From Neopararhizobium haloflavum (GTDB lineage: Bacteria; Pseudomonadota; Alphaproteobacteria; Rhizobiales; Rhizobiaceae): 64,000 bases of DNA. Positions within the stretch are counted from its first letter, which is position 1. Each line of letters starts with the position of its first letter. The stretch lies in NCBI RefSeq assembly GCF_002750855.1, contig NZ_NWUC01000008.1:159394-223393 (forward strand). The letters are read 5' to 3'. This document shows, piece by piece, positions 1-64,000 of the stretch. The position numbers and the translations under genes were made by a program. The notes under the pieces are model-generated. The model was not told the origin of the DNA and searched no databases. It saw nothing but the letters and a program-made list of their open reading frames with translations.

Positions 1-1
1 C

Positions 2-106
2 GCGCGGTTGGAGGATATCGCCGGAACGATCCACGCGCATCCGACGCAGGGCGAAGGTCTCCAGGAAGCAGCGCTGAAGGCGCTCGGCGCGGCGCTCCAT
101 ATCTGA
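2..106 (+). CDS. Dihydrolipoamide dehydrogenase, C-terminal end only (partial)
   Basis: Only the last 34 residues and the TGA are in the window; the start lies upstream. The piece carries the His-Ala-His-Pro-Thr segment followed by Gly-Glu, which matches the active-site His/Glu pair (HPT-x-x-E region) at the C-terminus of the lipoamide dehydrogenase family, and it ends in the typical Ala-Leu-His-Ile tail. The family reoxidises dihydrolipoamide of 2-oxoacid dehydrogenase or glycine-cleavage complexes with NAD+. Which complex it serves cannot be told from this fragment. Mercuric reductase or glutathione reductase relatives are less likely because of the HAHPT-type motif. Confidence 0.75.
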
Positions 107-170
107 GGGCCATGCCGGAGCTTTCGCGCAACAGCGGGCTGGACAGCGGTCGTTCGCATTGGCTAGTCTC

Positions 171-188
171 GATTAGATCGATCTAATC
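171..188. promoter_or_regulatory. LacI-type operator 1 (perfect 18-bp palindrome)
   Basis: GATTAGATCGATCTAATC is a perfect palindrome centred on CG, as LacI-family operators are. It ends 10 bp before the lacI-type ATG at 199, next to its GGGAGGG ribosome site. A loose sigma-70-like promoter (TGGACA at 140-145, TAGTCT at 164-169) lies just upstream, so binding would block transcription of the regulator itself. The 14-bp core TTAGATCGATCTAA recurs at 1252-1265. Confidence 0.75.
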
Positions 189-198
189 GGGAGGGCCC

Positions 199-1233
199 AT
201 GAGCGACGAGCCGATCAAAGCAAAGCGCATCACGCTTCTGGACGTTGCCCACCATGCCGGCGTGTCGCGGGCAACCGCGTCGCTGGTCGTGCGCAACAGC
301 CCGCTCGTCAGCGATACGACGCGCGAGACCGTCGAGGCGGCAATGGCCGAACTCGGCTATGTCTACAATCTCGGCGCGGCGCGGATGCGCGCGGCGCGCT
401 CGCGCACCGTCGGCGTCATTGTCCCCAACCTGTCCAATCCGTTTTTCGCGGTGATGATCGCCGGGATCGAATCGGTCCTCGAAACGGCGGGCTATGCGGT
501 GATCCTCGCCAATTCGCATGAGAGCGCGGAGAAGGAGACGGGCTTCCTGCGGCGCATGCGCGAGCATGGCGTCGACGGGCTGGTGCTGTGTCCCTCCGAA
601 GCGACCGCGCCCAGCATCATCTCCGACGCGGCCAAATGGGGTTTACCGCTCGTCCAGGCGCTGCGCATGGTGCCGAACACGAAAAGCGACTATGCCGGCA
701 TCGACTATCGCGGCGGCATGCGCCAGGCGACCGCCTATCTGATCGATGCAGGACACCGCCGCATCGGCTTCATCAGCGGCAATCGCCACCATTCGGCCCA
801 GGCCGATCGCCTTGCCGGCTTCAACGATGCCCTTGCCGGTGTGGCGGGATGCGCGTCCTTCGTCATGGAGGTCGCATTGACGCACCAGGCCGCCCGCGCC
901 GCCGCCAAGGATATCGTGGCGCGATCGCCCCCGCCGACGGCGCTCATCGGTTTCAACGACGTGGTCGGCCTCGGGCTGCACCGCGGGCTGTCCGATCTCG
1001 GGCTGTCGATCGGCGAGGATATCGCGCTCATCGGCTTCGACAACGTCGCGGAAGCCGAACTGGTGCGGCCCGCCCTCGCCTCCGTTTCGACGGAGCCCCA
1101 TCGGGTCGGGGCGCATGCGGCTGAACTTCTGCTGCGCCGGCTGGACGAACCCGAGGCCGACCACGCGCACCGCATCGAGCCGGCCGTCTTCGTCGAACGG
1201 GAGTCTTGCCAGAGCGTGAAGAGCGATGCTTGA
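199..1233 (+). CDS. LacI family transcriptional regulator
   Basis: 344 residues, the normal LacI length. Residues about 10-55 form the N-terminal helix-turn-helix (LLDVAHHAGVSRATAS, ending in ELGY), followed by the hinge around residue 60 and a periplasmic-binding-protein-like effector domain starting at TVGVIVPN. The usual hinge Leu context is changed to ARMRAARS. GGGAGGG lies 4 nt before the ATG. Perfect palindromes sit both upstream (171-188) and between this gene and the transporter (1251-1266), so it probably represses itself and the downstream ABC operon. The effector is unknown; the operon is of the polar amino-acid type, whereas LacI proteins usually sense sugars or nucleosides. Confidence 0.93.
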   Translation: MSDEPIKAKRITLLDVAHHAGVSRATASLVVRNSPLVSDTTRETVEAAMAELGYVYNLGAARMRAARSRTVGVIVPNLSNPFFAVMIAGIESVLETAGYAVILANSHESAEKETGFLRRMREHGVDGLVLCPSEATAPSIISDAAKWGLPLVQALRMVPNTKSDYAGIDYRGGMRQATAYLIDAGHRRIGFISGNRHHSAQADRLAGFNDALAGVAGCASFVMEVALTHQAARAAAKDIVARSPPPTALIGFNDVVGLGLHRGLSDLGLSIGEDIALIGFDNVAEAELVRPALASVSTEPHRVGAHAAELLLRRLDEPEADHAHRIEPAVFVERESCQSVKSDA

Positions 1234-1250
1234 CCTGCGCGCCTTTTGCA

Positions 1251-1266
1251 TTTAGATCGATCTAAA
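1251..1266. promoter_or_regulatory. LacI-type operator 2 (perfect 16-bp palindrome) at the ABC operon promoter
   Basis: TTTAGATCGATCTAAA is a perfect palindrome sharing a 14-bp core with operator 1. A candidate promoter TTGACC (1230-1235), 17-nt spacer, TAGATC (1253-1258) puts the -10 box inside the palindrome, the expected arrangement for repression. The first transporter ATG is at 1311. Confidence 0.75.
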
Positions 1267-1310
1267 CACGGGATGATCCCGGTCGGCCGCTCGGAGGGGC
1301 GGCGGGAGGT

Positions 1311-1988
1311 ATGACGGTGAACTACACGTTCAATTTCGAGCCGGTCTTCGCCAATTTCGACCAGCTGCTGGCCGGCGCTCTGGTGACGATCCAGCTGTCC
1401 CTCGGGGCCATGGTGTTCGGCACGGTGATCGCGATCGCCTGCGCCGTCGGCAAGACGGCCGGGCCCGCGCCAGTTCGCTTCCTGGTGAACGCCTATATCG
1501 AGATCATCCGCAACACGCCGTTCCTCATCCAGATATTCTTCATCTTCTTCGCCCTGCCGGCGCTTGGCCTGCGCTTCGATCCGAACACGGCGGCGCTGAT
1601 CGCGCTCACGGTCAATGTCGGCGCCTATGCCACGGAGATCATTCGCGCCGGGATCGAGTCGATCAACAAGGGCCAGGTCGAGGCCGGAACGGCGCTCGGG
1701 CTGAAGCGTGGCCAGATCTTCCGATACATCATCATGAAGCCGGCCTTGCGCACGATCTATCCGGCGCTGACCAGCCAGTTCATCTACCTGATGCTGACGT
1801 CGAGCGTGGTGTCGGTGATCTCGGCCACCGACCTGGCCGCCGCCGGTAACCTCATCCAGTCGCAGACCTTCACCTCCTTCGAGGTCTATCTGGTGATCAC
1901 CGGCATGTATCTCGTGCTTTCGCTCGGGTTCTCTGCGCTCTTCTCCGCCATCCAGCGGACGGCCTTCAACTACCCGTTGGCACGCTAG
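1311..1988 (+). CDS. Polar amino-acid ABC transporter permease (HisM/GlnP family)
   Basis: 225 residues with five predicted membrane segments. The His/Glu/Gln/Arg permease signature is visible: EIIRNTPFLIQIFF near residue 65 and the EAA loop VEAGTALGLKRGQIFRYIIMKPALR around residue 125, which contacts the ATPase. GGGAGGT precedes the ATG by a few nt. It is the first gene of a tight run (permease, permease, binding protein, ATPase, dehydrogenase, small protein) under LacI-type operator 2. It should pair with the next permease to form the inner-membrane channel. The substrate is not evident. Confidence 0.92.
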   Translation: MTVNYTFNFEPVFANFDQLLAGALVTIQLSLGAMVFGTVIAIACAVGKTAGPAPVRFLVNAYIEIIRNTPFLIQIFFIFFALPALGLRFDPNTAALIALTVNVGAYATEIIRAGIESINKGQVEAGTALGLKRGQIFRYIIMKPALRTIYPALTSQFIYLMLTSSVVSVISATDLAAAGNLIQSQTFTSFEVYLVITGMYLVLSLGFSALFSAIQRTAFNYPLAR

Positions 1989-1997
1989 GAGCACGGT

Positions 1998-2654
1998 ATG
2001 ATCAGACAGTTCGGCATCACCGAGTTCTGGTTCATCGTCGCGGCGGTGCAATGGACGCTGGCGCTTTCGGCCGTCGCCTTCGCCGGCGGCGCGGTGGGCG
2101 GCATGGCGATCGCGCTGGCGCGCGTTTCCGAGATCAAGCCGCTGCGATATTCGGCGCTGGCGATCATCCGGTTCTTTCAGGGCACGCCGCTTTTGATGCA
2201 ACTGTTCCTCGCCTTTTTCGGGCTTCGCATCCTCGGCGTCGAAATCAATCCGTGGATTGCCGCGGCCATCGCGTTGACGGCGCATGCCAGCGCATTTCTC
2301 GGCGAGATCTGGCGCGGCTGCATCGAGGCGGTGCCCAAGGGCCAGTCCGAAGCGAGTTGGGCGCTGGGTATCGGCTACTATGACCGCATGGTCTCGGTGG
2401 TTCTCCCGCAGGCCGCGCGCATCGCCGTCGCGCCGACGGTCGGATTTCTCGTGCAACTGATCAAGGGCACCTCGCTCGCCTCGATCATCGGTTTCGTCGA
2501 GCTGACGCGGGCCGGGCAGATCATCAACAACGCGACGTTCTCGCCCTTCACCGTCTTCGGCATCGTGGCCGCGCTCTATTTCATCCTGTGCTGGCCGCTC
2601 TCGCTGCTGGCGACGCGCATGGAGCGCCGTTTCGCCGTCGCGACCCGGCGCTGA
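1998..2654 (+). CDS. Polar amino-acid ABC transporter permease, second subunit
   Basis: 218 residues, same HisM/GlnP permease family as the preceding gene, which ends 9 bp upstream. The FFQGTPLLMQLFLAFFG segment (about residue 55) and the EAA loop SEASWALGIGYYDRMVSVVLPQAARI (about residues 116-140) are clear. It is thought to form a heterodimeric channel with the previous protein. Two different permeases in a row are normal for this importer class. Confidence 0.92.
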   Translation: MIRQFGITEFWFIVAAVQWTLALSAVAFAGGAVGGMAIALARVSEIKPLRYSALAIIRFFQGTPLLMQLFLAFFGLRILGVEINPWIAAAIALTAHASAFLGEIWRGCIEAVPKGQSEASWALGIGYYDRMVSVVLPQAARIAVAPTVGFLVQLIKGTSLASIIGFVELTRAGQIINNATFSPFTVFGIVAALYFILCWPLSLLATRMERRFAVATRR

Positions 2655-2700
2655 CACTTCATCGCATCATCATCTCAAAACCAAGGGAAGGAGACTGACA

Positions 2701-3504
2701 ATGACTATCCTGAAGAAGGCGGCAACGCTCGCTGCGGGCGCACTGATCTCGGCCTCTCTCGCCGTCTCGGCCGTTAGCGCCCAGACCGTCGAGGAAATCA
2801 AGGAACGCGGCACGATCAACATCGGCATGCTGGTCGACTTTCCGCCGTTCGGCATCCTCAACCAGGAAGGCCAGCCCGACGGCTATGACGCCGATGTGGC
2901 CAAGCTTTTGGCCGAGGACATGGGTGTCGACGTGAATCTCGTCGCCGTGACCGGGCCGAACCGCATTCCTTATCTGCAGTCCAACCAGGTCGACATCCTC
3001 GTCGCCTCCCTCGGCGTCACACCGGAGCGGGCCGAGCAGGTGGATTTCTCCGAAGCCTATGCCGGTATCGAGATCTTCGTCTTCGGCGATGCGGATCTTG
3101 AAATCGCTGATGGCGCAGCCCTTTCCGGTCAGAACATCGGCGTTGCCCGCGCCTCGACGCAGGACACCGCGATCACCGCCATCGCGCCGGATGATGCCAA
3201 CATCCAGCGTTTCGACGACGACGCATCGGCTGTCCAGGCGCTCCTGTCGGGGCAGGTGCCGCTGATCGGTGCATCCAACACCGTGATCGCGCAGATCAAC
3301 GAGGCGGCGCCCGACCAGTACTCCACCAAGTTCTCGCTGGCGCAGCAGAGCCAGGGCATCGCCACCCGCAAGGGCGCGGACGAGTTGATGACCTACATCA
3401 ACGACTTCCTGGCCAGGAAGAAGGAAAGCGGCGAACTCAATGCGCTGCATGAAGAATGGGTCGGCAATCCGCTGCCCGAATTCGTCGTCGAAGGCGCCGA
3501 ATAA
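2701..3504 (+). CDS. ABC transporter substrate-binding protein, family 3 (polar amino acids)
   Basis: 267 residues. Sec signal peptide with Lys-Lys, a hydrophobic core and an Ala-x-Ala type cleavage site around residue 26 (SAVSAQ). The mature protein has the family 3 opening ([19 protein letters not shown]) and the [17 protein letters not shown] segment, then [17 protein letters not shown]. It would bind ligand in the periplasm and deliver it to the two upstream permeases. AAGGGAAGGAGAC provides the ribosome site. The neighbouring 2-hydroxyacid dehydrogenase suggests an acidic or oxidisable ligand, but this is inference. Confidence 0.93.
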
Positions 3505-3530
3505 GCCAACCGATAGCGGGGATACAACCC

Positions 3531-4310
3531 ATGACCACGACCAGCGATCCGGGTGGACGCGGCGATCTGAAGGCCGGTGTCCCCGCCGTCACCATGAAGG
3601 ATGTCGACAAGTGGTACGGCAGCTTCCATGCCCTGAAAGACATCGACCTGACGGTCGCGCGTGGCGAAAAAATCGTCGTGTGCGGCCCGTCGGGCTCGGG
3701 AAAGTCCACCCTCATCCGATGCATCAACCAGCTTGAAACGGTGGAGAAGGGCACGATCACCGTCGAGGGCATCGAACTTACGGCGGGGCCGAAGAACGTG
3801 GAAAAGATCCGCCGGGACGTCGGCATGGTCTTCCAGCAGTTCAACCTGTTTCCGCACATGACCGTGCTGCAGAACTGCATGCTCGCGCCGATGAAGGTGC
3901 GCGGCACGACAAAGGCCGACGCCGATGCGACCGCGCGCAAGTATCTGGAGCGTGTGCGCATTCCCGAGCAGGCGGACAAATATCCCGCGCAGCTTTCCGG
4001 CGGCCAGCAGCAGCGCGTCGCCATCGCGCGGGCGCTGTGCATGAACCCGAAACTCATGCTGTTCGACGAGCCGACCTCGGCGCTCGACCCGGAGATGGTG
4101 AACGAGGTGCTCGACACCATGATCGACCTTGCCCAGGAGGGCATGACCATGCTCGTCGTGACGCACGAGATGGGCTTTGCCCGCAAGGTCGCCGACCGGG
4201 TGATCTTCATGGACCGCGGCGAGATCGTAGAGGTTGGGGAGCCGGAAAGCTTCTTCTCCAACCCCAAGCACGAGCGCACCCGCACCTTCCTCGGCCAGAT
4301 CAGCCATTGA
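3531..4310 (+). CDS. Polar amino-acid ABC transporter ATP-binding protein (GlnQ/HisP family)
   Basis: 259 residues from the ATG at 3531; the longer reading frame from 3456 overlaps the binding-protein gene and is less likely. Walker [15 protein letters not shown]-loop [13 protein letters not shown], signature [15 protein letters not shown], Walker [15 protein letters not shown] and switch His in VVTHEMGFA are all intact. It energises the importer encoded by the three preceding genes. Spacing to the binding protein gene is 26 bp. Confidence 0.95.
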
Positions 4311-4334
4311 GCGCGCAAGAGAAGGACAAAGGCC

Positions 4335-5300
4335 ATGAAACCCACGATCATGATGTTCGAGCCGATGCTGCCGGAGATCGAGGCAGCGCTTGATCGCGAT
4401 TATGACGTCTGCCGGATGACGCAGGAGGAAGGCCGTGCGCGCGCCGACGCTCAGCCGGAGGCGATCCGCGCCGTGGTCACCGGCGGCGGAACGGGGCTTG
4501 ACCCGGCCTGGTTCGACCGGCTGGACAATCTCGGCATCATCGCCGTCAACGGCGTGGGAACCGACAAGGTCGATCTTGAAAGAGCCCGCAGGCGCGGCGT
4601 GCATGTCACGACGACGCCGGGCGTTCTCACCGACGATGTTGCCGACATCGGCATGGCACTTGTGCTCGCGTCGCTGAGGAGGCTTGGCGAAGGCGAGCGC
4701 ATGGTGCGCGCCGGGGACTGGGCCAGGGGCGGCAAGCTGCCGCTCGCAACGAGCCTGAAAGGCAAGACGATCGGCATTCTCGGCCTTGGCCAGATCGGCA
4801 AGGCGCTGGCCCGGCGGGCCGAGGCGTTCGGCATGCGCGTTGCCTATTGGAACCGCTCCGATGTCGCCGACGCCGGCGGCTGGCAGCGATCGGACACGCC
4901 GCGCGACCTCGCCGAAGCCGCCGATATATTGGCGGTGTGCGTCGCGGCCAACCCGCAGACGGAAGGCATGGTCGACGCCGCCGTCATCGATGCGCTCGGT
5001 CCGAACGGCACGCTCGTCAATGTGGCGCGCGGCAGCGTCGTCGACGAGGCCGCGCTGATCGAGGCGCTGAAGGACCGGCGCATCGCCGGCGCCGGACTGG
5101 ATGTCTTCCTCAACGAACCGCAGATCAATCCGGCCATTGTCGAACTGGACAATGTCGTGCTGATGCCGCATCAAGGCAGCGCGACGCTTGAGACGCGCCA
5201 GGCCATGGGCGCCATCGTACTCGACAATCTTCACGCTTATTTTGCCGGTCGGACGCCGCCGCATTGCGTCGTTCACCCGGTCCGAGAGGCCGCGCAATGA
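4335..5300 (+). CDS. D-isomer-specific 2-hydroxyacid dehydrogenase
   Basis: 321 residues, usual family length. The NAD(P)-binding Rossmann motif GILGLGQIGKALARR lies near residue 145. The catalytic residues are in place: Arg in VNVARGSVVDE, Glu in LDVFLNEPQ and His in MPHQGSATLETR. It should interconvert a 2-oxoacid and a (R)-2-hydroxyacid in the cytoplasm. Its place in the LacI-controlled ABC operon (24 bp after the ATPase, 4-bp ATGA overlap with the next gene) suggests it acts on the imported compound or its first breakdown product. The exact substrate cannot be read from sequence; hydroxypyruvate/glyoxylate reductase is the closest general label. Confidence 0.9.
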   Translation: MKPTIMMFEPMLPEIEAALDRDYDVCRMTQEEGRARADAQPEAIRAVVTGGGTGLDPAWFDRLDNLGIIAVNGVGTDKVDLERARRRGVHVTTTPGVLTDDVADIGMALVLASLRRLGEGERMVRAGDWARGGKLPLATSLKGKTIGILGLGQIGKALARRAEAFGMRVAYWNRSDVADAGGWQRSDTPRDLAEAADILAVCVAANPQTEGMVDAAVIDALGPNGTLVNVARGSVVDEAALIEALKDRRIAGAGLDVFLNEPQINPAIVELDNVVLMPHQGSATLETRQAMGAIVLDNLHAYFAGRTPPHCVVHPVREAAQ

Positions 5301-5620
5301 TCGTTCGTCAGGCCTTCTTCGAGGGCCGCATTCACGCCGGCCGTGAGGCGGAGTTCCGCACCTTCGTGGAGCAGCGCCTGATCCCGATGTGGCGGACGTT
5401 TCCCGGCGTGCGGGACGTTCGCGTCATGTTTGCGACCGGCCGCGACGACGGCGCCCCCGCCTTCCCGCTGTCGCTGGCGATGGTGTTCGCCGACGATGCC
5501 GCCTTGCAGCGCGCGCTGGACGCGCCAATCCGCTGCGAGAGCCGTGTTGTCACGACCGAACTGATGAAGATGTTCGATGGATACATCCATCATCACGTGT
5601 TCAAGCTGGCCGACGCCTGA
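5297..5620 (+). CDS. Small conserved protein, probable dimeric alpha-beta-barrel (ferredoxin-like) fold
   Basis: 107 residues, starting at ATG 5297 which overlaps the stop of the dehydrogenase gene (ATGA). The sequence opens with IVRQAFFEGRIHAGREAEF and has the alternating strand/helix pattern of small monooxygenase-like or Dabb/EthD-like proteins, including a late His-rich YIHHHVFKL strand. I do not recognise a specific family member. Translational coupling with the hydroxyacid dehydrogenase suggests a role in the same pathway, perhaps handling an unstable intermediate. Confidence 0.75.
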   Translation: MIVRQAFFEGRIHAGREAEFRTFVEQRLIPMWRTFPGVRDVRVMFATGRDDGAPAFPLSLAMVFADDAALQRALDAPIRCESRVVTTELMKMFDGYIHHHVFKLADA

Positions 5621-5649
5621 GCCTTCAATAGAAGTGTTCTAAACGGGCA

Positions 5650-5694
5650 TTGACGGATCGGATCGCGCTCTCTAGAAATATGCAAATGAATATA
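5650..5694 (+). promoter_or_regulatory. Promoter with 17-bp palindromic operator, TRAP operon
   Basis: TTGACG (5650-5655), 17-nt spacer, TAGAAA (5673-5678). The last base of the -10 box is the first base of ATATGCAAATGAATATA (5678-5694). The same 17 bp occurs once more, at 8597-8613, in the same position relative to another promoter. Read with one flanking base it is an imperfect dyad (TATATKCA-WW-TGMATATA), the size and AT-rich character common for MarR-family operators. Binding here would cover the transcription start. Confidence 0.7.
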
Positions 5695-5765
5695 TCTCGC
5701 GTGTCGTTCATGCCGTTGGGGAGATGGCGGGCGCGCGGAAGATAACCAAACGGGAGGACTGCACC

Positions 5766-6722
5766 ATGAAGAATGCACTCATTTGCGCGGCCGCATTCGC
5801 CGTCACCGTCGGATACGCCCAGGCCGAGGAAGTGACGCTGCGCGGCGCGACCGGCTTTGCCACCGGCACCGCCTTTTCGCGTCCCTATGAGGCCTTCGTC
5901 GACTGGATCAACGAGAATGGCGAGGGCGTCCTGCAGATCCAGAACGTCGGCGGTCCGGAATCGGTGCCGCCCTTCGAGCTCGGCAATTCGGTCTCTTCCG
6001 GCGTGGTCGACATCGCCAATGTGACCGCCGCCTTCTACACCAACATGCTGCCGGAAGGCGACGCGCTGAAGCTGGCGCGCAACACGATCCAGGAGCAGCG
6101 CGAGAACGGCTGCTACGAGACGATCGACACGCTTCACCAGGAGCGGATGAACGTCAAATATCTCGGCCGCACCGGCGACCATGTGAACTTCCACCTCTAT
6201 ACGACGCAGCCGCTCGAGACGGCCGACCTGTCGGGGCTGACGATCCGCACGACGCCGGTCTATCAGGCGATGTTCGAGGCGCTCGGTGCGACCCCGGTCA
6301 CCACGCCGCCCGGCGACGTCTACACGGCACTGGAGCGCGGCACGATCGACGGCTATGGCTGGCCGATCCAGGGCGTCCTCGATCTCGGCTGGGAAGAGCA
6401 GACGGGCTATCGCATCGATCCGGGCTTCTATCAGGTCGACGTCAACATCCTCGTCAATCTCGATCGCTGGGAAAGCCTTGACGACGAACAGCGCGCACTG
6501 CTCGAAGAAGGCATGGCGTGGCTCGAGGCGCAGAACGAGAACAATCTGACGATCAACGAGGAAGAGGCCGCCAAGCAGGCCGAAGCGGGGATCGAGACGA
6601 TCGAACTCAGCGAGGAAGAGCAGGCCAAGTGGCTCGACGCTGCCGAGACCGCCGGATGGGACGCGATCTCCGCCGTCAATGCCGACGTGGCGGAGACGCT
6701 GCGCGGCTGCCTCGGCGAATAG
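5766..6722 (+). CDS. TRAP transporter solute-binding protein (DctP family)
   Basis: 318 residues from ATG 5766, preceded by a good GGGAGGA site; the longer frame from 5724 has no such site. A short signal peptide ends at about residue 20 (AQAEE). The DctP pattern follows: a conserved Arg in LTIRTTPVYQ, then GDVYTALERGTIDGYGWPIQGV, which forms the ligand pocket of carboxylate binders. It should bind an organic acid in the periplasm for the DctQM permease encoded next. The oxoacid oxidoreductase genes under an identical promoter element suggest an aromatic or branched oxoacid/carboxylate ligand (inference). Confidence 0.9.
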   Translation: MKNALICAAAFAVTVGYAQAEEVTLRGATGFATGTAFSRPYEAFVDWINENGEGVLQIQNVGGPESVPPFELGNSVSSGVVDIANVTAAFYTNMLPEGDALKLARNTIQEQRENGCYETIDTLHQERMNVKYLGRTGDHVNFHLYTTQPLETADLSGLTIRTTPVYQAMFEALGATPVTTPPGDVYTALERGTIDGYGWPIQGVLDLGWEEQTGYRIDPGFYQVDVNILVNLDRWESLDDEQRALLEEGMAWLEAQNENNLTINEEEAAKQAEAGIETIELSEEEQAKWLDAAETAGWDAISAVNADVAETLRGCLGE

Positions 6723-6731
6723 TCGGGTCCG

Positions 6732-7232
6732 ATGTCTTTTTTCGATCGCGTCTTCGAGCGGATCATTCTCGCCTTCGCCGTTCTGGCGGGGGCGATCTTC
6801 TGCGCCATCACCATCGCGCTGACGCTCAATGTGGCAATGCGCTTCTTTCTGGGCGACAGCCTCTATGGGATGGTCGACGCGATCGAAATGGGCCTCATGG
6901 CCGCAACCTTCCTCGCCGCGCCGTGGGTGCTTCATCGCAACGCGCATGTTGCCGTCGATATCTTCCTGACCGGCCTTTCCGCGCCGGGTCGCCGCCGGGT
7001 CGACATTGTATCATCGGCGTTCGGGGCCGTGCTGTCGCTCGTCTTTGCCTGGGCATCGCTCAAGGCGTTGCTGATCGCGCTCGAACGCGGCTCCATGATC
7101 CGCGGCGTTCTCGTGCTGCCCGAATGGATCACGTTGACGGCGCCGGTCATCGGCGGGTTCCTGCTCGCCATCGAATTTGGTCGCCGGATGGCCCGCGGCC
7201 CGGCAATCGACCGCCAGCAGGCAGGGCTCTGA
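6732..7232 (+). CDS. TRAP transporter small permease (DctQ family)
   Basis: 166 residues with four hydrophobic segments, as expected for DctQ. The NVAMRFFLGDSLYGMVDAIEMG segment near residue 40 contains the family's R-F and E-G positions. It starts 9 bp after the binding-protein stop and ends 4 bp before the large permease. It forms the accessory membrane subunit with DctM. Confidence 0.9.
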   Translation: MSFFDRVFERIILAFAVLAGAIFCAITIALTLNVAMRFFLGDSLYGMVDAIEMGLMAATFLAAPWVLHRNAHVAVDIFLTGLSAPGRRRVDIVSSAFGAVLSLVFAWASLKALLIALERGSMIRGVLVLPEWITLTAPVIGGFLLAIEFGRRMARGPAIDRQQAGL

Positions 7233-7236
7233 CGCC

Positions 7237-8553
7237 ATGGATTGGGTTCTGACGCTGACGCTGATGCTGGGCGCGCTGATCGCGCTTCTCGCCACCGGCC
7301 TGCCTGTCGCCTTCGCCTTCATCGCGGTCAATGTGGCCGGTGCCTATTTCATCCTGGGCGGCGAGAACGGTCTCATCCAGATGGCGCGCAACGCGACGCA
7401 GTCCGTCGCCAGCTATCCTCTGGCGCCGATCCCGCTCTTCATCCTGATGGGCGAGATCCTGTTCCAGAGCAAGGTGGCGCACCGTGCCATCGATGCCGTC
7501 GAGCGCATCGTCGCCAAGGTGCCTGGCCGGCTGTCGGTCGTCACGGTCTTTGGCGGCACGATCTTTTCCGCACTGTCCGGCTCGACCATCGCCAACACCG
7601 CGATGCTCGGCTCGACCCTGATGCCCTCGATGCTCGCCAAGGGTTATCATCCGACGCTGGCCATGGGTCCGATCATGGCGTCCGGCGCGATCGCGATGCT
7701 CATTCCGCCTTCCGCGCTTGCCGTGCTGCTTGGCTCGCTCGCCGGCATCTCGATCTCGCAGCTGCTCGTCGCCGGAATCCTGCCCGCGCTTCTCCTGTCG
7801 GGCCTTTTCGTCATCCTCATCCTGTCCATCGCGACGTGGAAGCCGCACCTGGCGCCAGCCGACGATCAGCCGACCATGACGCTGTGGGAGCGTTGGCGGC
7901 CGTTCTGCATCTACGTCCTGCCGCTTTCGGCGATCTTCGCGGTCGTCATCGGCAGTCTGCTTCTCGGCATCGCATCACCCACCGACGCGGCGGCGCTCGG
8001 CTGCTTCGCGGCGATCGCGGCAAGCCTTGCCTATCGCTCGCTCACCTTCGCCAATCTCGCCACGGCGATCATGGAAACGGTCAAGCTCACGGTGATGATC
8101 ATGTTCATCATCGCCGCGAGCCAGACCTTCAGCCAGATTCTGTCGTTCTCGGGCGCGACGTCGGGGCTGATCGGACTGATCAACGGCTGGGAGCTCACGC
8201 CGGATCAGATCCTCATCGGCATGATCCTCATCCTGCTGTTCCTCGGCTGCTTCATCGACCAGGTATCGATGCTGATGGTGACGATCCCGATCTTCATGCC
8301 GCTGGCGCGGGCCGTCGGGATCGACGACCTTGTGCTCGGCGTCATCTATCTCCTGACGATGGAGATCGCGCTGCTGACGCCGCCCTTCGGACTGCTGCTG
8401 TTCGTCATGCGCGGTGTGGTGCCCGACAGCATCACCATGAAACAGATCTACGCCGCGGTCGCGCCCTTCCTCGTGGTCAAGCTTTTCGTGCTGGCGCTGG
8501 TTGTCCTGATCCCGGCACTCGGCACGTGGCTGCCGGCCTTTCTGCAGAACTGA
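7237..8553 (+). CDS. TRAP transporter large permease (DctM family)
   Basis: 438 residues starting at ATG 7237; the longer frame from 7177 overlaps DctQ. About 12 membrane segments. DctM hallmarks include LFILMGEILFQSKVAHRAID, the GGTIFSALSGSTIANTAMLGS loop and IPPSALAVLLGSLAGIS. It is the sodium-driven channel subunit of the importer with the two preceding genes. The gap to the oxidoreductase genes holds a separate promoter/operator. Confidence 0.93.
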   Translation: MDWVLTLTLMLGALIALLATGLPVAFAFIAVNVAGAYFILGGENGLIQMARNATQSVASYPLAPIPLFILMGEILFQSKVAHRAIDAVERIVAKVPGRLSVVTVFGGTIFSALSGSTIANTAMLGSTLMPSMLAKGYHPTLAMGPIMASGAIAMLIPPSALAVLLGSLAGISISQLLVAGILPALLLSGLFVILILSIATWKPHLAPADDQPTMTLWERWRPFCIYVLPLSAIFAVVIGSLLLGIASPTDAAALGCFAAIAASLAYRSLTFANLATAIMETVKLTVMIMFIIAASQTFSQILSFSGATSGLIGLINGWELTPDQILIGMILILLFLGCFIDQVSMLMVTIPIFMPLARAVGIDDLVLGVIYLLTMEIALLTPPFGLLLFVMRGVVPDSITMKQIYAAVAPFLVVKLFVLALVVLIPALGTWLPAFLQN

Positions 8554-8568
8554 CGGTCACGCGCCGGA

Positions 8569-8613
8569 TGGACAGGTCGCGGTCGCTGGCGTAAATATAT
8601 GCAAATGAATATA
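8569..8613 (+). promoter_or_regulatory. Promoter with the same 17-bp palindromic operator, oxidoreductase genes
   Basis: TGGACA (8569-8574), 17-nt spacer, TAAATA (8592-8597), followed from the last -10 base by ATATGCAAATGAATATA (8597-8613). Architecture and element match the site before the TRAP genes base for base over 17 bp, while the promoter hexamers and flanks differ. This argues for selection on the element rather than a recent copy. The gene start at 8633 is 19 bp downstream. Confidence 0.7.
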
Positions 8614-8632
8614 GTTTGAGGGATGGAGCAAG

Positions 8633-10789
8633 ATGGCTGAACGATCATTCGCAAAGGAGGTGCAGCAGCTGAAGATCGGCGCCGGCGAGGAATTTCGCGG
8701 CGAAGGCATCCTTGCCATCACCAAGGCCCTGCTGGAATGCGGTGTCGGATATGTCGGCGGCTATCAGGGTGCGCCGATCTCACATTTGATGGACGTGCTT
8801 GCCGACGCCCAGGACATCATCGGCGACCTTGGCGTGCGCTATGAGGCGAACGCCTCGGAAGCGGCCGCCGCGGCCATGCTGGCCGCCTCGGTGCACTATC
8901 CGATCCGCGGCGCCGTCGCCTTCAAGGCGCCCGTCGGCATCAATGTGGCGTCCGACGCGCTCGCCAATCTCGCCTCGGGCGGCGTGACCGGCGGCGCGCT
9001 GGTCATTATCGGCGAGGATTACGGCGAAGGCTCCTCGATCATGCAGGAGCGCAGTCACGCCTTTGCGATGAAGTCGCAAATCTGGCTGCTCGATCCCCGC
9101 CCCAATCTTCCATCCATGGTCAAGGCGGTGCGCGACGGCTTCGAACTGTCGGAAGCCTCCAACACGCCGGTGATGCTGGAACTGCGTATTCGCGCCTGTC
9201 ATGTCCACGGCGCCTTCACCGCACGTGACAACCAGCCGCCGCCGCTGAGCGTCGCCGAAGCGCTGAAGGATCCCAAGCGCAAGACCGACCGTATCGTGCT
9301 GCCGCCGGCGGCCTTCGCGCACGAGCAGGAAAAGATGACCAGGCGCTGGCCCGCGGCGGTCGACTTCATAAAGAGCCGCAAGCTCAACGAGGTCTTTGGC
9401 CCGCAGAACGGCCGTGTCGGCATCGTCCTGCAAGGTGGCATGTACAACACCGTCATCCGCGCGCTGCAGCGCCTCGGCCTTGCCGACATCTACGGCGAGA
9501 CGGATGTGCCGCTCTACGTGCTGAATGTCACCTATCCTCTCGTAGACGATGAGTTCCTCGATTTCTGCGAGGACAAGGATGCCGTGCTCGTCGTCGAGGA
9601 GGGTCAGCCGAACTACATCGAGCAGGCCCTTGGCTTCATGCTCTACAAGGCCGGCCGTCGCACGCGGCTTTGCGGCAAGGACTATCTGCCGCCGGCCGGT
9701 GAATATACCGGATCGGCGATGCTCGAGGGTCTTGGCGCCTTTCTGCGCGACAATGATGGCGAACGACTGCCGGCACGCCACCGCGCGCCCAACCGGCCGA
9801 TCGCGGAGACGCCGAGCGTCGACCTGACGAAGACCGTTCCGCCGCGCCCGCCGGGCTTTTGCACCGGCTGTCCGGAACGGCCGATCTTCGCGGCCATGAA
9901 GATGGTCGAGGAGGAAATGGGGCCGCACCAGATCGCGGCCGATATCGGCTGTCACCTGTTCTCCATCATGCCGCCCTTCGAGATCGGCGGCACGACGATG
10001 GGCTTCGGCCTCGGGCCGGCCTCGAATGCCGCCTTCGACGGCGGCGGCGAAAAACGACCGATCTCGATCATCGGCGATGGCGGGTTCTGGCACAACGGTC
10101 TGACATCGAGCGTCGGCAACGCGGTCTTCAACGAGTCCGACGGCGTGATCATGATCGTCGACAACTACTATTCCGCCGCCACGGGCGGGCAGGATGTTCT
10201 GTCGTCGCGGGCCGAGAACAAGTCGAAATCCACCAACAATTCGATCGCCGGCGCGGTGCGCGGCATCGGCGTCAAATGGGTCCGGGAGATTGACCGGACC
10301 TACGATGTCGGCAAGGTGCGCGACACGCTGAAGGAAGCCCTGACCACAAAGGAAAAGGGTCCCAAGGTCATCATCGCCTCGTCCGAATGCATGCTCAACC
10401 GCCAGCGCCGCGAAAAGCCGGCGATGGCCAGGGCGATGAAGTCGGGCGAGCGTGTGGTCAAGCCGAAATTCGGCGTCGACGAGGATGTCTGCACCGGCGA
10501 TCACGCCTGCATGCGCCTTTCGGGCTGCCCATCGCTGTCGCTCAAGAAGCTGGACGATCCGTTGCGCGACGATCCGGTCGCGGCGATCGACCAGTCCTGC
10601 GTCGGCTGCGGCAATTGCGGCGAGGTGGCGGATGCGGCGGTGCTCTGCCCGTCCTTCTACCGCGCCGACGTGGTGCACAATCCAACGGCCGGTGAGAACC
10701 GCTTCCACCGTTTCGCCAGCCGGCTCATTGCCCGGCTCCAGGCGCGGCGCGCCGCCAAACGTCTGACATTTGCGAGGCAGGGCGCATGA
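8633..10789 (+). CDS. Indolepyruvate-type 2-oxoacid:ferredoxin oxidoreductase, alpha subunit (IorA-like)
   Basis: 718 residues. The order is an N-terminal pyrimidine-binding domain (YVGGYQGAPISHLMD near residue 45), a middle domain, CTGCPERP near 410, the thiamine-diphosphate motif GDGGFWHNGLTSSVGN near 481, and a C-terminal ferredoxin-like domain. The second cluster motif CVGCGNCG...CP (from residue 656) is complete. The first (from residue 620) reads CTGD-x2-C-x5-CP: Asp replaces the second Cys. The enzyme oxidatively decarboxylates aryl- or branched 2-oxoacids to acyl-CoA. It overlaps the beta-subunit gene by 4 bp and shares a promoter element with the TRAP operon, so the imported solute is probably its substrate or precursor. 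Confidence 0.9.
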   Translation: MAERSFAKEVQQLKIGAGEEFRGEGILAITKALLECGVGYVGGYQGAPISHLMDVLADAQDIIGDLGVRYEANASEAAAAAMLAASVHYPIRGAVAFKAPVGINVASDALANLASGGVTGGALVIIGEDYGEGSSIMQERSHAFAMKSQIWLLDPRPNLPSMVKAVRDGFELSEASNTPVMLELRIRACHVHGAFTARDNQPPPLSVAEALKDPKRKTDRIVLPPAAFAHEQEKMTRRWPAAVDFIKSRKLNEVFGPQNGRVGIVLQGGMYNTVIRALQRLGLADIYGETDVPLYVLNVTYPLVDDEFLDFCEDKDAVLVVEEGQPNYIEQALGFMLYKAGRRTRLCGKDYLPPAGEYTGSAMLEGLGAFLRDNDGERLPARHRAPNRPIAETPSVDLTKTVPPRPPGFCTGCPERPIFAAMKMVEEEMGPHQIAADIGCHLFSIMPPFEIGGTTMGFGLGPASNAAFDGGGEKRPISIIGDGGFWHNGLTSSVGNAVFNESDGVIMIVDNYYSAATGGQDVLSSRAENKSKSTNNSIAGAVRGIGVKWVREIDRTYDVGKVRDTLKEALTTKEKGPKVIIASSECMLNRQRREKPAMARAMKSGERVVKPKFGVDEDVCTGDHACMRLSGCPSLSLKKLDDPLRDDPVAAIDQSCVGCGNCGEVADAAVLCPSFYRADVVHNPTAGENRFHRFASRLIARLQARRAAKRLTFARQGA

Positions 10790-12390
10790 CAACCCATATC
10801 CGTGATTTCGTGCCGGAGGGCGGGCGGCCCGCACCCGAAGGATTGATCAAGCTGGCCGTGCTCGCGGTCGGCGGCCAGGGTGGCGGTGTCCTGTCAAACT
10901 GGATCGTCGACCTTGCCGAGCAGAACGGCTACCGGGCACAGACCACGTCGGTTCCCGGTGTGGCCCAGCGTACCGGCGCGACCATCTACTATGTCGAGAT
11001 GATGCCCGACGAGGGGCGCGAGCCGGTGTTCGCACTGATGCCTTCGCCCGGCGATGTCGACATCCTGATCGCCGCCGAGATCATGGAGGCGGGACGCGCC
11101 ATCACGCGCGGCTTCGTCACATCGGACCGCACGACGCTGATTGCCTCCAGCCACCGCATGTACGCCGTATCGGAGAAGATCGTTCCCGGTGACGGGCGCG
11201 CCGGGACCGAAGCGGTGCTGCCGGTGGCGGCGGAAATGTCGCGCGCCTTCATCTGCTTCGACATGGAGCAGGTGGCGGCGGCGGCCAAGAGCCACATCTC
11301 CGCCAGCCTCTTCGGCGCGCTCGCCGGATCCGGCGCCCTGCCCTTCGAACGCGAGGCCTACGAGCAGACCATCCGTGCCTCGGGGCGTGGCGTCGAAGCA
11401 AGCCTCAAGGCCTTCGCCAGCGCCTACGATCGTGCTGGCGGTGCGGTCGAACCCGCGCCCGAGCCGGCCCCTGCGATTGCGCTCGCCGCCGCTCCTGCGC
11501 CTGCCGGCCCGTCGGGGCTCGTCGAAGTCTGGGCCGGGCTGACGGCCAGGATCGCCCTGCTGCCGGCGACTGCGCAGGACATGGTACGGCGCGGTGTCGA
11601 AAAGGTCGTCGATTTCCAGGATGTCGACTATGGCGACGAATATCTTGCCGCGGTCGAGAAAGCGGCGGCACGCGACGCGGACCATGGCGGTGCGATGCAT
11701 CAGTTCGCCTTCACAGTGGCGCTGGCCAAGCATCTCGCCAATGCGATGTGCTACGATGATGTGATCCGTGTGGCCGATCTCAAGACGCGCGGCTCGCGCT
11801 TTGCCCGCGTGCGCGCCGATGTCGGGGTCGGGGACGATGCTGTCGTCAAGATCACCGAATTCATGCATCCGCGCGCGGAGGAGATCTGCGGCATGATGCC
11901 GGCCCGCCTCGGGCGCCGCGTCGAGGCCAGCCCGCGCGTCTTCGGCTTGATCGACCGGCTGTTCAATCGCGGAAGACGGGTGCGCACCGACGCCCCCCTT
12001 CCCTTCCTCATGCTATACGGGCTTGCCGGCATGCGCCGCTTTCGCCGCTCGTTGCTGCGTCACGAGATGGAATGCGACCACCGCGCACGCTGGCTGGCAC
12101 GCGCCTATGAGGCGCTCGACCACGATTATGCGCTGGCGGTCGAACTGATCAATTGCCGGCGGCTGGTGAAGGGCTATAGCGACACCCATGCGCGCGGTCT
12201 TTCGAAATTCGACCGGGTGCTGGATGCAGCCCGCCTGGTCGAGGACCGCGTCGATGCCGCCGACTGGGTCCGCCGGCTGCGCGATGCGGCACTGAAGGAC
12301 GAGAAGGGCACGGAACTCGACGGTGCGGTTGCGACCATCCGTTCCTTCGTGGGGGACGACGCCGATCGGACCACTTCCGCGCAGAGCTGA
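10786..12390 (+). CDS. Indolepyruvate oxidoreductase beta-subunit family protein (long form)
   Basis: 534 residues. The first 200 are the gamma/beta domain of 2-oxoacid oxidoreductases (VLAVGGQGGGVLSNWIVDLA, then TTSVPGVAQRTGATIYYVE). An Ala/Pro-rich linker around 220-240 (AVEPAPEPAPAIALAAAPAPAG) leads into a further 280-residue helical domain seen in proteobacterial long-form IorB proteins. Archaeal beta subunits have only the first part. Starts with ATGA overlapping the alpha stop, so the two subunits are translationally coupled. The function of the added domain is unknown to me. Confidence 0.87.
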   Translation: MTTHIRDFVPEGGRPAPEGLIKLAVLAVGGQGGGVLSNWIVDLAEQNGYRAQTTSVPGVAQRTGATIYYVEMMPDEGREPVFALMPSPGDVDILIAAEIMEAGRAITRGFVTSDRTTLIASSHRMYAVSEKIVPGDGRAGTEAVLPVAAEMSRAFICFDMEQVAAAAKSHISASLFGALAGSGALPFEREAYEQTIRASGRGVEASLKAFASAYDRAGGAVEPAPEPAPAIALAAAPAPAGPSGLVEVWAGLTARIALLPATAQDMVRRGVEKVVDFQDVDYGDEYLAAVEKAAARDADHGGAMHQFAFTVALAKHLANAMCYDDVIRVADLKTRGSRFARVRADVGVGDDAVVKITEFMHPRAEEICGMMPARLGRRVEASPRVFGLIDRLFNRGRRVRTDAPLPFLMLYGLAGMRRFRRSLLRHEMECDHRARWLARAYEALDHDYALAVELINCRRLVKGYSDTHARGLSKFDRVLDAARLVEDRVDAADWVRRLRDAALKDEKGTELDGAVATIRSFVGDDADRTTSAQS

Positions 12391-12454
12391 AGCGTTCTAA
12401 GGAAAGAGTTGGAAACAATGCCTTTTCGCGGCCCCTGCATCGATCGAGACAAGC

Positions 12455-12994
12455 ATGAGCAGTCATCCCGAACACAACCGTTCCGCGCAGCAGGACTCCC
12501 AAGCGCGCGGTACGCGGCATGTCGAGGTCGAGGGCACCGGCGTGGTGCTGGAACGGATTCTGCCGTATCTGGCCAACCGGCTTACCTTCCGCATGAACCA
12601 GCTGCTCAACAAGGATTTGCGCAGACATGGTCTGACCATCGCGAACTGGCGCGTTCTTGCGGTGCTCGATTTCAACGAGAAGGCCTCGGTCAACGAGCTG
12701 GCGAACTATGCCATGATCGAGCAGTCGACGCTCAGCCGGCTGATCATGCGCATGGAAGCCGACGGTCTGTTGCGGCGCGAACGCGTGGATGCCGACGGGC
12801 GGGTGCGCTCCATCTCGATGACGCCGGCCGGGCGGCGCAAATACGAAACGGTCAGGGCGCTCACCCTCGCCCACGCCGAGCGCGCCACGATCGGATTGAG
12901 CGCGGAGGAGAAGGCCGTCTTCGAGCGTGTCATCTCGGTCATGCGCGCCAATCTGGAAAAGCATCCCCTGCCGCGCACCATCGAGCCGACCTAG
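12455..12994 (+). CDS. MarR family transcriptional regulator
   Basis: 179 residues. After a 30-residue polar N-terminus comes a MarR winged helix: LTIANWRVLAVLDFNEKASVNELANYAMIEQSTLSRLIMRMEADGLL, with the wing RERVDADGRVRSISMT. It lies 64 bp after the oxidoreductase genes on the same strand and is a good candidate for binding the shared 17-bp element at 5678 and 8597. Its stop overlaps, by 4 bp (CTAG), the stop of a second MarR gene on the opposite strand. Confidence 0.9.
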   Translation: MSSHPEHNRSAQQDSQARGTRHVEVEGTGVVLERILPYLANRLTFRMNQLLNKDLRRHGLTIANWRVLAVLDFNEKASVNELANYAMIEQSTLSRLIMRMEADGLLRRERVDADGRVRSISMTPAGRRKYETVRALTLAHAERATIGLSAEEKAVFERVISVMRANLEKHPLPRTIEPT

Positions 12995-13500
12995 CGCTCG
13001 CGCTGGCGCAGCGACACGATCAGCGTCTTGAGGACGCGCAGCAGCGCATTCTTGTCGTCGGCGCCGACGATGGTCTCCAGGCGGTCGGAATGGATCTTCG
13101 CCTTGGCGGCGATCCGGCCATAGACGGCCTGGCCCTTGGCCGTCACCTCGCTGGCGTAGGACCGACGGTCGTCGGGCAGCCGCCGGCGTTCGATCAGACC
13201 GTCGTCTTCCAGAAGGCGCAGCGCTGTCGTCACGCTGGACTTGTCGCGGCCGGCCGCGCGGCTCAGTTCGGTCTGCGTTATGCCGGGGTTTTCGACGATG
13301 AGCGAGAGAAGCGCGAAACTGCCCGGTTTCAGCGAATCGGCGCCGAGTTCCTGGGTGAAGTCCTGAAAGGCTTCCTCATAGGCGAGCCGAAGGTAATAGC
13401 CGATGAAATCGTCGAGCAGGCCGAGCTTGATCGCCTCGTTCTCCACCACGCGCAGTGATGGTGATGCCGTGTCCGCTACTCCCGGTCCGCTTCGCTCCAT
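12991..13500 (-). CDS. MarR family transcriptional regulator (second, convergent)
   Basis: 169 residues. The winged-helix part reads ALLSLIVENPGITQTELSRAAGRDKSSVTTALRLLEDDGLI with wing RRRLPDDRRSYASEVT. It is not closely similar to the MarR gene it converges with. It lies downstream of the enolase-superfamily gene on the same strand but behind a strong hairpin (13587-13611), so it is probably expressed separately. Its targets may be this hydroxyacid cluster or the neighbouring TRAP/oxidoreductase set; sequence does not decide. Confidence 0.9.
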   Translation of the reverse strand: MERSGPGVADTASPSLRVVENEAIKLGLLDDFIGYYLRLAYEEAFQDFTQELGADSLKPGSFALLSLIVENPGITQTELSRAAGRDKSSVTTALRLLEDDGLIERRRLPDDRRSYASEVTAKGQAVYGRIAAKAKIHSDRLETIVGADDKNALLRVLKTLIVSLRQRER

Positions 13501-13586
13501 CCGGTCTCGTCCTTCCTGCTCGTGCCTGGTTCATCCGCATAGCACTGACGATCGGGGTCGTGCCACCGTTTCGGCACGTCATGCGT

Positions 13587-13611
13587 GTGCGGCGCGCGAA
13601 ACGCGCCGCAC
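13587..13611 (-). terminator. Strong hairpin, probable terminator of the enolase-superfamily gene
   Basis: Two perfect 10-bp GC-rich arms (GTGCGGCGCG / CGCGCCGCAC) around a 5-nt loop, 7 bp past the stop of the gene ending at 13619. No T-run follows on the minus strand, so termination may be Rho-assisted or the hairpin may protect the 3' end. Confidence 0.55.
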
Positions 13612-13618
13612 GGATTGC

Positions 13619-14779
13619 TTACCCCTTGCCCGCGCCACGCGAGGTTTCGCGGCTCGCGAAATCCTTGAGGGCATCGCGATTGGCCTCGAAGCCAAGGCCG
13701 GGCGTGTCCGGCAGCGCCAGCATCGAGCCGTTGCGCTGCGGCAGGCCCTTGTAGAGTTCCTCGCACATCGCCACCGAAATGAGGTGCCATTCGACCAGGC
13801 CGCCATTGGCGAGGCCGGCATGCAGATGCATGTTGTGGAACGGAAAGGCGCCGCCATTGGCGATCTCGACATTGTGCGCCTGGGCCATGCCGGCGATCTT
13901 CGTGGCCGCGGTGAAGCCGCCGCAGATAACGACGTTCGGCTGGATGACGTCGACCGCGCCGCCGGCGATGAGATCGCGAAAGCGGAACAGCTGTCCCTCG
14001 TTCTGGCCGGCGGCAACGCGCATGCCGGAGCGCTCGCGCAGGTCGCGCATGCGGCCGATATCGTTGTCGCGCACCGGCTCCTCGAAGAAGCTCACGTCAT
14101 GGTCACGCATCGCGTCGGCGAGCCAACGGGCCGATCCGGCATCGAGGCTGCAATTGGCATCGACATAAAGTTCGCCGTCGCTGCCGATCGCTTCGCGCAC
14201 GGTCCGCACGCGCTCGACATCCTCCAGGATGACGCTTCTGAGCGAGCGGCCCTGGTCGCGCCGTGCCAGCGCCTGATGCCCGACGACCATCTTGAAGCGC
14301 TCGACTCCGTCGGCCTTGAGGTGGCGGGCCGCATCGCCGAGCTGGTCGCGGTCGAAAGCGCCGAAGCCGAAGGTCACATAGAGCGGGACCTCGCGGCGCG
14401 CGCCGCCAAGCAGGCGCCAGCAGGGCTGGCCCGTGACCTTGCCGAGGATATCCCAGAGCGCCAGGTCGATGGCCGAGGCGACGTGACTTGCGTATCCGGT
14501 CTGTCCGCGCGGCGTCAAAAGCCAGTAGAGCCGCTCGGCGATCAGTTCGCGGTCGAGCGCGTCGAGGCCGACGATATTGGGAGCGGCAACCTCCTTGACG
14601 ATCGCGGCGGCGACCTCCTCATCGGTAATCGCGGTATAGCCATAGCCGGTGACGCCGTCGGCGGTCTCCACTTCCACGACCATGCAGGAAAGCGCCGTCG
14701 AGGCTTCCGCCGCGCCGAGCTTGAGGCTGGCAGGGATGAAGGCCGGATAAGCGGTGATCTGTTTGATTTCGAGGTTCAC
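13619..14779 (-). CDS. Mandelate racemase/muconate lactonizing enzyme family protein (enolase superfamily)
   Basis: 386 residues from GTG 14779, which has GGGGAC 5 nt upstream; an ATG at 14791 adds four residues without a good site. The N-terminal capping domain is followed by the barrel. Metal ligands Asp (DANCS) and Glu (FFEEPV) are present, but the usual third Glu is replaced by Gln (AAGQNEG). The Lys-x-Lys base motif reads FKMV, keeping only one Lys. The late His (FPFHN) and Glu (LVEWH) remain. This argues for a dehydratase or other reaction needing one Lys or the His base rather than a true racemase. It is divergent from the TctCBA importer and hydroxyacid oxidase, suggesting a sugar-acid or hydroxyacid substrate. 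Confidence 0.85.
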   Translation of the reverse strand: MNLEIKQITAYPAFIPASLKLGAAEASTALSCMVVEVETADGVTGYGYTAITDEEVAAAIVKEVAAPNIVGLDALDRELIAERLYWLLTPRGQTGYASHVASAIDLALWDILGKVTGQPCWRLLGGARREVPLYVTFGFGAFDRDQLGDAARHLKADGVERFKMVVGHQALARRDQGRSLRSVILEDVERVRTVREAIGSDGELYVDANCSLDAGSARWLADAMRDHDVSFFEEPVRDNDIGRMRDLRERSGMRVAAGQNEGQLFRFRDLIAGGAVDVIQPNVVICGGFTAATKIAGMAQAHNVEIANGGAFPFHNMHLHAGLANGGLVEWHLISVAMCEELYKGLPQRNGSMLALPDTPGLGFEANRDALKDFASRETSRGAGKG

Positions 14780-14800
14780 GCACGTCCCCATTTTCCACGC

Positions 14801-14817
14801 GTGGCAATGGTTGCCAC
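14801..14817. promoter_or_regulatory. Inverted repeat GTGGCAA-N3-TTGCCAC, candidate operator
   Basis: Perfect 7-bp arms, 22 bp upstream of the enolase-superfamily GTG start and overlapping the expected 5' end of its message. A second palindrome (14853-14868) sits toward the divergent tctC gene. The cognate regulator is not known; the MarR gene at 12991 is the closest candidate. Confidence 0.5.
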
Positions 14818-14852
14818 AAAATCGTCTCGTTCAAGATAGTTGACATTGAGAA

Positions 14853-14868
14853 AGTTGGATATCAAACT
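14853..14868. promoter_or_regulatory. Imperfect palindrome downstream of a TTGACA box, divergent promoter region
   Basis: AGTTGGATATCAAACT is palindromic except for one symmetric pair. A consensus -35 TTGACA is at 14840-14845 on the plus strand, so the palindrome fills the spacer and -10 region of the probable tctCBA promoter. No clear -10 hexamer was found. Confidence 0.45.
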
Positions 14869-14888
14869 GATTGCTGTTGATCAAGCAA

Positions 14889-14909
14889 GAGACCGGCAAA
14901 TTCGGTCTC
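14889..14909 (+). promoter_or_regulatory. Leader inverted repeat before tctC (GAGACCG-N7-CGGTCTC)
   Basis: Perfect 7-bp arms with a 7-nt loop, 33 bp before the tctC ATG and just ahead of its GGGAGGA ribosome site. It could be an operator or a small leader hairpin. Confidence 0.4.
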
Positions 14910-14941
14910 CGACATGCACAGAGAATTCTGGGAGGAATGAC

Positions 14942-15901
14942 ATGAGATTGGTGACAACCGCGCTTCTCGGCGCGATCGTAGGGCTGGCTGGTACGGCGGC
15001 TGCCCATGCCGAGTTTCCCGAAAAGCCGATCCGTCTGGTGATCCCGTTCGGGGCCGGCGGCGGCAGCGACGGCCTTGCCCGTGCCGTCCAGGCGGCGATC
15101 GAGAAGAACGACCTGCTTCCGGTCCCGCTGGTGGTGGTGAATGCGGAAGGAGCTGCCGGCACCGTCGGCTCGCGCCAGGTTCTCGATGCCGAGCCGGATG
15201 GGTACACCATCCTGCAGATCCACCAGGAAATGTTCGCCGTCTCGGCCGTTGGCCGCGTCGAGTACACGCCCGACGATTTCGAGCCGATCATCCAGGCGAC
15301 GCAGGGCTGCATGTATCTCGCCGTGCCGGTCGATTCGGAGTTCACCTCGCTTGAGGACCTGATCGCGCATGCCAAGGAAAATCCGGGCGCGTTGAAGCAG
15401 GCCGACGATATCGGCGGCGTGACCCATTTTCCGTCCGCGCAGCTGATGCGCCAGGCGGACGCGGAATGGACCATCGTGCCGACCGGCGCGACATCGGCGC
15501 GCTTCGCCGCGCTCAAGGGTGGCTTTGCCGACATGGCGCTGATGTCCGCTCCGTGGCTCGACCGCGGCAAGGAAGACCTGCGCGCTCTGGCATCGCTCAC
15601 CGAGGAACGCTTCGAGGCCGCGCCGGACCTTCCGACCGCCAAGGAACTCGGCTACGACGTGACCTCGTGCCTTGCCCGCCGCTACTGGGCGCCGGCCGGT
15701 ACCCCGCAGGAGAACATCGACATTCTCGCCGATGCGATCGAGGCGGCCGTCCAGACCGACGAGGTTCAGCAGTACATCGCGGAAAGCAATGAAGAGACCG
15801 TGCTGCTGCGCGGTGAGGAATTGCGCGAAGCGGTCAAGGCGGACTACCAGAGCTTCGTCGACGTCGCCGACGTCGTGCGCGGCAGCGCCCCGAAGCAATA
15901 A
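14942..15901 (+). CDS. Tripartite tricarboxylate-type transporter substrate-binding protein (TctC/Bug family)
   Basis: 319 residues from ATG 14942, preceded by GGGAGGA; the frame open from 14840 includes non-coding leader. Signal peptide ends about residue 22 (AAAHAEFPEKPI). The Bug-family opening FPEKPIRLVIPFGAGGGSDGLAR and the central GTVGSRQVLDAEPDGYTIL segment are typical. The protein binds a carboxylate in the periplasm for the TctBA permease encoded downstream. Bug proteins are very diverse, so the ligand cannot be named; a hydroxycarboxylate fits the neighbouring hydroxyacid oxidase. Confidence 0.9.
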   Translation: MRLVTTALLGAIVGLAGTAAAHAEFPEKPIRLVIPFGAGGGSDGLARAVQAAIEKNDLLPVPLVVVNAEGAAGTVGSRQVLDAEPDGYTILQIHQEMFAVSAVGRVEYTPDDFEPIIQATQGCMYLAVPVDSEFTSLEDLIAHAKENPGALKQADDIGGVTHFPSAQLMRQADAEWTIVPTGATSARFAALKGGFADMALMSAPWLDRGKEDLRALASLTEERFEAAPDLPTAKELGYDVTSCLARRYWAPAGTPQENIDILADAIEAAVQTDEVQQYIAESNEETVLLRGEELREAVKADYQSFVDVADVVRGSAPKQ

Positions 15902-15920
15902 GCCATCGTCGATCCGCTGG

Positions 15921-15945
15921 AGGGATGCCCTTGTGCGGCATCCCT
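15921..15945 (+). terminator. Intercistronic hairpin between tctC and tctB
   Basis: AGGGATGCC / GGCATCCCT arms (9 bp, perfect) with a 7-nt loop, followed by CTTTG. Hairpins after binding-protein genes commonly cut transcription or stabilise the upstream message so that more binding protein than permease is made. Confidence 0.6.
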
Positions 15946-15973
15946 CTTTGCCATTCTTTGAAAGGCTGCAGCG

Positions 15974-16453
15974 ATGAACGCATTGCGTCACCGTCCCGCC
16001 GAAGTCATCTTCCTCGTCGTCGCCTTCATCCTCGGCGTCATGGCGCTTCAAGGCGCCTCGACCCTGCCGCCGCCTTTCTACGAAAAGCTCGGGCCGGCGG
16101 CCTTTCCCCGCGCGATCGGCGTCATCATCCTGGCTCTTGCGGGCATGAAGCTCATTTCGACCCTCGTTCGTCCGCTGCCCCCGGCGCCGGTTGACCCAGA
16201 GGCGGATGCAGCGCCGGCACGGGACTACGGGCGGGCATTCGGCATGTTCGTTCTGATGTGGGTCTATCTCGGCGCCATGTCCTATCGGCTTGCCGATTTC
16301 CGGATCACGACGGCGCTGTTCCTGTTCGCGGCGATGTGGCTTGCAGCCGGCCGATCGAAGGTGGTGACGCTGGTCCTGATGCTGGCGGCGTGTATCGCGC
16401 TCAGCCTCGGCATGGATTTCTTCTTCCGGAAGTTCTTCTTCCTCGACCTTTGA
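15974..16453 (+). CDS. TctB family small membrane subunit
   Basis: 159 residues with four hydrophobic segments, matching TctB size and layout. It opens with a polar stretch then IFLVVAFILGVMALQGAS, and near residue 45 has PAAFPRAIGVIILALAGMKL. It sits between TctC and TctA genes as in other tripartite tricarboxylate importers. TctB is poorly conserved, so the call leans on position as well as topology. Confidence 0.85.
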   Translation: MNALRHRPAEVIFLVVAFILGVMALQGASTLPPPFYEKLGPAAFPRAIGVIILALAGMKLISTLVRPLPPAPVDPEADAAPARDYGRAFGMFVLMWVYLGAMSYRLADFRITTALFLFAAMWLAAGRSKVVTLVLMLAACIALSLGMDFFFRKFFFLDL

Positions 16454-16508
16454 CACCGCGGCGATCCCGATCGCACCAAGCAGCAGCATCGCGGAAGGTT
16501 TTCCCCTC

Positions 16509-18008
16509 ATGCTCGACGTCTACGCTCACGTCTTCACAGCCGGTCTCTACTGGGTCTTCCTCGGCGCCGGGATCGGCATCCTGGTCGGCTCCATCCCCGG
16601 CCTGTCGGGCGCGATGATCATCGCACTGGCGCTGCCCACCACCTATTTCATGGATGGCGGGGACGCGCTCCTTTTCCTCATCTCGATCTATATCGGCGCA
16701 ACGACCGGCGGGCTGATCAGCGCGACGCTGATGCGCATGCCCGGTACGGAAGCGGCGATCATGACGACGCTCGACGGCTACCCGATGGCCGCACGCGGCG
16801 AGCCGGCACGCGCGCTCGGCATCGGCGTCGCCGCGTCCTTCGTCGGCGGCATGGTGGCCTGGGCGATCCTGGCGCTCTTCTCGCCGCCGCTGTCGCTCAT
16901 CGCGGTGCGTTTCGGCCCCTATGAGATCTTCGCCATGACGGTCGTGGCGCTGACGCTGATCGCCGCCGTTTCGCGCGGCAGTCTCTTGAATGGGCTCCTT
17001 GCTGCAGCCCTCGGGGCGCTGATCTCGATGCCGGGCATCGATCCGATTTCCGGCACGATCCGCCTCACCTTCGGGCAGAACGATCTCGACAGCGGCCTGA
17101 CGCTGCTGCCGGCGATCCTCGGCATTCTCGTCCTCAGCCAGGTGATCGTCGATTGCGAGGACCTGAAGACGCGGCTGACCGCCAAGGCGGGTCTCGCCTT
17201 CGCCGTCATCAAGCTCAAGGATATCACCAACTACGCCTGGGCCTATGTCCGCTCGGCTTTGATCGGCACCTGGATCGGCATCCTGCCGGGCGTTGGCGGG
17301 ACCACCGCGTCGATCGCCGCCTATTCTGTCGCCAAGGCGACGTCGCGCACACCGGAAAAGTTCGGCCATGGCGCCGAGGAAGGCATCATCGCGTCGGAAA
17401 CGGCGAACAATGCAGGCACGGTCGGCGCCCTCGTGCCGCTGATCACGCTCGGCATTCCAGGCTCCGTCATCACCGCCATTCTTCTCGGGGCGATGGTGAT
17501 CCACAATCTCAATCCCGGTCCGCTGCTTTTCGCCGAGAATCCGGAAATCGCCTATACGGTGATCGCCGGGTCGCTTGCCGCCAACATTGCCATGCTGATC
17601 ATCATGCTGGTCGCGACGCCGTTCCTGGCCAAGCTGATGTATGTCAACAAGGTCTACCTGCTGCCACCGATCGTCGTCTTCTGCTTCATCGGTGCGTTCT
17701 CGGTCTCCAGCCGGTTCTTCGACATCGGCGTGATGCTCGCGTTCGCGGCGCTCGGCTACCTGATGGACAAGGCACGCATTCCGCCCGGCCCGTTCATCAT
17801 CGCCTATGTGCTGACGCCGATGGCGGAGCGAAATCTCAGGTCCGGCCTCGTGACCTATGACGGCAGCTTCATGCCGCTCCTCACCCGCCCGCTCTGCGCC
17901 TTCTTCCTCGCCGTCGCCGTCATCTCGGTCGTCTGGTCGGTCTGGGCGGAGATCAAGGCCTTTCGCGCCCGCCGCGCGGCGCAGCAAGCTTCCGGAGCTT
18001 CAGCATGA
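16509..18008 (+). CDS. TctA family large membrane subunit
   Basis: 499 residues, the usual TctA length, about 11-12 membrane segments. Family motifs include GIGILVGSIPGLSGAMIIAL near residue 20, TPEKFGHGAEEGIIASETANNAGTVGALVPLITLGIPGS around 275-315 and NLNPGPLLF. It forms the sodium-coupled channel with TctB. Its last four bases overlap the start of the hydroxyacid oxidase gene (ATGA), tying import to oxidation. Confidence 0.93.
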   Translation: MLDVYAHVFTAGLYWVFLGAGIGILVGSIPGLSGAMIIALALPTTYFMDGGDALLFLISIYIGATTGGLISATLMRMPGTEAAIMTTLDGYPMAARGEPARALGIGVAASFVGGMVAWAILALFSPPLSLIAVRFGPYEIFAMTVVALTLIAAVSRGSLLNGLLAAALGALISMPGIDPISGTIRLTFGQNDLDSGLTLLPAILGILVLSQVIVDCEDLKTRLTAKAGLAFAVIKLKDITNYAWAYVRSALIGTWIGILPGVGGTTASIAAYSVAKATSRTPEKFGHGAEEGIIASETANNAGTVGALVPLITLGIPGSVITAILLGAMVIHNLNPGPLLFAENPEIAYTVIAGSLAANIAMLIIMLVATPFLAKLMYVNKVYLLPPIVVFCFIGAFSVSSRFFDIGVMLAFAALGYLMDKARIPPGPFIIAYVLTPMAERNLRSGLVTYDGSFMPLLTRPLCAFFLAVAVISVVWSVWAEIKAFRARRAAQQASGASA

Positions 18009-19171
18009 GCACGCTTCTGCCCATTTCCATCGACGATTTTCGTGACCATGCGCGTCGCCGCGTGCCGCGCCTGTTCTTCGACTATTGCGATGGGGGCGCC
18101 GGCACGGAGAGCGCGCTGCGTGGCAATGTCGAACGCTTCGGCGCCATCAAGATGATGCCGCGCGGGCCGCGCAACATCGCACACCGCTCGAGCCGGGTGA
18201 GCCTGTTCGGCCGCGATTATGCCATGCCGCTCGGCATCGCGCCGATCGGTCTTGCCAACCTCTTCTGGCCGGGCACGGACATCGCGTTCGCCAAGGCCGC
18301 GCGCAAGGCGGACATCCCGCATGTGCTGAGCACGGCGGCCAGCACGATGATCGAGGACGTGGCACCCGTCGTCGGCGACAATGGCTGGTATCAGCTCTAT
18401 ACCTCGAAGGACGACGCGGTCACCGAAGACCTGTTGTCGCGCGCGGAAAAGGCCGGCTACCATGTGCTGGTGGTGACGGTCGACGTCGCCCTGCCCGGCA
18501 AGCGCCGGCGCGACCTTCGCAATGGCTTCCGCCTGCCGATGCCGATGGGCCCGAAATTCGCCCTCCAGCTGGCGCGCTGCCCGGCATGGTCCTTCGCCTC
18601 GCTTGGCAAGCCGATCCCGCGCATCGTCAACCTGGAGCGCTACGCACCGGCATCCAGCGCGCAGTCGCTTGCCGCCTTCATGGCGGCGCAGATCTCGCCG
18701 ATGGTGGATCTCGACCAGATCTCGCGCATCCGCGAACGCTGGAAGGGGCCCCTCGTCGTCAAGGGAATTCTCGGTCCGGCCGATGCGGCTGCGCTGGCCG
18801 AACGCGGCGTTGACGGGGTCATCGTCTCCAATCATGGCGGCCGGCAGCTTGACAGCGCGCCGGCAACGATCGACGCCTTGCCGGCGGTGGTCGCGGCGGC
18901 CGGAGAGCGCATGGCCGTGATGGTCGACGGTGGGGTGCGCACCGGCGAGGATGTGGCCAAGGCGCTGGCGCTTGGCGCGCGCTTCGTCTTTGCCGGCCGG
19001 CCGTTTCTCTATGGGATGGCAGCGACCGGCAGCGGCGATCCGGCGGTCGAGGTTCTCAAGGACGAATTCGACCGGGTGCTCGGCCATCTGGGATGTCCGA
19101 ACGTCGCCGACCTCGATGCCAGCTTCATCTGGCGCGACGACAAGGGCCACCGCGAAAGGCAGACCGCCTGA
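18005..19171 (+). CDS. FMN-dependent alpha-hydroxyacid oxidase/dehydrogenase (LldD/glycolate oxidase family)
   Basis: 388 residues, the family's full length. The FMN barrel shows FDYCDGGAGTE near residue 25, Tyr132 in the YQLYTSKD segment, Lys253 in LVVKGIL, catalytic His277 and Arg280 in SNHGGRQLD, and the phosphate-binding DGGVRTGEDV and GRPFLYG. These enzymes oxidise (S)-2-hydroxyacids (lactate, mandelate, glycolate) to 2-oxoacids. Translational overlap with TctA suggests it acts on the imported hydroxyacid. Lactate and mandelate dehydrogenases cannot be separated here by eye. Confidence 0.9.
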   Translation: MSTLLPISIDDFRDHARRRVPRLFFDYCDGGAGTESALRGNVERFGAIKMMPRGPRNIAHRSSRVSLFGRDYAMPLGIAPIGLANLFWPGTDIAFAKAARKADIPHVLSTAASTMIEDVAPVVGDNGWYQLYTSKDDAVTEDLLSRAEKAGYHVLVVTVDVALPGKRRRDLRNGFRLPMPMGPKFALQLARCPAWSFASLGKPIPRIVNLERYAPASSAQSLAAFMAAQISPMVDLDQISRIRERWKGPLVVKGILGPADAAALAERGVDGVIVSNHGGRQLDSAPATIDALPAVVAAAGERMAVMVDGGVRTGEDVAKALALGARFVFAGRPFLYGMAATGSGDPAVEVLKDEFDRVLGHLGCPNVADLDASFIWRDDKGHRERQTA

Positions 19172-19177
19172 CTGGGA

Positions 19178-19945
19178 TCAAAGTCCTTCCTCGCCGTAAA
19201 GGTCGCGCTCGGCCGACGAGGCGGCGCATTGAAGGACGCCGAGCGCCGCCATCATCGACGGATCGGTGAACCGGCTGGCCGGCCCGAAGGCCGACAGCCC
19301 GGCGATCATCTTGCCAGTACGCGTGAGCACCGGGACGGCGATCGCCTTGATGCCGTCTTCGCGCTCGCAATTGTTGATGGCGTGGCCGCGCGCGCGGACC
19401 GCATCGATCTCGCGCTCCAGCGCATCGGGATCGATCAGGGTCGTGTCGGTAAAGCGCTTTCGCTCGATGGCTTGCAGATAGCGCCGCAGATCGTGCTCCG
19501 GCATGTGCGCCAGCCACAGTTTTCCATGTGCCGTGCAATAGGCTTCGAGCTGCGTGCCGACGCGAATGTCGACGGAAAGCGAGCGTGTGGAGACGGCACG
19601 CGCAATGCAGAACACCATGTCCGAGCGGAACACCGTCGCCATGGTCGCCTCCTTGATCTCGGCGGTCATCGCGTTGAGACGGGGCTGGAAATAATGCGCC
19701 AGGGCGTCGTTCTGCAGCACCCTGTCCCCGAGATCGGCAAAGACGTAGCCGAGCCTGTAGACACCCTTCGACACGGCAATGATGGCGCCGACATGCTGCA
19801 AGGTTCGCAGGAAGCGGTGCGCTGTCACGCCGTTCATGTGAAGTTCGCTCGCGACCTCGGACGCGGTGATCTCTGTCCTGGCTTCCGAAAAGAGCTTGAG
19901 GACCTGGAATGCCTTGACCACCGATCCGTTGATCTGCGCAGCCAT
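19178..19945 (-). CDS. IclR family transcriptional regulator
   Basis: 255 residues. N-terminal winged helix (VVKAFQVLKLFSEARTEITASEVASELHMNGVTAHRFLRTLQHVGAI) and C-terminal IclR effector domain with KLWLAHMPEHDLRRYL. It is the last gene of the TRAP operon reading left from 22949, 19 bp after DctM, and converges with the hydroxyacid oxidase gene. It probably controls this TRAP operon and/or the divergent thiamine-diphosphate enzyme gene. Confidence 0.9.
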   Translation of the reverse strand: MAAQINGSVVKAFQVLKLFSEARTEITASEVASELHMNGVTAHRFLRTLQHVGAIIAVSKGVYRLGYVFADLGDRVLQNDALAHYFQPRLNAMTAEIKEATMATVFRSDMVFCIARAVSTRSLSVDIRVGTQLEAYCTAHGKLWLAHMPEHDLRRYLQAIERKRFTDTTLIDPDALEREIDAVRARGHAINNCEREDGIKAIAVPVLTRTGKMIAGLSAFGPASRFTDPSMMAALGVLQCAASSAERDLYGEEGL

Positions 19946-19964
19946 GGCGCCTCCCGCCTCCTTG

Positions 19965-21287
19965 TCAGCCCAGCAGCGCCGGAAGGGCGAGGACGAGCGA
20001 GGGGAATGCCACGAGCAGCGCGACGCGGATGAGCTCTACGCCGAAGAACGGCAGCGCGCCCTTGAAGGTCTCGCTCATCGGCACGCCCTTGGCCATCGCG
20101 TTGATGACGAAGACGTTCATCCCCACGGGCGGTGTGATCAGCCCGAGTTCCACCACCACCAGCGCAAGGATGCCGAACCAGATCTTGGTCTCGTCCGGCG
20201 TCAGGCCGAAATCGAGCCCGGAGATGACGGGCCAGAAGAACGGGATGGCGAGTAGGATCATCGACAGGCTGTCCATCAGGCAGCCGAGGAAGATCAGCGC
20301 GATGAGGAGCAGGATCAGGATCATGTGCGGGGAAAGCCCGCTTTCGGCCATCATTTGGGCGGCGGCCTGCGGAACCCCGCCGCGCGACATGAAGATTTCC
20401 AGGAGCTCGGCGCCGATCAGGATCATGTAGATCATGCCGGACGTCTTGGCGGTCGAAAGGATCGCCGCGCGCAGCCCGCGCCACGAGATGAGCCGGCGGG
20501 CCAGTCCGTAGACAAGGACGAGGAACACGCCGATCGCGGCGGCTGGCGTCGGATTGAAGAAGCCGAGATAGATCCCGCCGATCACCAGGCCGAAAATGGC
20601 GACCACGGGCAAGACACCGAGCGATGCGGCGATGAATTCCTCGCGGTCGACCGGATCGGCGCGCGGGCCGGAATTGGGGAAGACGCGGACATAGACCGCG
20701 ATGGTCAGGATGAAGAGCGCGACCGCCATGAGGCCCGGCAGGAAGGCAGCGGCGAACATGTCGACGATGTTCGCCTCGACGATGACCGAATAGACGACGA
20801 GCACGACGGAGGGCGGGATGAGGATGCCGAGTACGCCACCGGCAGCCAGCGTTCCCGTCGCCAGCGCCGGGGAATACTTGTAGCGTCTGAGTTCCGGCAG
20901 GGCGACCTGACCCATCGTCGAGGCCGTGGCGAGCGAGGAGCCGCAGACCGCGCCGAAGCCGGCGCAGGCGGCGACAGCCGACATCGCGACACCGCCCTTG
21001 AACCGGCCGAGCCAGGCATTGGCGGCGCGAAACAGGCCCTGCGAAAGTTCCGCCTGGGTCGCCAGATGCCCCATCAGGACGAAGAGCGGCACCACGGACA
21101 GGTCGTAATTGGAGAAGATGCCGTAGGCGAGCGTCTTCATCTGCGACATCAGGATCGCCGGTCCGAACAGCATCATCGTGCCGGCGCCGCCGACGATGAT
21201 CATGGAATAGGCGATCGGCATGCGGATCGCGATCAGCACGACCAGCAGCACGAGACCGGACACGCCGAGCGTCAGTTCACTTCCCAT
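19965..21287 (-). CDS. TRAP transporter large permease (DctM family)
   Basis: 440 residues, about 12 membrane segments. DctM signatures: VPLFVLMGHLATQAELSQGLFRA, AACAGFGAVCGSSLATASTMGQVALPELRRYKYSPALATGTLAAGG and LIPPSVVLVVYSVIVEANIVDMFAA. It is distinct from the DctM at 7237. It follows DctQ by 21 bp and forms a second organic-acid importer in this window. Confidence 0.92.
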   Translation of the reverse strand: MGSELTLGVSGLVLLVVLIAIRMPIAYSMIIVGGAGTMMLFGPAILMSQMKTLAYGIFSNYDLSVVPLFVLMGHLATQAELSQGLFRAANAWLGRFKGGVAMSAVAACAGFGAVCGSSLATASTMGQVALPELRRYKYSPALATGTLAAGGVLGILIPPSVVLVVYSVIVEANIVDMFAAAFLPGLMAVALFILTIAVYVRVFPNSGPRADPVDREEFIAASLGVLPVVAIFGLVIGGIYLGFFNPTPAAAIGVFLVLVYGLARRLISWRGLRAAILSTAKTSGMIYMILIGAELLEIFMSRGGVPQAAAQMMAESGLSPHMILILLLIALIFLGCLMDSLSMILLAIPFFWPVISGLDFGLTPDETKIWFGILALVVVELGLITPPVGMNVFVINAMAKGVPMSETFKGALPFFGVELIRVALLVAFPSLVLALPALLG

Positions 21288-21308
21288 GGGTAGCCTTCCG
21301 GGCGTTCG

Positions 21309-21833
21309 TCACAGCAATTCGCCGCTTTCGGAAACGCGCCCCTTGAGCGCGTCGACGAGCGTGATCGCAGCGGCGATCACATAAAGCACGAGCGAGATCA
21401 GGATCGGGATGTAGGCGATCCAGAGCGGGAACTGGTAGATCGCGGTGGTCTCGCGATAGGTCCGCATGTCGAGAAATCCGCCATACATGCGCCAGAGCAG
21501 GAACGCGGCAAAACCCGTCGCCGCGAGGGAGGCAAGGACGGCGAGCACCTGGAGAACGCGCGGCCCCGCGCCGGCCGTGAAGATGTCGGCCGTGACGTTG
21601 GAGCCGGTCAGCTGACAGTAGGGCAGAAACGCAAAGACCGTGATCGCGACACCGACCTCGACGATCTCGAAATCGCCGGGAAACGGGCTCCCGGCGAAGA
21701 TGAGGCTGACGAGGCTGAAGGCGTTGATGAACACGACGGCGAACAGCACGAGCCCGCCGGCGATCGCCCAGTATTCGATGATCCGGCGGGCCAGCCCCGC
21801 CGGATGGTCTTGTGCTTCAGCCTCTGTGCTCAT
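21309..21833 (-). CDS. TRAP transporter small permease (DctQ family)
   Basis: 174 residues with four hydrophobic segments. The SPFPGDFEIVEVGVAITVFAFLPYCQLTGSNV region holds the conserved acidic and small residues of DctQ, with a Pro-Tyr-x-Gln in place of the more usual motif. It starts 12 bp after the binding-protein stop and is followed by DctM. Confidence 0.88.
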   Translation of the reverse strand: MSTEAEAQDHPAGLARRIIEYWAIAGGLVLFAVVFINAFSLVSLIFAGSPFPGDFEIVEVGVAITVFAFLPYCQLTGSNVTADIFTAGAGPRVLQVLAVLASLAATGFAAFLLWRMYGGFLDMRTYRETTAIYQFPLWIAYIPILISLVLYVIAAAITLVDALKGRVSESGELL

Positions 21834-21845
21834 CGGTCCTGCGGC

Positions 21846-22949
21846 CTATTGCGCGTCTTCTTCTTCGGCATCAGCGCCCGCATCGGCGGCGGCGCCGCTC
21901 GAATGCGATTCAATGGCCGCGCGGGCCGCATCGACCAGTGCCTGGCCGTCGATGCCGCTCGCGGTCACTTCCTCGACCCAGCGATCGACGACAGGTTCGA
22001 GAACGGTGCGGAAGGCTTCGGTTTCCTCGTCGCTGAGCGTGATGTGCTCGTTGCCGGCTTCGGTTGCGAGCGCGATGCCGCCATTGTCGATCTCGCGCCA
22101 GATCTCGCCGACCTCACGCAACCACTCCTCGCCGGAATTGTCTTCGAAGATCTGCTGGATGTCTTCCGGCAGGCCATCCCAGGTGGCCTGGTTCATCGAA
22201 ACCTGGAAGGTCGTCGTGCCGAAGCGCGTCATGTCGGCGCCTTCGATCTGGTAGTCCGTCAGATCCTGCAGGCTGAGCGCCGGAATGATTTCCCACGGGA
22301 TCAGCGCGCCGTCCACGACCTGGCGCGAAAGTGCCTGCGGCAGGTCCGGCACGGGCATGGAAACGGGGCTCGCGCCGAGCGCCTCGACCACCCAGGCGCC
22401 GGTGCGTGTGGGGATGCGAACCTGCATGCCTTCCATGTCTTCCGGCGTGCGCACTTCGGTGTCGACGGTGTGGATCGCCTGTCCGGCATGGACGTGGGTG
22501 AAGAGCACCTTGATGCCCTCATATTCCTCGGCAAGGTACTCGTCGAAGAGGTCGCGCATGGCAAGGTTCGTCGCCACCGGATCGTTGGTGTGGATAAACG
22601 GCAGTTCGAACACTTCCGAGCGCGGGAACAGGCCAGCCGTGTAGCCGTTCACCGTCCAGACGATGTCGACGACACCGTCACGTACCTGGCGGATCAGCTC
22701 CGGCGGGCGTCCGCCGAGCGACATGGACGGATAAAGCTCGATCTCGACCCGGCCTTCGGAGGCTTCCTCGATGCGCTCGGCCCACGGCTCCAGCATGTCG
22801 GTCTGCGCCGGTGCCTGCGGGCCGAGGAAATGGTGAAGGGTCAGCGTGATCGGCTCGTCCTGAGCCGATGCGGCACCTGCGAGCATGATGGTTCCGAGCG
22901 CGGCACCTGCACACAGCGCGGCCGACCGGACCTTGAAAGTCTTGTGCAT
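21846..22949 (-). CDS. TRAP transporter solute-binding protein (DctP family)
   Basis: 367 residues, a little longer than usual because of an Ala/Asp/Glu-rich tail (about 15 residues ending EEEDAQ). Signal peptide to about residue 29 (GAASAQDE). The core shows LTLHHFLGPQAPAQTDML, the conserved Arg in MQVRIPTRTGAWVVEALGA and MPVPDLPQALSRQVVDGALIPWE. The pocket segment differs from the DctP at 5766, so a different ligand is likely. GGGAGGAAA precedes the start. Confidence 0.9.
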   Translation of the reverse strand: MHKTFKVRSAALCAGAALGTIMLAGAASAQDEPITLTLHHFLGPQAPAQTDMLEPWAERIEEASEGRVEIELYPSMSLGGRPPELIRQVRDGVVDIVWTVNGYTAGLFPRSEVFELPFIHTNDPVATNLAMRDLFDEYLAEEYEGIKVLFTHVHAGQAIHTVDTEVRTPEDMEGMQVRIPTRTGAWVVEALGASPVSMPVPDLPQALSRQVVDGALIPWEIIPALSLQDLTDYQIEGADMTRFGTTTFQVSMNQATWDGLPEDIQQIFEDNSGEEWLREVGEIWREIDNGGIALATEAGNEHITLSDEETEAFRTVLEPVVDRWVEEVTASGIDGQALVDAARAAIESHSSGAAADAGADAEEEDAQ

Positions 22950-23067
22950 CGTTTTTCCTCCCAGCGATGTTTTGCGCGCGTATCACACTGCGCGATTTCG
23001 GTTGACCGTGCAAAGCCATCCCAAAGTCTATTGCCGGCCGACATTGGCAGGGAGATTGACGAGACCG

Positions 23068-23095
23068 CGTCAGGTTGTCAATAATTGAACTGACG
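23068..23095. promoter_or_regulatory. Nested inverted repeats in the TRAP/thiamine-enzyme divergent region
   Basis: Outer arms CGTCAG (23068-23073) and CTGACG (23090-23095) enclose TCAATAATTGA (23078-23088), an 11-bp palindrome with a central A. They lie 20-47 bp before the ATG at 23115. The centres are offset by 1.5 bp, so two overlapping sites are possible. The IclR regulator at 19178 is the obvious candidate ligand. Confidence 0.45.
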
Positions 23096-23114
23096 ATTTC
23101 AAATATAGTAACGA

Positions 23115-24878
23115 ATGGGCGTAAGAATGGCGAAAACGGTAGCGGCGGATCGATCCGGCGAGCGTGACACGGTGGCGGGCGAGACGCAAAGCATGACGGC
23201 GGGCGGCGCCCTCCTGGCCCGCATGAAGGCGCTCGGCGTCGACTATATCTTCGCCAATTCCGGCACGGACTTCCCGCCGATCATCGAAGGGCTGGCCGAG
23301 GCGGAAGCCAAGGGCATGGAGCTTCCCCAGGCCCTCGTCATGCCGCACGAGGCGGCTGCGATGGGCATGGCGCACGGCTATTATTTCGCTACCGGCCGTG
23401 CCCAGGCGGTGATGGCGCACACCAATGTCGGGCTCGCCAATTGTGCGCTCGGCGCGATCAACGCCGCAACCGATCATGTGCCGATGCTGCTTTTTTCCGG
23501 CCGCACGCCGACGACGGAGAAGGGCCGGCTCGGCACACGCACCGTGCCGATCGGCTGGGGCCAGGAGATGCGCGATCAGGCGGCGCTGGTGCGCGAGGCC
23601 TGCAAATGGGATTATGAACTGCGTTTTCCCGAACAGGTGGTGGACTCGATCGACCGGGCTTATGCGATCGCCGGCGCGGCGCCGCGCGGGCCGGTCTATG
23701 TGAGCCTGCCGCGCGAGGTGCTGTGCCAGCCCTGCCCCGCCGACGGGCTCGATGCGCCCGCTTCGATCACGCCGCCGGCGCTCGGCCTGCATCAGCCGAG
23801 CATCGAACAGGCGGCGAAGATCCTTGCTGCGTCGAAGAACCCGCTGATCATCGCGCAGCGTGGCGCGGGCTCCGATGCGGGCTTTGCCGCGCTTGCGGCC
23901 ATCGCCGAGCGCCACGCCATCCCGGTCTGCCAGTACTGGGCGGTCAAGCTCGCCATCGCGCTCGACCATCCGATGGCCGCGCCGTTCGACCCGGCAGCAC
24001 TGATCGAGAAGGCCGACGCCATTCTGGTCATCGATTCGCTTGCGCCATGGTCCCCGGACATCCACGAACTTCAGCCCGGCTGCAAGGTGATCCATCTCGG
24101 CCAGGATCCGCTCTACAGCCGGTTTCCGGTGCGCAATTTCCGCTGCGACCTGGCGATCACGGCAGATGTCGCCGATGGCCTGATGGCGCTCGACACGGCC
24201 CTTTCCGCCGCCGATGTCGACAGCGACGTGGTGGAGCAACGCCGCACGCGTGTCGCCTGCGACAACAAGAGCGCTCGCCAGGCGGCGATTGCGCGGGCCA
24301 AGGCGGGCAATGGCTCGCCCATGACCAAGGACTGGGTGAGCCTGTGTCTGTCCGATGCGGTCAAGTCCAGGGACGCCTCCATCCTCTCCGAACTCGGTGC
24401 ACCGATGGCACCGATGGCGCTCGACCATCCCCGCGCCTGGTATCAGGAGCCGCATTCGGGCGGGCTTGGCTGGTCGTTCCCCGCGGCGCTTGGCATGCAG
24501 CTTGCCGATCGCGACCGGCTGATCGTCGCGACCATGGGCGACGGCGCCTATATGTTCGCAAATCCGGTCGCCTGCCACCAGATCGCCGAGGCGCTCGACC
24601 TGCCCATTCTCATCGTCATCGTCAACAACGCCGAGTGGGGCGCGGTGCGCCACTCCGTCCTCGGCATCTACCCCGATGGCTATGCGTCGAAAACCAACCG
24701 GATGCCGCTGACCGCGCTCTCTCCAGTGCCGGATTTCACCAAGGTCGCCGAGGCCAGCCGGGCCTATGCCCGCACCGTGACGGATGGCGCGGACCTTCCG
24801 GACGCGCTCAGCGAGGCGATCCGCCACATCGAGGAGAACCGCACGCTGGCGCTGCTCGACGTCAGGGTGCGTCCGTAG
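23115..24878 (+). CDS. Thiamine-diphosphate-requiring enzyme, acetolactate synthase/benzoylformate decarboxylase superfamily
   Basis: 587 residues. The N-terminal pyrimidine domain has Glu in MPHEAAAMGMAHGYY, the middle domain spans about residues 225-350, and the C-terminal diphosphate domain has TMGDGAYMFANPVACHQIAEALDLPILIVIVNN (GDG...NN). It uses thiamine diphosphate to act on a 2-oxoacid. Acetolactate synthase needs a regulatory subunit and usually an FAD-site pattern; neither is evident, and the divergent TRAP operon points to catabolic decarboxylation or lyase action. Start choice is uncertain: ATG 23115, ATG 23127 or ATG 23193 are possible and none has a strong ribosome site. Confidence 0.85.
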   Translation: MGVRMAKTVAADRSGERDTVAGETQSMTAGGALLARMKALGVDYIFANSGTDFPPIIEGLAEAEAKGMELPQALVMPHEAAAMGMAHGYYFATGRAQAVMAHTNVGLANCALGAINAATDHVPMLLFSGRTPTTEKGRLGTRTVPIGWGQEMRDQAALVREACKWDYELRFPEQVVDSIDRAYAIAGAAPRGPVYVSLPREVLCQPCPADGLDAPASITPPALGLHQPSIEQAAKILAASKNPLIIAQRGAGSDAGFAALAAIAERHAIPVCQYWAVKLAIALDHPMAAPFDPAALIEKADAILVIDSLAPWSPDIHELQPGCKVIHLGQDPLYSRFPVRNFRCDLAITADVADGLMALDTALSAADVDSDVVEQRRTRVACDNKSARQAAIARAKAGNGSPMTKDWVSLCLSDAVKSRDASILSELGAPMAPMALDHPRAWYQEPHSGGLGWSFPAALGMQLADRDRLIVATMGDGAYMFANPVACHQIAEALDLPILIVIVNNAEWGAVRHSVLGIYPDGYASKTNRMPLTALSPVPDFTKVAEASRAYARTVTDGADLPDALSEAIRHIEENRTLALLDVRVRP

Positions 24879-25007
24879 CGCGATGACGTCAACGTGATCG
24901 GTTTGACAACGCGATTGCACATCGAGGTGAAACTCGCCTTGTGACCGTCCCGTAGCTTCCTCGAACTCTGCCGTTCTGGCGGAGGACAACCGACGGGAGA
25001 CGTCACA

Positions 25008-25709
25008 ATGATCAAGTCCCTTATCCGCGCTGCTGCAATCGGTACCCTCATGGCCGGCACCAGCCTTGCCACCGTCGCCGTAGCCCAGGAATCCGGGTCA
25101 TCGACCGGTGCAATGGATGCCCCCGGTGCATCGAACACGATGGAACCGGATTCCGGCATGACGGGCGATTCCGACATGTCGTCCGACGCCGAGATGCCAG
25201 CCGAAGGCGATATGGCCGCATCGGGCGATATGCCCATGGTCGGCGGTGCACCGATGGATCCGGCCAAGCCGATCCCCGAAAATGCGTCCGCTGCATCCAA
25301 CCTGACGACGCTCGTCGCGGCGGTTCAGGCTGCCGGTCTCGTCGAAACGCTCGGCGGCGAAGGCCCATTCACCGTCTTCGCACCGACGAACGAGGCCTTC
25401 GAGGCCTTGCCCGAGGGCACGGTCGAGACCCTTCTGGAGCCTGAAAACAAGGACCAGCTGACCAAGATCCTCACCTATCACGTGGTCCCGGCCGAGGCGA
25501 CCTCCGCAGCCGCCATGCAGATGATCGAGGACGATGGCGGCAAGCACAACGTCACGACTGTGTCGGGTGATACGCTGACGCTTCAGATGGACGGCGACAA
25601 TCTCGTCGTCTTCGATGAAAGCGGCAACGCGGCCACCGTCACCCAGGCGGACGTCATGCAGTCGAACGGCGTCGTCCACATCATCGACACGGTGCTGATG
25701 CCGCAGTAA
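25008..25709 (+). CDS. Secreted fasciclin-domain protein with Met/Asp/Ser-rich linker
   Basis: 233 residues. Signal peptide to about residue 27 (ATVAVAQE), then about 60 residues of low-complexity sequence rich in Met, Asp, Ser and Gly with a loose repeat ending in GDM or DAEM, then one complete fasciclin (FAS1) domain from about residue 98. FAS1 landmarks are TVFAPTNEAFEALP (H1), the YH box in LTYHVVPA and NGVVHIIDTVLMPQ (H2) at the very end. The family acts in adhesion or cell-envelope contacts; the linker could bind metal or span the periplasm. A good terminator follows. Confidence 0.9.
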   Translation: MIKSLIRAAAIGTLMAGTSLATVAVAQESGSSTGAMDAPGASNTMEPDSGMTGDSDMSSDAEMPAEGDMAASGDMPMVGGAPMDPAKPIPENASAASNLTTLVAAVQAAGLVETLGGEGPFTVFAPTNEAFEALPEGTVETLLEPENKDQLTKILTYHVVPAEATSAAAMQMIEDDGGKHNVTTVSGDTLTLQMDGDNLVVFDESGNAATVTQADVMQSNGVVHIIDTVLMPQ

Positions 25710-25738
25710 CGCGCGCGATCAAGTGACGAAAATGAGCA

Positions 25739-25767
25739 ATGGGCCGGCGGATCATCCGCCGGCCCAT
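25739..25767 (+). terminator. Rho-independent-like terminator after the fasciclin gene
   Basis: ATGGGCCGGCGGAT and ATCCGCCGGCCCAT are perfect complements around a single C; in RNA about 12 bp pair with a 5-nt loop, followed by TTTG. It lies 30 bp after the fasciclin stop and 31 bp before the helicase start, and it rules out the helicase start candidates further upstream. Confidence 0.75.
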
Positions 25768-25797
25768 TTGCATGCTGTTGCGAACAAAGCAGAAACG

Positions 25798-27891
25798 ATG
25801 CTTCATGCGCCAATGAACATTGCCGTCCGTGATTCGTCTCCCGACTACCTTGCCCGCCTCAACGCGGCGCAGCGCAGCGCCGTTCTCCATGGTGACGGGG
25901 CGGTGGCCGGGCCGCTGCTTGTCATCGCCGGGGCCGGTTCGGGCAAGACCAACACGCTTGCCCACCGGGTCGCGCATCTCATCGTTAACGGGGCGGATCC
26001 GCGCCGCATCCTGCTGATGACGTTTTCGCGCCGCGCGGCGGACGACATGACCCGGCGGGTCGAGCGCATCGTCGGCGAGGTCATGGGACCACAGGGTCAG
26101 ACGCTGGCGCAGGGGCTTACCTGGGGCGGTACTTTTCACGCGATCGGCGCGCGCCTTTTGAGAGACTACGCCGCTCATATCGGTCTCGATCCGGCGTTCA
26201 CCATCCATGACCGCGCCGATTCGGCCGACCTGCTCAATCTGGTGCGCCACGATCAGGGCCTTTCGCGCACCGAGAGCCGTTTTCCCGCCAAGAACACCTG
26301 CCTTGCGATCTATTCGCGTGCCGTCAATGCGCAGGCCGAGCTCGCGCAAGTCCTTGCCGCGCATTTTCCGTGGTGTGTCGGCTGGGAAGCGGAGCTCAAG
26401 ACGCTCTTTTCCGGCTATGTCGAAGCCAAGCAGGCGGCGAACGTTCTCGACTACGACGACCTGCTTCTCTACTGGGCCGAGATGGCGGCCGATCCTTCCT
26501 TGAGTGCGGAGATGGGTGACCGCTTCGATCATGTGCTGGTCGACGAGTACCAGGACACCAACCGGCTCCAGGCGCGAATCGTGACGGGGCTGAAGCCGAC
26601 GGGCGCGGGCGTGACTGTCGTCGGCGACGACGCACAGTCGATCTACGCCTTCCGCGCGGCGGAAGTGCGCAATATCCTCGATTTTCCCGGTCTGTTCGCG
26701 CCGCCTGCCCGGCTCGTCACACTGGAGCGGAACTATCGCTCGACCGTGCCGATCCTCAGCGCCGCCAACCGCGTCATCGGCGAGGCGCGCGAGCGCTTCA
26801 CCAAGAACCTGTGGAGCGATCGGGCGAGCGGATCGAAGCCATCCCTGACCACCGTGCGCGACGAGAACGGACAGGCCGCCCACATCTGCGAAGCGGTGCT
26901 GGCTGCACGCGAGGAAGGGATCGCCCTGAAGCAGCAGGCAGTTCTCTTTCGCACGGCTCACCATTCCGGCCCGCTCGAGATCGAGCTGACGCGGCGCAAC
27001 ATCCCTTTCGTCAAGTTCGGCGGTCTGAAATTCCTCGATGCGTCCCATGTCAAGGACATGCTGGCGGTGCTGCGCTTTGCCGAGAACCCGACCGACCGCA
27101 TCGCAGGCTTTCGCGCCATGCAGCTCATCCCCGGCATCGGCCCGTCCGCGGCCGACCAGGCAATGACGAAAATGAGCGAGGCGCTGGACGTCGGCCTCGG
27201 CCTCGATGCCTTCGTTCCGCCCAAGCGTGCGGCCGAAGACTGGCCGGCCTTCGTCACGCTGTTCAATGGACTGCGTGACGGACAATCCGGCTGGCCGGGC
27301 GATCTGGAGGCGGCGCGCCTTTGGTACGAGCCGCACCTGGAGCGACTGCACGAGGACGCCGCGATCCGGCGCGGCGATCTGATCCAGCTGGAGCAGATCG
27401 CTGCGAGCGCTCCCTCGCGCCAGCGCTTCCTGACGGACCTGACGCTCGACCCGCCCAATGCCACGAGCGACCAGGCCGGGCCACCGCTGAAGGACGAGGA
27501 CTATCTGATCCTTTCCACCATTCATTCGGCCAAGGGGCAGGAGTGGAAGAGCGTCTTCCTTCTCAACGTGGTCGATGGCTGCATGCCGTCCGACCTTGCG
27601 ACGGGCAATTCGGAAGAGCTGGAGGAAGAGCGCCGGCTGCTCTATGTCGCGATGACGCGGGCCAAGGACGACCTGACCCTCATGGTGCCGCAGCGCTTCT
27701 ACACCCACGGCCAGGCGAGGACCGGTGATCGGCACGTCTATGCCCAGCGCACGCGCTTCATCACCGATGCGATGCTCGACGCGTTCGACCGCAAGGTCTG
27801 GCCGCCGCTTTCGGCCGGGGCGCAGGAGCCCTCGCCCGTGCCGGCCGTCTCGCGCGATCTGACGGCCCGCATGCGCGGCATGTGGCGATAG
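25798..27891 (+). CDS. UvrD/Rep/PcrA-family ATP-dependent DNA helicase (superfamily 1A)
   Basis: 697 residues from ATG 25798 (ATG 25813 is also possible). The helicase motifs are in order: Q-motif LNAAQRSAV, motif I GAGSGKTNTL, Ia MTFSRRAADDM, II VDEYQDTN, III GDDAQSIYAFR, IV LERNYRSTVPIL, V STIHSAKGQEWKSVF and VI EERRLLYVAMTRAKDD. It unwinds DNA 3' to 5' in repair or replication restart. At about 700 residues and without a long C-terminal extension it resembles an accessory UvrD-like protein rather than the housekeeping UvrD; the RecB/AddA nuclease domain is absent. It ends 3 bp from the convergent fhuB gene. Confidence 0.92.
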   Translation: MLHAPMNIAVRDSSPDYLARLNAAQRSAVLHGDGAVAGPLLVIAGAGSGKTNTLAHRVAHLIVNGADPRRILLMTFSRRAADDMTRRVERIVGEVMGPQGQTLAQGLTWGGTFHAIGARLLRDYAAHIGLDPAFTIHDRADSADLLNLVRHDQGLSRTESRFPAKNTCLAIYSRAVNAQAELAQVLAAHFPWCVGWEAELKTLFSGYVEAKQAANVLDYDDLLLYWAEMAADPSLSAEMGDRFDHVLVDEYQDTNRLQARIVTGLKPTGAGVTVVGDDAQSIYAFRAAEVRNILDFPGLFAPPARLVTLERNYRSTVPILSAANRVIGEARERFTKNLWSDRASGSKPSLTTVRDENGQAAHICEAVLAAREEGIALKQQAVLFRTAHHSGPLEIELTRRNIPFVKFGGLKFLDASHVKDMLAVLRFAENPTDRIAGFRAMQLIPGIGPSAADQAMTKMSEALDVGLGLDAFVPPKRAAEDWPAFVTLFNGLRDGQSGWPGDLEAARLWYEPHLERLHEDAAIRRGDLIQLEQIAASAPSRQRFLTDLTLDPPNATSDQAGPPLKDEDYLILSTIHSAKGQEWKSVFLLNVVDGCMPSDLATGNSEELEEERRLLYVAMTRAKDDLTLMVPQRFYTHGQARTGDRHVYAQRTRFITDAMLDAFDRKVWPPLSAGAQEPSPVPAVSRDLTARMRGMWR

Positions 27892-27894
27892 CCG

Positions 27895-29934
27895 TCAGGC
27901 CCGGCGGCGGGACGTCATCAGGAGAATGAGGAAATAGGAGCCGCCGACCATCGATGCGATGGCGCCGGCCGGCAGCTGGAAGGGATAGATCATCGTCCGT
28001 CCCAGCCAGTCCGCGCCGATCATCAGCGCGGCGCCGATCACCATGGCGGCGGGGACCTGATGGCTGGCATTGCGCGCGCCGATGAGCGCGGCGACCTGCG
28101 GCGCGATGAGGCCGACAAAGGCAACGCGACCCATCAGCGTCGTCACCGCCGCCGCAAGGGCGCAGGCGATGACGAGGAGGATGAGGCGAGCCGGCCCGAC
28201 GGCCAGTCCGCGCGCCGCCGCCATCGCATCGCCGACCGAGATCAGCCCGAGCCAGCGGCGCAGCGCAAGGGTGATCGCCGCGAGTGCCGCGATGACGGCG
28301 CAGAGCGTCACCGCGCCGGCCGCATCGACCCGATAGGTCGAGCCGTTCAGCCAGTTGACCAGCTGGTAGGCGCGTTCGTCGCCGACAGAAAGCGCGAACT
28401 GGGTGATCGCATCGGCAAGCGCCGCAAGCGATATGCCGACCAGCACCATGAGGCCCGGCGCATAGGCCTGCCGCCTGCCGATGGCGATGAGGATCGCAAG
28501 AACGGCCGCGCTGCCGGCGAGCGCCATCAGTGGTCCTGCGGTGCGGATCGTCTCGCCCATGAGGAGGGTGGTTCCGACCAGTGCCAGCACCGCGCCCGAG
28601 GTCAGGCCGAGAATATCCGGACTGGCGAGCGGGTTGCGGATGAGCCGCTGGAGGATGACGCCTGCGAGCGCGATCCCTGCGCCGGCGGCGGTGGCGGCGA
28701 GGATCCGCGGCCAGCGCAGATCGGCGACGAGCTCCGACGGCGCGGCGATCGTCCATCCGGTTTCGCTGCGTCCTATGAAGAACGCGACGGCGAGGATGGC
28801 GAGCAGTATGGCGCCGAGCAAGGCGGCCCTTGAGGCTGGAAGATGGCCGGGGCCTTTCGGCAGGGAGAAGCGCGTGTGATCGGCTGCGCGCATGCGCCGC
28901 GCGGTGATCAGGATGAGGGCCGGCGCGCCGATCAGCGCGGCGGCTGCGCCGCTCGGCACGAGGTTGACGGTGAATGTGCTGGCGGCCAGCGCCGCCGCGT
29001 CGGTCGCAACGAGAAGGCAGGCGCCCCAGAAGAGGCTGAAGGCCATCTCCGCGCCGGGCGTCGAGGCGCCGGCGATGCGCGCGATGTTGGGCGCGATGAG
29101 CGCGATGAACCCGATGATGCCGACGGCGGTGATGGCGCTGGCGCTCATCCAGAGGCTGAGCATGAGCAGCAGGCCGAGAAAGGGCACGACAGGCAGCCCG
29201 CGTGCCGCCGCGCTGTCGGCGCCAAGACGCATGAGAGCAAGGCCGCGCGGCGCCACGACGAAGAGCAGGAGCCCGACCGCGAGCTTCGGCCACAGCCACG
29301 TCACCCAGCGCCAGTCGGTCTGCGTCAGGTCTCCGGCGCCCCAGATGAAGAGGGTCTGCGTCGCCTGATCGTTGAGCAGGACCAGCGAGCTGGCGATGGA
29401 GGATAGGAGGATATGGACCGCCATGCCCGCAAGGATCAACGGCAGGCCGGCGATGCCGGTCAAGCCGGTAACGAACAGCACGAGCATGAGGGCAGAAAGG
29501 GCACCGGCCATCGCGATCCAGGCGCCGAATGTATCGCGCGCCTCGGGAAACCAGACCATCGCGACGACAAGCGCCAGCCAGGCGCCCGAGGAGGTGCCGA
29601 GCGTCATCGGCGAGACCAGCCGGTTCTGCGTTGCCTGTTGCATGACGCTGCCGCACAGCCCGAACGCGCCGCCGATCATCATGGCGAGAGCAAGCCGCGG
29701 CAGTTCCGCATAGAGGAACTGAACGTCGGCAAAGGCTTCCGGCTCGGCGCCGAGAAGAAGGGCGAGATGGCGGCCCGGCATGAAGCCGCTGCCAAGCGTG
29801 AGGTGTGTGGCGAGCGACGCGACGAGCACCAGCGTCAAGGCGCCGGCATGCGCCAGCATGCCATTGCCCGTTGCCGCGCCATGCGCGTGCGCCGACCGTG
29901 GCACGGCGCTCAGGCCCTCGGCCGCCTGCGTCAC
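27895..29934 (-). CDS. fhuB: Iron-siderophore ABC permease, double-length FhuB type
   Basis: 679 residues holding two FecCD-type permease halves in one chain, as in FhuB; most siderophore permeases are about 330 residues. Each half contains the GxxxQ pattern (LCGSVMQQATQNRLVSPMTLGTSSGA in the first, IALAGVILQRLIRNPLASPDILGLTSGA in the second) before an LG-rich loop that contacts the ATPase. About 18-20 membrane segments. It directly follows the fhuD-like gene with no spacing. It imports ferric siderophores through the inner membrane. Confidence 0.92.
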   Translation of the reverse strand: MTQAAEGLSAVPRSAHAHGAATGNGMLAHAGALTLVLVASLATHLTLGSGFMPGRHLALLLGAEPEAFADVQFLYAELPRLALAMMIGGAFGLCGSVMQQATQNRLVSPMTLGTSSGAWLALVVAMVWFPEARDTFGAWIAMAGALSALMLVLFVTGLTGIAGLPLILAGMAVHILLSSIASSLVLLNDQATQTLFIWGAGDLTQTDWRWVTWLWPKLAVGLLLFVVAPRGLALMRLGADSAAARGLPVVPFLGLLLMLSLWMSASAITAVGIIGFIALIAPNIARIAGASTPGAEMAFSLFWGACLLVATDAAALAASTFTVNLVPSGAAAALIGAPALILITARRMRAADHTRFSLPKGPGHLPASRAALLGAILLAILAVAFFIGRSETGWTIAAPSELVADLRWPRILAATAAGAGIALAGVILQRLIRNPLASPDILGLTSGAVLALVGTTLLMGETIRTAGPLMALAGSAAVLAILIAIGRRQAYAPGLMVLVGISLAALADAITQFALSVGDERAYQLVNWLNGSTYRVDAAGAVTLCAVIAALAAITLALRRWLGLISVGDAMAAARGLAVGPARLILLVIACALAAAVTTLMGRVAFVGLIAPQVAALIGARNASHQVPAAMVIGAALMIGADWLGRTMIYPFQLPAGAIASMVGGSYFLILLMTSRRRA

Positions 29935-30864
29935 CTAGTTGCCTTTCGGTGCGTCGAGATCGATCACCGCATCGGCGATGGCCTCGGCGAGATATCCGAC
30001 GGAGAGAGGGCCGCCATAGGTCCAGGTCGGCTGGATCGCGGTGAACCGGCCGGACCGCACAAAAGGCATGAACTGCCAGATCGGTTCGGAGAACAACGCC
30101 CCTTTCTCGTCGAACGGTTCGATATAGATGACGATGCCATCCTCGATCGCTGCAAGGTCCTCGACCTTCTTCTGCGCAATGCCCCACGCCGTCGCCGGCT
30201 GCGGCAAGGGATGCTGAAGGCCGATCGCTTCGGCGGCGTGCACCGCCATGGCGTTGTCGGCATAAAGCCGCACAAGCGCCGTTGTCATGAAACGGATCGT
30301 TGCGACCTTGGGAGGATCGTCGCCGAAGGTTTCGGTAATGCGGGCGGCCTCGGCTTTCAGCCCGGCATCGAGCTTTGCGAGCCGCTCTTCGCCGAAGTCC
30401 CGCTTGCCCAGGGCAGCGGCCACCTTCAGGAACGCGGCCTTGCCGGCCTCGAAATTATCGTGATCAGCACTGAACAGCTTGAAATAGAGCACCGGCGCGA
30501 TCTTCTCCAGGCGCGGCACGAGATCGATCTGGTCGTCGGTGGCGATGATGAGGTCGGGTTTCAGTTCCGCGATGCGCTCGATGCTCGGCTCGTTGCGAAG
30601 CCCGACATCGGCAACGCCTTCTGGCAGTTCGGGGCGCGCCACCCAGGTGCGGTAACCCTCGACATCGGCGATCGCCAGCGGCTTGACGTTGAGGCCGACA
30701 ACCTGCTCCACCGCCGCCCAGGACAGCGCGACGACGCGGGATGCGGGACCGTCGAGCTCGACCGTGCCCCTGTCATCCTCGATCGTCAGGGCGTTGGCGG
30801 GAACCGCAAGGATCGCGAAAGCAGCCAGCATCAGCACAAGGCGCGGGAAGCGGTGGAGAAACAT
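29935..30864 (-). CDS. fhuD: Iron-siderophore ABC transporter substrate-binding protein (FhuD type)
   Basis: 309 residues. Signal peptide to about residue 25 (VPANALTIED). Siderophore-binder pattern: RVVALSWAAVEQVVGL, GVADVGLRNEPSIERIAELKPDLIIATDDQ, then the long backbone helix and GYLAEAIADAVIDLDA at the end. It carries the ferric siderophore from the TonB receptor to FhuB. No lipobox Cys is seen, so it should be soluble in the periplasm. Confidence 0.9.
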   Translation of the reverse strand: MFLHRFPRLVLMLAAFAILAVPANALTIEDDRGTVELDGPASRVVALSWAAVEQVVGLNVKPLAIADVEGYRTWVARPELPEGVADVGLRNEPSIERIAELKPDLIIATDDQIDLVPRLEKIAPVLYFKLFSADHDNFEAGKAAFLKVAAALGKRDFGEERLAKLDAGLKAEAARITETFGDDPPKVATIRFMTTALVRLYADNAMAVHAAEAIGLQHPLPQPATAWGIAQKKVEDLAAIEDGIVIYIEPFDEKGALFSEPIWQFMPFVRSGRFTAIQPTWTYGGPLSVGYLAEAIADAVIDLDAPKGN

Positions 30865-30873
30865 GCATAAGCC

Positions 30874-31644
30874 TCAACTGTTGACGACGGCGACCGGCCG
30901 GCCGCTCGGTCCGTGATCGACGAGATCGATGGCGACCCCGAAAAGGTCGGAAAGAAGGGCCGGCTGCATCAGGTCCGCGGCCTTGCCATCGAAGGCGACC
31001 CGGCCCTTTCTCAGGACGATCAGCCGGTCGGCGAAGCGTGCGGCGAGATTGATGTCGTGCAGGACGACCACGACGCTGCGGCCGGCCGTCTCGTCGAGCC
31101 GTTTGAGGAGCGCCACGAGTTCGTATTGGTGGGCGAGATCGAGGGCCGATGTCGGCTCGTCCAGAAGCAGTCGCGGCGCCGCCTGGGCCAGGAGCATGGC
31201 GACCCAGGCGCGCTGCCTCTCGCCGCCTGACAGGCTGTCGGCCTGGCGATCTGCAAATCGCGCCATCCCGGTAAGCTCAATGGCTTCGTCGACGGCCGCG
31301 ATGTCCTCAGGCGTCCAGCGCCGGATCGCGCCGCGCCACGCAAAGCGTCCGAGCTTGACGAGTTCGGCCACAGACATGCCGGCTGCCTCCGGCAATTGCT
31401 GCGGCAGATAGGCGATGCGCCGTGCCAGTTCGCGCTGGGTGAAACCGGAAAGCGGCGCCTCGTCGAGCGTGATCTGGCCCCGGCCGGGCTTCAGTTGCCT
31501 GGCCATGACCTTCATCAGCGTCGACTTGCCCGAGCCGTTGTGGCCGAGGATCGCCGTCAGCCCCGCGTCGGGAAAACTGAGATGATCGACGGAAAGCACC
31601 GTGCATCCGGTATGGGTGACGGCGATGTCGCGCACGTCGAGCAT
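30874..31644 (-). CDS. fhuC: Iron-siderophore ABC transporter ATP-binding protein (FhuC type)
   Basis: 256 residues from ATG 31644, with GGGAGG 8-9 nt upstream; ATG 31650 is only 2 nt from that site, and the open frame to 32040 runs into the receptor gene and is not real. Walker A GHNGSGKSTLMKVMA, Q-loop AYLPQQLPEA, signature LSGGERQRAWVAM, Walker [17 protein letters not shown] and switch His VVLHDINLAARF are all present. It powers FhuB. A GNRA-loop hairpin lies between it and the receptor gene. Confidence 0.93.
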   Translation of the reverse strand: MLDVRDIAVTHTGCTVLSVDHLSFPDAGLTAILGHNGSGKSTLMKVMARQLKPGRGQITLDEAPLSGFTQRELARRIAYLPQQLPEAAGMSVAELVKLGRFAWRGAIRRWTPEDIAAVDEAIELTGMARFADRQADSLSGGERQRAWVAMLLAQAAPRLLLDEPTSALDLAHQYELVALLKRLDETAGRSVVVVLHDINLAARFADRLIVLRKGRVAFDGKAADLMQPALLSDLFGVAIDLVDHGPSGRPVAVVNS

Positions 31645-31671
31645 CGTCATGTCCTCCCGAGACGTGATCGA

Positions 31672-31695
31672 ACCCGGATGCTTTCGCATCCGGGT
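31672..31695 (-). terminator. Intercistronic GAAA-tetraloop hairpin between receptor and fhuC
   Basis: On the transcribed (minus) strand the sequence is ACCCGGATGC-GAAA-GCATCCGGGT: a perfect 10-bp stem closed by a GNRA tetraloop. The loop is GNRA only on this strand, which favours an RNA function such as partial termination or protection of the receptor message. A short T-poor tail follows. Confidence 0.65.
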
Positions 31696-31763
31696 CCGTC
31701 GGTCCGCCGGCAAGTGGCTGGTCGTGGCGTCAAGGTGCGTTGGCTCCCCTCGTCGACCTTCGT

Positions 31764-33854
31764 TCAAAAACGCGTGGCGAGACGGAAATTGACCGTCCGG
31801 CCCTGCCCGTAGAAGCAGTCGCCGCGCGCCAGGCATGTCGTCAGATAGTCTTCGTCCGTGATGTTCTGCACGTTGAGCTGAGCGGACCACGTCTCGGTCT
31901 CGTACCCGACCAGCGCATCGGCAAGCACGTAGGACGGCGTTTCGAAATTGTCGGCGCCGTCGAGGCTGTCGCCGACATAGCGCACGCCGCCGCCGAACAC
32001 CCAGCCTTCCAGCTGGCCCTGCGGGCGCCAGGTCAGCCATGCCGAAGCCTGATGGCTCGGCACGGACGCCAGCTGGAAGCCGGTGGTCTCGTCCTCTGTG
32101 TCGAGATAGGTGTAGCCGGCCAGAAGCTCGAAGTCGTTGACCCTCGTCTGCGCCTCCAGCTCGATGCCGCGAATGGTCGTCTCGCCGGTCTGCACCGAGT
32201 CGGGAAGTCCCGGTCCGCCGTTCGGGTTCGGCTGCAGGCGGTTGGTCTGCAGGATGTCGAAGACGGCTGCGGTGAAGAGGTGCGGCGTGCCCGGCGGCTG
32301 GTACTTGACGCCCGCTTCGATCTGGCGTCCCTCGACAGGATCATAGGTGAAGCCGGACGTGTCCGCCGCGACCGGGGTGAAACCGGTGGCGTAGCTGACA
32401 TAAGGCGCGATGCCGTTGTCGAAACGGTAGAGCGCGCCGGCATTGCCGCTCCACGCCGTCGTCTTGGTGTCGGCGGCGTCGTTGTACCAGTCGTGGCGCA
32501 GGCCGAGCGAAACGAACAGCCGGTCGTCGAAAGAGATCCGGTCATAGGCATAGATGCCCGTCTGGTCGGTCTTCTGATCGGTGCCGGCGACGCGCTCGAA
32601 GTCGGGGATCGGCGTGCCGTAGACGGGATTGATCAGATCGAACACGTCGAAGTTCGGGATCGAGATGCTGTCGTTGCGGGTGGTGGCGTTCTGGTAGTCC
32701 AGACCGACAGCCGCATTGTGCGTCAGCGCGCCGGTGTCGAAATCGGCGTTCACCCGTGCATCGGAGACGAAATAATCGAGATAGGCGCGCGAGGAATAGA
32801 GCAGGCGCGGAACGCTGTCGCCCGTCACGTTCCACGGATAGGGATAGATCTGGTCGTATTCGACGTTGCTGTCGGAGTAGCGCGCCGCGACGTCGACACT
32901 GAAGACATCGTTGAAGCGGTGTTCGAAGAGCGCGGTGATCGAGGCCTTTTCGGTGTCGTAAGTGTCGAACCCGCGCTCACCGACGAAGGTGTCGTAGCCG
33001 ACGAAGTTGCCGTTGTCCGTCGGCAGCAGCGAGCCTTCGATCGGGATGAAGCGCGAGGTCGGCTCGCCGTCGTCCTTCTGGTAATAGCCGAGAACGGTCA
33101 GCTTGGTGTCGTCGGTCGGCTGCCAGGTCAGCGAAGGCATCACGAAGAAGCCGTTGTCGTCCACCGTGTCGATCTGCGTTCCGGCATCCTGCACGGCGCC
33201 GGTGAAGCGATAAAGCCAGGTGCCGTTCTGATCGAGCGCGCCGGTGACGTCGATACCCGTGCGCTTGCGCTGGTCGGTGCCGATTTCGACGAAGGCTTCG
33301 CGGTGGGTTTCGGCCTGCGGCATCTTGCTCGTCAGGTTGACAAGGCCGCCAAGCGCGCCGCCGCCATAAAGCGCACCGACCGGGCCCTTGATGACCTCGA
33401 CGGATGTCAGCGCGTAAGGATCGATGCGGCTGTTGTTGTAGAAGCCGAAATTGTGCGGCAGCCCGTCCAGGAAATGCGGTGCGGAGACGCCGCGGATATA
33501 TTTGGAATCGACACGCGTGTCGGGACCGAACGTCTCGCTGTAGACGCCCGGCACATAGAACAACGCGTCGGAGATGTCGTCGACACCCTGATCGGAGAGG
33601 CGCTGCTCGCTGACAACGGAGACGGAACGCGGCGTTTCGGCGATCACCCGGTCGCCCTTGCCGATGGTCGCCTGGCGCACGATGGTCTCGCCCTTCGGCC
33701 CGCCCGTTTCCTGGTCGGCGGAAACCGACTGGTCCTCGACCGTCAGAACCTCAAGATCGGTCGCCTCCTGGGCGGCGGCCGGCGCGAGCGCAAGCGGCAC
33801 CAGGCAGGTCGTAAAGAGCGCATGACGGCGCAGCGAAAGCGAAAAAAGCACCAC
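31764..33854 (-). CDS. TonB-dependent siderophore receptor
   Basis: 696 residues. Signal peptide to about residue 28 (LAPAAAQEA). The N-terminal plug (about 50-190) includes RSVSVVSEQRLSDQGVDDISDALFYVPGVY and GPVGALYGGGALGGLVNLTSK, followed by a beta barrel and a final aromatic strand ending in Phe (TVNFRLATRF). It is of the FhuA/FoxA-like ferric siderophore class. It takes up the chelate across the outer membrane using TonB energy. A TGA-N9-TCA iron box lies 46 bp upstream of the ATG, and fhuC-D-B follow. Confidence 0.93.
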   Translation of the reverse strand: MVLFSLSLRRHALFTTCLVPLALAPAAAQEATDLEVLTVEDQSVSADQETGGPKGETIVRQATIGKGDRVIAETPRSVSVVSEQRLSDQGVDDISDALFYVPGVYSETFGPDTRVDSKYIRGVSAPHFLDGLPHNFGFYNNSRIDPYALTSVEVIKGPVGALYGGGALGGLVNLTSKMPQAETHREAFVEIGTDQRKRTGIDVTGALDQNGTWLYRFTGAVQDAGTQIDTVDDNGFFVMPSLTWQPTDDTKLTVLGYYQKDDGEPTSRFIPIEGSLLPTDNGNFVGYDTFVGERGFDTYDTEKASITALFEHRFNDVFSVDVAARYSDSNVEYDQIYPYPWNVTGDSVPRLLYSSRAYLDYFVSDARVNADFDTGALTHNAAVGLDYQNATTRNDSISIPNFDVFDLINPVYGTPIPDFERVAGTDQKTDQTGIYAYDRISFDDRLFVSLGLRHDWYNDAADTKTTAWSGNAGALYRFDNGIAPYVSYATGFTPVAADTSGFTYDPVEGRQIEAGVKYQPPGTPHLFTAAVFDILQTNRLQPNPNGGPGLPDSVQTGETTIRGIELEAQTRVNDFELLAGYTYLDTEDETTGFQLASVPSHQASAWLTWRPQGQLEGWVFGGGVRYVGDSLDGADNFETPSYVLADALVGYETETWSAQLNVQNITDEDYLTTCLARGDCFYGQGRTVNFRLATRF

Positions 33855-33899
33855 GGAATATCCCCCGACTGAAACTGTCGAGAAGGGACTTACAAAACA

Positions 33900-33914
33900 T
33901 GATAATTGGAATCA
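33900..33914. promoter_or_regulatory. IRO-box (TGA-N9-TCA), candidate RirA site
   Basis: TGATAATTGGAATCA fits the rhizobial iron-responsive operator TGA-N9-TCA recognised by RirA, placed 46 bp upstream of the siderophore receptor start. Repression in high iron is expected. The flanks are AT-rich in contrast to the GC-rich surroundings. One 6-base match alone is weak; the location at a siderophore gene supports it. Confidence 0.6.
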
Positions 33915-34053
33915 AGTTATGAATCCCGCGGAACGTCAAAAAACATTCCGATATTTGTCAGGATAATTCAAGATTTTGCCAAAGCGACAATTTTGCGTCG
34001 GGTGCCTTGCCGTCTCTTGCCGATGCCACAAGTTGTGGTGCACTTTACGGCTC

Positions 34054-35079
34054 ATGAGTATCGGCGTCGCTTCGGACGCACGCGGCAGGCGGGAGAGGCG
34101 TCCACTGAAACAACTTTTCCTCATCGCCTTCGCAGTGCTCTTGAGCGGGTGCGCCGGGGTCCAGTCGGCGCTTGACCCGGCTGGCACGGAGGCCGAAGCG
34201 GTCGCGACGCTGTTCTGGGTCATGGTCGCCGGCGGCACACTGATCTGGATCGCCGTCATGGGCGGCTTTTACTATGCAACGCGGATCAAGCGGGAACCCC
34301 ACTCCGAGCGGGCGGCCGGGCGGCTGATCCTGTGGGGCGGCGCCGTCTTTCCCGTCGTGGTCCTCACGCTGCTTCTCGCCTACGGCCTGTCGCTCATGCC
34401 GAAGCTGCGGCCGTGGACGGCCGTCGCCGAGGAACCGGCGCTGAGGATCGAGGTCACCGGCGAGCAGTTCTGGTGGCGCGTGACCTATCACCGCGCGGGC
34501 GAGGACCCTGTCGTCGCTGCCAACGAGATCCGCCTGCCCGTCGGCGAGCGGGTCGTGTTCACGCTCAAGAGCGCGGATGTGGTCCACTCCTTCTGGATCC
34601 CCTCGCTCGGCGGCAAGATGGACATGATCCCCGGCCGCGACAACACGCTGACGCTGGAGGCGACACGCACCGGTATCTATCGCAGCCCCTGCGCGGAATT
34701 TTGCGGATCCTCGCACGCGCTCATGGTGTTCTCGACCGTCGTGATGGAGCCGGACGCCTTCGACGACTGGCTGGCCCGCGAGGCCCGGCCGTCGCCGGGC
34801 GCGAAGGCCGATGGTCTCGACGCCTTCCTGCGCAATGGCTGCCAGGCATGCCACGCCATCACTGGCACCGAGGCTAACGGTGTCATCGGCCCGGACCTCA
34901 GCCATGTCGGCTCGCGCGATACCCTCGGCGCCGGCATCCTGCAAAACGAGATCGATTCCTACGTCGCCCTGATCCGCCGTCCCGATGTCATCAAGCCCGG
35001 CATCCGCATGCCCGGCTTCCACGGCTTGCCGGACGAAGAGATCGAGACGATCGCCCGATACCTGAAAGGCCTTGAATGA
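34054..35079 (+). CDS. Cytochrome c oxidase subunit II with C-terminal cytochrome c domain (caa3 type), probable lipoprotein
   Basis: 341 residues from ATG 34054. A lipobox LLSGC puts the acylated Cys at residue 33, then two membrane helices, then a cupredoxin domain with the CuA ligands His178, Cys213, Glu215, Cys217, His221 and Met224 (CAEFCGSSHALM). A class I cytochrome c domain follows (CQACH at 263-267, Met in RMPGF). It passes electrons from cytochrome c to subunit I. A CTG at 34107 with a GGGAGAGG site could be the true start, leaving an eleven-residue-shorter lead before the lipobox. ATGA overlap with subunit I. Confidence 0.9.
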   Translation: MSIGVASDARGRRERRPLKQLFLIAFAVLLSGCAGVQSALDPAGTEAEAVATLFWVMVAGGTLIWIAVMGGFYYATRIKREPHSERAAGRLILWGGAVFPVVVLTLLLAYGLSLMPKLRPWTAVAEEPALRIEVTGEQFWWRVTYHRAGEDPVVAANEIRLPVGERVVFTLKSADVVHSFWIPSLGGKMDMIPGRDNTLTLEATRTGIYRSPCAEFCGSSHALMVFSTVVMEPDAFDDWLAREARPSPGAKADGLDAFLRNGCQACHAITGTEANGVIGPDLSHVGSRDTLGAGILQNEIDSYVALIRRPDVIKPGIRMPGFHGLPDEEIETIARYLKGLE

Positions 35080-37607
35080 GCGTTCTGCCCGACGTCCTGC
35101 CCGAAGACACGCGCAGCGACGGCGAGCGCGAGGCGCAGGCCGAGCGCCTGCGCGCGGTATGGAAGACGCCGACGGGCTGGCGCTACTGGACGGCCGTCAA
35201 CAATACGGAGGTCGGCGTCTGGTACACCGGCGCGGCGTTCCTGTTCATGTTGTTCGCCGGCGTCCTGGCACTGATCGTGCGTGTCCAGCTGAGCGTGCCG
35301 GACAACGATTTCGTGTCGGCCGAGTTCTTCAACCAGGCCTTCACCCTGCACGGCACGGTGATGATGTTTCTGTTTGCCGTGCCGATCTTCGAGGCGGTCG
35401 CCGTCATCATCCTGCCGCAGATGCTCGGCGCGCGCGACCTGCCCTTCCCGCGCCTTTCCGCCTTCGGCTTCTGGAGTTTCATCCTTGGCGGCGTTTTCGT
35501 CTGCGGTTCGATCTTCTTCGGCGCCGCGCCCAATTCGGGCTGGTTCATGTATCCGCCGCTGGCAACGTCGGAGGAAGCGGGAATCGGCGCCGATATCTGG
35601 CTGCTCGGGCTGTCCTTCATCGAGGTCGCCTCGATCGCCGCGGCGGTCGAACTGATCGTCGGCGTCCTGAAGTGCCGGCCGCCCGGCATGAAGATCAACC
35701 TCATGCCGCTTTACGCCTGGTATATCCTCATCGTCGCCGGCATGATCCTCTTTGCCTTCCCGCCGCTGATCGCCGGCGACATCCTCTTTGAAATGCAGCG
35801 GATGTTCGACTGGCCGTTCTTCGAGCCGGAGCGCGGCGGCGATCCGCTGCTGTGGCAACATCTCTTCTGGATTTTCGGGCACCCCGAAGTCTACATCATC
35901 TTCCTGCCCGCGATCGCCCTTCTCGCGATGATCGTGCCGACCTTCGCCCAGCGGCCGATCGTCGGCTATTCCTGGATCGTGCTTGCCGCGGTCGGCACCG
36001 GATTCCTGTCGTTCGGCCTGTGGGTGCATCACATGTTCACCACCGGCCTGCCGTCGATCTCGCTCGCCTTCTTCTCCGCGGCGTCCGAGGCGGTGGCGAT
36101 TCCGACAGGCGTGCAGATCTTCGTCTTCATCGCGACGCTTCTGGCCGGACGGGTGATCTTCTCCGTGCCGATGCTGTTTGCGGCGGGCGCGCTGGCGATC
36201 TTCATCATCGGCGGGCTGACGGGCGTGATGGTGGCGCTGGCGCCGTTCGACTGGCAGGCGCACGACACCTATTTCATCGTCGCCCACCTGCATTACGTGC
36301 TGATCGGCGGGGTGATGTTTCCGATCATCGCCGGCATCTATTACTTCTTCCCGATGATCGCGTTCCGCAAACTGTCCGACAGGCTCGGCAAGATCGCGTT
36401 CTGGCTGATGTTCGTCGGCTTCAACGTCGCCTTCTTCCCGATGCATCTGTCCGGCCTGCGCGGCATGCCGCGCCGGATCTTCACCTATCCCGACGAACTC
36501 GGCCTCAACCTCTTGAACCTCGTTTCCACCGTCGGCGCCTTCATCTTCGCCGCCGGCGTCCTCGTCATCGCCTACGACATGCTGCGGCCGAAGAAGAAGC
36601 AGCCCTATGCCCCGCGCAATCCGTGGAACGCCGGCACGCTGGAATGGCTGACGGAGATGCCGGGGGAGGACTGGGGTGTGCGCTCGGTGCCGATCATCCG
36701 CAGCCGCTATCCGCTCTGGGACCAGCCGACACTGATGGCCGATGTCGATGCCGGGCGATACTATCTCGCCGATGCCGAGGAAGGGCAGCGCGAGACGATG
36801 GTGACCAGCGTGCTCTCGGCCGAGCCGATCCAGTGCCTGCGCGTGTCCGGACCCGCCTATGTGACGATCTTCTCGGCCTTTGCGCTCGGCGGCGTCTTCA
36901 TCTTCCTCACGTTTCACTGGTGGTGGCTGACGCTGGGCAGTGGCATCCTGGCCGGCGGCGGCATCCTCTACTGGCTCTGGACGGGCACGGCGATCATTCC
37001 GGAAAAGCGCGAGAAGGACGTCGGGCTCGGGCTCAAGCTGCCGATTTACGTGTCTGGACCGAAATCGGTGGGATGGTGGGCGATGTTCATCACCATGGTC
37101 GGCGACGGCACGGCCTTTGGCAGCCTGATGTTCGGCTATTTCTTCTACTGGACGATCCATGACGACTTCACCAACGGCCTTGCCGGGCCTGGTGTCCTCT
37201 GGCCGCTCGTGGCGGCCGCGTGTTTCGCGGCAGCCTGGGCCGCCATGCTGCTTTCGCGCGCCGCCAACGGCGCCGACCGGCCGCAAGGCTTGCGGCTCTG
37301 GCTCTGCGTGTCGCTGGTCCTGACCGTGGCCGGCAGTTGCGCCGGACTCTACGGACCCTATGCGCACGGGATGGACCCGACCGCCCACGTCTATCCGGCG
37401 ATCGTCTGGATCGTCATCTTGTGGACGGTCTGCCACGGCGCCATCGGCCTCGTCATGCAGGCCTATTGCTTGGCGGGCAGCTTTGCCGGCCGCCTGACGG
37501 CCGAGTACGACATCGATATCCACAACGTCGTTCTCTATTGGCATTTCATGCTGGTGACGGCGCTGGCGACATTCCTCGTCGTCGGCCTGTTCCCCCTGGC
37601 GGTGTGA
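35076..37607 (+). CDS. Cytochrome c oxidase subunit I fused to subunit III
   Basis: 843 residues: a subunit I part (to about 600) and a subunit III-like part with further membrane helices. Haem and copper ligands are all present: His92 (LHGTVMMF), His269 with Glu271 and Tyr273 (WIFGHPEVYIIF), His318-His319 (VHHMFTTG), and His404/His406 (VAHLHYV). The D-channel Glu in GHPEV is kept, so it is an A-type proton-pumping oxidase. The subunit III part begins near VSGPKSVGWWAMFITMVGDG. It reduces oxygen to water in the inner membrane. Confidence 0.93.
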   Translation: MSVLPDVLPEDTRSDGEREAQAERLRAVWKTPTGWRYWTAVNNTEVGVWYTGAAFLFMLFAGVLALIVRVQLSVPDNDFVSAEFFNQAFTLHGTVMMFLFAVPIFEAVAVIILPQMLGARDLPFPRLSAFGFWSFILGGVFVCGSIFFGAAPNSGWFMYPPLATSEEAGIGADIWLLGLSFIEVASIAAAVELIVGVLKCRPPGMKINLMPLYAWYILIVAGMILFAFPPLIAGDILFEMQRMFDWPFFEPERGGDPLLWQHLFWIFGHPEVYIIFLPAIALLAMIVPTFAQRPIVGYSWIVLAAVGTGFLSFGLWVHHMFTTGLPSISLAFFSAASEAVAIPTGVQIFVFIATLLAGRVIFSVPMLFAAGALAIFIIGGLTGVMVALAPFDWQAHDTYFIVAHLHYVLIGGVMFPIIAGIYYFFPMIAFRKLSDRLGKIAFWLMFVGFNVAFFPMHLSGLRGMPRRIFTYPDELGLNLLNLVSTVGAFIFAAGVLVIAYDMLRPKKKQPYAPRNPWNAGTLEWLTEMPGEDWGVRSVPIIRSRYPLWDQPTLMADVDAGRYYLADAEEGQRETMVTSVLSAEPIQCLRVSGPAYVTIFSAFALGGVFIFLTFHWWWLTLGSGILAGGGILYWLWTGTAIIPEKREKDVGLGLKLPIYVSGPKSVGWWAMFITMVGDGTAFGSLMFGYFFYWTIHDDFTNGLAGPGVLWPLVAAACFAAAWAAMLLSRAANGADRPQGLRLWLCVSLVLTVAGSCAGLYGPYAHGMDPTAHVYPAIVWIVILWTVCHGAIGLVMQAYCLAGSFAGRLTAEYDIDIHNVVLYWHFMLVTALATFLVVGLFPLAV

Positions 37608-37611
37608 GGCG

Positions 37612-37995
37612 ATGATGCGGCTGATACCGAAGGAAGTGGAAAGCCTCTGGACGCTCTTCACCGCGCCGACGATCTGGGCGGTGCATTTTCTCGTCTGCTA
37701 TGTCGGTGCCGCGGTCTTCTGTGCCAAGCGCAATGCGCTAGGGCTGGATTTCATCACCGTGCGCTCGGGGATCGGCATTGTCACGGTGATCGCGCTGCTG
37801 GCCATTCTAGGTTCGGGCTGGCTTGCCTGGCGGCAATGGGGGTTCGGCACGCACGAGCCGCCCCATGACGAGCCGAGCCATCACGACCGCAACCGATTCC
37901 AGGGATTTGCGACGCTGCTCCTGTGCGCGCTGAGTTTCGTCGCCGTCATCTTCACGGCGATGCCGGCGGCCATCATCACGGAGTGCAATCCGTGA
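37612..37995 (+). CDS. Small membrane protein of the caa3 oxidase cluster (unknown function)
   Basis: 127 residues with three hydrophobic segments: APTIWAVHFLVCYVGAAVFC, IGIVTVIALLAILGSGWLAW and TLLLCALSFVAVIFTAMPAAII. A His-rich loop (HEPPHDEPSHHDR, about residues 83-95) between helices two and three could bind metal. I do not recognise a named family. Four bases separate it from the oxidase gene and its stop overlaps the GTG of ctaG, so it probably serves oxidase assembly or as an extra subunit. Confidence 0.8.
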   Translation: MMRLIPKEVESLWTLFTAPTIWAVHFLVCYVGAAVFCAKRNALGLDFITVRSGIGIVTVIALLAILGSGWLAWRQWGFGTHEPPHDEPSHHDRNRFQGFATLLLCALSFVAVIFTAMPAAIITECNP

Positions 37996-38627
37996 ACCGT
38001 CCGGCACTCATCGCTGGGCTTCTCGCGCTCGCCATCGCATGGAGCCTGCCGCTTGCGCAGGAGACCAGCTTCACCAGCCACATGCTGACGCATATGGGCG
38101 TCGTCGCGATTGCCGCCCCGCTCATCGGGCTTGGCCTTGCCGGCACGCGGCTCGATCTGTCCGATCGGGTTCCAATGCTCTTTTCCCCCGTCGTCGCGTC
38201 CGTCATCGATCTTGTCGTCGTGTGGGCGTGGCACGTTCCCGCGTTGAGAAACCTTGCCGATACGAGCGCGCCGGCCGCGATCGTCGAACAGGCGACCTTT
38301 CTGGCGGCCGGCCTCCTTCTCTGGCTCGCCTGTCTCGGCGGACAAACGGCCGGCGATCGCACCGCCCGTGACGGCGCCGGCGCCTTCGGCCTGCTCCTGA
38401 CATCCGTGCACATGACCTTGCTCGGCGCGCTGCTGGCGCTTGCGCCGCGCGCCCTCTACGGCAGCGGCGAAGTGACATGCTTCGGCGTGACGCTCACGGC
38501 CGAGACCGACCAGCAGCTTGGCGGAACGGTCATGCTGCTTCTCGGCGCGGCGGTTTATCTGGCGGGCGGTGTCGCGCTGCTCGCCAGGGTCGTGAAGCTG
38601 ACACCGCACGAAGGAGGCGCGCGCTGA
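37992..38627 (+). CDS. ctaG: CtaG-like cytochrome c oxidase assembly membrane protein (caa3 type)
   Basis: 211 residues from GTG 37992 (GTGA overlap with the previous stop). About six membrane segments, with the caa3-CtaG pattern of HMLTHMGVVAIAAPLIGLG near residue 32 and VVVWAWHVPALRN near 76, then SVHMTLLGALLALAPRALY. The conserved His residues probably bind copper. It belongs to the Bacillus-type caa3 CtaG family, not the CuA-chaperone CtaG of Cox11. It is thought to insert copper in the oxidase encoded upstream. Confidence 0.85.
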   Translation: MNRPALIAGLLALAIAWSLPLAQETSFTSHMLTHMGVVAIAAPLIGLGLAGTRLDLSDRVPMLFSPVVASVIDLVVVWAWHVPALRNLADTSAPAAIVEQATFLAAGLLLWLACLGGQTAGDRTARDGAGAFGLLLTSVHMTLLGALLALAPRALYGSGEVTCFGVTLTAETDQQLGGTVMLLLGAAVYLAGGVALLARVVKLTPHEGGAR

Positions 38628-39709
38628 TGCATATCCGCTGGAAGCATGTGGCGATCGCGCTGGCGATCTTGCCGTTCGCAGCTGTCTTCGCGGTCTGGAC
38701 GGGGCTCTTCAATGTCGGCGCGGCGTCCGGGCACTGGAAGATCACGGACTGGTTCCTGCATTTCGCCATGCAGTCTTCCGTCAGGACCTATGCCCTGCCG
38801 GTGGAGGTGCCGGAACCGCTGCCGCGTGAGGGCCTGGCCGCCGCCGCCGGGCACTTCGAGACGGGCTGTGCGGTCTGCCATTCATCGCCGGACGTGCCGC
38901 GCGATGCCTGGGCCCGCCAGATGCTGCCGGAGCCGCCCGCGCTGTCCGACGTTCTGGCGAGCGACAAATGGACCGACGCGGAGCTTTTCCGCATCGTCAA
39001 GCATGGCGTGCGTTTCACCGGCATGCCGGCCTGGCCGACCCAGGACCGTGACGACGAGATCTGGGCGATGGTCGCGTTCCTGCGTGAGATGCCCGATCTT
39101 GATGCAAAGGCGTATCGCGATCTCGCCTACGGTCCCAGTTCGGCGAATGCGGTCGCGCCGGCGGTCAACGATCTTGAGACGCTCGTTGCCGATTGTGCGC
39201 GCTGTCATGGCGAGGATGGGATGGGGCGCGGCGATGCGGTGCCCGTTCTTGCCGGGCAGCAACGGACCTATCTGGAGGAAAGCCTGGTCGCCTATGCGGC
39301 GAACCGGCGGGAAAGCGGCGTGATGACCCAGGCCGCGCTCGATGCGGACGCCGATCTTTTCGCCGACCTTGCGGCCTATTACGCGGACCTTCCCCGCGCG
39401 GACATGGAGACGCGGACGGCGCCCGGCGCCGAGCTGGTCGAGCGCGGCCGCGCCATCGCCATGGAAGGATTGCCTGACGACGACATCCCGAGTTGCGACA
39501 GCTGCCACGCTCGTCTTGATCGCAATCCCGCCTATCCCGCGATCGACGGACAAAAGCACCACTATCTCCAGACCCAGCTAGAGCTTTTCGCAGAGGAAAA
39601 GCGCGGCGGCACGTCGCTCGCCGAGACGATGCACGAATTCTCCCGCCACCTGAAGCCCGAGGACATTGAAGCGCTGGCCGCCTATTATTCGACCCTTGAA
39701 CCGCAATAA
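38627..39709 (+). CDS. Membrane-anchored triheme cytochrome c
   Basis: 360 residues from ATG 38627 (overlapping the ctaG stop). One N-terminal membrane anchor (HVAIALAILPFAAVFAVW) without a lipobox, then three CxxCH haem sites: CAVCH, CARCH and CDSCH. Partner Met residues are in FTGMPAWP and others. It resembles the triheme cytochromes that feed terminal oxidases from periplasmic dehydrogenases. Being translationally coupled to the oxidase genes, it likely delivers electrons to the CuA/haem c of subunit II. Confidence 0.88.
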   Translation: MHIRWKHVAIALAILPFAAVFAVWTGLFNVGAASGHWKITDWFLHFAMQSSVRTYALPVEVPEPLPREGLAAAAGHFETGCAVCHSSPDVPRDAWARQMLPEPPALSDVLASDKWTDAELFRIVKHGVRFTGMPAWPTQDRDDEIWAMVAFLREMPDLDAKAYRDLAYGPSSANAVAPAVNDLETLVADCARCHGEDGMGRGDAVPVLAGQQRTYLEESLVAYAANRRESGVMTQAALDADADLFADLAAYYADLPRADMETRTAPGAELVERGRAIAMEGLPDDDIPSCDSCHARLDRNPAYPAIDGQKHHYLQTQLELFAEEKRGGTSLAETMHEFSRHLKPEDIEALAAYYSTLEPQ

Positions 39710-39796
39710 GCCGCCGGGCAGCGCTGGGAGCGCCGGACTTGCGCTCCTGCGTCAGTGCCTCATGATGGAACAAATCTGCGGCAACAGGAGACAACG

Positions 39797-40397
39797 ATGG
39801 GGATTGTCGATCCCGAGCCGATGACGGCAGAGCTCTTTCTCTCCTGGCTCGACCGCCAGAGCGAGCGTCATGAGCTGGTTGATGGCGTACCGATCCGCAT
39901 GATGGCGGGTGCCAGGCAAAGCCACAACGTGGTGACAAGCAATATTGTCGTGGCGCTGTCGCCGGATGCGAAACGCCGGGGTTGCCGTACCACCTCGAGC
40001 GATACCGCTGTGCGCACCGGCCCTTATGGGGTGCGCTATCCTGACGTGGTGGTTGATTGCGGTCCCGCCGACGCGCGCGCGGGCGGCTGTTCTGCCCGCC
40101 ATTGTCGTCGAGGTCTCTTCGCCCGGCACACTTGCCGTCGACGTCACAGATAAACTGGATGAGTATCAGCGTCATGGCGACATTCGCATCATCATGCTGG
40201 TCGAGCCGGACGTCCTTTCCGTCAAGGTCTACCGGCGTGGTCCGGAAGGCCGGTGGGACGTCGAGAAATATGACGCGCTGGATCAGCTGGTCGCGCTGCC
40301 GGAAATCGGCACCACGATCGCGCTTGCCGTCATCTACGATACGCTCGAACCAGCGCCGCGACCAAGTTTGCGGGTCGTTGACGAAGCGCCGGACTGA
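39797..40397 (+). pseudogene. Uma2-family restriction endonuclease-like gene, frameshifted
   Basis: ATG 39797 follows AGGAG. The first frame covers residues about 1-95 (ELFLSWLDRQSERHELVDGVPIRM, AKRRGCRTTSSDTAV, GVRYPDVVVDCG) and the frame shifted by one base continues PAIVVEVSSPGTLAVDVTDKLDEYQRHGDIRIIMLVEPD to a stop at 40397. The shift falls in the GC run at about 40071-40086 (cgcgcgcgc then gggcgg); one extra base explains it. The joined protein would be about 200 residues with the nuclease Asp (PDVVVD) and Glu (VVEVSS). A sequencing error is possible. Confidence 0.8.
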
Positions 40398-40469
40398 CGC
40401 GACTGGTGCGACGGCCTGTTGGTGCCGTTTCATCCGGGCGGCGTGATCGCCGCCCGGCGTATGATCTGG

Positions 40470-41921
40470 TCAGAACGGGTAGTGCATCGGGCCGTCCTGG
40501 ACCGTGATCCAGCGCAGCTCGGTGAATTCGTGGATGCCGGCCTTGCCGCCGAAGCGGCCATAGCCGGAGTCCTTGACGCCTCCGAACGGCATCTGCGCCT
40601 CGTCGTGAACGGTCGGGCCGTTGACATGGCAGATGCCGGATTCGATACGACGGGCAACGCCCATCGCGCGGTTGACGTCCTTGCCGAAAACGGCAGCCGA
40701 GAGCCCGTATTCGGTGTCGTTGGCCACGCGCACGGCCTCGTCGTCTCCTGAAACGCGGACGACGGTCACGACCGGACCGAAGCTTTCCTCGCCATAGATG
40801 CGCATGGCCGGCGTCACCTTGTCGAGGAGCGTCGCTTCCATCACCGAGCCATCGACGCCGCCGCCGGCGCTCAGCACCGCGCCCTTGCCGACGGCATCGT
40901 CGACCAGTTCCTTGATGCGGCTGGCGGCGCTGGCGTCGACCAGCGAACCGAGCGGCGTGTTGCCCTCGCGGGGATCGCCCGCCTTGAGGCTTCCGGCTTT
41001 TGCGGCGAAGGCTTCGACGAAGCGGTCGGCGATCTTTTCGTCGACGACGATGCGCTCCGTCGACATGCAGATCTGGCCCTGGTTCATGTATGAGCCGAAG
41101 GCGGCTGCCGCGACGGCTGCGTCGATGTCGGCATCGTCGAGCACCACCATCGGTGCCTTGCCGCCAAGCTCCAGCAGCGCCGGCTTGAGATGGCGGCCGG
41201 CGGTTTCGGCGATGATCCGCCCGACGCGCGTCGAGCCTGTGAAATTCACACGCCGAACCGCCGGGTGGGCGATCAGCGCCTCGACGATCTCCGGTGCGTC
41301 CTCAGGGGCATTGGACAGCGCGTTGAGCGCGCCCTTCGGCACGCCGCCCTCGTGCAGGGCATCGATGATCAGGCGGTGCGTGCGCGGGCAGATTTCGGAG
41401 GTCTTCATGACGACCGTGTTGCCGCAGGCGAGCGGCAGGGCAAGCGCGCGCACGCCGAGAATGACCGGCGCATTCCACGGCGCCATGGACACCACGACGC
41501 CTGCCGGTTGGCGCACGGCCATCGCCATCGAGCCGGGGCGGTTGGAGGGAATGATCTCGCCGGTGATCTGGGTCGTCATCGCGGCGGCCTCGCGCAGCAT
41601 GTCGGACGCCAGCATCACGTTGAACTGCGCCCATCCCGCGGTTGCGCCGATCTCGCTCGCCATGGCCTCGACGAAAGCGTCGGCCTTGGCCTGAAGCGCA
41701 TCTGCGGCGGCCAGGAGAATCTTGCGGCGGGCGCCGGGCGCGGTCTTCGACCAGTCCGGAAAGGCCGCCGCGGCTGCGTCGCAGGCGGCATTCGCGTTTT
41801 CCACGCTGGCCGCGGCGGCGCGCGTCGCGACATCGCCCGTCATCGGATTGCGACGCTCGAAGGTGCGCCCGTCGGAAGCGTCCGTTTCGGCCTCGCCGAT
41901 GCTCAATCCCAGTTGTTCCAT
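40470..41921 (-). CDS. NAD(P)-dependent aldehyde dehydrogenase (salicylaldehyde/vanillin dehydrogenase-like)
   Basis: 483 residues from ATG 41921, preceded by GGAGGAAAC; the longer open frame starts upstream of the ribosome site. Active residues: Asn150 (APWNAP), Glu251 (LELGGKAP), Cys285 (QGQICMSTER). The PMTGDVATRAAAASVENA N-terminus and MPFGGVKDSGYGRFGG near the end match aromatic aldehyde dehydrogenases. It oxidises an aldehyde to an acid. The divergent AraC regulator probably controls it; no other pathway gene lies in the pair. Confidence 0.9.
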   Translation of the reverse strand: MEQLGLSIGEAETDASDGRTFERRNPMTGDVATRAAAASVENANAACDAAAAAFPDWSKTAPGARRKILLAAADALQAKADAFVEAMASEIGATAGWAQFNVMLASDMLREAAAMTTQITGEIIPSNRPGSMAMAVRQPAGVVVSMAPWNAPVILGVRALALPLACGNTVVMKTSEICPRTHRLIIDALHEGGVPKGALNALSNAPEDAPEIVEALIAHPAVRRVNFTGSTRVGRIIAETAGRHLKPALLELGGKAPMVVLDDADIDAAVAAAAFGSYMNQGQICMSTERIVVDEKIADRFVEAFAAKAGSLKAGDPREGNTPLGSLVDASAASRIKELVDDAVGKGAVLSAGGGVDGSVMEATLLDKVTPAMRIYGEESFGPVVTVVRVSGDDEAVRVANDTEYGLSAAVFGKDVNRAMGVARRIESGICHVNGPTVHDEAQMPFGGVKDSGYGRFGGKAGIHEFTELRWITVQDGPMHYPF

Positions 41922-42024
41922 GTCTCGTTTCCTCCTGCTTTGTCGGCCCGCAGCTCGGGCGAGGCTACGATAGCGATCGCCGCCCTGGAAAAAATGGACG
42001 CAGCGCACAAAGAATTGTACTTCT

Positions 42025-42047
42025 GAGTGGTCAACGTTCTACCATTC
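42025..42047. promoter_or_regulatory. Weak inverted repeat between aldehyde dehydrogenase and araC-type gene
   Basis: GAGTGGT-N9-ACCATTC is an inverted repeat with one mismatch, ending 11 bp before the AraC ATG and overlapping its ribosome site region. It could be an autoregulatory site. AraC sites are usually direct repeats, so this is a tentative call. Confidence 0.25.
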
Positions 42048-42058
42048 GGAGGAACCCG

Positions 42059-42928
42059 ATGGCCCGGATCAAGATCGCCCGCAACGTGGTGGGGATGGAC
42101 GCGCAGGCCATCCGCCCGGCGCTGACCACGGGCGCGTTCACGCTCGACGGCGGCCGGCATCATGCGATCGTCCTTCTGTCCGGCGGCGGGTCACTGCGAT
42201 CGGACACGACAAGCGTCACGTTTGCCGCGCCCTGCGCCCTGTGGTTGCCGATCGGCGGCGCGGCCCGGCTGACATTGAATGCGGGCACGCGCGGTGCACG
42301 GATTGCGACGGACGAACTGGCGCTCGGCCAGGCGCTGCCGGCCGGTCCGCTCGGCGCGGAAATCAAGGAAACGCTGAGGCGCCCCATCCCTGGGCGAGCG
42401 GTTGCCGGACCTGCCGCGCAGGAGCTGGCGCAAGCGATCGGGGCGATCGGCCGTGAAAGCGCGACGCTCGCACGCGCCTTCGAAGCCGTGTGTCGCCACC
42501 ATCTGGCGGTGCTGCTGATCGGGCTGTGGCGCGCCGCGGCGCCGGCGACGCTTTCGGCCAAGGCGGCACCGTCGGCCATCGTCCGGCGCTTCCTCGACCT
42601 CGCGGAACTGCGACTGCGCGACCATTGGCGCGTCGAGGACTATGCCGGCGAACTTGGCATTTCGCGGGCGCGGCTGACGAGCGCCGTCAGGCGTGCCACG
42701 GGTCAGACCCCGCAAGGGCTGCTTCATGCCCGGCTCGTCCAGGAAGCCGAGACGCTGCTTTTCGGATCCAACCTGCAGACGGCCGAGATCGCCGAGGCGC
42801 TGGGCTTCAAGGATCCCGGCTATTTCAACCGATTCTTCAAGCGCCAGACAGGAATCGCCCCCGGCCGGCGCCGCCGCCTTGCGGGCGATCGGCCAGCCCG
42901 CGACCAGTCCTTCGCCGCCTGGCCCTAG
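42059..42928 (+). CDS. AraC family transcriptional regulator
   Basis: 289 residues from ATG 42059, with CGGAGGA upstream; the frame open from 41642 overlaps the aldehyde dehydrogenase and is not real. A cupin-like sensor domain (about 20-110) leads to a C-terminal AraC DNA-binding domain (about 180-280): VEDYAGELGISRARLTSAVRRATGQTP and TAEIAEALGFKDPGYFNRFFKRQTGIAP. It is divergent from the aldehyde dehydrogenase, which it probably activates in response to the aldehyde or its precursor. Confidence 0.92.
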   Translation: MARIKIARNVVGMDAQAIRPALTTGAFTLDGGRHHAIVLLSGGGSLRSDTTSVTFAAPCALWLPIGGAARLTLNAGTRGARIATDELALGQALPAGPLGAEIKETLRRPIPGRAVAGPAAQELAQAIGAIGRESATLARAFEAVCRHHLAVLLIGLWRAAAPATLSAKAAPSAIVRRFLDLAELRLRDHWRVEDYAGELGISRARLTSAVRRATGQTPQGLLHARLVQEAETLLFGSNLQTAEIAEALGFKDPGYFNRFFKRQTGIAPGRRRRLAGDRPARDQSFAAWP

Positions 42929-42932
42929 CGTG

Positions 42933-44063
42933 TCACGTCAAGCGCGCGATCAGGCCCGCCATCAGCCGGGCACGCTCGGGCAGGCTGTCGATCTCGATGT
43001 GCTCGGTGAGGGTGTGCAGCCCGCGACCGCGTACGCCGATGGAGTCGAGCGTCGGGATGCCGAGCGCGCCGGTGAAGTTGCCGTCGGAGCCGCCGCCGGC
43101 GCTTTCATGGGTGAGATCGAATCCGAGTTCGCGGCCGATGTCGCGTGCGACCTCGAAGAGCGCGAGCGTGCCGTCATCGGGCTCCCAGACCGGACGGGTG
43201 ACACCGCGCGTCACGGTGAAGGTGACCCCACCGCTCTCGCCCGAAAGCGCGAGCATCCGTGCCACGGCATCGTTCAGGTCGTCCTGGCGCTTAGCCATGC
43301 AAAGGGCCTCCGCCGTACACAGCGAAGAGACGCAGTTGACCCATTGCCCGCCATGGATCACACCGACCGAATAGGTGCAGTCCTCGCCGGTCATCGCCTC
43401 GATATCGAGAAGCCGCCGTGCCATCTCGGCAATCGCCGAGCGTCCATCCGCCAGCGCCCAGCTCGCGTGGCTCGGCCTGCCCTCGGTTTTCAGGTCGAAC
43501 CGGGCTATGGCATAGCGTCCGGTCACCGCGCCGCCGTCGGCCCGCGCCGGTTCGGGCACGAGCACGTAGCGGTTCTTTTGCGCCTCCGCTTCGATGAGGT
43601 CGCGCGTGCTCGGCGTGCCGACTTCCTCGTCCGGGGTCCAAAGGAACGTCACCGGCAAGGGCGTCTCGATGCCGTGGCGCGCCAGTTGGCGCATCGCGGC
43701 CAGGCTGGCATAGTTGCCGCCCTTCATGTCCATGATGCCGGGGCCGGTACAGGTGCCGTTCTCGACCCTGAACGGCAGCACGTCCAGCGTGCCGACCGGA
43801 TGCACCGTGTCGAGATGGCCGGAGAAAAGGATGCCCGGCTTGCCGTGGTCGCGATGGGGAAATTTCGCGCGCAACGAGCCGCCGAACCCCATGCGGCCGG
43901 GGATGCGCTCGACGCTGGCGCCGGCCACGGCAAAGTCATGGGCGGCCAGGTCCATCATCCGGTCGACGGCGGCCGCATCGAATGTCGGGCTTTCGCACTC
44001 CACCCACGGCTTCAGTTCCTTCAGCATCGCCGGGGTGTCGAATGACAGGGCCTCAAGCTGCAT
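42933..44063 (-). CDS. M20 family metallopeptidase (glutamate carboxypeptidase/CPG2 type)
   Basis: 376 residues. Metal and catalytic landmarks: GHLDTVHPVG (His, Asp), GPGIMDMKGGN (Asp), TPDEEVGTPSTR (Glu-Glu) and the dimerisation domain GRPSHASWALADGRSAI, ending GLHTLTEHIEID. It hydrolyses an amide or N-acyl-amino acid bond, like carboxypeptidase G2. It is the last gene of the eleven-gene run transcribed left from 55189, 18 bp after the GNAT gene. Confidence 0.88.
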   Translation of the reverse strand: MQLEALSFDTPAMLKELKPWVECESPTFDAAAVDRMMDLAAHDFAVAGASVERIPGRMGFGGSLRAKFPHRDHGKPGILFSGHLDTVHPVGTLDVLPFRVENGTCTGPGIMDMKGGNYASLAAMRQLARHGIETPLPVTFLWTPDEEVGTPSTRDLIEAEAQKNRYVLVPEPARADGGAVTGRYAIARFDLKTEGRPSHASWALADGRSAIAEMARRLLDIEAMTGEDCTYSVGVIHGGQWVNCVSSLCTAEALCMAKRQDDLNDAVARMLALSGESGGVTFTVTRGVTRPVWEPDDGTLALFEVARDIGRELGFDLTHESAGGGSDGNFTGALGIPTLDSIGVRGRGLHTLTEHIEIDSLPERARLMAGLIARLT

Positions 44064-44081
44064 CGGGCCGTTCCTTCCTTG

Positions 44082-44525
44082 TCAAAGCGCCTTTCGATAA
44101 ACGATGAAGGACGAGCGCGGCACCATGGTGTCGTAGAGCGAGCGGGCCGGGGCGTTGTACTCCTGGGTGTTCCAGTAGAGACGGAACGCGCCCTTCTCGC
44201 GCGCCGCCGCCTCCACCCCTTCGATCAGCGCCCTGGCTGCGCCGGCGCCGCGCGCATCGGGATCGACGAACAGGTCCTCCATGTAGCAGGACGGCTTGGT
44301 GTTCCAGGTCGAGGAATGGAAGAGGTAGTTGGCAAAGCCGATCACCGTGCCATCCACCTCGGCGACGAGCGCTCCGATATCGGGCGCGTCGTCGAGGATC
44401 TTGGCAAAGGTGGCGCCGGCAACGTCGTCGGGCACGCGCGCGCGATAGAAGCGATTGTAGGCCGCGAAGAGTTCGCGCCAGCGCGTCTCGTCCTTCGCTT
44501 CCGCGTTTCGGATGACAAGGCTCAT
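44082..44525 (-). CDS. GNAT N-acetyltransferase, SSAT-like
   Basis: 147 residues. The GNAT acetyl-CoA loop is FVDPDARGAGAARALIEGVE and the core strand FANYLFHSSTWNTKPSCYMEDLFV contains the conserved C-x-M-E-D-L-F pattern of spermidine/spermine or thialysine acetyltransferase relatives. It ends RSSFIVYRKAL. It overlaps the aminotransferase stop by 4 bp. An amine acetyltransferase beside an acetylpolyamine hydrolase suggests protection or interconversion of N-acetylated amines. Confidence 0.85.
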   Translation of the reverse strand: MSLVIRNAEAKDETRWRELFAAYNRFYRARVPDDVAGATFAKILDDAPDIGALVAEVDGTVIGFANYLFHSSTWNTKPSCYMEDLFVDPDARGAGAARALIEGVEAAAREKGAFRLYWNTQEYNAPARSLYDTMVPRSSFIVYRKAL

Positions 44526-45883
44526 GCCGCCACCTTCTCGCCGGCCACGGCGTCAAGCGCGGCGGCGGCGATGTCGAAGATCTCGTCGATCTGGCTTTCG
44601 GTGACGATCAGCGGCGGGCAGAAGGCCATGGCATCGCCCATGTTGCGGCTGATGAGCCCGCGCTGGTGCATCGCGGCGTTGACCGTGCCGCCGAGCGCGC
44701 CCACGGGCGCCTGCGGATCTGGGTTCTTCAGTTCAAGCGCCCCGATGAGGCCGATCCCGCGCGCTTCCACGGCAAGATCGTGGCTTTCCAGAGCCTTGAG
44801 CCGTGCCTGAAAATGCGGCGCCAGGGCGCGGGCATTGCCGACAAGGTCGCGCTCCTCGATGATCTTGAGATTTTCCAGCGCCACGGCAGCCGCGACCGGA
44901 TGGCCCGAGCCGGTATAGCCATGGCCGAAGACGCCGATCCTGTGCGATTCATCGGCGATCGGCGCGTAGACGCGCTCGTTCACCATCAGCGCCGAGATCG
45001 GCATGTAGGACGAGGAGAGCTGCTTCGACAGCGTCATCATGTCGGGCTCGAGATTATAGGTCTCGGTGCCGAACATGTTGCCGGTGCGTCCGAAGCCGCA
45101 AATGACCTCGTCGGCGACGAACAGGATGTCGTATTTCTTCAGGATCGGCTGGATGGCGTCCCAATAGCCGTCCGGGGGCACGATGACGCCGCCCGCGCCC
45201 ATCACCGGCTCGGCGAAGAAGGCGGCGATCGTGTCGGGGCCTTCCGAAAGGATCAACGCTTCGAGGTCCTCGGCGCAGCGTGCGGAAAATGCCCGCTCAT
45301 CCTCGCCCGCCTTGGCGAAGCCGCGATGATGCGGGCAGGTCGTGTGCAGCACCCCGTCCATCGGCAGGTCGAAGGAGCGGTGATTGTTCGGCAGCCCCGT
45401 CAGGCTGGCGCTCGCCAGCGTTACGCCGTGATAGCCCTTGATGCGCGAGATGATCTTCTTCTTTTCCGGCTTGCCGAGCGCGTTGGAGCGGTAGCGGATC
45501 ATCTTGATCGCGGTGTCGTTGGCTTCCGAGCCGGAGTTGGTGAAATAGACCTTCGACATGGGCAGGGGCGCCATGCCGATCAGCTTCTCGGCCAGTTCGA
45601 TGGAGGGTGTGTGCGATTTGTGGGTGAAGGTGTGATAGTAGGGCAGCTTCTCCATCTGCGCCGTCGCCGCCTCGACCAGCCGCTTCTCGCCGAAGCCGAC
45701 CGCGACGGACCAGAGCCCGGCCATGCCTTCGATGTAGCGCTTGCCGGAATTGTCGAAGACATGGATGCCTTCGCCGCGTTCGATCACGAGCGGGCCTTGC
45801 GCCTCGTGCTTGCGCTGGTCGGTGTAGGAATGCAGGTGATAGGCGATGTCGCGCGCTTCGATGGAATTCGGCTGGTGGGTCAT
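44522..45883 (-). CDS. Class III pyridoxal-phosphate aminotransferase, polyamine:pyruvate type
   Basis: 453 residues, near the 456 of Pseudomonas SpuC. PLP site: Asp258 (VADEV) and Lys287 (TLSKQLSSSYMPISA). The N-terminal HLHSYTDQRKHEAQGPLVIERGEGIHV and GMAGLWSVAVGFGEKRL match polyamine and omega-amino-acid:pyruvate transaminases. It would turn a terminal amine into an aldehyde while making alanine from pyruvate. It sits between an acetylpolyamine hydrolase-like gene and a GNAT gene with 4-bp overlaps both sides. Confidence 0.9.
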   Translation of the reverse strand: MTHQPNSIEARDIAYHLHSYTDQRKHEAQGPLVIERGEGIHVFDNSGKRYIEGMAGLWSVAVGFGEKRLVEAATAQMEKLPYYHTFTHKSHTPSIELAEKLIGMAPLPMSKVYFTNSGSEANDTAIKMIRYRSNALGKPEKKKIISRIKGYHGVTLASASLTGLPNNHRSFDLPMDGVLHTTCPHHRGFAKAGEDERAFSARCAEDLEALILSEGPDTIAAFFAEPVMGAGGVIVPPDGYWDAIQPILKKYDILFVADEVICGFGRTGNMFGTETYNLEPDMMTLSKQLSSSYMPISALMVNERVYAPIADESHRIGVFGHGYTGSGHPVAAAVALENLKIIEERDLVGNARALAPHFQARLKALESHDLAVEARGIGLIGALELKNPDPQAPVGALGGTVNAAMHQRGLISRNMGDAMAFCPPLIVTESQIDEIFDIAAAALDAVAGEKVAA

Positions 45884-46932
45884 GCGGCACCTCGATCGGG
45901 TTGGCCCTGCGCGAGCTCGTCGCGGCAGGATGTGAGGAAACGTTCGGCATTCTTGGCGAGCGAGGGGCCGAGATAGCCGCCCTCCTGCACCAGAGCGGTC
46001 GGCAGGCCGAGGCGGACGATCGCGCGTGCCATGGTCTCAAAGCCCCGCCCCGTCAGCTTCACTTCCGAAAGCGGATCGTCGGCCGCCATATCGAAGCCCA
46101 GCGAGACGACCAGCGCCCTGGCACCGAACCGTGTGATCGCCGAAAGCGCTTCGTCGAAGCGCGACAGGATCAGCGCTTCGTCGGCGCCCGACGGCAGCGT
46201 GAGGTTCAGCGTCGCGCCCTCGCCGGCGCCTTCCCCGCACTCGTCCTCGTAGCCGAGATAGAAGGTCGGATAGTCGGAAGGATCGACATGTATGGAACAC
46301 ATGAAGACATCGGCGCGATCGTAGAAGATGTCGAGCGAGCCGTTGCCGGTGTGGGTGTCGATATCGAGCAGCGCGACCTTGCCGAAGCGCTCGCTCAGCC
46401 GGTTGGCGGCGATCGCGGCGTTGTTGAAGACGCAGAAGCCGTTGGCACCGTCCTTCAGCGCGTGATGTCCGGGCGGGCGCGACAGAGCATAGACCATCCG
46501 CTCGCCGGCGCAGACCCGTTCGGCGGCCTCGAGCGCGGTCTGGGCCGACCAGTAGATCGCCTCGTACATGCCCTCCGACAGCGGTACCGACGTGTCGGTC
46601 ACATAGTAGCCGAGCTCACCGTAGATGGAGCGCGATGGCCGGCCGGCGCGGCGGCCGGGATGGTAGGTCGGGATCGGTTCGGCCTCGCCCGCCGCTTCCA
46701 CCCAGCGGCGGTGCGCGGTCTTGAAAAAGTCGACATAGGCCGGGTCGTGCACCGCCTTGATCGGGGCGTCGCCGAAATCGCGGGGACTGTCGATCGCAAA
46801 GCCATTGGCGATCAGCATGTCGCGAATGAGGATCGCACGTTCGGCCTGCTCGGGATGGGTGATATAGGCGCCGCGCCGAAAATAGCGCGCGGGCCGGTGG
46901 TTGAGCTGGCGTTCGTCGAAGATCGCGCGCAT
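45880..46932 (-). CDS. Acetylpolyamine amidohydrolase-like zinc enzyme (histone deacetylase family)
   Basis: 350 residues from ATG 46932; the frame open to 47757 crosses the next gene. Zinc and catalytic residues are in place: His156-His157 (SRPPGHHA), Asp192 and His194 (DIDTHTGNG), Asp281 (SLGFDMAADDPL) and Tyr320 (VQEGGY). Numbering is close to the Mycoplana acetylpolyamine amidohydrolase (341 residues). It removes acetyl groups from N-acetylputrescine or similar amines. It overlaps the aminotransferase gene by 4 bp, which is consistent with a deacetylate-then-transaminate order. Confidence 0.9.
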   Translation of the reverse strand: MRAIFDERQLNHRPARYFRRGAYITHPEQAERAILIRDMLIANGFAIDSPRDFGDAPIKAVHDPAYVDFFKTAHRRWVEAAGEAEPIPTYHPGRRAGRPSRSIYGELGYYVTDTSVPLSEGMYEAIYWSAQTALEAAERVCAGERMVYALSRPPGHHALKDGANGFCVFNNAAIAANRLSERFGKVALLDIDTHTGNGSLDIFYDRADVFMCSIHVDPSDYPTFYLGYEDECGEGAGEGATLNLTLPSGADEALILSRFDEALSAITRFGARALVVSLGFDMAADDPLSEVKLTGRGFETMARAIVRLGLPTALVQEGGYLGPSLAKNAERFLTSCRDELAQGQPDRGAA

Positions 46933-46940
46933 CGTTCCTC

Positions 46941-47912
46941 TCAGTATCCCAGCTTGCGATCGACCGCGGTTGCCGGACGGCGCCCGGCAACGACGTCCCG
47001 CGCCGCGCGGCTCACCTGTTCGGCGACCATCGCGCTGGAACAGTCGCTCGCCTGGTGCGGTGTGATCAGGATGCGCGGATCGGACCACCAAGGGTGGCCG
47101 CCCGGCAGTGGTTCGTCGCGGAAGACATCCAGCGAGGCGCCGGCCAGTTGCCCGCTTGCAAGCGCCTTGTCGAGATCGGCGTCGACGAGATGTTCGCCGC
47201 GCCCAAGCTGGATCAGCACCGACCCTTGCGGCATGATGGCGAAGAGATCGCTGTTGAGAATATCGCGCGTCTCCGACGTCAGCGGCAGGACGTTGACGAG
47301 GATGCGCGAAGCCGCCGCCACCTTCCTTGCGGCATCGGCTCCCGCTTCCAGCGTGACGCCGGGGATGTCCGGCGCGCTGCGCGCATTGCGCACCGAGGCC
47401 CTGACGGGAAAGCCCATCGCCGCGATGGCGCGGGCGATCGCCTGCCCCATCAGGCCGAAGCCGAGTACACCGACGGTGCACGCGCGCGGCGGGATGAACG
47501 ATCCGAGGTCGCGCCGGGCCCACGCGCCTTTCGCCTGGTGCTCTATATGGAAGCCGATGTTGCGGTGATGCCAGATGACGTGCCAGGCCGCGAAGCCCGC
47601 CATCATGTCGGCCTGGTGTTCGTCGCGCACCCGTGTGACAACGGCGTCTTCCGGCAGGCTCGGGCAGGTAACGATATTGTCGACCCCGGCGGCGATGGAC
47701 GCGGCGAGCGACAGGTTGGGATAGGCGTCGAAGGCGTCGTCGGCGGGATGCCAGCACAGCGCGAAGCGCACCGCCGCGGGGTCTTCCACGGCCTCCGGGC
47801 GGCGCAGGCGAATCTCCTCGCCGCGCGGCGCGAAGGCATCGGCGAACAGCTTTTCGAGATTGAGCGCAGTGCTGAGATAGACGCCCTCGATCGGTCCCTG
47901 GCTAGGCATCAT
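46941..47912 (-). CDS. Glyoxylate/hydroxypyruvate reductase A-like 2-hydroxyacid dehydrogenase
   Basis: 323 residues from ATG 47912, with GGAG 7 nt upstream; ATG 47909 is the alternative and ATG 47927 is unlikely. The NAD(P)-binding motif is GVLGFGLMGQAIARA. Catalytic Arg (QLGRGEHLVD), Glu (LDVFRDEPLP) and His (ITPHQASD) are present. GhrA-type reductases act on glyoxylate, hydroxypyruvate or related 2-oxoacids. It starts inside the 3' end of the deacylase gene (11-bp overlap), so it is part of the operon and would reduce a 2-oxoacid or semialdehyde-derived product. Confidence 0.88.
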   Translation of the reverse strand: MMPSQGPIEGVYLSTALNLEKLFADAFAPRGEEIRLRRPEAVEDPAAVRFALCWHPADDAFDAYPNLSLAASIAAGVDNIVTCPSLPEDAVVTRVRDEHQADMMAGFAAWHVIWHHRNIGFHIEHQAKGAWARRDLGSFIPPRACTVGVLGFGLMGQAIARAIAAMGFPVRASVRNARSAPDIPGVTLEAGADAARKVAAASRILVNVLPLTSETRDILNSDLFAIMPQGSVLIQLGRGEHLVDADLDKALASGQLAGASLDVFRDEPLPGGHPWWSDPRILITPHQASDCSSAMVAEQVSRAARDVVAGRRPATAVDRKLGY

Positions 47913-49209
47913 CCGCGCGCTCCGCATCGATCGGTTCCAGTCCGCACCACTCGGCGATAAACAGCGCGATCGCCCCTGTCACCCGCTTCATCGAGGCGAG
48001 GCTGACGCGCTCGTCGAAGCCGTGGATGTTTTCGGTGATCGGCCCGTAGACGAGGCACGGCATGCCGGCATAGATGACGAAGACGCGGGCGTCGAGATAG
48101 CCGGGCGTGACGATCGTCTCCAGTTCGGATCCGGCGGCGCGGCGATGCGTTTCGGCCAGCAGCGTTTCGGCGTCGCTGCCTTCTTCCAGGACGTAGCCCT
48201 TTGCCATGAAGCCGTTCCATTCCACGCGCGGCAGGCGGTTGCCGAGGAAGGGGTCGTCCGCGAGTTCGCGCGCCAGATGCGCCTCGATCTCGTCGGCCCG
48301 CTGACGCGGTTCGTCGCCGGGATAGATCGCGATCCGGCAGGACAGCTTGCACCAGGCGGCGACGGTGGACGCCCAGTCGCCGCCCTCGATCTTGCCGACA
48401 TTGAAATTGATCGGATGATCGAAATCCTCGAAATGGGGATGCTGGCTCTTCTCCGCATTCCATTTTTCCGTCAGCCGCTTGAGGCTTTCGATGACGCGGT
48501 AGCTGGCCTCGATGGCGTTGGCGCCGGTGCCCGCCTCGCGCACATGGACCGGGTGGCCGGAGACGTGCACGTTGAACCACAACACGCCGCAATTGGCGCG
48601 CACCAGCGCTTCGTCTTCCGGCTCGGGAATGATCGCAGCGTCCGCCTCGTAGCCCTCGACCAGGCAGGCGAGCGCGCCGTTGCCGGTGCATTCCTCCTCG
48701 ACGACCGACTGGACATGCACGCGCGCCGCCGGCTGATAGCCAAGGCGCTTCAGTGCATCGAGCGCAAAGACATTGGCGGCGATGCCCGCCTTCATGTCGC
48801 CGCCGCCGCGGCCATAGAGCCAGTCGCCCTGAACCTTCGGCTCGTAGGGCGGGCTCACTTCCCACATGTCATGCGGGCCCTCGGGCACCACGTCCATATG
48901 GCCGTTGAGAATGAGCGATCGCCCCTTCGCCTCGCGCGGCTCGTGGGTCGCCACGACGTTGACGGCGTCGGTGTAGTCCACCGTCACCGGCGAGAATCCA
49001 GGATGGTCCTTGATCCGATCGACATCGATCGCGAAGGTCTCGACCTTCATGCCGCGCTCGGCCAGCGCGCGATGCATGAAGTCCTGCGCCGGCTTTTCCT
49101 TGCCGCGCAGCGAAGGAAAACGGATCAGTTCCGAGGTGAACGCGATCTGCTCGGAAAAGCCGTCCTCCACGGATTGGAGGATGGCGCGGGATAGGTCCTG
49201 GTCGATCAT
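47902..49209 (-). CDS. M20 family N-acyl-amino-acid deacylase (ArgE/DapE family)
   Basis: 435 residues from ATG 49209. Metal sites: LNGHMDVVPEGPHD (His, Asp), YGRGGGDMKAGIAAN (Asp) and VVEEECTGNGAL (Glu-Glu). The lid domain includes VSGHPVHVREAGTGANAIEASY and a later GPITENIHGFDERV with the last metal His. It resembles acetylornithine deacetylase-type enzymes and would remove an acyl group from an amino acid or peptide. It is a second M20 protein in the operon, clearly different from the one at 42933. Confidence 0.88.
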   Translation of the reverse strand: MIDQDLSRAILQSVEDGFSEQIAFTSELIRFPSLRGKEKPAQDFMHRALAERGMKVETFAIDVDRIKDHPGFSPVTVDYTDAVNVVATHEPREAKGRSLILNGHMDVVPEGPHDMWEVSPPYEPKVQGDWLYGRGGGDMKAGIAANVFALDALKRLGYQPAARVHVQSVVEEECTGNGALACLVEGYEADAAIIPEPEDEALVRANCGVLWFNVHVSGHPVHVREAGTGANAIEASYRVIESLKRLTEKWNAEKSQHPHFEDFDHPINFNVGKIEGGDWASTVAAWCKLSCRIAIYPGDEPRQRADEIEAHLARELADDPFLGNRLPRVEWNGFMAKGYVLEEGSDAETLLAETHRRAAGSELETIVTPGYLDARVFVIYAGMPCLVYGPITENIHGFDERVSLASMKRVTGAIALFIAEWCGLEPIDAERADDA

Positions 49210-49253
49210 GTTGGGCGGTCCGTTGTTCAAGGAGGGGCGAAAGGGCAAGCGGC

Positions 49254-50876
49254 TCAGCCTGTCATCGCCGCCAGTTCCTTTTCCCGTCCGGGAATCGCTT
49301 CGATCAGGGAGCGCGTATAGGCGTCCCTGGGATCGTTGAAGATGTCGTAGGCCGGCCCCAGCTCGACGATCCGGCCCTTCTGCATCACCGCGATGCGGTC
49401 GCAGACCTGGGCGGCCACCCGCAGGTCGTGGGTGATGAAGACCAGCGCCAGATTGAGCCGCGCCTTGAGGTCGGCGAGCAGGTCGAGAACCTGCGCCTGG
49501 ATCGAGACGTCGAGCGCGGAGACCGCCTCGTCGGCGATGATGACTTCAGGCTCCAGCGCGAGCGCGCGGGCGATGCCGATGCGCTGGCGCTGGCCGCCGG
49601 AGAATTCGTGCGGATAGCGGTCGATCGCCGAAGCGTCGAGGCCGACCAGTTCCAGCAGCTCACTGGCGCGCTGGTAGGCTTCGTCCTTCGGCTTGCCGTG
49701 GGCCATCGGGCCTTCCGACAGGATGCGCCCGACGCGCGATCTGGGATTGAGCGAGGCATAGGGATCCTGGAAAATCATCTGGATGCGCTTGCGCTCGCGG
49801 CGTAGCTCCTCGCCCTTCATGTACGCCATGTCGACGCCGCCGAGCTTGACGACGCCGCTGTCGGGATCGAGCAGGCGCACCAGGCAGCGCCCGACGCTCG
49901 ACTTGCCCGAGCCGCTTTCGCCAACGATGCCCAGCGTCTCGCCGTCGGCAAGCACGAAGGAAACGTCGTTGACGGCATGGACGACGCGCCCCTTGGCGAA
50001 CATCGAACCGCCGGTGTGGTAGGTCTTGTTCAGCCCCTCGACGGCGAGGATCGGCGCTTTCTCGATCGCCGCGCGCCGGTCGGCGGAAAGCCGCGGGATC
50101 GCCGCGATGAGCTTCCTGGTGTAGTCGTGCTGGGGATGGTCGAGCACGTCGTCGACGCTGCCTTCCTCCACGATCTTGCCGAACTGCATCACCGCGACGC
50201 GATCGGCGATCTCTGCAACGACGCCGAAATCGTGGGTGATGAACATGACCGCCATGTCGCGCTCGCGCTGGAGATGGCGAATGAGGTCGAGGATCTGCGC
50301 CTGCGTCGTCACGTCGAGCGCGGTCGTCGGTTCGTCGGCGATGAGGATCTTCGGCTCAAGCGCCAGCGCCATGGCGATCATCACTCGTTGGCGCTGTCCA
50401 CCGGACAGCTGGAATGGATAGGCGCGCGCCGCCTTTTCAGGCTCGGGAATGCCGACCTCGGTCAGCAGTTGCACCGCCCGGTCCTTGCGCTCGCGTGGTG
50501 TCAGAAGTCCGTGCGCCTCATAGACCTCGGCGATCTGGTCGGCGACTTTCATCAGCGGGTTGAGCGCCGACATCGGCTCCTGGAAGATCATCGCCATCGC
50601 CCGCCCGCGCATGTCGCGGCGCTCCTTGTCGGAAAGCGTGAGGATGTCCTTGTCGCCAACGAGGATGCGTCCGCCGACCGGCCGCACCAGGTCGGGCAAA
50701 AGCCCCATCATGGCATTGGCCGACATCGACTTGCCGGAACCGGACTCCCCGACGATGCACAGGATCTCGCCCGGGACCAGATCGAAGCTGACGTCGTCGA
50801 CCGCGAGCGCACGATCGGCGCCTTCGGGAAGGGCGATCTTGAGATGTTCGATACGCGCTGCCGGCGTTGCCATCAT
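49254..50876 (-). CDS. Dipeptide/oligopeptide-type ABC transporter ATP-binding protein, two ATPase domains fused (DppD-DppF)
   Basis: 540 residues from ATG 50876 with AAGGGGA upstream. Two complete ATPase units: Walker [15 protein letters not shown] and [15 protein letters not shown]; signatures [13 protein letters not shown] and [13 protein letters not shown]; Walker [14 protein letters not shown] and [13 protein letters not shown]. The C-terminal Dpp/Opp extension is short. One protein thus replaces the usual two. It follows DppC by 7 bp and precedes the deacylase by 44 bp. Confidence 0.93.
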
Positions 50877-50883
50877 CGTCCCC

Positions 50884-51726
50884 TTACTTGCCCTTGCGCG
50901 CAAGGCGCGGATTGAGTGCATCGTTGAGGCCCTCGCCGATCAGGTTCAGCGCAAGCACGGTGAGGAGAATGGCGACGCCGGGGAAGAAGGACAGCCACCA
51001 CGCCTGCCGGATGACGGTGCGCGCGGCGCCGATCATGTAGCCCCAGGACATCAGGTTTGGATCACCAAGCCCGAGAAAGGACAGCGAGGATTCCAGAAGG
51101 ATCGCGGTCGCCACCATTAGGGAAGCGAGCACGATGATCGGCGACAGCGTGTTGGGCAGGATCTGACGCCAGATGATCGCCGCATGCGATTGCCCGGAAA
51201 GCGTTGCCGCCTCGACATATTCGCGCTGGCGCAACGACAGGAACTCGCCACGCACCAGGCGCGCGACCGGTGGCCACGACACGATCGCGATCGCCGCGAT
51301 GATCGAATAGATCGACGGCTCGAAGATCGCCACCAGGACGATCGCCAGCGCGAAGTTGGGGACCGTCTGGAACAATTCGGTGAAGCGCATCAACGCATCG
51401 TCGACGAAGCCGCCGAAATAGCCGGCGAGCGCGCCGATCGGAATGCCGATGAGGAGCGACACGACAGTGGAGACGAGGCCGACGAGAAGCGAGACCTGCG
51501 CGCCATAAGCGAGACCCGAGATGACGTTGCGCCCGATCGTGTCCGTGCCGAGCGGATATTCGCTCATTTCAAAAGGTGGCAGGAAGGGCCGCTGCACCAT
51601 GCGCCAGGGCGAGTCGGGAAAGAGGAGCGGCGCGATCGCGGCGACCACGACGACGAGCAGCAGGATGAAGAGGCCTATGACGGCGCCGCGGTTTCGGCTG
51701 AAACGTTTCCAGAAATCGCCCATCAT
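50884..51726 (-). CDS. Dpp/Opp-type ABC transporter permease (DppC family)
   Basis: 280 residues. The N-terminal segment AVIGLFILLLVVVVAAIAPLLFP and the PLGTDTIGRNVISGLAYGAQVSLLVGLVST region are classic DppC. The EAA loop reads YVEAATLSGQSHAAIIWRQILPNTLSPI. Its start overlaps the DppB stop by 4 bp. It should form the inner-membrane channel with DppB. Confidence 0.92.
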   Translation of the reverse strand: MMGDFWKRFSRNRGAVIGLFILLLVVVVAAIAPLLFPDSPWRMVQRPFLPPFEMSEYPLGTDTIGRNVISGLAYGAQVSLLVGLVSTVVSLLIGIPIGALAGYFGGFVDDALMRFTELFQTVPNFALAIVLVAIFEPSIYSIIAAIAIVSWPPVARLVRGEFLSLRQREYVEAATLSGQSHAAIIWRQILPNTLSPIIVLASLMVATAILLESSLSFLGLGDPNLMSWGYMIGAARTVIRQAWWLSFFPGVAILLTVLALNLIGEGLNDALNPRLARKGK

Positions 51727-52691
51727 GCCACCCGTATGCGCGGATCGACGACACGGTAGAGAATGTCGGTGATCAGGTTGAACAGCAGCACCATGGCGGC
51801 GGACACGAAGAAGACGCCAAGCAGCAGATTGTAGTCGCGCTGCTGCAACGCCTCGAACATCAGCCGGCCGATGCCGGGCCAGGCGAAGACGGTCTCCGTC
51901 AGGACCGCGCCGCCGACGAGCTGGCCCGCCTGAAGGCCAGCGAGCGTGACGACCGGCAGCATGGCGTTGCGGAAGATGTGGCGGCGCTGGATGATGCTGT
52001 TCTTCAGCCCCTTGGCGCGGGCGGTCTTGACGAAATCGAGCTGGCTGACTTCGAGCATCGAGGCGCGTGTCATGCGCATGTAGACCGCCATGAAGAACAG
52101 CCCGAGCGTGACGGCGGGCAGCACGAGGTGCCGGGCGACATCGAGCGCCCGGTCAAACCCGGTATAGCCCGACCCGACGGTCTCGAAGCCGAACGCCGGC
52201 AGCCAGTTGAGATGGACGGAAAAGACCAGAACGGCCATCAGCGCCACCCAGAAGAGCGGTGTCGCGTAGAAGAGCAGCGCTGCCGTCGAGATGAACGTGT
52301 CGGACCATTTGCCGACGCGGGCCGAGGCGAGGACGCCTGCGAGTGTGCCGAGCGTCAGGGCGATGACGAACGCCGTCATGGTGAGCAGAAGCGTCGCCGG
52401 CAGCCTGTCGAAGATGAGGTCCGCGACCGGCACCTGCTGGCGATAGGAAAAGCCGAGGTCGCCCTGCAGCACGCCGCCGAGATAGATGCCGAGCTGTGTG
52501 ATGAGCGGCTTGTCGAGGCCGAACCGCTCGCGCAGCTGGCGGATGAACTCCTCATCCGCGGCCCCGGCCTCGCCCGCCATGACGGCGGCCGGGTCGCCCG
52601 GTGCGGCGTGGATGAGCAGGAAGTTCAGCGTCAGGATCGCCAGAAGCAGGATGGCGGCCTTGATCAGACGCGAGATGATGAAGCGAACCAT
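51723..52691 (-). CDS. Dpp/Opp-type ABC transporter permease (DppB family)
   Basis: 322 residues with six membrane segments. Family marks are LIHAAPGDPAAVMAG near residue 28, the long extracytoplasmic region and the EAA loop FVKTARAKGLKNSIIQRRHIFRNAMLPV. It follows the binding-protein gene after a 93-bp gap with two strong hairpins, so it is expected to be expressed less than the binding protein. Confidence 0.92.
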   Translation of the reverse strand: MVRFIISRLIKAAILLLAILTLNFLLIHAAPGDPAAVMAGEAGAADEEFIRQLRERFGLDKPLITQLGIYLGGVLQGDLGFSYRQQVPVADLIFDRLPATLLLTMTAFVIALTLGTLAGVLASARVGKWSDTFISTAALLFYATPLFWVALMAVLVFSVHLNWLPAFGFETVGSGYTGFDRALDVARHLVLPAVTLGLFFMAVYMRMTRASMLEVSQLDFVKTARAKGLKNSIIQRRHIFRNAMLPVVTLAGLQAGQLVGGAVLTETVFAWPGIGRLMFEALQQRDYNLLLGVFFVSAAMVLLFNLITDILYRVVDPRIRVA

Positions 52692-52716
52692 GGGGCGATC
52701 GGAACCATCGGCTTTC

Positions 52717-52769
52717 GACCGGCGCGCCGGTCAAGGATGGGATGCGCGCGGCTTGTGAAAGCCGCGCGC
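52717..52769 (-). terminator. Two strong hairpins between binding-protein and permease genes
   Basis: GCGCGCGGCTT-N4-AAGCCGCGCGC (52744-52769, 11-bp perfect stem) and the perfect 16-bp palindrome GACCGGCGCGCCGGTC (52717-52732). Both lie just after the binding-protein stop on its own strand. They probably cut read-through or stabilise the 3' end to keep binding protein in excess over permease. Confidence 0.6.
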
Positions 52770-52784
52770 GACGATAGCGGCGGG

Positions 52785-54338
52785 CTATTCGGCCTCTTCG
52801 ATATAGGCGTTCTTGAACCCGTCATTGAGGCCGATCGCGCTTGTCACGAGATCCTTGATGTTGCAGCGGTGGATCGTCGGGAAGCCGAGTTCCAGCATCC
52901 ACGCGACAGGCACCTCGTCAACGAGGATCTTCTGAACCTCGGTGTAAAGCTCCTGACGCTCTTCCGGCGTCACCGCGACGGCCGCTTCGTCGAAGATCCG
53001 GTCGACTTCCTCGTTCTCGTAGCCTTCGACGTTGTTCCACTGCGAACCCTTGGCAATGTTCGTCGACACGTAGTTGCGCGAAACGCCGAGTGCCGGGTCG
53101 CCATACTGGTAGACGTAGGTGAAGGCCATGTCGTAGTCCCACTCGGCCAGCCGCTGGTTCCAGCCGGCGACGTCGGTGGAAACGATCTCGACGGGGATGC
53201 CGACCTCTTCGAGGTTCTGCTTCACCGCTTCGGCCCAGCGTTGCCAGGTTTCGCCATAGGGCAGCGGCAGCAGGCGCACCGGCTCGCCGTCATAGCCCAT
53301 CTCCTCGAGCAGCGCTTCGGCCTTGGCCGGATCGTAGGTGTATTGCGTCACATCGTCGGTGTAGAAGCGTGTCGAGGAGGCGACTGGCCCGGTCGCGACC
53401 TGGCCGAGGCCGGCCCAAAGGGCGTCACGGGCGAACTCCCGGTCCATCGCATACATCACCGCCTGGCGGAACCGCGCGTCGTCGAACGGCGCTTCGCGGT
53501 TGTTCAGCCACATCCAGGAATGCGGTGCGAAGTACTCCCAGCCCTTTTCCGTGATGCAGCTGTTTTCCAGATTGGCGATGCGCTCGACGTCGAAGTTCTC
53601 GACCGAGCCGCCGGGCAGGATATCGACGACGCCGTTTTCATAGGCGACGGCGCGCGCGGCGGCATCGGGGATCACATGCCAGTAGATCTCGTCGAGATAG
53701 GGCTTGCCCTCCTCGTAATAGTCCTCGTTCTTGGTCAGGAGGATGTGCGAGCCGCGCTCCCACTCCTCGAACTTGAACGGACCGGTGCCGATCGGCGTGT
53801 TGTTCATCTCGTTGTTGGCGAAATCGGTGCCTTCGTAGATGTGCTTCGGGATCATCGGCATGGTGCCGGCCTCGAAGATGCCGATGAACGGGCCGAATGG
53901 CTGCTTCAGCGTGAAGACGACCGTGTGATCGTCGGGCGCCTCGACCGATTCGACGTGCTCCAGCGACTGGCGCAGACGCGCGTGTGTTTCGCGCAGGAAG
54001 ACATCGACGGAGAACACGACGTCCTCAGAAGTGAAATCCTCGCCGTCATGCCATTTGACACCCTCGGCCAGATGGAACGTGTAGGTCAGCCCGTCCTCGG
54101 AGATTTCCCAGTCGGTGGCGAGCTGCGGCATCGGCTCCAGGTTCTCGTCGTAGCGCAGCAGGCTTTCATAGATGTTGCCGGCGACCATCTGGGTCGGTCC
54201 GTTCTGCACCAGGCCCATCATCAGGCTCGGCGGCTCGGGCTGGATGACCACATTGGCGCGCCCGCCCTCGACGGGCTGCGCGAAGGCTGAGGTCGACAGC
54301 ATCAGTGCTGCCGCAAGAAGTGCGAGTCTGGTCTTCAT
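52785..54338 (-). CDS. ABC transporter substrate-binding protein, family 5 (peptide/nickel/amine type)
   Basis: 517 residues from ATG 54338; longer frames upstream are not supported. Signal peptide to about residue 20 (LSTSAFAQP). Family 5 pattern: ESLLRYDENLEPMPQLATDWEISEDGLTYTFHLAEGVKWHDGEDFTSEDVVFSVD. It binds the ligand in the periplasm for the DppBC-DF importer. The family takes peptides, opines, nickel or amines, so the enzymes downstream are the better clue: an N-acylated amine or amino acid. Confidence 0.92.
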   Translation of the reverse strand: MKTRLALLAAALMLSTSAFAQPVEGGRANVVIQPEPPSLMMGLVQNGPTQMVAGNIYESLLRYDENLEPMPQLATDWEISEDGLTYTFHLAEGVKWHDGEDFTSEDVVFSVDVFLRETHARLRQSLEHVESVEAPDDHTVVFTLKQPFGPFIGIFEAGTMPMIPKHIYEGTDFANNEMNNTPIGTGPFKFEEWERGSHILLTKNEDYYEEGKPYLDEIYWHVIPDAAARAVAYENGVVDILPGGSVENFDVERIANLENSCITEKGWEYFAPHSWMWLNNREAPFDDARFRQAVMYAMDREFARDALWAGLGQVATGPVASSTRFYTDDVTQYTYDPAKAEALLEEMGYDGEPVRLLPLPYGETWQRWAEAVKQNLEEVGIPVEIVSTDVAGWNQRLAEWDYDMAFTYVYQYGDPALGVSRNYVSTNIAKGSQWNNVEGYENEEVDRIFDEAAVAVTPEERQELYTEVQKILVDEVPVAWMLELGFPTIHRCNIKDLVTSAIGLNDGFKNAYIEEAE

Positions 54339-54409
54339 GTCGTTGTGTTCCCCTGTTTCGGAGCGGACCGGGCATTCGCCTCTTTGTCCCGCGATGGCTT
54401 GCAATGAAG

Positions 54410-55189
54410 TCAGTTGACGAGGTCTGGATATTCCTTGATCGCCAGACGCTGGAAGGCGTCCCATTCCGGGTTGCGGCTCTCCGGGCTGTGGCCCGCGCCC
54501 CAGCTTTCGTATTGCCGCGCGGTCTTCTCGGCGAGCTGGCCGTTGACGGCGCGTCGTGTGCCGCCGGACGACATGATGGCGAGCTGGGCGCGGCAGGCGC
54601 GCTCCATGTTGAACATCAGCTGAAAGGCCTCGCCGACCGAGCGCCCGCAGGTGAGCAGGCCGTGGTTGCGCAGGATCATCACATTGCGTTCGCCAAGATC
54701 GGCGACCAGCCGCTCGCGTTCGGCCAGGTCGAGCGCGATGCCTTCGTAATCATGGAAGGCGACGCGGTTGTGGAACTGCAGCGACCATTGGTTGAGCGGC
54801 AGCAGCCCCTCCTCCATGGAGGATATGGCGACGCCTGCCACAGTGTGCGTATGAAGCACGCAATGCACTTCGGGCCGCGCCGCATGCACGGCGCTGTGGA
54901 TGGTGAACCCGGCCTTGTTGATGCCGGCGCCATAGGCATCCTTGAGGATGTTCCCGTCAAGATCGACGGCGACCAGATTGCTCGCCGTCACCTCGTCGAA
55001 GCGCAGGCCATACGGGTTGATCAGGAAGGCGTGTTCGCCCTCGCCGCTCGGCGCACGGCTGGAGATGTGCGTGAAGATGCTGTCGTCCATCTTGAAGTGG
55101 GCAACCAGTCGATAGGCGGCGGCGAGCTGGATGCGTTCGATCGGCTGGTCGAAGCCGGCCTCGTCCTCACGAAGGGATTGAACGGTCAT
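54410..55189 (-). CDS. Class II aldolase/adducin-like protein
   Basis: 259 residues from ATG 55189. Zinc His residues appear in VHCVLHTHTVAGVAIS and LRNHGLLTCGRSVGEAF, with FTHISSRAPSGEGEHAFLINPYGLRFDEVTASNLV upstream, the standard class II aldolase fold. This subfamily includes decarboxylases and proteins of unknown activity as well as fuculose-type aldolases. It is the first gene of the eleven-gene run and is divergent from gntR. Confidence 0.88.
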   Translation of the reverse strand: MTVQSLREDEAGFDQPIERIQLAAAYRLVAHFKMDDSIFTHISSRAPSGEGEHAFLINPYGLRFDEVTASNLVAVDLDGNILKDAYGAGINKAGFTIHSAVHAARPEVHCVLHTHTVAGVAISSMEEGLLPLNQWSLQFHNRVAFHDYEGIALDLAERERLVADLGERNVMILRNHGLLTCGRSVGEAFQLMFNMERACRAQLAIMSSGGTRRAVNGQLAEKTARQYESWGAGHSPESRNPEWDAFQRLAIKEYPDLVN

Positions 55190-55208
55190 CGCTGCCCTTT
55201 CCTTTATG

Positions 55209-55245
55209 TTCGATCCATCACGCCACGCCATGGCGATGGATCGAA
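55209..55245 (-). promoter_or_regulatory. 11-bp inverted repeat in the leader of the aldolase operon
   Basis: TTCGATCCATC (55209-55219) and GATGGATCGAA (55235-55245) are perfect complements with a 15-nt gap that itself contains GCCATGGC. It lies 19-56 bp upstream of the aldolase ATG. Either a leader hairpin or a second regulator site. Confidence 0.5.
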
Positions 55246-55273
55246 AGGCAACCACAGCGTCGTATCGATGTCA

Positions 55274-55285
55274 ATTGTCGACAAT
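55274..55285. promoter_or_regulatory. Perfect 12-bp palindrome ATTGTCGACAAT, candidate GntR (FCD) operator
   Basis: It lies near the middle of the 217-bp divergent region between the aldolase operon and gntR. TTGTCNACAA/TTGTNNACAA-like palindromes are typical for FCD-type GntR regulators such as VanR and related proteins, so autoregulation and control of the operon fit. Confidence 0.65.
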
Positions 55286-55406
55286 CCGCAAAGTTCGGTT
55301 GTAGGATGCCTGTGGCTCTCGACAGGGTTTCATTGCTGTGATGATCTCGCCATCGCGGCGGTGCGTGTTCTCAAGGATGCGCGAAATGCATAACGAGGAA
55401 CGTGGC

Positions 55407-56111
55407 ATGGACCAGATCAACCCGGATGGCGGCCGTGCGGCACGCACGTTCTCGGCCATCAGAACCACCGATCTGGTGACGCAGATATCGCGCCAGATGA
55501 CGGATGCGATCGTGACCGGCCGCTTGAAGCCCGGCGAGCGGGTGACCGAGCTTCAACTCTCCAAGGAATTCGGTACCAGCCGTGCGCCTGTGCGCGAAGC
55601 GGCGCGTCTTCTGGAAAACCAAGGACTGATCGTCTCCAGCCCGCGGCGCGGGTTCTTCGTGCGCAAGTTGACCGGCGACGAGATGCGCGACATCTACGAT
55701 CTGAGGATCTGTCTCGAACTCCATGCCGCCGGGATCGCGGTCGACCGCATGTCCGAGAGCGAGGTGACTGCGCTGGAAAAGCAGGTCGAGCGCCTTCACG
55801 AACTGGCCGATGCCGGATCGATCGAGGACCAGATTTTTGCAGATTTCACGTTCCATCGCATGCTGTGCGAGGCCAGCGGCAACAAGCGCCTGATGAAGGT
55901 CTATAACGAGCTTGCCGCCGAGATGAGCATCGGCATCACGCTGATCGGCAAGCTCTACGACGATCCGCATCGCATTGCCGAGACCCATGAGCCGATCGTT
56001 GCCGCAGCGCGCCGGCGTGACCGGGAAGACCTCTTCGAAGCGCTGCGCTATCACATCGGCGTCGCGCAGGATCACGTCGTCAGCCTTTTCCGCAATCTGG
56101 AGCGCGAGTGA
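55407..56111 (+). CDS. GntR family transcriptional regulator with FCD effector domain
   Basis: 234 residues from ATG 55407, which has GAGGA 7 nt upstream; ATG 55386 is in frame but lacks a good site. The N-terminal winged helix shows LKPGERVTELQLSKEFGTSRAPVREAARLLENQGLI, and the C-terminal all-helical FCD domain has the metal/ligand His and Asp residues in ADFTFHRMLCEASGN and ALRYHIGVAQDH. It is divergent from the eleven-gene operon and probably represses it until the substrate or an intermediate binds. Confidence 0.93.
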   Translation: MDQINPDGGRAARTFSAIRTTDLVTQISRQMTDAIVTGRLKPGERVTELQLSKEFGTSRAPVREAARLLENQGLIVSSPRRGFFVRKLTGDEMRDIYDLRICLELHAAGIAVDRMSESEVTALEKQVERLHELADAGSIEDQIFADFTFHRMLCEASGNKRLMKVYNELAAEMSIGITLIGKLYDDPHRIAETHEPIVAAARRRDREDLFEALRYHIGVAQDHVVSLFRNLERE

Positions 56112-56115
56112 GTCT

Positions 56116-56862
56116 TCAGTCCGGCCACGATTCGCCAACATACCGCTTCGCCGCCACGATCGCTTCGGTCAGCGGCGCGCCCATCGCAAGCGATGCGGCA
56201 ATGGCGCTGGAGAGCATGCAGCCCGTGCCACGCATCGTGCCGGACCGCCGTGGCGCGGTGAATGTCGCCGTGAGCCCTTGTCCCTCATAGAGCAGATCGC
56301 GTGCGTCCTGCGTTGCGCCATGTCCGCCCTTGGCGAGCAATGCGGGAAGGCCCGTGGCCGAAAGCACCATGCGTGCCTGTTCATCCGCCATCGCCTCGTC
56401 TTCCGCCTCGGCGCGCCCCGACAGTTCGGCGAGTTCATGGCGATTGGGCGTTGCGAGACGGCAGAGCGGAAACAGGCGCTGGCGCAGCGCTTCGACAGTT
56501 TCCGCGCTGGCAAGGCGCCGGCCGGATGAGGAAAGAAGCACCGGATCGACGACCACGGGGATCGTGCGCACGCTGGCCAGAACATCGGCGACCGCGGCAA
56601 TGCTTGCCGCATCGCGCAACAGCCCGATCTTGATCGCGCCGACGTCGTTGGCTTCAAGCGCCGCGCGCATCTGTGCGGCGATCAGCGGCGCATCGATGGT
56701 TTCGATCGAACCGGCCCGATCGTGGGTCTGTTCGCTCACCGCCGTCACCGCGACGCATGCCTTCACCGCGAAGGCGGCGAGCGTCTCGACGTCGCGCACG
56801 ATGCCCGCCCCGCCGGAGGAGTCCGAGCCGGCGACGACAAGCACCTGCGGCGCGCCGCTCAC
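56116..56862 (-). CDS. thiD: Hydroxymethylpyrimidine/phosphomethylpyrimidine kinase
   Basis: 248 residues from GTG 56862 (GTGA overlap with the thiE stop). The opening VLVVAGSDSSGGAGIVRDVETLAAFAV, DPVLLSSSGRRL and GTMRGTGCMLSSAIAASLAMG (anion hole with GTGC) mark the ribokinase-type ThiD. It phosphorylates HMP and HMP-phosphate for thiamine synthesis. It ends 4 bp from the convergent gntR stop and is the last gene of the riboswitch-controlled thi operon. Confidence 0.92.
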   Translation of the reverse strand: MSGAPQVLVVAGSDSSGGAGIVRDVETLAAFAVKACVAVTAVSEQTHDRAGSIETIDAPLIAAQMRAALEANDVGAIKIGLLRDAASIAAVADVLASVRTIPVVVDPVLLSSSGRRLASAETVEALRQRLFPLCRLATPNRHELAELSGRAEAEDEAMADEQARMVLSATGLPALLAKGGHGATQDARDLLYEGQGLTATFTAPRRSGTMRGTGCMLSSAIAASLAMGAPLTEAIVAAKRYVGESWPD

Positions 56863-57464
56863 CGCCACGGCGCCGTGGCCGCAAGCCATTCGCGCGTGCG
56901 CGATTCGGGATCGGCGTTGCGCGTGATGTCGGTGACGACGGCGGCGCTGTCGGCGCCATGATCGAAGACGCCGGCAAGACGTGCGGGGGTCAACCCGCCG
57001 ATCGCCACGAGCGGCAGTCCGCCGATTGCCGCCTTCCATTCGGTGATGCGCTCAACGCCCTGCGGCGCCCACTTCATCTTCTTCAGGATCGTCGGGTAGA
57101 CGGGACCGAGCGCGATGTAGTCGGGCTTTGCCTTGAGCGCGACCAGGCGCTCGGTCTCGTCATGCGTCGAGAGGCCGAGCCCAAGCCCGGCATCGGCGAT
57201 CGCCGCACGGTTCGCACCGACAAGATCTTCCTGTCCGAGATGAACGAAATCGCAGCCTTCCTCGATCGCCAGTCGCCAATGGTCGTTGACGATCAGTTGG
57301 CAGCCGCAGGCAGCGCATGTTTCGCGTGCCCGGCGAATGTGCGCGCGCAGGGCGTTATCCGGCGCGTTCTTGATGCGCAGTTGCACGAGTTTGACGCCAA
57401 GCGGTACGAGCCGGTCGATCCACTCGGCGCTGTCGACGATCAGATAGAACGGATCGAGCTTCAT
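56859..57464 (-). CDS. thiE: Thiamine phosphate synthase
   Basis: 201 residues from ATG 57464. ThiE motifs: [65 protein letters not shown] and [11 protein letters not shown]. It joins HMP-diphosphate and thiazole phosphate. It overlaps both neighbours by 4 bp, giving tight coupling. Confidence 0.92.
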
Positions 57465-58228
57465 GCGAACACCGCCCGGCCGATCACCGGCGTGGAGGGC
57501 ACCGCCATGTCCCGCGGCTCCAGTGGAACGGCGTGATGGGCGGTGCGGCCGGCCGTGACGGCGCTGGCGAAGGCTGCGGCCATTGCCGCGGGATCGCCAG
57601 CCCTGGCGACGGCGGTGTTGAGCAGCACCCCGTCGAAGCCGAGTTCCATCACCGCGGCGGCGTGAGACGGGCGGCCGAGGCCGGCATCGACGATCAGCGG
57701 GATCTCGGGGAAGGCGGCGCGCAACGCGCGGAGCGCATGAAGGTCGCGCGGCCCGCGCGCAGAACCGATCGGCGCGCACCAGGGCATCAGCACCTTGCAC
57801 CCGGCCTCGACGAGCCGTTCGCCGACCACGAGATCGTCTGTCGTATAGGGGTAGACCTTGAAGCCTCGGGCGGTGAGCTCGCCGGCCGCCTCGACCAGCG
57901 CGAAGACGTCGGGCTGCAGCGTGTCGTGATGGCCGATGACTTCGAGCTTGATGCGATCGGTCTGAAAGAGCTCGCGCGCCATCTCGGCCGTCGTCACCGC
58001 TTCGCGCACGCTGTGGCAGCCCGCCGTATTGGGCAGCACCATGACGCCGAGATCGCGGATCAATTGCCAGAACGCGTCGCCGCCGCCGCTTTCACGCCGA
58101 AGCGAAACGGTGACGAGCGCCGTGCCGGAGCGCTTCACCGCATCGGCGAGCACCGCCGGCGAGGGATACTGCGCGGTGCCGAGGATGAGCCGCGATGCGA
58201 AGACGTCGTCGTAGATCGTAAAGGCCAT
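57461..58228 (-). CDS. thiG: Thiazole synthase
   Basis: 255 residues. Schiff-base Lys94 lies in [10 protein letters not shown]. Other ThiG features are [34 protein letters not shown] and [31 protein letters not shown]. It builds the thiazole ring from deoxyxylulose phosphate, ThiS-thiocarboxylate and the imine made by ThiO. Confidence 0.95.
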
Positions 58229-58231
58229 CGT

Positions 58232-58429
58232 CTATCCCCCTTGCATCGGTGAAAGGATCTCGATCCGGTCGCCCTGGCGGATGGGCACGTCAGGCCGGGC
58301 GGGGCCGGGCACGAAATCGCCGTTGATTGCGGTCGCGAACCAGGCGCCGGAATAGCCAAGCTCATCGACGAGCGCGGCCAGCGTCGCCGCGCGCGCCTCA
58401 AGCGATCTGCCGTTGACGATAACCTGCAT
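58232..58429 (-). CDS. thiS: Sulfur carrier protein ThiS
   Basis: 65 residues from ATG 58429, ending in the diagnostic Gly-Gly. The ubiquitin-like fold reads MQVIVNGRSLEARAATLAALVDEL then GDRIEILSPMQGG. Its start lies 32 bp inside the thiO 3' end. No thiF adenylyltransferase is in the operon, so activation must come from elsewhere in the genome. Confidence 0.92.
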   Translation of the reverse strand: MQVIVNGRSLEARAATLAALVDELGYSGAWFATAINGDFVPGPARPDVPIRQGDRIEILSPMQGG

Positions 58430-59393
58430 TGTCGCTCTCCCTGTTCGTGAGAATACGGTCGGCGAGCCTGCCGGCCATGGCCGGTGCCAGCAGGAAGCCA
58501 TGGCGAAAAAGGCCGTTGAGGTGGTGCGTGCCGCCGCTTCTTTCGATGCGCGGCAGGTTGTCGGCAAAGGCCGGGCGCACGCCAGCGCCCGTCTCGAGGA
58601 TGCGGGCCTCGCCGAAGGCAGGGTTCACGGCGTAGGCTGCATTCAGCAGTTCCATCACTGAGCGCGCGGAAGGCGGGCCGTCATCGTCGCTCTCGATCAT
58701 CGTCGCGCCCACCATGAAGCGTCCCTGCCCGCGTGGCACCACGTAGAGCGGAAAGCGCGGATGGATGAGACGCACCGGGCGGGCGAACTCGACCTCGTTC
58801 GTTTGAAGGCAAACCATCTCGCCCCGCACGCCGCGCAGGGCAGGCAAGGCAGAGGCGGCAGCCATGCCGGTGCAATCGATAACAGCGTCGAACCGGCCAT
58901 CTGCCGTGGTGGCACCGAAGGAAAACGTAACGCCCGAGCGAGCGAGTTTTTCGTGCAGCCGGTAGAGCGCGGTACGCGGATCGAGATGGGCTTCCGACGG
59001 GAAGAACAGACCGGACGAGAACCGGCCGGAAAGGTGCGGTTCCAGGCGTGCGATCTCTTCGGCGCCGACTTGTCGGTAACCGCGCGTGCGGCGGGCGAAC
59101 CGGTCGATTTCGGCGGCATCGCGCGGCGGCGCGACGACCAGCGTTCCGTTGCGAAGGACAAGCCCCGGCACCGCATTGTCCCACCAGTCGGCGGCGATGC
59201 TGCCGAGCGTGATCACCGCTTCTTCCGCGCTCTCGCGCTCGCACCAGGGTGCCAGCATGCCGCCGGCCATGAACGATGCCCCGCCGCCGAGCGAGGGCGC
59301 GGCATCGACGACGGTTACGGCCGCGCCGCGCCGCAATAATTCATGTGCCGTGACGAGGCCGGCAACGCCGGCCCCCTTTACGAGGATGTGCAT
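58398..59393 (-). CDS. thiO: Glycine oxidase ThiO
   Basis: 331 residues. N-terminal FAD-binding motif GAGVAGLVTAHELLRRGAAVTVVD, then GGASFMAGGMLAPWCERE and a late GVRPAFADNLPRI. It oxidises glycine to the imine used by ThiG, the aerobic route in place of ThiH. It follows thiC by 3 bp and overlaps thiS by 32 bp. Confidence 0.92.
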   Translation of the reverse strand: MHILVKGAGVAGLVTAHELLRRGAAVTVVDAAPSLGGGASFMAGGMLAPWCERESAEEAVITLGSIAADWWDNAVPGLVLRNGTLVVAPPRDAAEIDRFARRTRGYRQVGAEEIARLEPHLSGRFSSGLFFPSEAHLDPRTALYRLHEKLARSGVTFSFGATTADGRFDAVIDCTGMAAASALPALRGVRGEMVCLQTNEVEFARPVRLIHPRFPLYVVPRGQGRFMVGATMIESDDDGPPSARSVMELLNAAYAVNPAFGEARILETGAGVRPAFADNLPRIERSGGTHHLNGLFRHGFLLAPAMAGRLADRILTNRESDNAGYRQRQIA

Positions 59394-59396
59394 CGC

Positions 59397-61450
<2,054 letters not shown>

Positions 61451-61692
61451 GTGAATGGCCGCAATCCTGCGCGTCGCGGGGCCGGCTTGTCAAGCAGAGG
61501 GGACGAAGGCCGGTAAGGATGCCAATGCATCACGTGTGAAGCGAGCCTGTCTCCGATGAATCGAGGATTGGAAACAATAAGGCTTCATTCCTGAATAGAA
61601 TGTCGATAGTGAGGGGGCAGCAACTGGGGCATCCAGCATCGGGACAATGCCGGCGTTCCGCATTTTCAATCGGATGAGAACAAGAGACCATC
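61451..61692. other. Intergenic region between the thi operon and the stressosome genes
   Basis: No open frame with a plausible start, RNA gene or repeat was found. It must hold the promoters of both the leftward thi operon and the rightward rsbR-type gene. No clear EcfG-type (GGAAC-N16-17-CGTT) promoter was seen. A less GC-rich stretch lies at about 61550-61610. Confidence 0.6.
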
Positions 61693-62562
61693 ATGGCATC
61701 GGACACCATCGACATTGCCAGCATTCTGAAATCGGATTTCGAGAAGATCCTGTCGGCCTGGCTGCGCGTTCAGGCGCGCGAAGGCATCAAGCGCACCGAC
61801 ATCATCTCGGCCGAGGAAACGGCCAAGCAGAGCCGCGACCTTCTATCGGCCATCGCCCGTGCCGCCGAAGACGCGCGCGTCGACCGCGAATTTGATTTCG
61901 GCAATCCCGCCTGGGACGGCGTGCGCCAGACGCTCGGCGAAATCAGCAAGAACCGCACCGAGCGCGGCGTCTCGCCGACCGAGATGGCGTGGTTCGTCTC
62001 CTCGCTCAAGCAGGCCTTCTTCACCCCGCTGCGCGAACTCCTATCGGAAGAGCCCTCCAAGCTTGTCGAACAGATCACCGACGCGACGCGCGTGGTCGAC
62101 AATTTCGCGCTGCATGCCTTCGATTGCTACGTCCAGGAGCGCGAGGCGATCATCGAGCGCCAGCAGAGCGAGATGACCGAAGTGTCGGCCCCGGTCGTCA
62201 AGATCTGGGACCGGATCGTCACCGTGCCGCTGCTCGGTACGCTTGATTCCTTCCGTGCACAGACCGTGATGGAAAACCTTCTCCAGGCGATCGTCGAGCG
62301 CGAGGCCGAAGTTGCCATCATCGACATCACCGGCGTTTCGACCGTCGACACCATGGTGGCCCAGCATCTGTTGAAGACCGCGGCGGCCGTTCGCCTGATG
62401 GGCGCGGAATGCGTGATTTCGGGCATCAGCCCCAAGATCGCGCAGACGATCGTCCATCTCGGCGTCGAACTGCCCAACGTCGTCACCCGCGTCGATCTTC
62501 AGAGCGGCCTTGCCTATGCGTTCGAGCGCATCGGCGTTTCGACGAGGCTCAACGGGCTATGA
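61693..62562 (+). CDS. Stressosome sensor RsbR-like protein (STAS domain)
   Basis: 289 residues: an N-terminal helical sensor domain (about 1-155) that is not of the globin type seen in Bacillus RsbRA, and a C-terminal STAS domain (about 165-280). The two conserved Thr phosphorylation sites of RsbR are kept: Thr220 in STVDTMVAQHLL and Thr252 in PKIAQTIVHLGV. It would form the stressosome scaffold with the RsbS-like protein encoded next and release RsbT upon phosphorylation. ATGA overlap with rsbS. Confidence 0.9.
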   Translation: MASDTIDIASILKSDFEKILSAWLRVQAREGIKRTDIISAEETAKQSRDLLSAIARAAEDARVDREFDFGNPAWDGVRQTLGEISKNRTERGVSPTEMAWFVSSLKQAFFTPLRELLSEEPSKLVEQITDATRVVDNFALHAFDCYVQEREAIIERQQSEMTEVSAPVVKIWDRIVTVPLLGTLDSFRAQTVMENLLQAIVEREAEVAIIDITGVSTVDTMVAQHLLKTAAAVRLMGAECVISGISPKIAQTIVHLGVELPNVVTRVDLQSGLAYAFERIGVSTRLNGL

Positions 62563-62948
62563 GTTTTTCCGCCGATCTCGGGTCCTCGCCGATCGTCACG
62601 ATCACCGGCTGCGTCATCGTCGCCATCCGCGACGACCTCGACGACAGCGCCGTGATGACGCTGCAGAACCAGCTGGTTGACGAGATCGCCCGCAAGAACG
62701 CCCACGGCGTCATCATCGACATTTCGGCGCTCGAGATCGTCGATACCTTCACCGGGCGCATGCTCGCGGCGATGGCGGAGATGTCCAAGGTGCTCAACGC
62801 GCGCACGATCCTCGTCGGCATGCGGCCTGCCGTCGCCATGACGCTGGTCGAGCTCGGCATGACCTTGAGCGAGATCGAAACCGCGCTGAATGCCGACAAG
62901 GCGATGATGATGATTTCCGCCGAACGAGACAGAGCACGACGTGAATGA
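62559..62948 (+). CDS. Stressosome scaffold RsbS-like protein (STAS domain)
   Basis: 129 residues from ATG 62559. A lone STAS domain with IIDISALEIVDTFTGRMLAAMAEMSKVLNARTILVGMRPAVAMTLVELGM, very like RsbS. Bacillus RsbS has Ser at the phosphorylation site (IDSF); here the site is Thr63 (VDTF). It is expected to hold RsbT until phosphorylated. Its stop overlaps the rsbT start by 8 bp. Confidence 0.92.
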   Translation: MSFSADLGSSPIVTITGCVIVAIRDDLDDSAVMTLQNQLVDEIARKNAHGVIIDISALEIVDTFTGRMLAAMAEMSKVLNARTILVGMRPAVAMTLVELGMTLSEIETALNADKAMMMISAERDRARRE

Positions 62949-63345
62949 CGAGACGTGGACAATCTCGCTGCGCAAGCCTGCCGATGTCGCCCACGCCCGC
63001 AAGATTGCCATGCAGGCGCTTGACGCGGCCGGCGCGTCGGCCATCGTGAAGACGCGGTTCGTGACGGCCGTCTCGGAGATCGCGCGCAACGCGATCGTCC
63101 ATGCGTCGAGCGGCGTGATGGTTATCGGCATGGGCCGGTTGAACGGCAACCGCTCGATCATCGCGCGCTGCGAGGATCGCGGACCGGGGATCGTCGACAC
63201 GAACGCGGCATTGAAGGACGGTTTTTCCACGGGCCGCGGCATGGGCCTTGGCCTTGGCGGATCGAAGCGGCTGGTCGACCGTTTCGAGCTTGAAACGCGT
63301 GTTGGAGAAGGAACGACCGTGGTGTTGGAGACGCGCCTGCGATGA
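62941..63345 (+). CDS. Stressosome serine/threonine kinase RsbT-like protein
   Basis: 134 residues from GTG 62941. GHKL ATPase boxes: N box SEIARNAIVHA (Glu46, Asn50), G1 CEDRGPGIVD (Asp79) and G2 GRGMGLGLGGSKRLVD (from residue 98). These are the RsbT/SpoIIAB-type kinase motifs. It would phosphorylate RsbR and RsbS and, once released, act on a downstream partner. It overlaps both neighbours. Confidence 0.92.
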   Translation: MNDETWTISLRKPADVAHARKIAMQALDAAGASAIVKTRFVTAVSEIARNAIVHASSGVMVIGMGRLNGNRSIIARCEDRGPGIVDTNAALKDGFSTGRGMGLGLGGSKRLVDRFELETRVGEGTTVVLETRLR

Positions 63346-64000
63346 TTTCCCAGCCGATCGAGGAGCCGAGCCAGATCGGATCGGCCAGGCGCGCCGCGAT
63401 CCGTTTCGCGCAGGATCTCGGCTTTCCGGACGAAGTCGTCGACCGTGTCGGGCTCGTTGTCACCGAGGCCGGCACCAATCTGACGCGCCATGCCAAGGGC
63501 GGGCGCATCTTCATCCTCGAGGCGCATCCTCCGGCCAGCCGCGCGATCAAGGTCGTGGCCGTCGATTCCGGTCCCGGCATCGCTTCGGTTGAGAAGGCGA
63601 TGGCGGACGGATATTCGACCGCCGCCGAGGCCGATGGCGGCATGGGCGTGGGTCTGGGCTCGATCCGGCGCCAATCGGACGATCTCGACATCTACTCCGA
63701 CAACGAAGGCACCGTGCTGATCGCGACTTTCCTGGCGCGCGCTTCCACGGCCCTGCCCTTGCCCAACCTTGCCGGCCTGATCGCGCCGAAGCCGGGCTTT
63801 TCCGTCGGCGGCGATGCGTTCGCAACGCGTCCTACCGCAAACGGCCATCTCGTGATGCTGGTCGATGTCCTCGGTCACGGTCCTGTTGCCCAGGACGAGG
63901 CGCAGAAGGCCATTGCGGGGTTCCTGAAGCCGGAAAGCGACACGCTCGAGGCTGCCGAACTGGCGGTCTCCGACGCATTGGCCGGCGAGCGCGGCGCGGC
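63342..64000 (+). CDS. HATPase-SpoIIE serine phosphatase, RsbX/RsbU-like (runs off the window)
   Basis: At least 219 residues, open at the window end. The N-terminal half is an anti-sigma-factor-like ATPase: VVTEAGTNLTRHA, VDSGPGIASVE and GGMGVGLGSIRRQSD. A PP2C-type SpoIIE phosphatase begins near residue 150 with VGGDAFATRPTANGHLVMLVDVLGHGPVAQDEA. In other stressosome operons this fourth gene resets phosphorylated RsbR and RsbS. Starts with ATGA overlap on rsbT. Confidence 0.88.
   Translation, partial: MISQPIEEPSQIGSARRAAIRFAQDLGFPDEVVDRVGLVVTEAGTNLTRHAKGGRIFILEAHPPASRAIKVVAVDSGPGIASVEKAMADGYSTAAEADGGMGVGLGSIRRQSDDLDIYSDNEGTVLIATFLARASTALPLPNLAGLIAPKPGFSVGGDAFATRPTANGHLVMLVDVLGHGPVAQDEAQKAIAGFLKPESDTLEAAELAVSDALAGERGA

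Follow-up and report, generated by a model that had tools for sequence, protein, structure and literature searches.

A conserved peptide-type import and amidohydrolase operon of Neopararhizobium haloflavum, tentatively assigned to N-acylated omega-amino or diamino acid catabolism

The window analysed here, a stretch of 64,000 nucleotides from Neopararhizobium haloflavum, contains eleven co-directional genes on the minus strand between 42933 and 55189 (Table 1). All of the same-strand genes listed in the original prediction were found, and its family names agree with the Pfam and NCBIfam profile matches. With the chosen starts, consecutive genes are spaced by 71, 93, -4, 7, 44, -26, 8, -4, -4 and 18 bases. 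The 26-base overlap shrinks to 11, the figure first given, if the GhrA-like gene begins at the ATG five codons downstream. The divergent GntR gene and the operator and promoter region had been overlooked.

Table 1. Genes and predicted control elements of the operon region (positions in the window)
Feature	Position	Strand	Profile match or detail
Class II aldolase/adducin-like protein	54410..55189	-	PF00596; PRK07044 subfamily, 317 bits (cut-off 207)
Family 5 solute-binding protein (SBP)	52785..54338	-	SBP_bac_5, 312 bits
DppB-type permease	51723..52691	-	Opp2B/Opp4B/DppB model matches, each below cut-off
DppC-type permease	50884..51726	-	Opp4C/NikC/DppC model matches, each below cut-off
Fused DppD-DppF double ATPase	49254..50876	-	Two ATPase stretches
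M20 ArgE/DapE-family deacylase (M20a)	47902..49209	-	PRK06837, 652 bits (cut-off 376)
GhrA-like D-2-hydroxyacid dehydrogenase	46941..47927	-	2-Hacid_dh_C
HDAC-family zinc amidohydrolase	45880..46932	-	Hist_deacetyl
Class III pyruvate-type omega-aminotransferase (AT)	44522..45883	-	PRK06105, 761 bits (cut-off 517)
GNAT acetyltransferase, peripheral	44082..44525	-	Acetyltransf_1
M20 hydrolase (M20b), peripheral	42933..44063	-	PRK07473, 661 bits (cut-off 386)
GntR/FCD-type transcriptional regulator, divergent from the operon	55407..56111 (open frame from 55338)	+	Pfam
Palindromic operator ATTGTCGACAAT, 12 bp, presumed GntR site	55274..55285	.	Core TTGTCGACAA at 55275-55284
Predicted promoter	55246..55274	-	-35 TTGACA 55269-55274, 17-base spacer, -10 TTGCCT 55246-55251

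The regulator matched the Pfam FCD and GntR models with 87 and 58 bits, respectively, and the NCBIfam model phnR_burk with 111 bits, which does not reach the cut-off of 271.5. Of the 62 adequately flanked loci, 22 have a GntR homologue near the HDAC gene, always on the strand opposite to it (22/22). The core pattern TTGTCGACAA is present in a single copy within the 64-kb window, and in relatives it was found in 25 of the 30 divergent intergenic regions between regulator and operon (shuffles gave a mean of 0.085 and a maximum of 1). The -35 hexamer TTGACA overlaps the 12-bp palindrome by one base; it abuts the core at 21 of the 27 aligned sites (window included), and TTGCCT follows at a spacing of 17 in 14 of them. 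The predicted operator belongs to one regulator lineage, since the core is absent from the other five intergenic regions (L020, L068, L080, L115 and L117) and no copy was found ahead of the operon in 22 listed ThDP-type, LysR-type and some GntR-type relatives. Two chance-like core matches were seen elsewhere in those relatives. Across the genome, TTGTCGACAA occurs 12 times and the full 12-mer at two sites only. A wider regulon was considered and dropped; the second full site (C20:584562) falls within a gene that seems to encode a transporter permease. At 10 of the 11 other genomic core sites, the codon-position score of the best open frame was at least 0.2 (L138, 0.08); this score alone cannot separate coding from intergenic sites, because the window site itself scores 0.22 with a 93-residue frame.

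The HDAC gene was followed in 80 loci, which are not independent and include duplicates and close kin (for example, L027/L028 and L008/L042). An eight-gene core, with the aldolase-like gene, the four transport genes, and the M20, GhrA-like and HDAC-like genes, keeps its order and strand in 22 of these 80 loci, and matching gene order recurs in other genera. The transporter set lies within 10 kb of the HDAC gene in 50 of the 62 adequately flanked loci. Conserved order across loci rules out a chance run of genes. The view of one regulated import-and-degrade operon is supported. The search for the same gene set in other genomes, as originally proposed, recovered only a part of it: the aldolase-to-HDAC core recurs, whereas the AT was within 10 kb in just 23/80 loci, M20b was nearby in 6/80 (on the other strand in 6/6), and GNAT gave no tblastn match in the 80 loci (0/80), with one match elsewhere (L115). 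The conserved core is therefore the aldolase-to-HDAC part; the AT, GNAT and second M20 genes are optional, and inheritance of all eleven genes as one unit is ruled out. The AT may not be an essential step, because of its low frequency near the HDAC gene. The neighbouring aldehyde dehydrogenase gene (40470-42008) was also considered as a member of the conserved module and rejected; across the 80 loci, no dehydrogenase matched it better than at 35% identity. AraC had no match in the locus maps from the tblastn panel.

The operon contains a complete family 5 peptide ABC importer set, with an SBP_bac_5 protein, two permeases and ATPases. This make-up is shared with the Dpp/Opp/Gsi importers, including the double ATPase; however, none of the named models listed for the SBP and permeases is matched above its cut-off. 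The best matches of the double ATPase, GsiA and YejF, were also below their cut-offs, and some half-size ATPase models (such as NikD, NikE, CntD and CntF) passed theirs. The genes beside lower-similarity SBP loci (10 proteins) showed no common enzyme and gave no substrate clue. Interchangeable hydrolases (ArgE/DapE, AmaB-type M20, HDAC and amidase) are found around this one transporter type, which would fit a general scavenging role for a mixture of short acylated peptides rather than one dedicated pathway; this is very improbable, and the dedicated operator and the stable eight-gene order speak against it.

The alignment of the aldolase-like protein showed His110, His112 and His173, which we take to be zinc ligands, in 47/47 rows. 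Gly91 is likewise found in 47/47 rows, at the position (matched by eye) where FucA has its catalytic residue Glu73. The nearest named solved protein is adducin. Carbon-carbon cleavage is doubtful given this relationship and the Gly at the catalytic Glu position, and so is the step of carbon-skeleton cleavage in the original prediction. In M20a, H105, D107, D139, E172-E174 and E197, a set with a presumed metal-binding role, are kept in 54/54 rows. The GhrA-like enzyme retains Arg243, Glu272 and His291 in 43/43 rows, which we assume to be its functional triad; the NCBIfam equivalog for the GhrA glyoxylate/hydroxypyruvate reductase gave 149 bits and was not reached (cut-off 403).

The GhrA-like gene occupies an exchangeable slot. 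Among the 50 transporter loci, 29 have only the GhrA-like gene, 18 only a ThDP enzyme gene, three neither and none both. The ThDP form within the HDAC clade of the window makes up one subclade of the tree, so this exclusion mainly reflects one switch. A ketopantoate-reductase-family gene follows DppDF in five loci (L101, L102, L109, L122 and L125). The filling of the slot by ketopantoate-reductase-family or ThDP enzymes hints at a 2-oxo or 2-hydroxy acid. These five loci, along with the aldolase-like and ThDP enzymes, could also suggest a pantothenate-like amide of a 2-hydroxy acid and an omega-amino acid, which would be split and transaminated, with the 2-hydroxy acid oxidised and degraded. 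This is very unlikely: the 2-dehydropantoate-reductase family name is broad, and the L101 match barely exceeds its cut-off (225 against 223 bits). It would also leave the presence of two unlike amidohydrolases, and of the kinase pair described below, without explanation, and an open-access literature search on pantothenate catabolism gave no matching operon.

Related loci also differ in the genes for amine removal. A phospholyase-like class III gene was present in 20 of the 62 loci and a kinase gene in 18 of the 62. These genes point to a vicinal amino alcohol, which an N-acylated omega-amino or diamino acid would explain only in a hydroxylated form. The compound might carry such a vicinal amino alcohol, for example as an N-acyl hydroxylysine or an acylated ethanolamine-type molecule, for which the AT would replace the kinase and phospholyase. 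An APH kinase with a PRK06148-like class III gene indeed occurs in Rhodobacterales, Paracoccus, Thioclava, Chelatococcus and a comamonad, and the 50 transporter loci include 19 with only the phospholyase-like gene, 12 with only the AT, one with both and 18 with neither. However, the kinase pair is missing from the operons of the window and of the mapped Nitratireductor, Roseibium and Mesorhizobium loci. The PRK06148 match also stays below the cut-off (482 against 1128 bits, for a model of a longer fused protein), and the substrates of the APH-family kinases in the related operons are assumed by us from family membership only. On balance this alternative appears unlikely.

Another possibility is the catabolism of acetylated diamines or polyamines, in which the HDAC-like enzyme would deacetylate imported N-acetylputrescine or N-acetylcadaverine and a SpuC-style transamination would follow. 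PotABCD is the importer type known for polyamines; the importer here is of the peptide type, and the two M20 enzymes and the 2-oxo-acid enzymes would be left unexplained. Among solved structures, the HDAC-like enzyme is closest to proteins named acetylpolyamine amidohydrolases, which favours the polyamine assignment. In a quick tree without bootstrap, the tested acetylpolyamine deacetylases (3q9b, 6phr and 9gkz) formed their own clade (SH-aLRT 100), and the window enzyme fell into a separate clade of 43 rows (SH-aLRT 100). The two clades are sisters with a support of 87, which was not starred; the sister position favours the polyamine assignment, and the separate clade speaks against it. In MrApaH numbering, the catalytic residues His158, His159, Asp195, His197 and Asp284 are kept in 110/110 homologues and in the window copy, and Tyr323 in 109/110, the remaining row ending short there. 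In contrast, Glu117 is absent in 110/110 homologues and Glu106, the residue of the Mycoplana enzyme that recognises the polyamine amine, in 109/110 (Tyr in the window copy, Glu only in L104), Tyr168 is changed to Phe, and the second His of DxDxHHGNG is Thr, Ala, Gly or Gln in its subfamily. Loss of Glu106 and Glu117 would be in line with a substrate whose distal end is something other than an amine. Further conserved positions were left out of the evidence, since the reference rows lack the N-terminus.

The model of the HDAC-like enzyme (pLDDT 88.9) predicts an N-terminal two-stranded hairpin (strands 16-19 and 22-25). PMC11532494 describes such a hairpin, capping the active site in the dimer, for acetylpolyamine amidohydrolases, which again favours a polyamine substrate. 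It also reports PsApaH as a polyamine deacetylase with His at the Glu106 position, so the Glu106 argument is not decisive. The cluster 4 ApaH enzymes (Mycoplana ramosa, Marinobacter subterrani and Pseudomonas PsApaH) have the fold class and the zinc and catalytic residues in common with the window enzyme, for which a hairpin like theirs is predicted, and differ from it in clade and in the four substituted positions. Overall, the acetylpolyamine reading of the original prediction is weakened and seems improbable. The importer and the HDAC subfamily are not strictly tied, because seven loci (L101, L102, L104, L105, L107, L108 and L109) pair an importer of the same kind with HDACs outside the window clade.

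The AT is 66% identical to 5ghf, and 60% identical over 443 residues to PjTA, a 6-aminohexanoate:pyruvate transaminase. The match score was 593 bits for PjTA and 414 bits for 9j4z, a named polyamine:pyruvate transaminase, whose place among the relatives gives the polyamine reading some further support. Judged by sequence, the nearest characterised relative of the AT acts on an omega-amino acid. The specific polyamine reading of the original prediction was not supported, with the hydrolase outside the tested clade and the AT nearest, among characterised relatives, to an omega-amino acid enzyme. The AT relatives L110 and L112 adjoin hydantoinase/oxoprolinase pairs, and another AT-relative locus has lhgO and an aldehyde dehydrogenase as neighbours. 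These neighbourhoods resemble the Pseudomonas jessenii caprolactam cluster described in PMC6061476, in which PjTA of the same AT subfamily belongs to the caprolactam pathway; the window operon is without a caprolactamase and has an importer and amidohydrolases instead. The HDAC-like gene and the AT are adjacent in several contexts, including 7 of 12 adequately flanked transporter-less loci, all seven apparently close relatives. This agrees with the proposed N-acyl hydrolysis followed by transamination.

Taken together, the operon very probably serves to take up a small peptide-like molecule, cleave its amide bonds and remove its amino group. The preferred reading, held tentatively and with somewhat less than even confidence, is the catabolism of an N-acylated omega-amino or diamino acid (such as a relative of N-acyl-lysine or N-acyl-ornithine) rather than an acetylated polyamine. 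The divergent GntR regulator would keep the operon off by binding at ATTGTCGACAAT against the -35 box, and would release the operator on arrival of the substrate or an intermediate. The importer, whose Dpp/Opp class is evident from its genes, would then take in a small N-acylated peptide-like compound. Two unrelated amidohydrolases, the M20 ArgE/DapE-type and the HDAC-family enzymes, may take off two acyl groups, probably one near the carboxylate and one on the terminal amine. The AT would convert the freed omega-amine to an aldehyde, probably with pyruvate as acceptor by analogy with PjTA. In the exchangeable slot, the GhrA-like enzyme might handle a 2-oxo or 2-hydroxy acid arising on the route. 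The aldolase-like gene fits no clear role in this scheme.

The operon is widely shared among bacteria yet undescribed in the open-access literature, where no pathway with its gene set was found, as originally suggested. A broader and rather unlikely proposal is that the operon encodes a modular pathway for an omega-amino or diamino acid that is N-acylated and possibly also hydroxylated, with omega-acylamino acids deacylated by a new HDAC subfamily, a fixed importer, the operator in one group, and swappable 2-oxo-acid and amine-removal steps. The swaps may be among GhrA-like, ketopantoate-reductase-like and ThDP enzymes, and between the transaminase and the kinase with phospholyase. Such swappable slots narrow down the substrate chemistry, and the predicted operator makes the inducer testable by a simple reporter. 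Default annotation labels such bacterial HDAC-family enzymes histone deacetylase family protein or acetylpolyamine hydrolase. The window clade, which retains the catalytic residues and not the polyamine reader within a regulated uptake operon, offers a tractable case for a new substrate. If this substrate is abundant, the operon could also mark those marine and soil Alphaproteobacteria that use it.

The same genome contains a neighbouring HDAC module of the KCE/BKACE type (C35, about 144.6-153.3 kb), which likewise combines an HDAC-family enzyme with a class III aminotransferase, an ABC importer and GNAT. Its ABC transporter is of the polar amino acid type, it includes a beta-keto acid cleavage enzyme, and its HDAC is only 41-43% identical.

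The operon is a conserved import-and-hydrolysis unit linked to a regulator; it encodes two unrelated amidohydrolases and, as an optional member, an omega-aminotransferase. Its eleven same-strand genes were as originally predicted, and the gene families named then were matched by profile searches; the intergenic spacings, with the chosen starts, are 71, 93, -4, 7, 44, -26, 8, -4, -4 and 18 bases. The gene set matches none found in the open-access literature, in line with the earlier remark that it was no described pathway, and the operon is a variant within a known class of operon.

Coordinates of the operon, its control region and other features
Feature	Sequence	Position	Strand	Remark
Eleven-gene operon	window	42933-55189	-
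GntR/FCD regulator gene	window	55407-56111	+	diverges from the operon's first gene; FCD domain by profile match
Candidate operator ATTGTCGACAAT	window	55274-55285		12-mer; presumed from conservation
Aldehyde dehydrogenase gene	window	40470-42008	-	just beyond operon end
AraC-type regulator gene	window	42059-42928	+	just beyond operon end
Thiamine biosynthesis run	window	56116-61355	-	ends beside GntR gene; phosphomethylpyrimidine kinase, thiamine phosphate synthase, ThiG, DAO-family oxidoreductase (may be ThiO), ThiC
ThDP-requiring enzyme	window	23115-24878	+	PRK08327, 672 bits vs cut-off 456; other subfamily than the ThDP enzyme of related operons
FhuB-type ferric hydroxamate permease	window	27895-29934	-	PRK10577, 667 bits vs 554
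Beta-proteobacterial module version	L105, comamonad plasmid	13204-28847		two HDAC-family genes
Cluster 3' of core	L007, Paracoccus plasmid	15008-20530		LysR, phospholyase-like class III gene, APH-family phosphotransferase, SDR, aminotransferase (AT); both amine-removal routes together
Second HDAC module	L135 (G000:C35:143000-160500), same genome	1626-10295		precedes the window start by about 6 kb

Genome contigs were scanned with an alignment of orthologues of the HDAC-family zinc amidohydrolase (HDAC), which returned the best 80 of 313 loci, and further loci were added from plasmid records. Counts refer to 80 loci (L005-L008, L011-L085 and L114) with an HDAC at least 53% identical to that of the window, using per-gene identity thresholds of our choice. 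The search for the same gene set, proposed originally, recovered eight core genes on one strand in 22 of them: the aldolase-like protein, the solute-binding protein (SBP), DppB, DppC, DppDF, the deacylase M20a, the GhrA-like dehydrogenase and the HDAC. A complete transporter lies within 10 kb of the HDAC gene in 50 of the 62 loci with adequate flanks (upstream 8 kb or more, downstream 4 kb or more). The AT is found within 10 kb in 23/80 loci and the second M20 hydrolase, M20b, in 6/80, always on the opposite strand; GNAT had no match in the 80 loci. Twelve adequately flanked loci lack the transporter; in seven of these a divergent AT stands next to the HDAC gene, at 127-128 bases in six and 898 in one, and the seven look like one lineage.

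The distribution of the module is patchy. In the window's family, 53 of 101 genomes carry an HDAC homologue with an E-value of 1e-60 or better, and only four, the window's own among them, have one of at least 58% identity; the genus's only other genome gave no HDAC match at E 1e-60. Across the class, 21 of 385 genomes, again counting the window's own, have an SBP match with an E-value of 1e-140 or better. The comamonad plasmid version suggests that the module has spread past the Alphaproteobacteria.

The control region, which the original prediction did not mention, comprises a divergent regulator, a palindrome and promoter boxes. The 217-base gap between regulator and operon contains ATTGTCGACAAT; read along the operon strand, the final base of this 12-mer doubles as the first base of a -35 box (TTGACA), which is followed after 17 bases by TTGCCT. 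The pattern TTGTNNACAA was searched in 30 relatives with a divergent regulator ahead of the aldolase-like or SBP gene, several of them near-duplicates (e.g. L027/L028). It matched in or beside the gap in 25, all reading TTGTCGACAA, whereas simple base shuffles of the same 30 regions gave a mean of 0.085 and a maximum of 1/30. TTGACA adjoins the core in 21 of 27 aligned sites (window counted, L022 entered twice), and TTGCCT follows it at spacing 17 in 14 of the 27. The TTGTNNACAA pattern occurs once in the window; genome-wide, TTGTCGACAA has 12 copies versus 2 for the reversed control, and the full 12-mer has one site besides that of the window, inside an apparent permease gene as judged by reading of the sequence. 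On these observations, the palindrome looks like a dedicated putative operator.

The zinc and catalytic residues of the HDAC are invariant in 110 homologues, one row ending before Tyr323. In the second His of DxDxHHGNG the near subfamily has Thr, Ala, Gly or Gln; it is kept in 23/25 more distant rows (alignment table, read by eye). Phe replaces Tyr168 in all 110 homologues, and Glu117 is Glu in none. Polyamine deacetylases have a described N-terminal hairpin, and a similar one is predicted by the confident AlphaFold model of the window's enzyme (pLDDT 88.9, pTM 0.91). In a quick tree of 66 rows chosen from 115, with some long branches uncertain, one clade of 43 rows contains the window and a separate one groups the three tested polyamine deacetylases (SH-aLRT 100 each); a sister relation between these clades has a support of 87. 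Outside the window's clade are importer-linked HDACs of Azospirillum, Skermanella, Chelatococcus, Haematobacter, Qingshengfaniella and a comamonad; therefore the importer and the HDAC subfamily are not strictly tied.

According to PMC11532494, Glu106 of the Mycoplana enzyme reads the polyamine amine. The window has Tyr there, and Glu occurs in 1/110 homologues (L104). This position and the separate clade argue against acetylpolyamines as the substrate, an unlikely reading; however, PsApaH, a tested Pseudomonas enzyme, is a polyamine deacetylase despite His at position 106 (PMC11532494), which counts against the reading of an omega-amino or diamino acid. An N-acylated omega-amino or diamino acid is tentatively the likeliest substrate class. 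Such a substrate would relieve repression of the operon, two acyl groups would be removed, and the amine would be transaminated to an aldehyde.

The AT is 66% identical to 5ghf, an Ochrobactrum anthropi protein, and 60% to PjTA, the 6-aminohexanoate transaminase of P. jessenii. Neighbourhoods of AT relatives (64-75% identity) were compared in four organisms: those in Ensifer and Sulfitobacter adjoin hydantoinase/oxoprolinase pairs, that in Rhizobium a GhrA-annotated gene, and that in Phaeobacter lhgO and an aldehyde dehydrogenase. PjTA converts 6-aminohexanoate with pyruvate during caprolactam degradation (PMC6061476), and its cluster shares lhgO with the Phaeobacter neighbourhood and also has a caprolactamase pair. 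The kinship with PjTA and the relatives' neighbour genes support an omega-amino acid or amine as the probable AT substrate. The aldehyde dehydrogenase beyond the operon end could oxidize the transaminase product; comparison with relatives' loci led to its rejection as a member of the conserved module.

Several enzyme slots are exchangeable. The 50 transporter loci have the GhrA-like gene only (29), a ThDP gene only (18), neither (3) or both (0). The ThDP form within the window's HDAC clade is a single subclade of 12 rows, so the exclusion is mainly one switch. Five loci (L101, L102, L109, L122 and L125), Azospirillum and Skermanella among them, have a ketopantoate-reductase-family gene after DppDF, and in Chelatococcus the importer's neighbours include a gene for a ThDP enzyme and one annotated as GABA transaminase. 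The GhrA-like, ketopantoate-reductase and ThDP families all act on 2-oxo or 2-hydroxy acids, which suggests such an acid as a pathway intermediate. For amine removal, the same 50 loci have the phospholyase-like class III gene only (19), AT only (12), both (1) or neither (18). The second amidohydrolase slot holds an ArgE/DapE-type or AmaB-type M20 enzyme; for Thioclava, the stretch seen encodes an amidase and lacks an HDAC.

The GhrA-like Arg/Glu/His triad is kept in 43/43 rows and the probable metal ligands of M20a in 54/54. The aldolase-like protein keeps three histidines and has Gly in 47/47 rows at the place (matched by eye) of the FucA catalytic Glu; adducin is nearest among named solved proteins. 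Therefore, the carbon-skeleton cleavage originally ascribed to a class II aldolase is not claimed.

The second HDAC module comprises a divergent LysR, a polar amino acid ABC importer, a class III aminotransferase, a beta-keto acid cleavage enzyme, GNAT and HDAC. Shinella (L009) has the same importer-to-HDAC order, with LysR at the opposite end. The classical L-beta-lysine pathway runs via N6-acetyl-beta-lysine, and the gene set fits it. However, NCBIfam names the Shinella cleavage enzyme, above cut-off, 3,5-dioxohexanoate:acetyl-CoA acetone transferase.
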